DNA of 33,105 bases from Thermodesulfobacteriota bacterium (GTDB lineage: Bacteria; Desulfobacterota; Desulfobacteria; Desulfobacterales; JAUWMJ01), in NCBI GenBank assembly GCA_034189135.1, contig JAXHVO010000109.1:1-33105 (forward strand), read 5' to 3'. The notes under the pieces are model-generated. The model worked only from the letters and a program-made list of their open reading frames with translations, was not told where the DNA came from and did no database searches. Both the position numbers and the translations under genes were made by a program. Shown in pieces: positions 1 to 33,105 of this stretch. The number at the start of each line of letters is the position of its first letter. The first letter of the stretch is position 1.

Positions 1-2
1 AA

Positions 3-92
3 GAAAGAATCCTCAAGGGAATTGAAGAAATCAATACTGAGCCCGTTGTACATTGCTGGAAGAAATTCGATTTACCGCAAGCTAATATGTAA
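3..92 (+). CDS. 3' end of a truncated ORF, possibly an IS630-type transposase
   Basis: The window opens inside a reading frame that runs 29 codons from base 3 to a TAA at 90-92. The translated tail is coding-like and includes the segment EEINTEPVVHCWKKFDL. C-termini of IS630/DDE-type transposases often have a pattern of this sort (E-IN--PV---WK), but this is a resemblance from memory over a very short stretch. The gene would converge on phnE, whose stop lies 21 bp away. Identity is uncertain; that an ORF ends here is more likely than its assignment. Confidence 0.35.
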   Translation, partial: ERILKGIEEINTEPVVHCWKKFDLPQANM

Positions 93-113
93 AAGTATTA
101 ATGAAACGTATTA

Positions 114-1223
114 CTAGATAAAATAATTTCTCAACTTTCCACACAAGTAATCCAGAATACTGACCGAAACGATTACCATGATCATCATCATGCAGACTTC
201 ACGGTAAAGGTAACCGTTTAGCTTATCGAACATCAAAAAACCGATTCCACCGGCGCCGCAAAAACCCAGAATGGTGGCACTGCGAACATTTGATTCGAAC
301 CTCAGCAGACTGTAGCTGACTATGGTTGGCATTACCTGCGGAATGATGGAAAAAGAAATCACCTGACCGGAACCACTGCCGGTAGAGACAAGCGCTTCCA
401 CCTGGCCGGGTTCAATGGCTTCAATCGCCTCGCTGAAAACTTTTCCCAGAATGCCGGTCGTGTGGATAAACAAAGCAAGGATACCGGCAAAAGGCCCCAG
501 ACCGATAATGGCAACAAACATAAGCGCCATGACAAACTCATTAAAGCCTCGAGCGGAATCCAGCAACCGCCTCACCACAAAATATGATATCCACCGGAGA
601 CTGCGATGAAAAAAGCTTTCTCCGGGTGCAATAAGTTCAAGAACGTTTTTTGCGGCAAAAAGTGAAAAGGGAATAGCCGCAATAACGGCGAGAAGGGTCC
701 CCCAGATGGCCATCATCACTGTTTCCAAAAGCGCTGTGGAGTATGATAATAATTTGAAAGAGCGGGTTTCAGGGGGAAAAAACCCGCCCCTTTTCAGGTC
801 CAGCAACCGGATATATTCTTCATCGATCATCCTTTGCCTCTCCACAGGATCCTGATCAGCAAGAATCTTTTTAACCAGATCTTCAATCTCCCTGTTTTTT
901 TTTCTGTGATCCGGTTTCTGGTCTGATTGAAGTGCCTTATATTTCTCACGCACTTGGCTGCGAGCTTCCTCTTGAGCGATAATTTGAGGCAGCCTTTTGG
1001 CACTGTGGCGGGCGGTTTTTTTATCAATCTCATCTACCTGCCTGCCAAAAAGGTATTCAAAGGCGTTTTGCCTTTTGTTCCAGACCTTGAAAGGGCTGAT
1101 GTCGCACCATACGTAACTGAAAATCAATATAGCTGAGATGGTGATACCCATGACAGTCAGGGCGATCTTGCGCCGGGGAGTTAGTCTCGGCGCAAGATCT
1201 TCTAGAGTAGCCTCTTTTTGCAT
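114..1223 (-). CDS. phnE: Phosphonate ABC transporter permease PhnE, with an unusual charged N-terminal insert
   Basis: Inner-membrane permease of the PhnCDE importer, which brings alkylphosphonates into the cytoplasm using PhnC as ATPase and PhnD as binding protein. The C-terminal 215 residues are a typical PhnE domain: several hydrophobic helices and an ABC coupling (EAA-type) loop around TGSGSGQVISFSIIPQVMP. The start codon lies one base after the phnD stop, with a purine-rich GGAAGAAGTAGG ahead of it, so the two are translationally linked. The protein is 369 aa, against about 260-280 aa for common PhnE proteins. The excess is an N-terminal helix (residues about 19-40) followed by about 85 highly charged, probably coiled-coil residues (about 61-145) before the permease core. 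The gene is last in the phn transcript. Confidence 0.93.
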   Translation of the reverse strand: MQKEATLEDLAPRLTPRRKIALTVMGITISAILIFSYVWCDISPFKVWNKRQNAFEYLFGRQVDEIDKKTARHSAKRLPQIIAQEEARSQVREKYKALQSDQKPDHRKKNREIEDLVKKILADQDPVERQRMIDEEYIRLLDLKRGGFFPPETRSFKLLSYSTALLETVMMAIWGTLLAVIAAIPFSLFAAKNVLELIAPGESFFHRSLRWISYFVVRRLLDSARGFNEFVMALMFVAIIGLGPFAGILALFIHTTGILGKVFSEAIEAIEPGQVEALVSTGSGSGQVISFSIIPQVMPTIVSYSLLRFESNVRSATILGFCGAGGIGFLMFDKLNGYLYREVCMMMIMVIVSVSILDYLCGKLRNYFI

Positions 1224-1224
1224 C

Positions 1225-2109
1225 CTACTTCTTCCCTTTCAACTCTGCTTTTAACTTTTTAAGATAACGGATGGGGTCGTAGGTACTATCATCACAGTGT
1301 GTGTAACCTCCGATTTGAAGCTTTTGGAGACCCATTTTATCGCTGTTAAACATCATCAATGCGCCAGCATAGGCTGCTTTCAGGCTCTCCGGCAGATCAC
1401 CCCTTACGCACATGGGAGATCCTGGAATAAGATCCGACGTCCATAAAATATTAAAATCATCATTGCTCACCTGGCCTTTTTCAGCCATACGCCTCAAATC
1501 GATGTCATTGGTTGAAGCCACTTCAATCGTGCCGTTTTTTACACCCAGAATAGATGCTCCGTGAGAACCCGACCACTTGACATGCTTGAAGTATTTTTTC
1601 GGATCCACCTTCAGGTCTCTTTTAAACAGGACCATGGGAACGAGGTAGCCTGATGTTGAGTTGGGATCATTAAAAGCAAAACCATGACCTTTGGCCTGCT
1701 CCAGGGTTTTGATTCCGGATCCCTTCTTAGAGATAATAACACCGTAATAGCCTTTCTGGCCGGATTCGCCCATTTCCAAAGCAACGGCCTGGGCATTTGC
1801 CTTGTTTGCAGCATCCGTGTAACTCTTGGGGCCGAAATAGGCGAATTCTATATGCTTATGGGTCATTGCCGTAATAATTCCTGCGTAGTCCGAAGCGCTT
1901 TTTCCTTCAACCTCGATTCCGAGAACACTCTCCAAATGATTAATAAGCGGTTTAAACCGTGCAATGATATCCGCCCCACCTTCAGTGGGAATAAGGCCGA
2001 TGCGGACTTTCTTCGGCCAGTTGGCCGGGTTGGCATTGGCAAAAGTAACGGCGACCATCATCAAAACCACAAAACTACATACCATCATAAAGATTCTTTT
2101 TTTTAACAT
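1225..2109 (-). CDS. phnD: Phosphonate ABC transporter substrate-binding protein PhnD
   Basis: Periplasmic binding protein that captures phosphonates and delivers them to PhnE. I set the start at 2109 rather than at the upstream in-frame ATG at 2145, because AAGGAGAAAAAA sits directly before 2109 and the protein then begins with a classic signal peptide: KK-R, a hydrophobic stretch rich in M, V and F, and a small-residue region ending near ANA. The mature part has PhnD/phosphonate-binding features such as VRIGLIPTEGGADIIARF, FAYFGPKSY and FNDPNSTSGYLVP. The product is 294 aa, normal for the family. It lies between phnC (88 bp upstream) and phnE (1 bp downstream), in the order phnC-D-E. Confidence 0.93.
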   Translation of the reverse strand: MLKKRIFMMVCSFVVLMMVAVTFANANPANWPKKVRIGLIPTEGGADIIARFKPLINHLESVLGIEVEGKSASDYAGIITAMTHKHIEFAYFGPKSYTDAANKANAQAVALEMGESGQKGYYGVIISKKGSGIKTLEQAKGHGFAFNDPNSTSGYLVPMVLFKRDLKVDPKKYFKHVKWSGSHGASILGVKNGTIEVASTNDIDLRRMAEKGQVSNDDFNILWTSDLIPGSPMCVRGDLPESLKAAYAGALMMFNSDKMGLQKLQIGGYTHCDDSTYDPIRYLKKLKAELKGKK

Positions 2110-2197
2110 TTTTTTCTCCTTTTCCTGGTTAAAAGTTAATTCCAAAGCATAACTATTAAAAGCAACATAATCACATTTTCAGCCGAGCCTTGAGCCA

Positions 2198-3037
2198 TCA
2201 GCCGGCAACCGCATATGCACGAATCCTTTCAGTTTCTCCTCCTTCACGGCCCTGATAAATCCAGGCTACTGTGTCCGGAGACATATCCTCGCCTTTTCCA
2301 TCAAAAATCATCTCTCCATCTGCCATTCCTACAATCCGCCTGCCATAACGCAGTGCAAAATCTATATGGTGAAGGTTGACAATAACCGGGATTTTCTGGT
2401 TCTGATTGATCTGCCGCATAATTTCCATTACTTTTTCAGCACTGTGGGGATCAAGGCTGGATATCGGTTCATCAGCCAGAAACACATCCGGCTCCTGGGC
2501 AAGAGTTCGTGCTATAGCCACACGCTGCTGCTGACCGCCGGAGAGAGTATCCGCCCGTTGAAAAGCCAGATGTTCAATCCCCACCTGTTTCAGACATTCA
2601 AAGGCGATTTCTTTTTCTAATTGGGAAAACAGTCTGATTATGGATGATCCATAGGATATGGGTCCCTGGTTGAATCGAAGTCTTCCTGCCAAAACGTTGG
2701 ACAAAACCGACAGCCGAGGCACTAAATTAAACTGCTGGAAAATCATCCCCACCCGCTGTCTGACTTTCTTTAATCCTGCACCATTTCCATAGGTGATGTC
2801 TTTTCCGTTAAGTTCAATCAGCCCTTCGGTAGGTGTGATCAAACGGTTCAAGCAGCGAAGAAAGGTCGATTTGCCAGCGCCGGAAGAACCGATGATGGAT
2901 ACAAATTCATCTCGCTGAATGGTGAAATCAACATTTTTAAGCGCCCGGGTTCCATTGGGATAGGTTTTACCAAGCCCCTTGGTACGCAGAACAGGGATGT
3001 CTTGATGTTTAGTTTTAATTGGAATTTTTTGCCCCAT
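2198..3037 (-). CDS. phnC: Phosphonate ABC transporter ATP-binding protein PhnC
   Basis: ATPase subunit of the phosphonate importer. It has Walker A (GSSGAGKST), a Q-loop ([22 protein letters not shown], the last part being characteristic of PhnC), the ABC signature LSGGQQQR and Walker B (VFLADEP) followed by the H-loop region [12 protein letters not shown]. Length is 279 aa, as expected. The start is well supported by GAAAGGAGGAAAA just upstream. The gene begins 55 bp after the phnM stop and is followed by phnD and phnE, so the importer forms the distal part of the phn transcription unit. An alternative substrate, such as phosphite or phosphate, cannot be excluded, but the C-P lyase neighbours favour phosphonates. 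Confidence 0.94.
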
Positions 3038-3092
3038 TTTTCCTCCTTTCTACGGCGTTATTAAATCTTTGTTAAATTAGAAACTTTGTAGC

Positions 3093-4256
3093 TTAAGTTT
3101 TCGAATTATAGACACATCTGCCCGATACCCAGGTTTGTGATACCTGCGCCCATGGCTCTGTATGATCGATTACAATCAGATCGGCAGGCGCGCCAGCAAT
3201 AAGCCTGCCGGCTGCAACTGTTTCCTTAAGATAATCTCCAGGGTTTGAGGTTACCAATTTTAGAGTGTCCTGCAGGTCCAGGGGGTGCCTTTTGCTCGCA
3301 AAAAAGGGAACCTGCAGGAGACACTCGGGATAGTAATCACTTACCAGTGCATCACATAGTCCGCTTTTTAATGCATCTGAAGCTTTCAGGTGGTTGTTTG
3401 ATGAACAACCGCGGATGAGGTTCGGAGCGCCCATAAAAACATTTATTTTTAAATTTTTTGCGGCTTTAACCGCTTCCATGCAAACTGGAAATTCGGACGC
3501 GGTAACACCTATTTCCTTGAGCAAAGCCACCTTTTCCACCGAATCATCGTCATGACTCAAAAACGGCAGATCGTATTCGCGTATCCTTGAAGCGAGACGC
3601 ATGGCCTTATCCCAACCCAGTTCGCGGGTTCGTTTTTTACGAACCACCATTTGAAGGACTTCTTCCCGGGTCAGCTTATACGTGCCGGTGTAGTAATTAA
3701 TAAAAGACTCAAGAGTCCTGAACTGGCCCTGCCCGGGGGTATGATCCATAAAAGATACAGCATCTATAAGCCGCTCATCCAAAAGCCGCTTAATGACTTC
3801 AGCACCATGTTTGGTCCCTATTTCATATCTAGCATGCACCCGATGTCGCACAATAGATTTATTGGATTTCGAATATTGGTGAATCAGCCGAACCTGACTT
3901 TCCGCTCTTTCAGAAGATCTCAGACCCAGTTCATTATCTGCAAAGCTGAGGGCGTGACAAAAGGTGGTAATACCGCATGAAACAATCCTTCTATCGAGAT
4001 TCTGGAGGGCAAATTCAGCGTCAAAATAGACACCGGGCCTGATCTCGATACATTTTTCCAGGGCATCGGAATGAAGATCGACCATTCCAGGGGCGATGAG
4101 TCGACCATTGACATTAAAGGAGATGTCCGCTAGGGGACGGTTATTTCCTGCTGACACAGAGACTATCCCTTCCTCGTTAAAAAGGACCGCCCCTTTCGGA
4201 TAGAGTTGTTTCCCGTTAAATACAGGGCCTCCATAAAGACAAATCGATTTTTTCAT
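3093..4256 (-). CDS. phnM: Alpha-D-ribose 1-methylphosphonate 5-triphosphate diphosphatase PhnM
   Basis: Amidohydrolase-superfamily enzyme that releases pyrophosphate from ribose 1-methylphosphonate 5-triphosphate, giving the substrate on which PhnJ cuts the C-P bond. Visible family marks are GMVDLHSDALEK (first metal-binding region), the SFMDHTPGQGQF segment, SHDDDSVE, VFMGAPNLIRG and SDYYPECLL, closely parallel to E. coli PhnM. Length is 387 aa, normal. It follows phnL after a 148-bp gap, the largest gap inside the phn run. The start at 4256 has only a weak ribosome-binding site, so a slightly different start is possible. The gap holds a 12-bp palindrome centred near 4279 but no convincing promoter. 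Confidence 0.94.
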   Translation of the reverse strand: MKKSICLYGGPVFNGKQLYPKGAVLFNEEGIVSVSAGNNRPLADISFNVNGRLIAPGMVDLHSDALEKCIEIRPGVYFDAEFALQNLDRRIVSCGITTFCHALSFADNELGLRSSERAESQVRLIHQYSKSNKSIVRHRVHARYEIGTKHGAEVIKRLLDERLIDAVSFMDHTPGQGQFRTLESFINYYTGTYKLTREEVLQMVVRKKRTRELGWDKAMRLASRIREYDLPFLSHDDDSVEKVALLKEIGVTASEFPVCMEAVKAAKNLKINVFMGAPNLIRGCSSNNHLKASDALKSGLCDALVSDYYPECLLQVPFFASKRHPLDLQDTLKLVTSNPGDYLKETVAAGRLIAGAPADLIVIDHTEPWAQVSQTWVSGRCVYNSKT

Positions 4257-4404
4257 ATCTTTTGATACCTTCTAAACGATCGTTTTAAGCAAGACAATCT
4301 CATCATTTATATTTGCCGCTTTTAAACCGAATCCATATTTGGTCTTAATGAGGGCAAAGTTAGTTTTTTGTAAAATATGGCAGTATCTAATCTGCTGAAG
4401 TGGG

Positions 4405-5112
4405 TTATTTGGAGCAGGTATGGTTGTTAACCGGATAAATCTTTACACGTCTTGATGTAACCCGGTTTCTTATATCCTTATCATGAAAAATTCCTATAAT
4501 TGATGTGCCCATATCGATGGCCTCTTTTATGATTTCAATCACAGTTTCTGTGTTTTCAGGATCAAGGCTGGCGGTGGGTTCATCAAGAAGCATGACGGGG
4601 TATGTTGCAATAAATCCCCTGGCAATGTTTATTCTCTGCTGTTCGCCGCCGGAAAAGGTTGTGGGAGATAAAGACCAGAGGCGTTGGGGTATTCGCAGCC
4701 GACTTAAAAGTTTTTCAGCAAGGGTGCGGGATATTTTTTCTGATGCACCTCTGACTCTCATGGGTTCCATGACAACCTGTATAGCCGGTACCCGGGGAAT
4801 CACCCGCAGGAATTGGCTCACATACCCGATGGTCCATTTGCGAATATGAAGCACGCTATGTGGGTCGGCGTCTGCCAGATTTACCGAACGACCGTCGTGG
4901 CTGATTTGAATTTTACCTGATCCGGTCTTATAATTGCCATATAGAAGCCGCAATAGTGTGCTCTTTCCCGCACCTGAAGGACCAACCAGCGCGACGCTCT
5001 CACCAGGCTTCAGTTTCAGATGAAAGTCCCTGAACACAGGAATCTTTGCTTCTTCCTGGGTATGAAGAAAGAAATTCTTATTTAGTTTATCTACATTTAT
5101 CATACATTTCAT
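4405..5112 (-). CDS. phnL: Phosphonate C-P lyase system protein PhnL
   Basis: ABC-type ATPase subunit of the C-P lyase machinery. It is a soluble companion of the PhnGHIJ core, and despite its fold it is not a transporter subunit. Walker A is GPSGAGKST, the signature region is FSGGEQQRINIARG and Walker B is VMLLDEPTASLD. The segment around GYVSQFLRVIPRVPAIQVV is typical of PhnL rather than PhnK or PhnC. Length is 235 aa. The first ATG has GAGGGAG about 11 bp upstream; an ATG three codons later is an alternative. The gene follows phnK by 27 bp and precedes phnM, the usual K-L-M order. Confidence 0.94.
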   Translation of the reverse strand: MKCMINVDKLNKNFFLHTQEEAKIPVFRDFHLKLKPGESVALVGPSGAGKSTLLRLLYGNYKTGSGKIQISHDGRSVNLADADPHSVLHIRKWTIGYVSQFLRVIPRVPAIQVVMEPMRVRGASEKISRTLAEKLLSRLRIPQRLWSLSPTTFSGGEQQRINIARGFIATYPVMLLDEPTASLDPENTETVIEIIKEAIDMGTSIIGIFHDKDIRNRVTSRRVKIYPVNNHTCSK

Positions 5113-5139
5113 ATTTAAAGACGCTCCCTCAGGGTTTAT

Positions 5140-5928
5140 CTAAGGGTGTAATATAGAGGAAACCAAAAGCTGTGTGTAAGGGTGCTGAGGATCATCCAGA
5201 ACCTGATCCGTAAGTCCGGATTCCACCGCTTCGCCACCCTTCATAACAATCAGGCGATGTGCCAGAAGACGTGTGACGGCCAGATCATGGGTCACCATCA
5301 CCACTGACAGCTCCAGTTCGGTAACCAGACATCTGAGCAGATCCAAGAGGCGTGCCTGCACGGAAACATCCAGGCCGCTTGTGGGCTCATCCATAAAAAT
5401 GAGACGGGGATCGGTCACCAGATTGCGGGCAATTTGAAGCCGCTGCAGCATACCCCCGGAAAATGTGACGGGCATATCGTCAATTCTATCCGGATCAATT
5501 TCAACTTTTTCAAGCCAGTTCAACGCCTGGCGACGGACATCGCCGTAGTGTCGAAGCCCATTGGCCATGAGGCGTTCGCCGATGTTGCCCCCTGCGCTAA
5601 CATGCATCCTTAGACCGTCTCTCGGGTTTTGATACACTGTTCCCATTTCGGTTCGCATCACAAGTCTTCTTTGTGCCTCAGGGGCCAAGCACATATCTAT
5701 CATTCCTCCATTGCTTGAATACCAGACAGCACCTTCGGAAGGCGGCAGTTGCCCTGATATGCAGTTGAGCAATGTTGTTTTTCCCGATCCGGATTCTCCG
5801 ACAATTCCAAGAACCTCTCCCGGCCACAGCTCAAAGTCAATTCGATTGCAGCCGATTCTCAGACCGTAATATTTGCTGATGGCTTTAACCTTGAGCAAAG
5901 GATTATGATGCGAATCTTTTAGGCACAT
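5140..5928 (-). CDS. phnK: Phosphonate C-P lyase system protein PhnK
   Basis: ABC-type ATPase that binds the PhnGHIJ core complex near PhnJ. It has Walker A GESGSGKTT, the Q-loop region MGTVYQNPRDGLRMHVSAGGNIGERLM (GTVYQNPRDGLR is characteristic of PhnK), signature FSGGMLQRLQIARN and Walker B LIFMDEPTSGLDVS. Length is 262 aa, near the usual 252-260. Its start overlaps the phnJ stop by 10 bp, which implies translational coupling and fits the known PhnJ-PhnK physical contact. Similarity to oligopeptide-transporter ATPases is a family-wide trait and does not change the assignment. Confidence 0.94.
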   Translation of the reverse strand: MCLKDSHHNPLLKVKAISKYYGLRIGCNRIDFELWPGEVLGIVGESGSGKTTLLNCISGQLPPSEGAVWYSSNGGMIDMCLAPEAQRRLVMRTEMGTVYQNPRDGLRMHVSAGGNIGERLMANGLRHYGDVRRQALNWLEKVEIDPDRIDDMPVTFSGGMLQRLQIARNLVTDPRLIFMDEPTSGLDVSVQARLLDLLRCLVTELELSVVMVTHDLAVTRLLAHRLIVMKGGEAVESGLTDQVLDDPQHPYTQLLVSSILHP

Positions 5929-6875
5929 TTTTTTGCCACCACCTTTATCGAATTTTCAACATTTTCAGTTGATTCTTTCCGACTGCCCTTATGAACTTTA
6001 ACCATACGTTCATTGCAATGGTTGGTATCCGAACAGACAAACAATTTTGTCCCCTTGTCATCCATGATTATCTCATCAAGATAACTGACGTTTGAGCCAC
6101 ACAGCGCGCAATGCTGCGACCAGCACTCCACTTCAAAGGGATAATCATTGAAATCGAGACTTTTAACCTTTGTATATGGCGGTACTGCATAAATACGCTT
6201 TTCTCTGCCTGCACCAAAAAGCTGTAATGCAGGCATACCATTCATTTTGGGGTTGTCGAATTTGGGTATGGGAGAGGGGCTCATCACATAGCAGTCGTTG
6301 ACCAGTACAGGATAATCAAATGCTTTCGCAATACGACCATGTCTGGAGATATCTTCGTAGAGTTTAACATACATAATACCATATTCTCTGAGGGCATGCA
6401 TCCGTCGAACCTCTTTGTCTCTGGGCTCTATGAAACGAAGGGGTTCCGGAATGGGAACCTGATAAACAATGATTTGGTCTTTTGTCAGTTGTGTCTCAGG
6501 AATACGGTGGCGGGTTTGAATAATGGTTGCTTCCAGTGTCCGGGTTGTCGTAAGGACCCCTGCAGTTCTGGAAAAAAACCGTCGAATACTCACAGCATTG
6601 GTGGTATCATCCGCCCCCTGGTCAATAACTTTCAGGATATCTTCAGCGCCGATCAGAGATGCGGTGATTTGCATGCCGCCCGTTCCCCAGCCGTAAGGCA
6701 ACGGCATTTCCCGGCTGCCAAAAGGCACCTGGTGTCCCGGGATGGCCACGGCTTTTAAAATGGTACGGCGGATCATCCGTTTTGTTTGCTCATCCAGATA
6801 AGCAAAATTATATCCTTCCATGATGGACGATTGGTTCCTTTTAGTTTTACTCAGTCCGTTAAGTCGTCGGCTCAT
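5919..6875 (-). CDS. phnJ: Alpha-D-ribose 1-methylphosphonate 5-phosphate C-P lyase PhnJ
   Basis: Radical-SAM enzyme that breaks the carbon-phosphorus bond, releasing the hydrocarbon (methane from methylphosphonate) and ribose 1,2-cyclic phosphate 5-phosphate. The key residues are all present at a constant +15 offset from E. coli PhnJ: Cys256, Cys259, Cys281 and Cys287 (E. coli 241, 244, 266, 272) in HCALCGSNVSYLDE and FVCSDTNHC, and Gly47 in AIPGHQVPFG (E. coli radical Gly32). Length is 318 aa, longer than E. coli mainly at both ends; the C-terminal tail after the last Cys is lysine-rich. The start at 6875 overlaps phnI by 17 bp and has a weak ribosome-binding site. An internal Met19 just before GYNFAYLDEQ is the alternative start. 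An intact active site predicts function. Confidence 0.96.
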   Translation of the reverse strand: MSRRLNGLSKTKRNQSSIMEGYNFAYLDEQTKRMIRRTILKAVAIPGHQVPFGSREMPLPYGWGTGGMQITASLIGAEDILKVIDQGADDTTNAVSIRRFFSRTAGVLTTTRTLEATIIQTRHRIPETQLTKDQIIVYQVPIPEPLRFIEPRDKEVRRMHALREYGIMYVKLYEDISRHGRIAKAFDYPVLVNDCYVMSPSPIPKFDNPKMNGMPALQLFGAGREKRIYAVPPYTKVKSLDFNDYPFEVECWSQHCALCGSNVSYLDEIIMDDKGTKLFVCSDTNHCNERMVKVHKGSRKESTENVENSIKVVAKKCA

Positions 6876-7986
6876 CTTCGATTTTTCTGTTTAACTTGCT
6901 GTCATTTTTGAATTCAGACTGCCGGCTTCGCATCAATACAAGTTCAGCCTGAAAGTCGACATAATGAGGAAGCTTTAAATGCTCGATAAAACCGGAAGCT
7001 TGGACATTATCACTGTGAAAAAGCACAAATTCTTCGCTTTGGGCCGGATATTCAAAATCTTCTCCCAATTCCCTGCTGCGCAACGCATAATCGACTATGG
7101 CCATTGCCATTGCTTTGCGCTCACAATGACCGAAGGTCAATCCATATCCTTTGATAAACCGGGGAGGTGTATCGTCCGATCCCATAAAGCGGTTGAACAT
7201 GATACATTCGGTGACCGGGATCTCTCCAATCTCAATGGCAAATCCCAATTCTTCGGGAGTGAATTCCACGGTTACTTTCCCATATCGAATTTCTCCCAAA
7301 AAAGGGTGCCCAGAAGCGCCAAAACCTCTCAAAAGAGAATAGGCAAGGGATAGTATAAATCCTTCATCACCCCTTGCAAGGTTCTGAAGGCGTATTTCTC
7401 TCCCAGCAGGAACTTCAAGGGGATCACGGGTCAAATCAGCCACATATTTCTTTTGGTCATCTGTGGTTTCATCATGGAGAAGGCCTTCGGCTGCCAGCAG
7501 ATCAGCCACTCTCGGCATGTTTTTTTGGATGGCTTCGTCCACTATTTCACTGCGGCATGTTCCCGAATTTTCCTTCTGGGGCACTGCCAGGGCGAAATCA
7601 ATGAGGCGGTGTGTATAATCATAGGTCGCACCGAGCACCTGACCTCCTGGAATATCTTTGAATGAAGATGAGATACGCCTTTTAATCTCCATAGTGGCTG
7701 TATCTATGGGCTTGGAATATCCAAATCGTGGCAAGGTTGTCCGGTAGGCCCTGATAAGAAATATTGCTTCTACCAGGTCTCCCTGAGACTGTTTGATGGA
7801 AATGGCTGCAAGCTCAGGATCGTAAAGAGATCCTTCTGTCATCACCCGGTCTATTGAAAGACCCAACTGCTCTTTAATCTGAGAAATTTCCAATTCGGGA
7901 ACACCACAGTCACCACGACGTTTTTCAGCCAACAGTTTATGTGCGTTGGCGATCGCCTCTTCACCCCCTTTTACGGCAACATACAT
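6859..7986 (-). CDS. phnI: C-P lyase core subunit PhnI (ribose phosphonate triphosphate synthase subunit)
   Basis: Core subunit of the PhnGHIJ complex. With PhnG and PhnH it swaps the adenine of ATP for the phosphonate, forming ribose 1-phosphonate 5-triphosphate. Family marks are the MYVAVKGGEEAIANAH start, the segments LSIDRVMTEGSLYDPELAA, AIFLIRAYRTTLPRFGYS and GGQVLGATYDYTHRLIDFAL, and a C-terminal AELVLMRSRQ. Length is 375 aa, compared with about 354 in E. coli. It starts 3 bp after the phnH stop and overlaps phnJ by 17 bp, as expected for a stoichiometric complex. Confidence 0.95.
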   Translation of the reverse strand: MYVAVKGGEEAIANAHKLLAEKRRGDCGVPELEISQIKEQLGLSIDRVMTEGSLYDPELAAISIKQSQGDLVEAIFLIRAYRTTLPRFGYSKPIDTATMEIKRRISSSFKDIPGGQVLGATYDYTHRLIDFALAVPQKENSGTCRSEIVDEAIQKNMPRVADLLAAEGLLHDETTDDQKKYVADLTRDPLEVPAGREIRLQNLARGDEGFILSLAYSLLRGFGASGHPFLGEIRYGKVTVEFTPEELGFAIEIGEIPVTECIMFNRFMGSDDTPPRFIKGYGLTFGHCERKAMAMAIVDYALRSRELGEDFEYPAQSEEFVLFHSDNVQASGFIEHLKLPHYVDFQAELVLMRSRQSEFKNDSKLNRKIEDEPTT

Positions 7987-7989
7987 AAC

Positions 7990-8592
7990 TTAACCTTCTG
8001 CTTTCGTTGCACGGGGTAAAGCCGCAAGCTTGTTTTCCCAGGTGAAAAGAATATCTACTCCCAGAGGGAACCGATCGAATTGATGCTGTCTTTCCTGCCA
8101 GAAACGTTTTGTTAAGCCTCCTGTTTTCAGGGTTAAAAAAGTTTCAATACCGGGACCCGTCAATCGTATGCCATCTGTTGAACTTAATCCTTCGGTTTGC
8201 ATAATAAGTGTGGTTGAAGATTCAGGGCACTCATCGCTTCCTGTATTAAATTTATTGAGGATAGGTATTTCATCACTTCGAGTGATTAAAGCAAAAACAG
8301 CTTTCGAAGGATCGGCTGAAATAGGACATCCACAATGAAATCTAAGCCAGTCCACCCCCTTTGAGCCTGGTTTAAGGTCTGTCCAGAGAGTTGTATCAAA
8401 ATCTATCAGAGTCATACAAACAGCGGCTGATGCTGGATTCATGGGAGTTGGAGGCGAAAGAAATTTATATATACTAACGATTTTTCCCGGATGTGCCATG
8501 GCATCTAGCATGGCCCGAAAGGTCTGTTGGGAACCTTGAACCGGGTCTGAAAATCCTGGCGTCAGTTTGCTTAAGTCAATAGGGGAAAGCAT
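7990..8592 (-). CDS. phnH: C-P lyase core subunit PhnH
   Basis: Subunit of the PhnGHIJ core needed with PhnG and PhnI for formation of the ribose-phosphonate triphosphate. The protein has the typical PhnH opening, with PGFSDPVQGSQQTFRAMLDAMAHPG, and the later GPGIETFLTLKTGG and FPLGVDILFT segments seen across the family. Length is 200 aa, against 194 in E. coli. The start lies 2 bp after the phnG stop and the stop 3 bp before phnI, so G-H-I are tightly coupled. Confidence 0.94.
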   Translation of the reverse strand: MLSPIDLSKLTPGFSDPVQGSQQTFRAMLDAMAHPGKIVSIYKFLSPPTPMNPASAAVCMTLIDFDTTLWTDLKPGSKGVDWLRFHCGCPISADPSKAVFALITRSDEIPILNKFNTGSDECPESSTTLIMQTEGLSSTDGIRLTGPGIETFLTLKTGGLTKRFWQERQHQFDRFPLGVDILFTWENKLAALPRATKAEG

Positions 8593-8594
8593 TG

Positions 8595-9056
8595 CTATTC
8601 GCCTCGAACCATAGTAAAAAAATCGACCTTAGTTGCAGCTGACTTTTTTGAGGCCTCTTTTCTTTTCTTATCAAAGGATGACTTGAGTCTGGAAATAACG
8701 CTGCTAAAAATATTGTGATGGTAAACAGGGTCTTGCAAGAGGGCGTCAAATATGGCTGCAAGTTCAGCATGCCTGTGATCACACCCCGCAACATAAGCGC
8801 TGCCCACATATCCCTTTACTGTTTGTATCGTACAGCGACTGGTCGTCATCTCGCCAAGGTTAAATCTGGGTCCGGAGCCTCCTGCACGACCGCGAACCAT
8901 CATGCTGCCTGTTTCCGGCTTGTGTAAATGCCGGTAAATCGGCTTTTCAGATAGTTTCTGCCAGACATTTTCCAGCTCACTGGATGAAGACTTGGCCAAA
9001 ACGCTCATCCATTGTTTCCGGTCATTTATGGTATGCGAAAATTTATCAGTGGACAT
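8595..9056 (-). CDS. phnG: C-P lyase core subunit PhnG
   Basis: Smallest subunit of the C-P lyase core. Recognisable by RKQWMSVLAKSS near the N-terminus, ETGSMMVRGRAGGSGPRFNLGE, the GYVGSAYVAGCDHRHAELAAIFDALLQD segment and the VDFFTMVRG C-terminus, which matches the same end in E. coli PhnG. Length is 153 aa (E. coli 150). AGAGGAAC precedes the ATG. It is the first canonical phn gene of the transcript, preceded by a small ORF at 9138-9323 and a candidate Pho box at 9411-9450. No phnF-type GntR regulator is present beside it. Confidence 0.94.
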   Translation of the reverse strand: MSTDKFSHTINDRKQWMSVLAKSSSSELENVWQKLSEKPIYRHLHKPETGSMMVRGRAGGSGPRFNLGEMTTSRCTIQTVKGYVGSAYVAGCDHRHAELAAIFDALLQDPVYHHNIFSSVISRLKSSFDKKRKEASKKSAATKVDFFTMVRGE

Positions 9057-9137
9057 GGTGTTCCTCTGGTTTTTTATAAAACATAATTGTGGTTGACCTC
9101 TGTTCCTGTATTGGTACAGTATTTGGTTAAAACAGTC

Positions 9138-9323
9138 TTAAAATTCAACATTTCCGGCATAGCCTGTTGACGGCTCTGAAGAAATATCGAGCGCAGGTTC
9201 TTTAAAAGCTTCAGTTTCTTTATAAGCGACGTCGATTTCGCAGTCAGGAAAGAGTTCTTTAAGCAATACAATTAAACCAGAGTCAGGCTCTGGCCGGCTT
9301 GTTTTAATCACTATTTTTTTCAC
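9138..9323 (-). CDS. Small 61-aa protein of unknown function leading the phn operon
   Basis: I do not recognise this protein. It begins with GTG at 9323, preceded by AAGGGAG at a good spacing (7-9 bp), which is the main reason to accept it as a gene. The product is acidic and soluble, with no membrane segment: a hydrophobic-basic start (KKIVIKTSRP), a helix-like middle (GLIVLLKELFPDCEIDVAYKE) and a Ser/Gly-rich end. The LLKELFPDCEIDV pattern has the look of a small alpha/beta domain. It sits between a candidate Pho box and phnG, so it would be made from the same mRNA as C-P lyase. A role as a phn accessory or regulatory peptide is inference from position only. Confidence 0.6.
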   Translation of the reverse strand: MKKIVIKTSRPEPDSGLIVLLKELFPDCEIDVAYKETEAFKEPALDISSEPSTGYAGNVEF

Positions 9324-9410
9324 CGTTTATTCTCCCTTATTTTTTTATGCAAAGGTTTAATCCGGTAATGATGCTTCTGTATCCTGTATAATTATTGATG
9401 AATGAGTATT

Positions 9411-9450
9411 GTTTGATTTTGATGAAAAAGGTGTTAATTTATAGTTACAG
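9411..9450 (-). promoter_or_regulatory. Candidate Pho box array for the phn operon
   Basis: Read on the minus strand there are four 7-bp units spaced every 11 bp: CTGTAAC (9450-9444), AATTAAC (9439-9433), TTTTCAT (9428-9422) and ATCAAAC (9417-9411), separated by 4-bp AT-rich spacers. This is the architecture of a PhoB site (7-bp direct repeats with 4-bp spacers). It lies in the 152-bp gap between the Lgt-like gene and the small ORF that precedes phnG. PhoB control of phn genes is well known in other bacteria; its use here is inferred. Confidence 0.5.
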
Positions 9451-9475
9451 TATAAGATTTGCTCTAACGGCTTTT

Positions 9476-10534
9476 TTATATATTTTTTCCTATCACGTAA
9501 AAAGACAGGTTTGAGCCGGTGACATGACTTTTTCCCAAAAATAGAAAAGAAATGATCCATATCGCCTGGATAAAAATAATCAGCTCCGGTGTCCACAGGG
9601 ATTTGATTCCAATGACAATCTCCGGTCTTACTGGGTATTGCAGCGGGAAAAATGATAAAATGATTGCAGAGTATATCACCATCACGATACTCATAATCTG
9701 GTAGGCGGTTATCTTTCCATTACCTCTGTAGTCTGCCCGGAAAAATTCGGACAAAAATCGCCACAACTGGGTGATGCAGATGGAAATCATAAATGCAAAG
9801 GGGTATTGCCCTCTGAGAAAAAAATACATGCTGATTAAACCTGTAATAAGATAAATCACTGAGGTGATCGCCTGAACGGGAATTACCTGTTCGCCTTCCA
9901 GACCACCGGCATATGCGATCTTTTTTGTTTTACCGTAAAAGCGAAAAGATAATTTTTTAAAAAAATTGCGGAATAGCGGATGAATTTCACAAACGGGTCT
10001 GCCGTAACAACAACCGAAACTGATACATGCCAGTCTGCCTGCTCCCTCTCCAAATGTGTAAGCAATTGAAAGTGATGCGAGAATCGGAATTACCGGCAAA
10101 TCAACTCTTATCCACATGTGGCTGATATAATCAAACAACAGGATCAACCACGGTCCCATTATGATACCCACAAAACTGGCACCTGCTACGGTAAAGGTAA
10201 AAGACTTCTTTTCTACCAGTTTTGCAATGAGGCTGGAAGCAGGCATGCAGACCCCAAGATAGGCGGTGACTATCATCAACACGGCAGGCTCCGGAATACC
10301 CATCCCGCCTAACAGAACAAACAAAATCGTAATTGCCAGAGCAAATGCGTTTGCATTGAAAAAACCGTAATAGGTGAAATTAATACCCTGCCACTTATTG
10401 CCCACAACTTTTTTCACCGGTATAGAGCCGATGATCTGCCATTTTTCCTTGGGCAGGTTTTTAAAACACCAGACAAGTCCTAAAGCAATAGCGGTGCCGA
10501 AACAGATAATGAAAAGTTCATTGTTCATATTCAT
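9476..10534 (-). CDS. Lgt-like (prolipoprotein diacylglyceryl transferase family) membrane protein
   Basis: Multi-spanning membrane protein of 352 aa. The segment FGEGAGRLACISFGCCYGRP (about 161-180) matches the Lgt-family signature of a G-x-x-G-R-x-x-C-F-x-x-G-C-C-Y-G-x-P type found in divergent family members. True Lgt transfers diacylglycerol from phosphatidylglycerol to the cysteine of prolipoproteins. This protein has an atypical N-terminal third and may act on another acceptor. It shares a 4-bp ATGA overlap with the decarboxylase-like gene upstream and has a good AAAGGAGTAA ribosome-binding site. The pairing with a PSD-like enzyme suggests lipid chemistry. Whether it is the housekeeping lgt or a paralogue cannot be told from this window; the odd context favours a paralogue. 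Confidence 0.75.
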   Translation of the reverse strand: MNMNNELFIICFGTAIALGLVWCFKNLPKEKWQIIGSIPVKKVVGNKWQGINFTYYGFFNANAFALAITILFVLLGGMGIPEPAVLMIVTAYLGVCMPASSLIAKLVEKKSFTFTVAGASFVGIIMGPWLILLFDYISHMWIRVDLPVIPILASLSIAYTFGEGAGRLACISFGCCYGRPVCEIHPLFRNFFKKLSFRFYGKTKKIAYAGGLEGEQVIPVQAITSVIYLITGLISMYFFLRGQYPFAFMISICITQLWRFLSEFFRADYRGNGKITAYQIMSIVMVIYSAIILSFFPLQYPVRPEIVIGIKSLWTPELIIFIQAIWIISFLFLGKSHVTGSNLSFYVIGKNI

Positions 10535-11568
10535 TTACTCCTTTTGGCAATTTGGGATCTTACCGACACTTCGGTTTCCACCAGAGATTTCCCAAATCCT
10601 TCAGAAAAACGGCTGTGCGCAGTAGGGTGATGAAGATTCTGCAAAATATCGTTGGAAAACCGGATTCTGTCTTTTTGGAAAATAAGCACAACCACCGAAC
10701 TCCCCGGGCGAAACAGGCTTTTAGGTCGTCCCCGTTTCAGAAACATGCCGGGGTCTATTCCCACAGGATTATCATAGCGATCTTCAGAGTAACTCTGAAC
10801 AATATCGCCTATCATCAATGCCACAATCTCTATCATGGCCACCAAGCCTAATCCTGTACCCCCCTTGACGTTGGTATCTATCACCGTTACAACTCTTTTA
10901 TTCTTGCTAAAAGGTGAGGCAACCTCAATAACCGCTCCTGGATTGCAGGAGTGGTATCTTCCGCTAATTTCGTAAATATCGAGAACCTTTCCTGCGACCG
11001 GTGTATGATTGTAGTGGTATTTTTCCGGTGTGAGGCGAAATATTGCGAAATCACCATTTTTAAACTCATCGATCCATCTGGTCCTAGAATCCCACAGAGA
11101 TCTGTCACTAATAAGTTCTTTAAAATCGAAGAATTTTTCTTTAATAAATAGTATGTGCTGGCTATAAAAAGAACCTGCCAGCATTTTAGAATCGGCAGGT
11201 GAAACGGCGCTGTTAGATTCATCCGGAAGGGGTCTGAGTTCCCAGTAGCGTATTTTCCTTTCAAAAATCTTTCTATAAGTGTTAAAAGTCTCCGGTGGAT
11301 CAATGCTTTCGGAAAGGTCTATGCCGAGTTTGCGGACAAGGTTTTTTGTTCCATTAAGCGAAGGCCTCATTGGGCAATCGTAGTTCAAGTATCCCAGCAG
11401 GCTAGAGGTTCTTGAAGAGGTCAGGGCATTAAGAAGCCAGGGCATGCGTTCCTTGAAGGAGGAGTAAAAAAACTTGATGATACGGTCGCAAATAAGGCTT
11501 TCTGTTCTAACCTGTTTTGAATTTCTTTCTATATACTGATGAACGTTTTCATTCTTTGCCAACATCAT
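10531..11568 (-). CDS. Phosphatidylserine decarboxylase-like protein (pyruvoyl family)
   Basis: Pyruvoyl-dependent decarboxylase family; the best known member turns phosphatidylserine into phosphatidylethanolamine. The catalytic elements are present in order: SPADS with Asp126, RLTPEKYHYNHTPVAGKV with His188, and the self-cleavage site LFRPGSSVVVL, where Gly289-Ser290 would split to form the pyruvoyl group. These correspond to the Asp-His-Ser residues of E. coli Psd (90, 147, 254). Length is 345 aa, with an N-terminal region of about 110 aa before the core that resembles the longer PSD subfamily. It overlaps the 810-aa gene and the Lgt-like gene by 4 bp each. The substrate may be PS or another serine-bearing head group. 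Confidence 0.82.
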   Translation of the reverse strand: MMLAKNENVHQYIERNSKQVRTESLICDRIIKFFYSSFKERMPWLLNALTSSRTSSLLGYLNYDCPMRPSLNGTKNLVRKLGIDLSESIDPPETFNTYRKIFERKIRYWELRPLPDESNSAVSPADSKMLAGSFYSQHILFIKEKFFDFKELISDRSLWDSRTRWIDEFKNGDFAIFRLTPEKYHYNHTPVAGKVLDIYEISGRYHSCNPGAVIEVASPFSKNKRVVTVIDTNVKGGTGLGLVAMIEIVALMIGDIVQSYSEDRYDNPVGIDPGMFLKRGRPKSLFRPGSSVVVLIFQKDRIRFSNDILQNLHHPTAHSRFSEGFGKSLVETEVSVRSQIAKRSK

Positions 11569-13997
11569 GAATTGCTTTCCATATTTTTTTCCATCTGCAT
11601 ATCATTATGGATGCATAGAAGCATAAGATGTATCAGTTTTTCCAGCACCTTTTCCGATGCTCGCTCATGGATTACTTCTTCGCGAACAGATGCCATAAAA
11701 TCGGAAGCACTTCTTCCTGCAAGGATATCAAGCAGTGGTTTGTTGTAATACCCCTGCCTCCACGTTTTCCAGGAATCAATGCAGATAAGATCGTTTCTGA
11801 ATATGTCAAAAGCTTCTTGCATCTGTTTTTTTCTTAGATCGTAAAGGTAGTAATTTTCTGCACAGGTTAAAAATTCGTCCGCCGGCATTCTCATTGGTGA
11901 CTTTTCGCCTGCAGATTCAAGTATTCCCTGCGTGAGCCTGGACGACACTGAGTAAATATCCGGATGATTCAACCTTTTATCAAGATCCTCCATGGTGGAG
12001 GCAAGTCCCATGGTTTCAATAAGGGTTTTTCCATCCTCCATCAAAGTAGACAAAAGGGCTTTTTTATATTCGGTGTTATACACTCGAATATATCCGGAGT
12101 ATCTATGACTCATTCGGGTTTTTTTAGTCTTTTTGATAATTTTCTTCAGAAAGTTGTTGGCAGTGTCTTCCTTCACAAAAAAGGTGGGAATTCCGATGGC
12201 GGCACCAAAGAAAATCTGCCTTCTTTCGCTTTCTATAAAAGGTGAATCAGGGATATCTCCGTGACAGACCTCCCCGGAAAATATATACTGAAAGGCAAGT
12301 GCGGTGATCAGCCCTTGGAGATCTGCTGCAGGGGCCAAGTCATTTGGAATACTTTCAAACATGCTGTAGTATCTGCCTTCAAAACCTGAAAACCCCATGG
12401 CTGAATATTCACGCTGGCGGTAGAGCAGATAGAGCGGCATCTTGGGATGAAACACCCCCATTGAATAAAGATCCTCCTTAAGGCGCTTGTCGTTTCCAGG
12501 CATTCCATTGAAAGCAGGGCTCTCCGGGCTGCTCATCAGACAGACCAGGTAATCGATCAGCCTGAAATCCCCTATGAAGTCACCTTTGAGGCCAAACAGC
12601 TTACTTATTATATGATCCAGCCATTCCGGTCCGAAAGGTGTAAACGGATGGCGGAAAACCGAGTTTTTCGCCTTTTTTTTCCACCTGCGCCAGATCATCC
12701 TCAAATGAGTCGTGTCAAGCTCGTGAGGCAAAAACCCAAGTACCCGCTCCGGATGAAAATCGGTAAAGTTAAGGCGATAGGGTGCGGCGCTGTATGTTCC
12801 TACAAAAAGCGGAAGAAAATGCTCGGTTATCTTTATGACAAGGTCTCCCAGATTTTTTTCAGCATAGGTCCCGAAATCGGAGGTGTCATGTTTAAGAAAT
12901 TGAGTTAACTTGCGGCTTGCCAGAGTGAGGTGGGTGCCGTTGTTCGCCAGGCTGATATTGGACATATTGGGAAGTACCACCAGATTGTTGGTGATAATTC
13001 CGCTATTCTTCAATTTTATAATCGCATTTAAATGGCTTCTGGATAAAACTTTATGGCACAAGGCCATGTATTTGTGCTTCTCCTCTCCACAGTCCCATCC
13101 GGAAAGACAGGGGCTCATGAAAAGTTCTCGATAGAATTCATCGGATATCATCCCGTTTAATTTTCGCTGACGTAAAGGCGGGTTGGGAGCAAAGCAGACG
13201 ATTACTTTCTGCCCCTGCGAAAGCAGTCCATATCTTTGGTTTGCATACATTACCAGAAGCTGACACAATAGAAAACGGGTGGAAGTCTCCTTTGCTATTC
13301 CCTTCCCGTTTTGATTTCTTCCGGTAAAAGTCACAGGAAAGAAAGAGAAAGTTTCCGGAGAGGTGTTATCACTGAGAAAATGAACCATCAGCTGGCGTCC
13401 GGTATCTCGGGAAATTTTGTTCAACCCAGGAGAGTCGGTGATTTCAGCCAGGGCAAGCTTCAAAAGATAGCTCACCGGAATACGTATGAGTTCTTTCCCC
13501 TTTTTAGTAATTTTGAATTTATGCACATCCTTTCTTAAAGGGCCTATAGGAAAGCGTTTGTCTGCGATCAGGTCTCTTTCAAAAACAAGGTGTGCATATT
13601 TACCCAGGCGGCGAGCAGCAAAACGAACCCAGGAGTTTTCCCAGGTAAGAGATGAATTTTCTTCTATAAACTGGTCAATATCAGCAATTACCTTACGGTG
13701 TGTGTCCCCGGTGCTCACCATTTTTTTGTAATTTTTGAAAAAGCGTGATTCCCTGATGGTCAGCGGAAGATCTACCTCGTGACTATTTCCTGTGACTACG
13801 GCCATCATTTCATTTTCTGTGCCTGCTGTAATATCATCAGTATAGAAGGGCAGAGACGAAGCAACCCTTTCCGGGCTGCCCGAACGAACTCCCAACAGCC
13901 CTTTTAAGTGCTGGATATCCGGAGGCTTATCCTTATCTTCCCTGCAGGTGCTAATTACCTTTAAAAGGCGACCTGCATTTGAGGCACCTGTTTTCAT
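11565..13997 (-). CDS. Unrecognised 810-aa protein coupled to a PSD-like and an Lgt-like gene
   Basis: I do not recognise this family. The product is long, basic and apparently cytoplasmic, with no signal peptide and no clear membrane helix. The start has GAGGAG six bases upstream. The region 537-645 looks like a folded enzymatic core: SGFEGRYYSMFESIPND, ADLQGLITALAFQYIFSG, then H579 and DIPDSPFIESERRQIFFG, AIGIPTFFV and SHRYSGYIRVY. An earlier segment, FTGRNQNGKGIAKETSTRF (about 225-242), also looks conserved in style. No Walker, radical-SAM, acyltransferase HxxxxD or nucleotidyltransferase motif was found. Its last 4 bp overlap the start of the PSD-like gene, so it heads a three-gene coupled operon and probably works with a phospholipid-type substrate. 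The gene shows no frameshift or truncation. Confidence 0.85.
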   Translation of the reverse strand: MKTGASNAGRLLKVISTCREDKDKPPDIQHLKGLLGVRSGSPERVASSLPFYTDDITAGTENEMMAVVTGNSHEVDLPLTIRESRFFKNYKKMVSTGDTHRKVIADIDQFIEENSSLTWENSWVRFAARRLGKYAHLVFERDLIADKRFPIGPLRKDVHKFKITKKGKELIRIPVSYLLKLALAEITDSPGLNKISRDTGRQLMVHFLSDNTSPETFSFFPVTFTGRNQNGKGIAKETSTRFLLCQLLVMYANQRYGLLSQGQKVIVCFAPNPPLRQRKLNGMISDEFYRELFMSPCLSGWDCGEEKHKYMALCHKVLSRSHLNAIIKLKNSGIITNNLVVLPNMSNISLANNGTHLTLASRKLTQFLKHDTSDFGTYAEKNLGDLVIKITEHFLPLFVGTYSAAPYRLNFTDFHPERVLGFLPHELDTTHLRMIWRRWKKKAKNSVFRHPFTPFGPEWLDHIISKLFGLKGDFIGDFRLIDYLVCLMSSPESPAFNGMPGNDKRLKEDLYSMGVFHPKMPLYLLYRQREYSAMGFSGFEGRYYSMFESIPNDLAPAADLQGLITALAFQYIFSGEVCHGDIPDSPFIESERRQIFFGAAIGIPTFFVKEDTANNFLKKIIKKTKKTRMSHRYSGYIRVYNTEYKKALLSTLMEDGKTLIETMGLASTMEDLDKRLNHPDIYSVSSRLTQGILESAGEKSPMRMPADEFLTCAENYYLYDLRKKQMQEAFDIFRNDLICIDSWKTWRQGYYNKPLLDILAGRSASDFMASVREEVIHERASEKVLEKLIHLMLLCIHNDMQMEKNMESNS

Positions 13998-14411
13998 TTT
14001 TGCTCCTCATTTGAACCATTTCTTTCGTCCAGTAACTGCCAACATAATCAGGCAACAGGCTAAAAGCATTGATTTGAAAGGCCTTGTGAAAATCCAAATG
14101 ACATATATAAAACAAAATTAATATTTGGTTTTTATAAAATAAAGGTTAGTTTATTGTGAAAAATGCAATGGGGCTTTTTCTACAGGAGTGATCTCAATTC
14201 AAGCTGACTTATCTTTTAAGATTTTCCTCAAGATGATTCAATCGAAAGGCTTCAGGGATCGAGTGCGGTCCTTCTTTTATATCCTTTTTCAATGTGACTG
14301 CTGAAGATCAACAATAAAATGGTTCTCACATATATAAAAAAGTGAAACACTGATTGACTTTCTTCAGTTCTTTGTTGGTATGTTTAATAGAAAGGGATAT
14401 GAGAAGTATAT
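13998..14411. other. 414-bp intergenic region upstream of the 810-aa gene
   Basis: AT-rich, with no ORF that has a believable start. It should hold the promoter of the 810-aa/PSD/Lgt-like operon. It contains one weak Pho-box-like pair (listed separately) and two copies of the short string CATATATAAAA (around 14102 and 14329) that may be chance. No strong terminator hairpin for the DUF2062 gene was found. Confidence 0.5.
14145..14162 (-). promoter_or_regulatory. Weak Pho-box-like pair upstream of the 810-aa gene
   Basis: On the minus strand the units TTTTCAC (14162-14156) and AACTAAC (14151-14145) are 11 bp apart with spacer AATA. Only two units are present and the second deviates at one position, so in such AT-rich sequence this could be chance. 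If real, the lipid-type operon would belong to the Pho regulon. Confidence 0.25.
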
Positions 14412-14915
14412 TTAGTCAGTGGTAAATATCTTTGAGTGCTTTTTCAAAAGAGGTAACAAACTAAAGTATAAAATGATCGCAATTGGAGGGCAAATTAATA
14501 ACCATGCAACCACTGCATGAAAAATTACCATTCCTAAAGTTTGAAAAAAATAAAATCCATCTGATTGAAACATGGTCATCAATTCTTCTGGTTTTGTGAA
14601 AGGAATTGGCGAAGCATTAAAGATATGCTTTCCTATTTTAAAAAATGGCACCAGCATAATCAACCACAGCGGATAAACCGCATAATTAACCACTTGAATG
14701 GCGGCATGATTAAGGCGAAATATGAGTGCAGCCATGAAACATAACAATGTCGTACCGTAAAACGGAAAAATGCCTAGTGTAATTCCCAATGCAGCACAGA
14801 GAGCTAGTTTTTTGGGTGATATTCCTTTTTTAGTAAATTTAAAAAAAGTCGGGTTGTTTTGTAATTTTTTAGACCAAACATTTACTACTCCTCCTGCTAT
14901 CTGACGCCTGCCCAC
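14412..14915 (-). CDS. DUF2062 membrane protein
   Basis: Small membrane protein of the DUF2062 family. The signature is ISPKKLALCAALGITLGIFPFYGTTLLCFMAALIFRLN, followed by the AVYPLW helix and one further pair of hydrophobic segments to the C-terminus. Members often lie beside glycosyltransferase or lipid genes, and this one is upstream of a PHP/glycosyltransferase fusion that is transcribed divergently. Function is not established. The start is doubtful: the only in-frame start is a GTG at 14915 without a good ribosome-binding site, whereas AGGAGG with an ATG at the right distance lies inside the gene near 14880 but in another frame. Length as called is 167 aa. Confidence 0.75.
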   Translation of the reverse strand: MGRRQIAGGVVNVWSKKLQNNPTFFKFTKKGISPKKLALCAALGITLGIFPFYGTTLLCFMAALIFRLNHAAIQVVNYAVYPLWLIMLVPFFKIGKHIFNASPIPFTKPEELMTMFQSDGFYFFQTLGMVIFHAVVAWLLICPPIAIILYFSLLPLLKKHSKIFTTD

Positions 14916-15181
14916 GTTTATTCGAAAAAAAGTTTCATATACAAGAGCTAACTCTTTTTCAGATAAGAGACAACACTTTCAATTCGTTAAACCAAAAACT
15001 ATTGTAATTCTCATCCAAGACAAACAGTCCACCCCTAGTATATGACAAATGCTGAACCCCTGGGCACAGGAGATGAAAGGCGCCAGTATGAAAACAGGGA
15101 TAGTTCACAGAATCTACCGATGGGTCGGTCCATTGGGACATAGTGAGAATTCATCCAATTTGTTGAAAAAGGAGGCTGTTG

Positions 15182-17671
15182 ATGATGAAAAGCACATCTT
15201 TGAAAGCTGATTTTCACGTTCATTCTATGCACTCTAAGCGGCCATCAGAATGGATTTTAAAAAAAATAGGGTGTTCAGAAAGCTATACAGAACCGCTCTA
15301 TATATATCGGATTGCCAAAAACCACGGGATGACTCATGTTACCATTACTGATCACAACGCAATAGACGGCGCACTTGAAATAGCCCATTTGCCGGATACC
15401 TTTATAAGCGAGGAGGTGACGTCATATTTCCCTGATAATGGCTGTAAGGCACATATTTTGGCAATTAATATTACCGAAGAACAGCATCGAGAGATTCAAA
15501 AGTATCGTGCAAACATTTTCGACTTAACCGCCTATATGGCAAAGGAAGGAATACTTAATATAATCGCCCATCCCCTTTACGCGATTAACGATCGGTTAAC
15601 CCTGGCCCATTTTGAGCAAATGCTTCTTCTTTTTAAAAATTTTGAACTGAACGGTGCACGCAACAGCCGAGAAAATCAATGCCTGAGAAAAGCGCTCAAT
15701 GCCCTTACTCCCAAAAATATTGAACGTATGGCGGATAAATACAATATGGAGCCTTTGCATGAACGCCCGTGGGAAAAAAATTTTTTCGGAGGATCGGATG
15801 ATCATAGTTCCTTAAATATTGCGCGTACATACACGGAAATAGAAGGAATCGAAACGCCTGAGCAGCTCACACCAGACGTTAATGGTTGCCGGTTGAAGGT
15901 GGTCAACCACCCTGCGACTCCTCAGACGATGGCAATGAACCTCTACAGCATTGCTTATCAGTTTTACTGCAGTAAATTCGATCTTCAACGCCATACGAAC
16001 AAAGATATTTTGCTGCGCTTTTTAGAACAAAGCCTTCGGCCGGATATTAATAATACTCAGGGACTTTTTACCAAAATTTATTTGATCTGGAATCACCGCA
16101 GAGCTAAAAAAGCAAAATTATCCGTATCTGATTCCTTAATTGCGCTTCTGCGTCGGGAAACCGAAAAGATTATCAGCGATGATGCTGACTTTTTTGCTTC
16201 ATGCTCCCCTGATGCAAACGATTTCAAAAAGCAGGAACAAAAATGGTTCAACTTCGTTACCCGTGCCTCCAACCGGGTGATGCTGCATTTCGGCAATCAT
16301 TTTTTAGATAATCTATCCGGCGCCAACGTGTTCAACATTTTCCACACCATCGGTTCCGCCGGAGGACTGTATACTCTGATGGCGCCTTATTTCGTATCCT
16401 TTTTGCAGTTTTCCAAGGACCGTTCCTTAACCTCTCAAATCATCAGGCGCTATATTGGCACACCAGCCGGAACATCTGATCGATCCGCAGACCCTCAGCA
16501 CAAGGACCGGGTCAATGTGGCGCATTTTACGGATACTTTTTATGAGGTTAACGGAGTCGCACGTACCTTGCAACAGCATGTAAAGTTAGCCCTTAAAAAT
16601 AAAAAAAATTTGACCGTGGTGACCTGTCACGATCCGGTATGTACAGAACAGGCCGGAGTTAAAAACTTCAAGCCCATAGGTGTGCATACGCTACCTGAGT
16701 ACCCCGAGTTGAAAATCTTTTTCCCACCATTGCTGGAAATGATTAACTACTGTTATGAAAAGGGATTCAATCATATTCACACCGCCACCCCCGGCCCCAT
16801 AGGGCTGGCAGCTCTGGCAGCAGCTAAAATCCTCAAGCTTCCCATCAGTGGAACTTATCATACCGCCATACCTCAATATGCCCATATTCTGACCGGAGAT
16901 CAGGGTATCGAGGATATCGCCTGGAAATATATCCTGTGGTATTATGATCAGCTGGATATCATCTACGCCCCCTCTGTGAGTACCAGGGATGAACTTGTTC
17001 AAAAAGGAATCAACACTGATAAAATCGTGGTCTATCCCCGTGGAATAGACATCAAACGTTTTCATCCTGAAAAGAAAAACGGTCTTTTAGACAAGTTATT
17101 CTCAATAAAGAATGGCCTGAAGTTGATTTATACAGGACGCGTATCTAAAGAGAAAAATCTTCATTTGCTGGAAAATGCTTTCCGGCGGCTGGCCGGCCTG
17201 GTTCCCGGCCTAAATCTGATTGTTGTAGGTGATGGCCCATATCTTGAGCAAATGAAGGCAGCCACCAAAGACTTACCGTGCTATTTTACAGGATACCTGA
17301 AAGGGGAGACTCTGGCCGAAGTTTATGCTTCCGCAAATCTATTTGTTTTTCCCAGCGCGACAGATACCTTCGGCAATGTGGTTCTCGAAGCCCAGGCATC
17401 CGGCCTACCGGTTATTGTCACCGACAAAGGCGGCCCTTTCGAGAATATGCTGCCCGGTGAAACCGGTCTGGTGGTTAAGGCCGGCGATGCCAATAGCCTA
17501 TTTTCCGCAATGAAGACATTGGTCAAAGACCCTATACGTCTCAGGCAGATGGGCCAGGCCGCCCGCCGATATATGGAGCATCGTTCATTTGAAAGCGCCT
17601 TCATCCACACGTGGCAGATGTACAATCAGAACCACCAGAAAATAGTTCATCCGATCACACAGGTTGCTTGA
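15182..17671 (+). CDS. PHP-domain phosphoesterase fused to a GT4 glycosyltransferase
   Basis: The 829-aa protein has two domains. Residues about 8-240 form a PHP (polymerase and histidinol phosphatase) metal-dependent phosphoesterase: DFHVHSMHS (His12, His14), TDHNAIDG (Asp57-His58), a later IIAHP and GGSDDH near 203-208. Residues about 445-815 form a GT-B glycosyltransferase of family 4: FTDTFYEVNGVARTL at its start, VYPRGIDIKRFHP, IYTGRVSKEKN, LIVVGDGP and the nucleotide-sugar motif PSATDTFGNVVLEAQASGLPV. The middle part is unassigned. GT4 relatives with this opening include mannosyl- and sulfoquinovosyl-type lipid glycosyltransferases. I chose ATG 15182, 7 bp after AAGGAGG; a TTG just upstream is less likely. 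It is the only long plus-strand gene in the island and converges on the radical SAM gene. Confidence 0.88.
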   Translation: MMKSTSLKADFHVHSMHSKRPSEWILKKIGCSESYTEPLYIYRIAKNHGMTHVTITDHNAIDGALEIAHLPDTFISEEVTSYFPDNGCKAHILAINITEEQHREIQKYRANIFDLTAYMAKEGILNIIAHPLYAINDRLTLAHFEQMLLLFKNFELNGARNSRENQCLRKALNALTPKNIERMADKYNMEPLHERPWEKNFFGGSDDHSSLNIARTYTEIEGIETPEQLTPDVNGCRLKVVNHPATPQTMAMNLYSIAYQFYCSKFDLQRHTNKDILLRFLEQSLRPDINNTQGLFTKIYLIWNHRRAKKAKLSVSDSLIALLRRETEKIISDDADFFASCSPDANDFKKQEQKWFNFVTRASNRVMLHFGNHFLDNLSGANVFNIFHTIGSAGGLYTLMAPYFVSFLQFSKDRSLTSQIIRRYIGTPAGTSDRSADPQHKDRVNVAHFTDTFYEVNGVARTLQQHVKLALKNKKNLTVVTCHDPVCTEQAGVKNFKPIGVHTLPEYPELKIFFPPLLEMINYCYEKGFNHIHTATPGPIGLAALAAAKILKLPISGTYHTAIPQYAHILTGDQGIEDIAWKYILWYYDQLDIIYAPSVSTRDELVQKGINTDKIVVYPRGIDIKRFHPEKKNGLLDKLFSIKNGLKLIYTGRVSKEKNLHLLENAFRRLAGLVPGLNLIVVGDGPYLEQMKAATKDLPCYFTGYLKGETLAEVYASANLFVFPSATDTFGNVVLEAQASGLPVIVTDKGGPFENMLPGETGLVVKAGDANSLFSAMKTLVKDPIRLRQMGQAARRYMEHRSFESAFIHTWQMYNQNHQKIVHPITQVA

Positions 17672-17737
17672 TTCCCAGTTACTTTTTTAATGAACTCAAG
17701 CTTACGCGCAATTTCGCATCAGCCATTGCCATGCCGG

Positions 17738-19015
17738 TCAAAAACCTTGCATCCGACTGTAGTCAGGTGGTTTTCGTCCGTTAAAAAAACCACAGGCCCG
17801 GTAGTACTTCAGGTCATCAATCCATAAGCGAAAATAATGGCTATCGCGGCACATCTTTTTGAAGGCACCCTGAGGACGCAAAAGGCCTGAAATTAATGGT
17901 CCAAAGAGCTCTGATGGATCCCGAAAACATTCCCAGTCACACTTTCGGCAGACAGCATTGCGGTCTAAACTATTTCGGTCCATACTCCAATACTTGCCAA
18001 GGTTTTCATTGCCCCGGTAGCCACAGGGATAAGTGTTGCCATCCTTTGCGTCGATAAAGAAGAAATCCAATCCCCCGCGGCACGGATAGGGAAATGTAGA
18101 ATTATCGGTATACTGCTTGTAAAGCGCATAGAGAGAGGTTATCGGAGAAAATAACCGTATTTTCGATCTGAATTCGGGTACGGTTTCCAGAAGCGCCTTA
18201 AAAAGCAATGCCTTTTCCCTATTATTGAACTGAACAATGCGATCTTCGGAAGTTGCCGAGTAAACCGGCTTCAGACCGGCTATGTCTTTGTTATCCTCCA
18301 CGCTCATCGGGTAGCAGGTGCTTACCATGGTAAAACCCAATTCAATAACGAATTGATAGAACTTTTTAAAGGCGGTTTTAAATGTCCGGTCAAAGGATTG
18401 CATGTCAACATTTTCTTTTGCAGGTGTGGCTACTCTAGCATTTCTGGTCATATCTCCCATGACATTTCTGTTAATTCCTAAATTTGCCGAAGGGTGCATA
18501 CCGTGCTCATGAAAAATGGGCAGAGCCTTTTCAATGCCTTGTATCACACCGGGCAATCCTCTCATCTTTTCGTGGATAGATGGGATAACGGAATCAATGC
18601 TGATCCAGAAATTTCGCAGTGGTGTGCCGGCCAGTGCTTCCACAATCTTATTCACCCTTGATTGAAAACGAGGACTACGGGGGTTAGCAAACATAAAGCC
18701 GTTTGTTCCTGTACGTATGTAGTCGATTCCTGCTTCTCCCGCATACTTGATGAACATGACAAGATCTTCCAGAAAAAGAAGAGGTTCTCCTCCGGTAAAA
18801 CTGACCACCCGGACACCTCTTTGTGCTGCGGCATCAATAATGCGTTTGACAACGTCGAGGGATAAGGTGGAGCGCCTGAATTTTTCCGTTACCCTCATGC
18901 CACATTGGGGGCAAAGGGCATTACACTTATCGGTAAACTGGATGATTAACTGTTCGGGTACTTTTTTACGCCACAGATCAATAACATGTCTATGTAATGG
19001 CAACGGTTTGTCCAT
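17738..19015 (-). CDS. Radical SAM protein with SPASM-like C-terminal cysteines
   Basis: The cluster-binding motif CNALCPQC (Cys31, Cys35, Cys38) and the VVSFTGGEPLLF segment define a radical SAM enzyme. The C-terminal half carries further cysteines (FPYPCRGGLDFFF, NTYPCGYRGNENLG, CRKCDWECF) arranged as in SPASM/twitch domains, which bind auxiliary Fe-S clusters. Length is 425 aa. The substrate is unknown. No precursor peptide gene is visible next to it, so peptide maturation is not supported. It is transcribed toward the PHP/glycosyltransferase gene, with only 66 bp between the stops, and lies 104 bp downstream of the MBL gene in the same direction, so it may be the distal gene of the STAS-MBL operon. 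Confidence 0.85.
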   Translation of the reverse strand: MDKPLPLHRHVIDLWRKKVPEQLIIQFTDKCNALCPQCGMRVTEKFRRSTLSLDVVKRIIDAAAQRGVRVVSFTGGEPLLFLEDLVMFIKYAGEAGIDYIRTGTNGFMFANPRSPRFQSRVNKIVEALAGTPLRNFWISIDSVIPSIHEKMRGLPGVIQGIEKALPIFHEHGMHPSANLGINRNVMGDMTRNARVATPAKENVDMQSFDRTFKTAFKKFYQFVIELGFTMVSTCYPMSVEDNKDIAGLKPVYSATSEDRIVQFNNREKALLFKALLETVPEFRSKIRLFSPITSLYALYKQYTDNSTFPYPCRGGLDFFFIDAKDGNTYPCGYRGNENLGKYWSMDRNSLDRNAVCRKCDWECFRDPSELFGPLISGLLRPQGAFKKMCRDSHYFRLWIDDLKYYRACGFFNGRKPPDYSRMQGF

Positions 19016-19119
19016 GAAACGATTTACTCCTGTTTTTCCTTCATTTAAGAAAATATTTCAATGCGAGTTTAACTTAGTTTTTTCATCCTGGTTAACTTCA
19101 GGTAATAATTTTAATAAAA

Positions 19120-19842
19120 CTAAGAGACCTCCCTAAAGTGGGTAATTTCCACTCCTTCTTCGTCCTGCAACAGAGCCCTGGCATTTAAAATGGCTTTTTG
19201 CATATCCTCTTCCGGGGTCTTTGAGATATGACCATGCCCGGGGTAAAGCTCGTTTATCTTCCTTGTTTCTAACAGGCTGATGGAATTAATATAATCGCCG
19301 ACACTTCCGGATTCGCTAATATAAGAAAGCGTCCCTCCGGCAAAGAGGGTATCCCCAGTAAAAAGGATCTTCCGGGTAAATTCATAGATGCAGATTGAAC
19401 CGGATGTATGTCCCGGTGTGTGCATCACTTCTAAGATGTAGTTTCCCAGATCAAAGCGAAATCTGTTTTCCAACCATAGATGGACTTTAAGAGATGGTTC
19501 GTTAAGATCGCCCGATTTATACATGGTCACATATCTGTCCTCCACGGCAATCTTGGTGGCCGCAAAACGATGGGCAGCGATCAGGGAATAATCCTGGAAA
19601 TAACGATTGGCGCCGATATGGTCAAAATGCTCGTGTGTATTGATGACGATGTCAACATCCCTGATTTTGATACCAAGTGTAAGCAGGGATTTCTGCAATT
19701 TAAAAAAATTTTTATCCACTCCTGAATCGATGAGAATGTTTTTATAATCCCCCCTGATCAGGTAGCTATGGCTGCTGGTATCCTCGCCCCTGATCCGGTA
19801 AATGTTCGTTTGCAATTCTATGATTTGGTTATCTTTTATCAT
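19120..19842 (-). CDS. Metallo-beta-lactamase-fold hydrolase
   Basis: Zinc hydrolase of the glyoxalase-II-like MBL group. Metal ligands are visible: HEHFDH (His70, His72, Asp74, His75), the HTPGHTSGS segment (His145), FTGDTLF (Asp164) and ELYPGHG near the end. I place the start at 19842, where GTGGAGAAATT precedes the ATG, rather than at a more distant in-frame ATG inside the STAS gene. The product is 240 aa. The start overlaps the STAS gene by 14 bp, so the two are translationally coupled. It lacks the N-terminal cysteine cluster of PhnP and the PhnP-type fold signature, so it is not an obvious PhnP, but a phosphodiester or thioester substrate is possible. Confidence 0.85.
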   Translation of the reverse strand: MIKDNQIIELQTNIYRIRGEDTSSHSYLIRGDYKNILIDSGVDKNFFKLQKSLLTLGIKIRDVDIVINTHEHFDHIGANRYFQDYSLIAAHRFAATKIAVEDRYVTMYKSGDLNEPSLKVHLWLENRFRFDLGNYILEVMHTPGHTSGSICIYEFTRKILFTGDTLFAGGTLSYISESGSVGDYINSISLLETRKINELYPGHGHISKTPEEDMQKAILNARALLQDEEGVEITHFREVS

Positions 19843-20185
19843 AATTTCTCCACTCACTCTTCTTTGCCATTTCCTCATCTTTATAGATCTCAAAGAACTG
19901 GTCTAATCGATTTTCCTTAAAATAATTCAGTATCTCTGGATTTAAGGAACACAACTTCAGGCATCCCCCTAAAAAGTTAATCTCTTTTCGGATGCCGTTT
20001 AAAACCTCCAGGAGCGTGATGAGTTCAAATTCATGTAACTCCTGCAGATCTACAATAACCTTGATACCCTTTTCCTTGATATAATTGGGGAAAGCCCTCC
20101 TGGCCTGAAGGGCTTCATTTTTTCTGGTGTTGCCGGAGATTTTTATGTGGAAAAAGCCGGCGTTTTCTACAATATGATATTTCAT
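19829..20185 (-). CDS. STAS-domain protein (anti-sigma factor antagonist type)
   Basis: A 118-aa protein with the layout of a STAS domain: an opening beta strand pair (YHIVENAGFFHIKISGNT), VIVDLQELHEF in the position of the conserved strand before the phosphorylatable loop, the helix ITLLEVLNGIRKEINFLGGCLKLCSL, and a C-terminal helix with FKENRLDQFFEIYKDEEMA. The usual Ser/Thr of the D-S/T-S-G loop is not evident (here LQELHEFELITL), so phospho-switching by a RsbT-type kinase is doubtful. GAGGAATATT precedes the start. It is coupled to the MBL hydrolase and lies behind a candidate Pho box. Confidence 0.75.
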   Translation of the reverse strand: MKYHIVENAGFFHIKISGNTRKNEALQARRAFPNYIKEKGIKVIVDLQELHEFELITLLEVLNGIRKEINFLGGCLKLCSLNPEILNYFKENRLDQFFEIYKDEEMAKKSEWRNYDKR

Positions 20186-20345
20186 GATTTAATATTCCTC
20201 TTTGGTTTATGTCTCTTTAAACGGAGCAAAGTGAGTTATCCATGATCGGTCTCTGATTGAATATTGTGCGGTGAAGCGGCATAAAATAGCGGCTTTTACG
20301 AGAACAGCCAGCCAGTTTATTACTGGTTGATGTTAACCATGCAGT

Positions 20346-20385
20346 ATTAAAGTCAAATTAAATTTGGATTAAAGCTCTGTTATAT
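20346..20385 (-). promoter_or_regulatory. Candidate Pho box array for the STAS-MBL pair
   Basis: On the minus strand there are four units in exact 11-bp register: ATATAAC (20385-20379), CTTTAAT (20374-20368), ATTTAAT (20363-20357) and CTTTAAT (20352-20346), with spacers AGAG, CCAA and TTGA. All four fit NTNTAAY, as do the units before pstS. The array is about 160 bp upstream of the STAS start. This is the most regular array in the window. Confidence 0.5.
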
Positions 20386-20455
20386 CTCGAATCAAACCGT
20401 ATCCTGTTCAATTGATGGATTTGCTGTCAAGGTCGCCTTAGGGGTCACTTTATTG

Positions 20456-20473
20456 ACAGGCCTGTTGGCCTGT
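20456..20473. repeat. Short perfect hairpin downstream of phnN
   Basis: ACAGGCC and GGCCTGT form a 7-bp stem around a TGTT loop. It lies 67 bp past the phnN stop. No T-run follows on either strand, so it is not a standard intrinsic terminator, though it could still end or protect the phnN mRNA. Confidence 0.4.
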
Positions 20474-20539
20474 TGCGGATGTAAAAGGTTGCTATTTTGT
20501 ATATCATTAAAGGTGGATGGTCGTAAAATCTATCAAGCA

Positions 20540-21115
20540 TCATACCAGCTGCTGTACAAATTGCTCCCCAGCCGCTTTCAGAGTGCCATCGTTGTTAATA
20601 ATGACAATGTCCGGTACATTCAACAGGAATGATTTTTTAAATTTACGATTATGGATCAATCGGGTATGAATCTCATCCGAGTTTTCCCGGCCTCTGATTT
20701 GCAGACGTTGCTTAATTTCGGCATGCGAAACATCGATCAATACCACTTTTATTTGAGGATACAGGCGCAGAGCTTGTGGCAGGTACTCGCGTGATCCGTT
20801 GACGACCACATTACATTGCTTCATAAGCCATAGATTAATTTCCACACCAATGCCGTAATAGCATGCATGGCTTTGCCAATGCATGGCAAAAAAACCCCTG
20901 GTAAAACGCTGCATGAACTCTTCTTTGCTGAGAGCGATATGGTTTTCACCGCTGGTCAATGGCGGCCGTGTAATGTAACGATGAGCAAAAACGACGGATC
21001 CATTACCATTTAAGCGTTGACGTGCATAGCTGATCAAGCTGTCTTTTCCTGATCCGGAAGGGCCGATTAGATAAAAGAAACGGCCCTTGGTTTTCGCTTC
21101 ATACTTTTTCATCAT
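20540..21115 (-). CDS. phnN: Ribose 1,5-bisphosphokinase PhnN
   Basis: Kinase that phosphorylates ribose 1,5-bisphosphate to PRPP, the last step that returns C-P lyase products to central metabolism. It belongs to the guanylate-kinase fold: P-loop GPSGSGKDS, the YITRPPLTSGENH segment, an MHWQSHACYYGIG motif and VVVNGSREYLPQA, all close to known PhnN. Length is 191 aa, normal. No strong ribosome-binding site is visible before 21115; the second ATG is equally possible. It is 108 bp downstream of the hexapeptide transferase and more than 10 kb away from the phnG-M cluster, so phn functions are split into two units here. Confidence 0.9.
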   Translation of the reverse strand: MMKKYEAKTKGRFFYLIGPSGSGKDSLISYARQRLNGNGSVVFAHRYITRPPLTSGENHIALSKEEFMQRFTRGFFAMHWQSHACYYGIGVEINLWLMKQCNVVVNGSREYLPQALRLYPQIKVVLIDVSHAEIKQRLQIRGRENSDEIHTRLIHNRKFKKSFLLNVPDIVIINNDGTLKAAGEQFVQQLV

Positions 21116-21223
21116 AGCATAAATTTAATCGTATACGATCACTTGGCTCATGTTCCAGATAATGCTGTTGGAATTGTGTTATGTGCATTTGCCGCGAGGA
21201 TCGGAGGCAACAACCCCATGGAT

Positions 21224-21871
21224 TTATCGTTTTTGCTTCCTTTTTGCCTGAGGATCGAATTTCTCTATAAACGCTTTGGTGCTTAATTGTCGAAAATCCA
21301 CCAGGTGACGGCGAAGCTTATCGCGCTTCCAATCCCACCAGTTGATTCGCATCAGGGCTTCTTGAATATATGCGTCGAAGCGTTCTCGAATGGGTTTGGC
21401 AGGGACACCGGCCACAATGGTGAATGGGGGCACATCCATGGTCACGACGGACCCCGCACCGACAGCTGCTCCAGTGCCGATGGACCGTCCCGGCAGGATG
21501 ACTGCACCGTGGCCGATCCAGACGTCGTGACCGAAGGTCACGGGAAAGGAGCGACGCCAGTTGAAAAAATCATCGTCGTCTTCTGCCATGTCAAACTGAC
21601 TGCTTCGGTAAGAAAAATGATGCAGCGCCGCTCGATGCAGTGGATGGTTACCGGGATTGATACGAACCCCGGCGGCAATGGAGCAAAATTTTCCAATTCG
21701 AGCGTAGATAATATCGCAGTCGTTGACCGCATAGGAATAGTCTCCCATCACGGTTTCGATGATTTTTGCTCTCGGACCGACTTCCGTCCATTCACCGAGT
21801 TTGGACTTTACGACGAGAGCGGTCGGATGGACGGTTGGAAGGCGGCTGAGTTTTTTAGGTAGTATTTCCAT
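21224..21871 (-). CDS. Hexapeptide-repeat transferase associated with phosphonate metabolism
   Basis: Left-handed beta-helix acyltransferase of the xenobiotic/chloramphenicol-type group. Hexapeptide turns are seen throughout ([32 protein letters not shown], then [52 protein letters not shown]), with the usual catalytic His in the NPGNHP loop. A subfamily of such proteins (phn_thr-fam) is regularly found with C-P lyase genes, and its long [14 protein letters not shown] tail fits. It may acetylate aminophosphonates, as PhnO does, but this is not shown. The gene precedes phnN. Its sequence looks visibly richer in G+C than the flanking pst and STAS regions. Confidence 0.85.
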
Positions 21872-21966
21872 TAGTTTTAAATGCCAGAGCTTTCTAGTTA
21901 ATCAGTGTACCAATGGCTGGATTCATAAATTTGCGAAAGAATTTCCGAACCATTTATCTGTCTATT

Positions 21967-22031
21967 ATTAGGCAGGTGTTTGTGACGGGTTAAAATTTAG
22001 CTAATTTTATTATGTTAATTAGGTATGATAT
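21967..22031 (-). promoter_or_regulatory. Possible Pho-box-like tracts upstream of the hexapeptide transferase/phnN pair
   Basis: Two tracts in the 282-bp gap after phoR show 11-bp spacing on the minus strand: ATATCAT and AATTAAC (22031-22014), and TTTTAAC, CACAAAC and GCCTAAT (21995-21967). Each has deviations from the NTNTAAY pattern, so support is weak. Regulation of phnN by PhoB would be sensible, but the region is AT-rich. Confidence 0.3.
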
Positions 22032-22153
22032 AAAACCTATATACTAATACAAGCGAGAATAAAACTGCTGAGGTACTACACGTTCAACAAAAATCGTGTC
22101 AAGCAAACGGGTATAATAATAATGATTGTTAAGATTTATTAGGTTATGTTTTA

Positions 22154-23926
22154 CTATTCCGGCAGGTGAATGGTAAAGGTACTTCCTTTGCCCGGAGTGC
22201 TGTCAACCGTTATTTGCCCGCCGTGGGCCTGGACGATATGTTTAACAATGGCAAGACCCAGGCCGGTGCCTCCCTGCTCGCGGCTTCTGGCCTTGTCAAC
22301 GCGGTAAAACCTTTCAAACAGGCGGGGCAGGTGTCTTTTTGAAATGCCGATGCCGCTGTCTTTAATACTAAGGGAAACACCGGAAGCAGTCTTTACCGCG
22401 TTGATTTGAATCTTACTTTTTTCACTGCTGTATTTGATGGCATTACCAATCAGGTTTACCACGGCTTGTTCAAAAAGTACCGGTTCGATGTTGGCCTCCA
22501 GCAAATCGTCACAGGTAAAATCTATTTCTATCTGTTTTGCGTCGGCCTCGGTCCGGCAAATCCTCACTGAAGAGGTAATCACTTTTTTTACTGCTGTTTT
22601 TCTCAGCTGAATCAGATTTGCCTCGTTTTCCTTTTCAATTCTGGAAAGATGCAGAAGATCATCAATAATCGCCCCGAGACGGTTTACATGTTTTTCGATG
22701 ATGGATAAAAACCGGTTCGCTTCTTTTTCATTGTCCTTGGCGCCGCTTTGAAGTGTCTCCACAAAGCCCTTAATGGCGGTTAAAGGGGTTTTTATTTCAT
22801 GGGAAACATTGGCCACAAAGTCCTGTCGCATCCTTTCCAGACGTCTTAGCTGAGTCACGTCGTTTAATACCAGCAGGGTGCCGATGCGCTTTTCTTTGGC
22901 ATTGCGAAGGGGGGAGGCATTGGCATTTAAAATGCGATCGCCGTTATGATATAGAGTAATGTCACTCTTTATCGGGATGTTACTTTTCTGAGCTTTTTCC
23001 ATAAATTCGGAAAGCCTGGTGTCCCTGATTATTTCCTGGAGGCTCTGGTTTTTTTCAGCAGCCGACAGTTTTTCAAGCATGTCTGCCGCAGTCTGATTGA
23101 AGCTTAAGATGTGTTCATTCATGTCCAGGGCAATCACTCCTTCAGCCATACTGGACAGTACTGCCTCAATTTGATTTCGTTGATTGACCTCAGTTTCTAT
23201 CTGTTTGGCCATGTTGGCCGCCATCAGGTTCATCGCTTCAGCAAGATTTGCGGCTTCGGTTATGCCTGGAGAGGATAAACGGTATGTAAGATCGCCTTTG
23301 GCAAAATGTTCAGCCCCCTTTCTCATTTCTTCAATGGACCTGCTGATGCGTCGTGAGATATAAAAACATATCATTGCAGCAAACAGGGCGATAAAAAATC
23401 CCCCGAGAGTGATTCTGTCCTGAATGATGCCAAGCTCCTTATCGACTTCGGTTAAAGGAATGGATGTTCTTAATATGGCTTCGAGCCTGTGAGAAGATAT
23501 TATGGGAAGGGCGACATACATCATTCTTTTATCAAGGGTTCTGCTGTATCTGAGAGCGCTTCCCGCCGGTTGCGACAGGGCTTTTAGAAATTCAGGGCGA
23601 TCGGCATGACTGTCCATCACAGCCGGGTTTTCATCTGAGTCACCGATTACCCTGCCGTTGGGAAGGATCACCGTCACCCGAATCCGGGCGGAATTCCCTA
23701 TTTGTTTACATAAACGATCAATCTCTTTTGGATACAAAGGCTTCAGATGCGGTTCAACCATCTCTTTAATGATTCGACCCTGGGTCTTAAGGCCTTCAAT
23801 GGTCCTTTCCAGGAAATAGTCGCTTAAAAAACTTGAAGCATACCAGCTAACCACACCCAGGGCAACCAGGGTGATCATCAGATAAGTGGGAAAAAGCAGC
23901 CATATTAAGCGAATGGTTTTTTTCAT
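22154..23926 (-). CDS. phoR: Phosphate regulon sensor histidine kinase PhoR
   Basis: Membrane-bound kinase that phosphorylates PhoB when phosphate is low. Order of domains: transmembrane helix about 9-31, a periplasmic sensor region about 32-170 (unlike E. coli PhoR, which has almost none), second helix about 174-192, HAMP linker about 190-245, PAS domain about 252-360, HisKA with VANVSHEIKTPLTAIKGFVE (His376) and a C-terminal ATPase with NLIGNAIKYS, DSGIGIS and GGTGLGLAI. The 590-aa size matches the long PhoR form common outside enterobacteria. The start overlaps the phoB stop by 4 bp. Confidence 0.93.
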   Translation of the reverse strand: MKKTIRLIWLLFPTYLMITLVALGVVSWYASSFLSDYFLERTIEGLKTQGRIIKEMVEPHLKPLYPKEIDRLCKQIGNSARIRVTVILPNGRVIGDSDENPAVMDSHADRPEFLKALSQPAGSALRYSRTLDKRMMYVALPIISSHRLEAILRTSIPLTEVDKELGIIQDRITLGGFFIALFAAMICFYISRRISRSIEEMRKGAEHFAKGDLTYRLSSPGITEAANLAEAMNLMAANMAKQIETEVNQRNQIEAVLSSMAEGVIALDMNEHILSFNQTAADMLEKLSAAEKNQSLQEIIRDTRLSEFMEKAQKSNIPIKSDITLYHNGDRILNANASPLRNAKEKRIGTLLVLNDVTQLRRLERMRQDFVANVSHEIKTPLTAIKGFVETLQSGAKDNEKEANRFLSIIEKHVNRLGAIIDDLLHLSRIEKENEANLIQLRKTAVKKVITSSVRICRTEADAKQIEIDFTCDDLLEANIEPVLFEQAVVNLIGNAIKYSSEKSKIQINAVKTASGVSLSIKDSGIGISKRHLPRLFERFYRVDKARSREQGGTGLGLAIVKHIVQAHGGQITVDSTPGKGSTFTIHLPE

Positions 23927-24615
23927 GAAATATCCTTGAACCTGTAACCGACCCCTCTGACTGTCTCTATATACTTTCCTAAAGGACCGAGTTTTTTTCT
24001 AAGTCCTACAATTTGGACATCCACGCTTCGGTCGGTAACCGGATAATCATCACCTCTAATACCATCCACAATCTGCGAACGGGTAAATACCCATCCAGGC
24101 CGCCGGGCAAGCAGGAACAGGATTTGAAATTCGGTAAAGGTCAGCTCCACGGGGCTTCCTTTGACTGATACACTCCGCCTGCCTGGATGGATTTCAAGAT
24201 CGTGGATGTGAATCACAGACTGCAAATCGACTGTTTCTTCCTTTTGTCTTCTGAGGGCAGCACGAATTCTGGCCAGAAGAACTCGCGGGGAAAAGGGTTT
24301 GGTGATGTAATCGTCTGCCCCGAGTTCGAGACCGGCAACAATATCGGCTTCCTCCCCTTTTGCGGTGAGCAGTATGGTGGGGATATGCATTGTTTTTGCA
24401 TCTTTTTTTAGTTTTTTCAGTACGTCCAGACCGTCTATACCCGGAAGCATCAGATCGAGCAAAATAAGATCCGGATTTTCCGACCGTGAGCTCCTTAATG
24501 CCGTTTCACCGGACAGGGCTTTTATGATTTTATAACCTTCTTTTTCTAAATTATAACCGATCAGTTCCAGTATATCTTTTTCGTCATCCACAATAAGGAT
24601 TTTATCTCCGGACAT
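23923..24615 (-). CDS. phoB: Phosphate regulon response regulator PhoB
   Basis: OmpR/PhoB-family transcription factor. The receiver domain has the acidic pair Asp10-Asp11, phosphoacceptor Asp54 in LILLDLMLPGIDG, LLTAKG and YITKPFSP. The C-terminal winged helix has VELTFTEFQILFLLARRPGWVFTR, a recognition helix region around TDRSVDVQIVGLRKKLG and the closing ETVRGVGYRF. Length is 230 aa. AAAGAGGAAAT precedes the ATG. It should bind tandem 7-bp repeats such as those noted upstream of pstS, phn and the STAS gene. It lies between phoU (19 bp) and phoR (4-bp overlap). Confidence 0.95.
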   Translation of the reverse strand: MSGDKILIVDDEKDILELIGYNLEKEGYKIIKALSGETALRSSRSENPDLILLDLMLPGIDGLDVLKKLKKDAKTMHIPTILLTAKGEEADIVAGLELGADDYITKPFSPRVLLARIRAALRRQKEETVDLQSVIHIHDLEIHPGRRSVSVKGSPVELTFTEFQILFLLARRPGWVFTRSQIVDGIRGDDYPVTDRSVDVQIVGLRKKLGPLGKYIETVRGVGYRFKDIS

Positions 24616-24634
24616 ATTTCCTCTTTTTATTCAT

Positions 24635-25291
24635 CTATAGTTTTCCGTGCCGTACAATTTCACCTTCTATCATATAAATGACCTCTTCTGCAATATTGGT
24701 GGCATGGTCCGCCAGACGTTCCAGGTGCCGCGAAATAAGAAGCAGGTTAATCAGATAACTGACCTTATCAGGATGTTGCGAAATGGCTGTTTTTATCAAA
24801 CGATATGCCTCTTCTTTTTTTGCATCCACTTCGTCATCCAATACCAGCACTTTAAGTGCGAGATCATCATCCATGTTTACCAGGGCATCCAAACTCATTT
24901 TAAGCATGGTTTCCGCTTTTTCAGCCATGACGGAATAGTCGAAGATAAAATCAGATCCTTCTTTTTTGGTGATCGTCTTCACTCTTTGGGCGATATTTAC
25001 CGCCTGGTCTCCTATTCTTTCAAGGTCATTGTTGATCTTTATCACCGCCACCAGAAATCGAAGATCAACGGCCACCGGCTGATGCAGGGCAATTATTTTC
25101 AGACATTCTTCTTCGACTTCAACTTCCATCTCGTCGATTTCATGGTCAGAGGCAATGATCTTTTGCGAAATCTCGCCATCAAATTCCTCAATGGCTTTGA
25201 TGGCCATTCGAACGTTTTCTTCCACCATTGCCCCTAAAGAAAGTATCTTTTTCTTAATTTTTTCCAGCTCTCTATGAAAGTGCTTTGTCAT
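24635..25291 (-). CDS. phoU: Phosphate signalling protein PhoU
   Basis: Cytoplasmic helical protein that links the Pst transporter to PhoR and keeps the regulon off when phosphate is plentiful. It contains two PhoU repeats with the family sequences IASDHEIDEMEVEVEEECLKI, LRFLVAVIKINNDLERIGDQAVNIA and LLLISRHLERLADHATNIAEEV, which carry the conserved E/DxxxD metal-binding motifs. I set the start at 25291 (ATG after GGAGACACTAAC), giving 218 aa, the normal size. A longer in-frame start inside pstB would add a non-conserved 36-aa leader and is not accepted. The gene lies 13 bp after pstB. Confidence 0.94.
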   Translation of the reverse strand: MTKHFHRELEKIKKKILSLGAMVEENVRMAIKAIEEFDGEISQKIIASDHEIDEMEVEVEEECLKIIALHQPVAVDLRFLVAVIKINNDLERIGDQAVNIAQRVKTITKKEGSDFIFDYSVMAEKAETMLKMSLDALVNMDDDLALKVLVLDDEVDAKKEEAYRLIKTAISQHPDKVSYLINLLLISRHLERLADHATNIAEEVIYMIEGEIVRHGKL

Positions 25292-25304
25292 GTTAGTGTC
25301 TCCA

Positions 25305-26066
25305 TTACCCAAATCGGCCCGTGATATAGTCTTCGGTCTGTTTGAGTTTCGGTCTGGTAAAAAGGGTATCGGTATCACCTGTTTCAATGAGTTTTCCAAT
25401 ATAAAAAAAAGCGGTTATATCTGAAACCCTTGCCGCCTGCTGCATATTGTGAGTCACAATGATGATGGTATAAAATTCTTTTAAGGTTTGTATCAGCTCT
25501 TCTATTTTCTGGGTGGCGAGGGGATCCAGCGCCGAAGCCGGTTCATCCATCAGGATCACCTCGGGCTTTATCGCCAGGGCACGGGCGATACATAACCGCT
25601 GCTGCTGGCCGCCTGAAAGACCCAGTGCCGATTCATGGAGCCGGTCTTTGACCTCGTCCCACAAAGCCGCCTGCTTAATGCTTTCCTCAACACGCCGGGC
25701 CACATAGGCTTTGTCCTTTATTCCGTTTACAATAAGTCCATAGGCCACATTATCATAAATCGTTTTGGGAAAGGGATTTGGTTTTTGGAAAACCATGCCC
25801 ACTCGCTTTCTGAGCAGCACGACATCCAGAGATGATGCATACATATCCTGGTCTTCAATCATGATTTTTCCCTCAACACGGGTCCCCGGGATTAAATCGT
25901 TCATCCTGTTCAAACAGCGTAAAAAGGTGCTTTTGCCGCATCCGGAGGGTCCGATAAGGGCGGTTACCTGACGGTCGTAAAAATCAAGGGAAATATCATG
26001 AAGGGCCTGAAAGTCTCCATAATAAAAGTTAAGGTTTTCTGAAGTAATCTTTAAAGCTTTATCCAT
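25305..26066 (-). CDS. pstB: Phosphate ABC transporter ATP-binding protein PstB
   Basis: ATPase of the high-affinity phosphate importer. It has Walker [10 protein letters not shown], the PstB-specific [18 protein letters not shown] segment, Q-loop [22 protein letters not shown], signature [13 protein letters not shown], Walker [14 protein letters not shown] and H-loop [13 protein letters not shown]. Length is 253 aa. AAAAGGAAAAAC precedes the ATG. It is 11 bp after pstA and 13 bp before phoU. Confidence 0.96.
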
Positions 26067-26077
26067 TGTTTTTCCTT

Positions 26078-27025
26078 TTATTGCAGTCTCCTGCGTAATC
26101 TTAAACGGTAAATAATGGCAATCAGATTCATTCCTAAAACAAGTGCGATTAAGACAAGGGCGGTGCCGTATTGAAGGTGTCGGGTCACTTCTATTTCAGT
26201 TCCTGCGGTGGCCAGGACATAAATGTGATATGGAAGGGCCATGACTTCGTCAAAAATGGATGTTGGCAGAACCGGTGTGAAAAATACTGCACCGGTAAAC
26301 ATAATGGGCGCTGTTTCTCCGGCGGCCCGACTAATGCCTAATATGGCGCCGGTGAGGATGCCCGGCATGGCGGAAGGGAGTACCACCTTTCGAATGGTTT
26401 GCCACTTGGTTGCTCCCAGGCCGAGAGATGCTTCTCTGTAAGTATCCGGAACCGCTTTCAAGGCTTCCTCGGTAGCGCCGATAATGACCGGCAAAGACAT
26501 GGCCCCAAGTGTTAGAGCTCCGGCAATGATGCTGACCCCCATTTTTAATATCACCACAAAAAAGGCCAGACCGAAAAGACCGAATACCACCGACGGCACG
26601 CCTGCCAGATTATTTATTCCCAGCCGGATCAGTCTTAGAGCACGTCCGGGACGGGCATATTCGTTGAGGTAAATGGCTGATGCGATGCCGATGGGCATGG
26701 CAACGATAATGGCTCCAATACTTAGGGAGAATGTTCCCACAATACACGGAAGAATCCCTCCCTTGGTCATGGAGTCTATTGGCGGCTGGGTCAAAAATGT
26801 CCAGGTAATTGCCTTCCAGCCGTTTTTTACCATAAAAAAAACGATAATAAACAGCGCAATACCGTTGATCACTGCGGCAATACGGAAAGCCGAAAAAGCA
26901 ACAGACTGAAAAATTTTTCTGCGGACCCCGCCAGAAGCGGATTGAACCGGGGTGGCAATTTCCTTGTACTCTGCCTGTTTGCCGGTGGTAGCTAATTTTA
27001 AATTTTTACCTAATAGAAAAGCCAT
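26078..27025 (-). CDS. pstA: Phosphate ABC transporter permease PstA
   Basis: Membrane subunit of the phosphate importer. It has six predicted helices and the family segments [36 protein letters not shown] and the coupling loop [33 protein letters not shown], followed by [17 protein letters not shown], which is typical of PstA. The 315-aa protein has a cytoplasmic N-terminal stretch of about 45 residues before the first helix. The ribosome-binding site at 27025 is weak. The gene is 60 bp after pstC. Confidence 0.95.
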
Positions 27026-27085
27026 GGTTTCTGCCTGTGTTTTATTGAAAAATGTCAGTGATACAGTTTTGAATTTATTATTTAG

Positions 27086-27979
27086 TTATAATGATGCTTC
27101 ACCGGTCTGTCTATATTTAAATGCAATATGGTCCGCAATCAAATTGAAGACAAGGGTAAATAAAAATAGTACAATTCCGGTGGCAAATAGAGCGAAATAA
27201 TGTTCTCCTCCCACAGGAGCTTCCGCCATTTCCGAAGCAATGCTTGCCGGCATGGGCCTGACCGGATCGAAAATAGATTCGGGCAGCATGGCCGCTCCGC
27301 CTGCCACCATCAAAACCACCATGGTTTCTCCAATCGCCCGTGACAGCCCAAGGATAACCGCTGTGCTGATCCCCGAAATAGATGCAGGCAGGATCACCCT
27401 GACAATCGTTTCCAGGTGTGTCGCCCCAAGGGCCATGGAAGCTTCCTTCAGGGCCAACGGTACGCTGTGTATGGCATCTTCGGAGATACTGCATATGGTA
27501 GGAATTGACATAAATGCCAGCATGAGTGACGCATTAAAAAGGTTTAGCCCGGTAGGGATATTAAAAACATTCTGCAGAAAGGGAGCCACCAGTACCATGC
27601 CGAAAAAACCGATCACCACGGAGGGAAGGGCGGCCAAAAGCTCAACCACAGGTTTAAAAATCTCGGAAACCTTTTTGGATGCAATTTCAGCCAGAAAAAC
27701 CGCAGTCATCACACCAAGGGGTATGGATATCACCGCTGAGACAAAGGTAACCACCACAGAAGCCACAATCAGCGGAAAAATTCCAAAATCAGGAGGTTCA
27801 GATGTGGGATACCAGTAGTGGCCGAACACAAAGTCTTTGATGGAAACAGTTTTAAAAATCGGCAGGCCTTCTTTGAAAAGAAAAACCATAATCAGAAAAA
27901 GGGTGGTAATAGAAGCCATTGCAATGAGGAAAAAGATTTTCTGTACCGACTTTTCTACGGTCTGTCTCTTTAGTGCCAT
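27086..27979 (-). CDS. pstC: Phosphate ABC transporter permease PstC
   Basis: Membrane subunit paired with PstA. Family marks: a GLPIFKTVSIKDFVFGHYWYP loop, SIPLGVMTAVFLAEIASKKV, LAALPSVVIGFFGMVLV, the coupling loop EASMALGATHLETIVRVILPASISGISTAVILG and RAIGETMVVLMVAGG. Length is 297 aa. CGGGAGTATAA precedes the ATG. It follows pstS after a 143-bp gap that carries a long perfect inverted repeat, which may set the ratio of pstS to transporter mRNA. Confidence 0.95.
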   Translation of the reverse strand: MALKRQTVEKSVQKIFFLIAMASITTLFLIMVFLFKEGLPIFKTVSIKDFVFGHYWYPTSEPPDFGIFPLIVASVVVTFVSAVISIPLGVMTAVFLAEIASKKVSEIFKPVVELLAALPSVVIGFFGMVLVAPFLQNVFNIPTGLNLFNASLMLAFMSIPTICSISEDAIHSVPLALKEASMALGATHLETIVRVILPASISGISTAVILGLSRAIGETMVVLMVAGGAAMLPESIFDPVRPMPASIASEMAEAPVGGEHYFALFATGIVLFLFTLVFNLIADHIAFKYRQTGEASL

Positions 27980-27999
27980 TTATACTCCCGTGGTGGTGC

Positions 28000-28050
28000 G
28001 CAAAGCGCATGGCCGGCAAATTTTAACCTAAGTTTTGCCATGCGCTTTGC
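28000..28050. repeat. Perfect 14-bp inverted repeat between pstS and pstC
   Basis: GCAAAGCGCATGGC (28000-28013) and its exact reverse complement (28037-28050) flank a 23-nt loop. An inner GGCAAA/TTTGCC pair competes with the base of the stem. No T-run follows on the minus strand, so it is not a normal terminator. It is most likely an mRNA stem-loop that protects or processes the pstS transcript; a small dispersed repeat element is the alternative. Confidence 0.65.
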
Positions 28051-28122
28051 TTCCCCGATCTTTCTAAGGAGAGGGCTGGGGGAAAATAGTACCACTTAAA
28101 ATAATATTGAAAAGAGTTCAGA

Positions 28123-28938
28123 TTAGTATAATTTTACATATCCTGCTTTTTTCACATATTTCTGGCCTTTTTGAGGATTGAGCATAAAGTTGATGAAATT
28201 GAGCGTATCTCCTTTTGGCCAGCCTTTGGTGAACATGAAAAGGGGTCTTGAGATGGGGTAGGTGCCGTTAAGTGTGGTGGCTTCGGTTCCTTCTACTCCA
28301 TTCACCTTCAACGGTTTCACTTTTCTGTTAAGATAACCGATACCGATGTAGCCAATGGCATGCTTATTATTGGAAACTGCCTGTACAATAGCGCCGTTGG
28401 AAGCCATCACCTGTGCCCTGGGTGTGACCCGTTCTTTTTTCATGACTTTTTTGGCCCAGGTTTCATAGGTTCCGGATGAGGTGTCCCGTGAAATAACGAC
28501 AATTTTAAGATCAGGCCCGCCGAGTTCTTTGAAATTTTTAATTTCACCTTTATATAGGGCTTTCAATTGAGCAGTCGTTATATTTTTTATTTTGTTGCTC
28601 GGGTGCACCACTGGAATAATGGAATCATAAGCTATTGCAAAAGGAACCGGATAGACGCCTTTCTCGTGGGCAAGTTTTACTTCCTTGCCTTTGATGAATC
28701 GAGAAGCGTTGGCAATATCCGTAGATCCGTCGATAATGGCCTTGATACCATTTCCTGATCCACCGCCCGAAAGGGAAATTTTTACATCCGGATGTTCACT
28801 CATATAAGCTTCCACCGCCTTTTGTGCAATGGGAAGCACAGTGGTTGATCCTTTGATGACAAGATTGCCCGCAAAAACGGGATGGGTGATGACAGCCAGT
28901 GCCAGTAATGAAACCATAATAAAAATAGATTTTTTCAT
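28123..28938 (-). CDS. pstS: Phosphate ABC transporter substrate-binding protein PstS
   Basis: Periplasmic phosphate-binding protein. I set the start at 28938 (ATG after ATGGAGGATAAA), which gives a clean signal peptide: KKSIFIMVSLLALAVITHP ending near VFA. The mature protein has KGSTTVLPIAQ and SGGGSGNGIKAIIDGSTDIANASR, which are phosphate-contact loops, and ISRDTSSGTYETW, the second binding loop. The product is 271 aa, the short PstS-like class rather than the 340-aa E. coli type. It is first in the pst-pho operon, behind a three-unit Pho-box array at 29095-29123 and a leader of about 140 nt. Confidence 0.95.
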   Translation of the reverse strand: MKKSIFIMVSLLALAVITHPVFAGNLVIKGSTTVLPIAQKAVEAYMSEHPDVKISLSGGGSGNGIKAIIDGSTDIANASRFIKGKEVKLAHEKGVYPVPFAIAYDSIIPVVHPSNKIKNITTAQLKALYKGEIKNFKELGGPDLKIVVISRDTSSGTYETWAKKVMKKERVTPRAQVMASNGAIVQAVSNNKHAIGYIGIGYLNRKVKPLKVNGVEGTEATTLNGTYPISRPLFMFTKGWPKGDTLNFINFMLNPQKGQKYVKKAGYVKLY

Positions 28939-29027
28939 TTTATCCTCCATAATGTTGTGATTAATAATATGAGTCAATTGTTAGATTTGTGTGAGTAAAC
29001 TGTAAAGATTTGATTAGATTTTCCCTC

Positions 29028-29036
29028 TCACCTCCT
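29028..29036 (-). promoter_or_regulatory. Strong anti-SD match AGGAGGTGA in the pstS leader, far from any start
   Basis: AGGAGGTGA on the minus strand is a near-perfect complement of the 16S rRNA 3' end but lies 90 bp before the pstS ATG, with no usable start codon at the proper distance. The gene has its own GGAGG. A similar element precedes dsrA by about the same distance. It may be a ribosome stand-by or mRNA-stabilising site. Confidence 0.4.
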
Positions 29037-29094
29037 TGTTTTTATTAAAAACCAGTGTTACATCGGTTTGAGAAAGGGAAATTAATCAGCAAAT

Positions 29095-29123
29095 GTTAGA
29101 GAAATATTAGAGGCAAGTTAAAT
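29095..29123 (-). promoter_or_regulatory. Candidate Pho box array for pstS
   Basis: On the minus strand: ATTTAAC (29123-29117), CTCTAAT (29112-29106) and CTCTAAC (29101-29095), in 11-bp register with spacers TTGC and ATTT. A plausible -10 box (TAATTT) follows about 10 bp after the last unit. PhoB control of pstS is nearly universal, so this site is the reference for the others in the window. Confidence 0.6.
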
Positions 29124-29271
29124 ATTTGTATGCAGCTATTTTTCTGGGTCATCTTACGATTAGTTGTAGTTGATCAAGGCAGGTCAAGCAAATAATCTTC
29201 AATTGAGTCAGTGTGTTTTTATAGGGTTCGCACCAAAGGCGGATTTACGCTACGCTCCAACAAGGAAACAA

Positions 29272-29288
29272 TCCCGCTTGCAGCGGGA
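29272..29288 (-). terminator. Hairpin downstream of the crotonase gene
   Basis: TCCCGC and GCGGGA form a 6-bp stem around a 5-nt loop, about 50 bp past the crotonase stop. On the minus strand it is followed by TTGTTT, only a weak U-tract, so termination is likely but may be inefficient. Confidence 0.45.
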
Positions 29289-29338
29289 CATGGTTCGAGT
29301 GTTCCTCCACAGAACAAACGTTTGGAGAAGAATCTTTT

Positions 29339-30145
29339 CTATTTTCCTTTGAATTCAGGAGGGCGTTTTTCCATGAACGCTTTAAACGCTTCCATCACGT
29401 CATCACAGGGCAACGTTGAAGCGTTTTTTTGCGCCACATATTCCAGTCCCGGATAGATGCCATTATCACGGCTGTAAAGTATCACCTCTTTGGCTCCCTG
29501 AACAGCCAGGGGTGAGTTGCCGGCGATTTCTTCGGCCAGTTTTTTTGCTTTTGCAAACAGTTCCTTTTGATTATCAGCGATGTGTGTGATGAATCCCATT
29601 TGTAAAGCCTCTGCCGCAGTAAAATTTCTGCCGGTCAGGGCCAGCTCGCGAAACCAGCCGTGGCCGATAATGGTAGGCAAACGCTGCAAAGTACCCAGAT
29701 CAGCAATGATGGCGATCTTAGTTTCCCTGATGGAAAACAAGGCATCCTTACTGGCCACACGTATGTCACAGGCGCTTAACAGGTCAACGCCCGCGCCGAT
29801 ACAAAGGCCATGTGCTGCAGCGATAACCGGCTTCTTGCACCTTTCAATCATGTTCATGCTTTCCTGCATCTCCAAGATCACTTTTCTAAGCTGCTCCCTG
29901 GAATCGGCGGAATCGGCGCCAATAAGAGTTGCCGCATCATACAGGTCCAGGCCACCGGTAAAACATTGGCCTTCGGCCTGTATCACCACCACCCTCACCT
30001 CCGGGTCCTTATCAAACCTGGGAAAGATTTCGCGCAAACTGGAAAAACATTCCAGATTCATACTGTTGCGCTTTTCGGGTCGATTTAAAATCAACCATGC
30101 AATATGACCTTCTTTCTTGACTTTAAAAAAATCGTTGCCGCTCAT
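29339..30145 (-). CDS. Crotonase-family protein, probably delta3,5-delta2,4-dienoyl-CoA isomerase
   Basis: Enoyl-CoA hydratase/isomerase superfamily. The CoA-thioester oxyanion hole is formed by the CFTGGLDL and LCIGAGVDL segments. The acidic residues of mammalian dienoyl-CoA isomerase (Asp176, Glu196, Asp204) have counterparts at exactly the same spacing, Asp121, Glu141 and Asp149, in GVDLLSACDIR and RETKIAIIADLGTLQRLP. This argues for double-bond isomerisation in beta-oxidation of unsaturated fatty acids rather than simple hydration. Length is 268 aa. GGGAGG precedes both a GTG at 30148 and the ATG at 30145; I use the ATG. It is a single gene between the pst operon and dsrAB, with no clear link to either. 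Confidence 0.85.
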   Translation of the reverse strand: MSGNDFFKVKKEGHIAWLILNRPEKRNSMNLECFSSLREIFPRFDKDPEVRVVVIQAEGQCFTGGLDLYDAATLIGADSADSREQLRKVILEMQESMNMIERCKKPVIAAAHGLCIGAGVDLLSACDIRVASKDALFSIRETKIAIIADLGTLQRLPTIIGHGWFRELALTGRNFTAAEALQMGFITHIADNQKELFAKAKKLAEEIAGNSPLAVQGAKEVILYSRDNGIYPGLEYVAQKNASTLPCDDVMEAFKAFMEKRPPEFKGK

Positions 30146-30208
30146 CACTAATAACCTCCCTGTTGATAAAATTTACCAATTAAGTTTTTTCAATTTCGTT
30201 TTAATTAA

Positions 30209-30343
30209 ATACATCGAAAGTACCCTCAGCGTTTCATTAAACTTTGTGTTGTGGCAGTTGATCCACAATACCATGAAGAAAGCTGGGACGCAATGTCTTC
30301 ATACCTTGACCTTCATAACAGACCGGTGATGGAGTACCCATAG
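30209..30343 (+). pseudogene. Possible C-terminal remnant of a plus-strand gene
   Basis: An open frame of 44 codons ends with TAG at 30341-30343. The translation reads like real protein: VVAVDPQYHEESWDAMSSY then LDLHNRPVMEYP. A GTG at 30251 has no ribosome-binding site. A hairpin with a T-run (30370-30401) follows 27 bp later, as expected after a gene. The same DNA also has a protein-like minus-strand frame and two further hairpins (30249-30268, 30273-30302), so it could instead be a structured RNA or mobile-element scrap. I do not recognise the family. Confidence 0.35.
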
Positions 30344-30360
30344 GCAAATATGTTTCTATA

Positions 30361-30411
30361 GTGGTTGCCAAAAAAACGTTCCGTTATCGAAACGTTTTTT
30401 TCTACAACCAC
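30361..30411. terminator. Strong bidirectional terminator-like inverted repeat
   Basis: AAAAAAACGTT (30370-30380) and AACGTTTTTTT (30391-30401) are perfect inverted repeats around a 10-nt loop, framed by an outer GTGGTTG (30361-30367) and CAACCAC (30405-30411). The T7 runs suit termination in both directions. GTGGTTGCC can also pair with an upstream GGCAA at 30343-30347, giving two competing folds. Confidence 0.6.
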
Positions 30412-30477
30412 ATATACCGCAATTTCATATTTCGGGACATATTTGTGTCAAGCGGTATAACCCCGGCAAATGGGCCC

Positions 30478-30538
30478 AAACCCGGATCAATATCTTTTAA
30501 ATACCGGGATTATTCCCGGTCGGGTTTACCGGCCGGTA
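30478..30538. repeat. Nested inverted repeats upstream of the dsrA promoter
   Basis: Outer arms AAACCCG (30478-30484) and CGGGTTT (30521-30527) enclose a perfect hairpin ACCGGGA-TTAT-TCCCGGT (30503-30520). Immediately after comes the 12-bp palindrome TACCGGCCGGTA (30527-30538) and then a T7 run (30544-30550). An alternative stem CCGGT/ACCGG is also possible. It may be a terminator, or an operator for the dsr promoter 70 bp downstream. Confidence 0.5.
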
Positions 30539-30608
30539 TACTATTTTTTTAAAATTCATGAAATCTGACAAAACGATGTAATTTCGAGAATCTGCCGTAG
30601 CTTTTTTA

Positions 30609-30637
30609 TTGACAAGGGAAAATATTGATTCTATATA
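30609..30637 (+). promoter_or_regulatory. Sigma70-type promoter of dsrAB
   Basis: TTGACA (30609-30614), a 17-bp spacer and TATATA (30632-30637): a consensus -35, optimal spacing and near-consensus -10. Transcription would start near 30644, leaving a leader of about 155 nt before dsrA. Such a strong promoter fits the high, largely constitutive expression of dsrAB in sulfate reducers. Confidence 0.75.
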
Positions 30638-30710
30638 TCATCTTTGCTCTAAGAAAAAGCCTATATAAAAATTATATTTGTAATTTTTAAAGAATAAACA
30701 GCAAGTTGAG

Positions 30711-30719
30711 AGGAGGTGA
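30711..30719 (+). promoter_or_regulatory. Strong anti-SD match AGGAGGTGA in the dsrA leader
   Basis: AGGAGGTGA lies 80 bp before the dsrA ATG; the only start-like codon, a GTG, is inside the element itself and would give a 13-residue peptide. A CCC-GAAA-GGG tetraloop hairpin follows at 30730-30739. The element mirrors the one in the pstS leader. A stabilising or stand-by role is inferred. Confidence 0.4.
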
Positions 30720-30799
30720 CCACAACTTACCCGAAAGGGGAAATAATAAATTATTAAAAGTCTCAGTTGTTAATTTCAATAACGAATGGAGGTAAAACG

Positions 30800-32116
30800 A
30801 TGGCAAAACATGAGACCCCTTTGTTGGATCAGCTTGAGTCCGGACCATGGCCGAGTTTTGTATCCGATCTTAAGCAAGAAGCCGCATCAAGGGCAAAGAA
30901 TGAAAAGAACATAGAGTACCAGATTCCACAGGATGCGGTTGATGACCTTCTCGGCGTGCTTGAGCTTTCTTATAAGCATGGAAGGACTCACTGGAAACAT
31001 GGTGGGATTGTAGGCGTGTTTGGCTATGGCGGCGGTGTGATCGGACGTTACTGTGACCAGCCCGAAATGTTCCCGGGTGTGGCCCATTTCCACACCATGC
31101 GTGTCAGCCAGCCTGCAGGCAAGTTCTATACCACGAAATACTTAGAAGATATCTGTGACCTTTGGGAAAGACGTGGAAGCGGTGTCACCAACATGCATGG
31201 CTCCACCGGTGATATCATTTTCCTCGGTACTACCACACCCCAGCTTGAAGAAGTGTTTTGGGAACTGGGCCATAACCTGAACCAGGATCTTGGCGGTTCC
31301 GGTTCCAACCTGAGGACACCTTCCGATTGTATCGGCGCTGCCCGATGTGAATATGCCTGCTATGATACACAGGCCATATGCCATGATCTTACCAATGAGT
31401 ATCAGGATGAACTTCACAGGCCGGCATTTCCTTACAAATTCAAGTTTAAATTCGACGGATGTCCCAACTGCTGTGTCGCATCAATTGCAAGGGCAGACCT
31501 TTCCTTTATCGGTACCTGGCGCGATGAAATCAGGATCGATCAGGAGGCGGTGCAGGCGTATGTCGGTGGAGAGATTCCACCCAACGGTAACGCCCATTCC
31601 GGGCGTGACTGGGGTCCTTTTGATATCCAGAAAGAGGTGATTGACCTTTGCCCCACCAACTGCATGTGGATGGAAGGCAAAAAACTGATGATCGATGACA
31701 AGGAATGCACCCGCTGTATGCACTGCATAAACGTGATGCCGAGAGCATTGAGAATAGGCAATGACAGGGGTTGTTCCATCTTTGCAGGTGCCAAGGCTCC
31801 GATTCTTGATGGTGCACAGATGGGGACTCTGATCGTTCCATTTATAAAGGTTGAAGAACCTTATGATGAAATAAAAGAGACCGTCATCGAGCCCATCTGG
31901 GATTGGTGGATGGAAGAAGGTAAAAACCGTGAGCGGTTGGGCGAACTGATGAAGCGACAGGGTTTCCAGAAACTGCTTGAAGTAACCGGTTTTAAACCGG
32001 ATCCGAGAATGGTTCAGGAACCCCGTACCAACCCGTATATTTTCTGGAAAGAAGATGAAGTTGAAGGCGGGTTTGATCGTGATATTAACGAATTTAGAAA
32101 ATTCCATCAGAGATAG
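30800..32116 (+). CDS. dsrA: Dissimilatory sulfite reductase alpha subunit DsrA
   Basis: Catalytic subunit of DsrAB, which reduces sulfite in the cytoplasm as the terminal step of sulfate respiration, passing sulfur to DsrC. The start is the ATG at 30800 behind ATGGAGGTAAAACG, giving 438 aa, the normal length. Siroheme-[4Fe-4S] ligands are Cys177 and Cys183 (DCIGAARCEYACYDT) and Cys221 and Cys225 (CPNCCVASIARAD), at the same positions as in Desulfovibrio DsrA. The inserted ferredoxin domain has LCPTNCMW and CTRCMHCINVMPRAL. The sequence is of the reductive bacterial type. dsrB starts 12 bp after the stop. Confidence 0.98.
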   Translation: MAKHETPLLDQLESGPWPSFVSDLKQEAASRAKNEKNIEYQIPQDAVDDLLGVLELSYKHGRTHWKHGGIVGVFGYGGGVIGRYCDQPEMFPGVAHFHTMRVSQPAGKFYTTKYLEDICDLWERRGSGVTNMHGSTGDIIFLGTTTPQLEEVFWELGHNLNQDLGGSGSNLRTPSDCIGAARCEYACYDTQAICHDLTNEYQDELHRPAFPYKFKFKFDGCPNCCVASIARADLSFIGTWRDEIRIDQEAVQAYVGGEIPPNGNAHSGRDWGPFDIQKEVIDLCPTNCMWMEGKKLMIDDKECTRCMHCINVMPRALRIGNDRGCSIFAGAKAPILDGAQMGTLIVPFIKVEEPYDEIKETVIEPIWDWWMEEGKNRERLGELMKRQGFQKLLEVTGFKPDPRMVQEPRTNPYIFWKEDEVEGGFDRDINEFRKFHQR

Positions 32117-32128
32117 GAGGGGCATAAA

Positions 32129-33105
32129 ATGGCATTTGTATCTTCAGGTTATAATCCGGATAAACCGATGGAAAACAGGATTACCGACATCGGTCCGAGA
32201 AAATATGATGAATTTTACCCTCCGGTCATAGCAAAGAACAAGGGTAAATGGTTGTATCATGAAATTTTGGAACCAGGTGTTCTGGTCCATGTGGCAGAAT
32301 CGGGTGACGAGGTTTACACGGTAAGAGCCGGCGGATGCCGCCTGATGAGTGTGACGCACATCCGTGAAATCATGTCTATCGCAGACCAGTACTGTGACGG
32401 ATACCTTCGGTTCACCACACGAAACAACATTGAGTTTATGACGGACAGTAAAGATAAGGCCATGGCTTTGAAGGCTGATCTTGATGGCCGTAAATTTGCA
32501 AGTGGCAGTTTTAAATTTCCTGTCGGTGGAACCGGTGCAGGGGTGACCAACATCGTTCACACCCAGGGATGGATCCACTGCCATACTCCGGCAACCGACG
32601 CATCCGGTACGGTAAAGGCCACGCTGGACGTTTTGTTTGACGATTTTAAGGCCCACCGAATGCCGGCACAGTTGCGTATCTCCATGGCATGCTGCCTGAA
32701 TATGTGTGGAGCGGTTCACTGCTCGGATATCGCCATTTTGGGATATCACCGCAAACCGCCCATGATCGATCATGAATACTTGGACAAGATGTGCGAGATT
32801 CCACTGGCCATTGCCGCCTGTCCGACAGCAGCCATCAAACCTTCCAAGGTCAAACTGGATGACGGCACGGAAGTTAAGAGTGTTGCAGTAAATGAACCCA
32901 GATGTATGTTCTGCGGCAACTGTTACACCATGTGTCCTTCCATGCCTCTGGCAGACGATGTGGGTGACGGAATCGTGCTTATGGCTGGGGGTAAGGTTTC
33001 CAACAGAATCAGCCCGCCCAAGTTTTCCAAGGTCGTGGTCGCTTTTATTCCCAACGAAACTCCTCGATGGCCAACCATGACAGCCACCATCAAGAGAATT
33101 GTTGA
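32129..33105 (+). CDS. dsrB: Dissimilatory sulfite reductase beta subunit DsrB (3' end outside the window)
   Basis: Partner of DsrA. The frame is open from the ATG at 32129 (behind AGGAGGGGC) to the last base, 325 of about 380 codons. It has Cys151 ([11 protein letters not shown]) and Cys188, Cys189 and Cys193 ([14 protein letters not shown]), the cofactor cysteines of the family at the same positions as in Desulfovibrio DsrB. The ferredoxin domain shows [18 protein letters not shown]. No frameshift is seen. dsrD often follows in sulfate reducers but lies beyond the window. Confidence 0.98.

Follow-up and report, generated by a model that had tools for sequence, protein, structure and literature searches.

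A conserved three-gene set of sulfate- and metal-reducing bacteria with a predicted carboxylate–amine ligase and a possible role in lipid synthesis under phosphate limitation

Gene layout and inheritance of the set

The analyzed window (contig JAXHVO010000109.1 of a Thermodesulfobacteriota bacterium, positions 1 to 33,105 of the forward strand, 33,105 nt in all) contains three adjacent minus-strand genes, encoding a large protein, here named U810, a PSD-like pyruvoyl decarboxylase, and an Lgt-like membrane protein (Table 1). The ORFs of this trio, reported in a preliminary description of the locus, are all found, and both overlaps between them are ATGA on the coding strand. The Lgt-like gene is separated from phnG by 419 bp, with a terminator-like hairpin inside the gap; such sites, assigned by consensus scan, number 13 in the region vs. 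a mean of 7.0 in shuffles. The set does lie next to C–P lyase genes, as had been described, but phnG/phnH matches are seen in a single locus (L043) among our 80 related U810 loci, which were kept as the best of 100 confirmed stretches, and the C–P lyase was rejected as a functional partner.

Table 1. Features of the window relevant to the three-gene set
Feature	Position	Strand	Evidence or remark
U810, 810 aa	11565-13997	-	predicted GS/glutamate-cysteine-ligase-fold ligase
PSD-like pyruvoyl decarboxylase, 345 aa	10531-11568	-	PF02666, 2.1e-39; motifs
Lgt-like membrane protein, 352 aa	9476-10534	-	PF01790; Lgt fold; GRxxCxxxGCCYG motif
Terminator-like hairpin, 3' of the operon, ahead of phnG	9275..9295	-	consensus scan only
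Degenerate candidate PhoB-type repeat, three 11-bp units, upstream of U810	14133..14165	.	
DUF2062 membrane protein, upstream	14412..14915	-	PF09835, 2.3e-11
Accessory partner: GT4 glycosyltransferase, PHP-like region at its N terminus	15179..17671	+	PF00534/PF13439
Radical SAM protein, occasional partner	17738..19015	-	PF04055, 1.5e-14
phoR, phoB, phoU, pstB, pstA, pstC, pstS (phosphate regulon)	22154..28977	-	NCBIfam
PhoB-type repeat, three units, ahead of pstS; in-window yardstick	28979..29011	.	

All three gene products come from conserved families, their relatives sharing 44–55% (U810), 50–59% (PSD-like protein), and 35–51% (Lgt-like protein) identity with the respective window protein. 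The three alignments (A1, A2, A3) use 58/73, 53/67, and 31/74 available relatives, respectively; relatives with query coverage <85%, internal stops, or X were dropped. Among the best 80 of 100 loci, the PSD-like gene is found downstream of U810 in 78 and the Lgt-like gene in 74, and profiles for all three proteins identify the identical 31 of 297 genomes of the phylum. A 32nd genome (G118), where U810 would fall beyond the contig end, is counted as set-bearing. The hosts are sulfate- and metal-reducing bacteria, and the full set is present in Desulfatibacillum alkenivorans DSM 16219, Desulfobacter vibrioformis DSM 8776, and Desulfogranum marinum DSM 2058; Desulforhopalus singaporensis has U810 with neither partner.

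According to the preliminary description, its reading would fail if U810 occurred mostly without its partners, or if the PSD-like and Lgt-like genes were the sole housekeeping copies. Neither is the case: partners are present in nearly every locus, and further genes beyond the set are found in 31/32 (PF02666) and 30/32 (PF01790) set-bearing genomes, so that the sole-copy explanation is rejected. These observations support the three genes as a single inherited set.

Predicted families and folds of the three proteins

The PSD-like protein matches PF02666 with 135.7 bits (cut-off 22), and its best NCBIfam family is NF001941 (PRK00723-like; residues 11–312, 2.2e-44). It shares with phosphatidylserine decarboxylases the family match and the PAD, YHxxH, and GSS motifs. 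The Asp, His, and Gly-Ser residues of a pyruvoyl decarboxylase, claimed from the window sequence, are confirmed: D126, H185, H188, and S291 are found in 74/74 covering sequences, and within the GSS motif G289 is kept in 73/74, S290 in 72/74, and S291 in all. The PAD and YHxxH motifs align with the solved PSD 7cnw, in an alignment that spans the Asp and His only. In contrast to known phosphatidylserine decarboxylases, the protein falls below all listed NCBIfam PSD cut-offs (151.9 vs. 371 bits; 84.6 vs. 111.75 bits; others lower). A subfamily profile yields 488–556 bits for PSD-like proteins of the set, whereas none of the other matches listed (E <= 1e-10) exceeds 145 bits. The PSD-like protein belongs to a subfamily of its own that is tied to U810 and differs from the genome's other PSD.

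The Lgt-like protein scores above the PF01790 cut-off (34 vs. 24.9 bits, E 2.5e-08). Its predicted fold matches Lgt (5azb) with Z 13.3, the next row being at 5.2, and agreement with Lgt is also seen by Foldseek (E 1.7e-03, prob 1.00) and by profile alignment (E 8.6e-11). Equivalents of Lgt R143, R239, and E243, which we take to be functional residues, are retained; conserved here are R259, E263, and R266 (68/68) and R167 (67/68). The differences from Lgt are the replacement of GRLGNFINGE by GRLACISFGCCYG, additional N- and C-terminal segments, a score of 27.6 bits against the NCBIfam Lgt cut-off of 334, and the loss of the HGG-motif His, presumably essential in Lgt (H103). At the aligned position 122, 67 of the 68 sequences compared have Val (41), Ile (8), Ala (6), Thr (5), Leu (4), or Cys (3). 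The Lgt-family signature noted earlier thus holds for family and fold, but not for this residue; protein lipidation is therefore less likely, and a thiol or hydroxyl as the acceptor is not assured.

Searches of Pfam, NCBIfam, PHROGs, and PADLOC assign U810 to no accepted family. Its best Pfam signal is a sub-threshold GPAT_N match (E 0.011), repeated in 0/58 relatives scanned, and a GPAT/acyltransferase identity was rejected. There is no match to PF04262/GCS2 at E <= 1, nor are these among the families listed for the 58 relatives, and sequence searches of solved structures, for U810 as for the Lgt-like family, gave nothing useful. The structure model (pLDDT 88.3, pTM 0.91) does suggest a class: the best match is E. 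coli glutamate-cysteine ligase (1v4g; Z 17.2, rmsd 4.2 Å, 414 residues aligned), followed by YbdK (Z 14.9), PafA (14.5), and Dop (14.4). The top 20 rows of the fold ranking are of GCS, YbdK, PafA, Dop, and GS type, and the next row has Z 4.1. 

Residues G59, E61, and E63 of U810 are invariant in 72/72 covering sequences, and D210, E215, H356, E540, and R542 in 74/74. Seven of these (E61, E63, D210, E215, H356, E540, R542) follow the order of the GshA motifs, in a matching made by eye rather than by residue-level structural alignment; we assume the metal/ATP ligands of E. coli GshA to be E27, E29, D60, E67, H150, E328, and R330. The spacing of the acidic pair, likewise matched by eye, is unequal (D210..E215 in U810, D60..E67 in GshA). 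Foldseek alone finds nothing in the PDB for U810 at E <= 0.001 (best E 0.037, prob 0.99), and hhalign against nine GshA-type sequences is not significant (probability 1.1%); because of this, the class assignment rests on the predicted fold together with the by-eye motifs. U810 is probably an ATP-dependent amide-forming (carboxylate–amine) ligase of the GS/GCS fold, which is a better reading of the model than the presenter of a head group suggested before.

The predicted fold is common to U810, GshA (PF04262), and the wider GS-fold kin YbdK/GCS2 (PF04107), PafA, and Dop, and the candidate metal/ATP residues, as matched by eye, run in the GshA order; U810 differs in size (810 aa vs. 518 aa of E. 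coli GshA), in having no significant sequence match to GshA, and in its partners and apparent regulation.

Phosphate link and neighboring genes

The window contains a phosphate regulon. Its phoU, pstB, pstA, pstC, and pstS-family genes score above the NCBIfam cut-offs; the kinase gene (phoR) passes the cut-off for PnpS but falls short of that for PhoR, while for phoB the best match is PhoB, with 241.8 bits vs. a cut-off of 296.2. The candidate repeat upstream of the window U810 has a three-unit score of 18.9 vs. 8.3 +/- 3.1 in 200 shuffles, with a matrix built from five pst/pho promoters, the window's pstS included; the best two-unit p is 0.06, and this upstream region lacks the strict pattern TGTNA-N6-TGTNA.

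Across loci, the strict PhoB-type repeat is found in 17/67 U810 upstream regions vs. 25/490 leading-gene controls, with a peak at period 11 only; it is missing from the other 50, the window's among them. This first set omits near-duplicates (L005, L009, L024, L078) and loci with <250 bp of upstream sequence. The TGTNA pattern was picked after an initial scan by a hand-weighted E. coli consensus (Mann–Whitney p 1.5e-06 vs. 600 mixed upstream regions). Only the second set comprises loci new to the pattern: 24 remain after 6/30 were dropped because their contigs equal, in length, contigs of the earlier loci. Here, the repeat occurs in 4/24 U810 upstreams vs. 0/526 controls, an easier comparison than the leading-gene one, because these controls are upstreams of any ORF of at least 200 aa, operon-internal ones too. 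The same repeat precedes pstS in 3/4 and phoB in 2/4 cases vs. 15/354 unannotated genes. Many repeat-bearing loci are akin (Geobacteraceae, Desulfuromonadaceae).

Genes pst/phoU lie within about 9 kb of U810 in 7/30 loci (source genome G000 excluded; two of the seven neighbors are weak, at 27% and 30% identity), vs. 0/28 housekeeping-Lgt loci of the same genomes. When any Pho or Phn gene is counted, the ratio is 7/30 vs. 1/28 (p 0.03). Single, weak, or generic matches at L016, L041, L056, L058, L072, and L077 are not counted. The phosphate link is thus supported at the group level, by pst/pho neighbors and PhoB-type repeats; as for the tie to phosphate stress proposed earlier from the adjacent phn genes, that adjacency is not conserved.

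Relatives of the PHP–GT4 glycosyltransferase (E <= 1e-60) are present in 14/32 set-bearing vs. 38/265 other genomes, and in L001 and L122 the gene is inserted between those for the PSD-like and Lgt-like proteins, the PHP match in L122 being below the cut-off. A radical SAM gene is close to U810 in 10 of the best 80 of 100 loci, and in L001 it, too, lies between the PSD-like and Lgt-like genes. The PHP–GT4/radical SAM cluster is represented in 26 of 81 loci compared; apart from it and the three genes themselves, no cluster of neighboring ORFs (at least 100 aa) exceeds 15/81. In 13 of the best 80 of 100 loci, a DUF2062 relative comes next after the gene for the Lgt-like protein. A defense or phage origin of the set has no support, and the idea of an ether-lipid operon was pursued and came to nothing.

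Possible chemistry and significance

Since the PSD-like and Lgt-like partners are recognizable, lipid chemistry is likely, and the three genes of the preliminary description hold up as one inherited unit. Our tentative reading, quite possible but somewhat short of an even chance, is an apparently undescribed pathway for an amino-acid-containing, zwitterionic, and perhaps phosphorus-free membrane lipid, used under phosphate limitation in at least a good part of the hosts. We infer the substrates, the order of steps, the phosphorus-free product, and the membrane role as follows. The Lgt-like protein would shift the diacylglyceryl group of phosphatidylglycerol to a small serine- or cysteine-type acceptor, releasing glycerol phosphate; the PSD-like protein would strip the alpha-carboxylate of the acceptor, as PSD takes it off phosphatidylserine; and U810 would spend ATP to couple the freed amine with a carboxylate, which by analogy may be the glutamate gamma-carboxylate, yielding a phosphorus-free zwitterionic lipid. 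A fuller version, which is rather doubtful, has phosphatidylglycerol converted to an S- or O-diacylglyceryl-ethanolamine-type amino-acid amide by paralogues recruited from among the enzymes of lipoproteins, PE, and glutathione; such a lipid would be the anaerobe counterpart to betaine lipids.

The PSD membership, with its catalytic Asp/His and GSS motif, and the ligase fold of U810 are also consistent with modification of phosphatidylethanolamine: the PSD-like protein would make PE or an analogue, U810 would add glutamate or another amino acid to the amine, giving an aminoacyl phospholipid, and the Lgt-like protein would move or recycle the diacylglyceryl group. However, a phosphate-bearing product clashes with the PhoB-type repeats and pst/pho neighbors, and another PSD is available for PE in 31/32 genomes; we consider this unlikely. 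The best fold match of U810, gamma-glutamylcysteine synthetase, could alternatively point to a ligase for a small thiol or gamma-glutamyl peptide, which the Lgt-like protein would lipidate into a lipid-anchored thiol serving metal or redox chemistry instead of being a bulk lipid. The substrate of true Lgt is a cysteine thiol, and PF04262 is found in 0/99 genomes sampled from the phylum, which may thus lack a thiol ligase. On the other hand, GCS2 is present in 12/99 of them, though not in the source genome, such a scheme gives no clear role to the PSD-like partner or the phosphate link, and the Lgt-like protein has lost the HGG-motif His; we consider this alternative quite improbable. Finally, the similarity of U810 to PafA and Dop would fit lipidation of a dedicated protein or peptide by the Lgt-like protein, with PafA-like isopeptide bonds added by U810 and decarboxylation of the peptide end by the PSD-like protein; beyond the trio and the PHP–GT4/radical SAM genes, no cluster of ORFs of at least 100 aa recurs in more than 15/81 loci, and we consider this very unlikely.

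The preferred phosphorus-free lipid would join other responses to phosphate limitation. The available parts of the respective papers describe glycolipids and ornithine lipids made by D. alaskensis G20 at low phosphate (PMC5193443), PlcP with a glycosyltransferase in lipid remodeling (PMC4796936), and glutamine lipids (PMC6298996). The set shares with these PlcP/Agt, OlsF, and glutamine-lipid systems the link to phosphate limitation, and a GT4 glycosyltransferase accompanies it at part of its loci; it differs in its enzymes, none named in those parts of the sources being Lgt-, PSD-, or GS-fold-ligase-like. Searches of open-license PubMed Central texts listed no paper whose title or abstract describes the set.

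As named culture-collection strains carry all three genes, the set is directly testable. If the proposed pathway is true, the phosphate response of anaerobes in sediments would gain a lipid class and a protein family, U810, both of them new; lipid geochemists would have a marker gene for a lipid whose origin is unknown, and it would mean that the Lgt and PSD folds have been reused in small-molecule lipid synthesis.

Operon composition and co-inheritance

The three minus-strand genes with ATGA overlaps, as described preliminarily, were recovered as ORFs in the window, with the overlap at both gene junctions (see the table). Pfam yields a single sub-threshold match for the 810-aa protein (U810), NCBIfam and PADLOC zero matches, and PHROGs one match with E 0.27; across the 59 sequences scanned (U810 and 58 relatives), each family that matched did so in two at most.

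Location of the operon genes and associated features in the window and in the compared loci (L-numbers)
Feature	Location	Strand	Match or remark
U810, 810 aa	window 11565-13997	-	ORF
PSD-like, 345 aa	window 10531-11568	-	PS_Dcarbxylase (Pfam), 2.1e-39
Lgt-like, 352 aa	window 9476-10534	-	LGT (Pfam), 2.5e-08
Three-unit match upstream of U810	window 14133-14165		degenerate
PHP-GT4 fusion protein	window 15179-17671	+	GT4 glycosyltransferase, N-terminal PHP-like region
PHP-GT4 fusion protein	L001:6612-9128
PHP-GT4 fusion protein	L002:6281-8746
Radical SAM protein	window 17738-19015		MoaA-like
735-aa ORF	L122:5610-7817		zero Pfam matches
Phospholipase C-like ORF	L002:14922-15857		zinc-dependent phospholipase C (PF00882)
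~250-aa protein	L002:8877-9629		weak DUF3108
U810 homologue	L076:9833-12256		Desulforhopalus singaporensis, 46% identity

A scan of genome contigs gave 80 U810 loci (the best 80 of 100), titled mostly as deltaproteobacterial (Desulfo-, Geobacter-type) and in some cases as Nitrospinae, Nitrospirae, Brocadia, or Planctomycetota. PSD-like matches are present in 78 and Lgt-like matches in 74 of these best 80 of 100. Of the six loci lacking the latter, five (L007, L019, L035, L053, and L079) meet a contig end, and the sixth is L076; here, PSD-like and Lgt-like genes are absent among the ORFs adjoining U810, and in a profile search neither subfamily profile matched the D. singaporensis genome.

Co-occurrence across genomes, a check suggested in the preliminary description, was assessed in the 297-genome phylum sample and bore out the association. 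U810 is found in 31 genomes, including the window's own, with at least 700 of 803 profile positions matched; a 32nd match, in G002, covers 57 positions only. The PSD (at least 488 bits) and Lgt (at least 420 bits) subfamilies each occur in 32 of 297 genomes, namely, the same 31 and G118, whose contig stops 143 bases beyond the PSD match, at the expected U810 start. Eight more genomes have PSD matches of at most 145 bits (E <= 1e-10). The U810/PSD table gives Fisher p 3e-41, uncorrected for relatedness. Searches outside the set found a PF02666 gene in 31 of the 32 set-bearing genomes, the exception being G118, and a PF01790 gene in 30, the exceptions being G160 and G280; in the window's genome, these additional copies number one for PSD and three for the Lgt family. 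Very probably, the three proteins serve one shared pathway.

Predicted functions of the three proteins

The AlphaFold2 model of U810 (59 sequences; pLDDT 88.3, pTM 0.91) retrieved nothing from PDB at E <= 0.001 with Foldseek, the first four rows being two bifunctional glutathione synthetases and two glutamate-cysteine ligases (E 0.037-0.16, probability 0.84-0.99). The fold search proposed earlier for this protein did give an answer in VIA-align: E. coli GshA ranks top (Z 17.2, 4.2 A, 414 residues), followed by YbdK (14.9), PafA (14.5), Dop (14.4), and, more weakly, type III glutamine synthetase (6.3), with unrelated rows from Z 4.1 down. The likeness to GCS holds at the level of fold, since sequence comparison with nine GshA-type proteins was not significant. 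Matched by eye, GshA GLERE corresponds to G59-T-E61-N-E63 of U810, DFAEALLE to D210..E215, GVH to NGTH356, and IEVR to FE540-G-R542; the pairing of D60..E67 with D210..E215 is the least certain, because the spacing differs. E61/E63, H356, and E540/R542 sit on strands predicted by the model, and G59, E61, E63, D210, E215, H356, E540, and R542 are invariant in the covering sequences. The most economical reading is a new subfamily of ATP-dependent carboxylate-amine ligases, the ligase class being assigned with good confidence.

The PSD-like protein retains the catalytic Asp and His in the alignment to a solved PSD, and its GSS motif has S291 in 74 of 74 and S290 in 72 of 74 covering sequences. 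The Lgt-like model (pLDDT 93.3) matches E. coli Lgt with Z 13.3 (next row, 5.2), and the profile alignment to E. coli Lgt, joined by three Lgt-family members from the window's genome, gives E 8.6e-11. Among the residues that we take to be functional in Lgt (R143, R239, E243, and the His of the HGG motif), the family retains equivalents of the three former and lacks the His, and an invariant C-x4-CCYG stands in place of the Asn-Glu segment; hence, an Lgt-type mode of donor binding is plausible, with a changed acceptor side. Two more Lgt-family paralogues of the window's genome, outside the operon (L084, L085), have GCCYG or GCCFG motifs and likewise lack the HGG histidine.

Phosphate-related genes, PhoB-type repeats, and partner genes

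In the window, phoR, phoB, phoU, and pstBACS lie 8-15 kb from the operon, PhoB being the best match, yet under its cut-off. Clear pst/pho genes within 10 kb of U810 are seen in 11 of the best 80 of 100 loci (L001, L007, L013, L020, L027, L034, L037, L043, L048, L059, and L067; table read by hand, six weaker loci uncounted). In a paired control, pst/phoU genes occur near U810 in 7 of 30 genomes (two of the seven weak, 27% and 30% identity) vs. 0 of 28 of the same genomes for the outside-set PF01790 gene (p 0.007); for any Pho or Phn gene, the counts are 7/30 and 1/28 (p 0.03).

The direct repeat TGTNA-N6-TGTNA precedes U810 in 17 of 67 loci and, for comparison, 25 of 490 leading genes other than U810 (p 8e-7, relatedness uncorrected); with the gap filter applied to U810 too, the count is 14 of 52, and other periods (7-10, 12-16) reach at most 3/67. 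Loci outside the first set show it in 4 of 24 vs. 0 of 526 for an easier control, again uncorrected for relatedness. It also precedes pstS (3/4), phoB (2/4), the PHP-GT4 gene (4/10), and unannotated genes (15/354), and was not found in the counted upstreams of phoU (3), pstA/pstB/pstC (11 together), phoR (5), and phnG (2). PMC3333781 describes the E. coli PhoB box as CTGTCAT units 4 bp apart (period 11), and that of Desulfovibrio vulgaris as a (c/t)GT(n)AC repeat with a stated 4-bp spacer (period 10). The window pstS has three repeat units upstream, and U810 only the degenerate match. PhoB control of the set thus has support at the level of the group and is no more than a candidate in the window; many hosts are likely to regulate the set by phosphate.

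PHP-GT4 occurs in 14 of 32 set-bearing genomes vs. 38 of 265 others (p 0.0002) and is therefore a frequent, non-obligatory partner; between the PSD-like and Lgt-like genes it stands with a radical SAM gene in L001 and with the 735-aa ORF in L122, the latter ORF lying between the PSD-like and GT genes in a compact operon. Its matches, some partial, are found in 52 of 297 genomes, and in L001 four tandem PhoB-type units lie upstream; it is a candidate phosphate-controlled glycolipid synthase. Relatives of the ~250-aa protein were seen in 10 of 81 loci; in L002, L003, and L019, its gene is divergent from PHP-GT4, with a shared PhoB-type repeat lying between the two. The phospholipase C-like ORF, 3' of a DUF2062 gene in L002, belongs to a cluster seen in 13 of 81 loci, every time on the operon's strand, and could supply diacylglycerol. 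Relatives of the MoaA-like protein, with many conserved Cys (10 sequences), are near U810 in 10 of the best 80 of 100 loci.

A possible phosphorus-free lipid

Lgt chemistry takes glycerol phosphate off phosphatidylglycerol, PSD chemistry requires a free alpha-amino acid head, and GCS-type ligases form amides from amines. Acting in that order, with loss of glycerol phosphate, decarboxylation-type chemistry on the free head, and amide formation on the amine by U810, they would yield a diacylglyceryl lipid with an amino-acid amide head and no phosphorus; the ligase and transferase steps may be reversed. Taken as a whole, a phosphate-linked pathway from phosphatidylglycerol to such an amino-acid-containing lipid is a tentative explanation, to which we give slightly under an even chance.

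Sulfate reducers are known to make phosphorus-free lipids at low phosphate; for D. alaskensis G20, a published study describes glycolipids and ornithine lipids, and two unidentified lipids among the "other" ones (PMC5193443). No published description of the three-gene set was recognised in searches of the open-licence PubMed Central literature. Lipid remodelling under phosphate stress is of a known kind, and the use of these enzymes in it would, as far as seen, be new.
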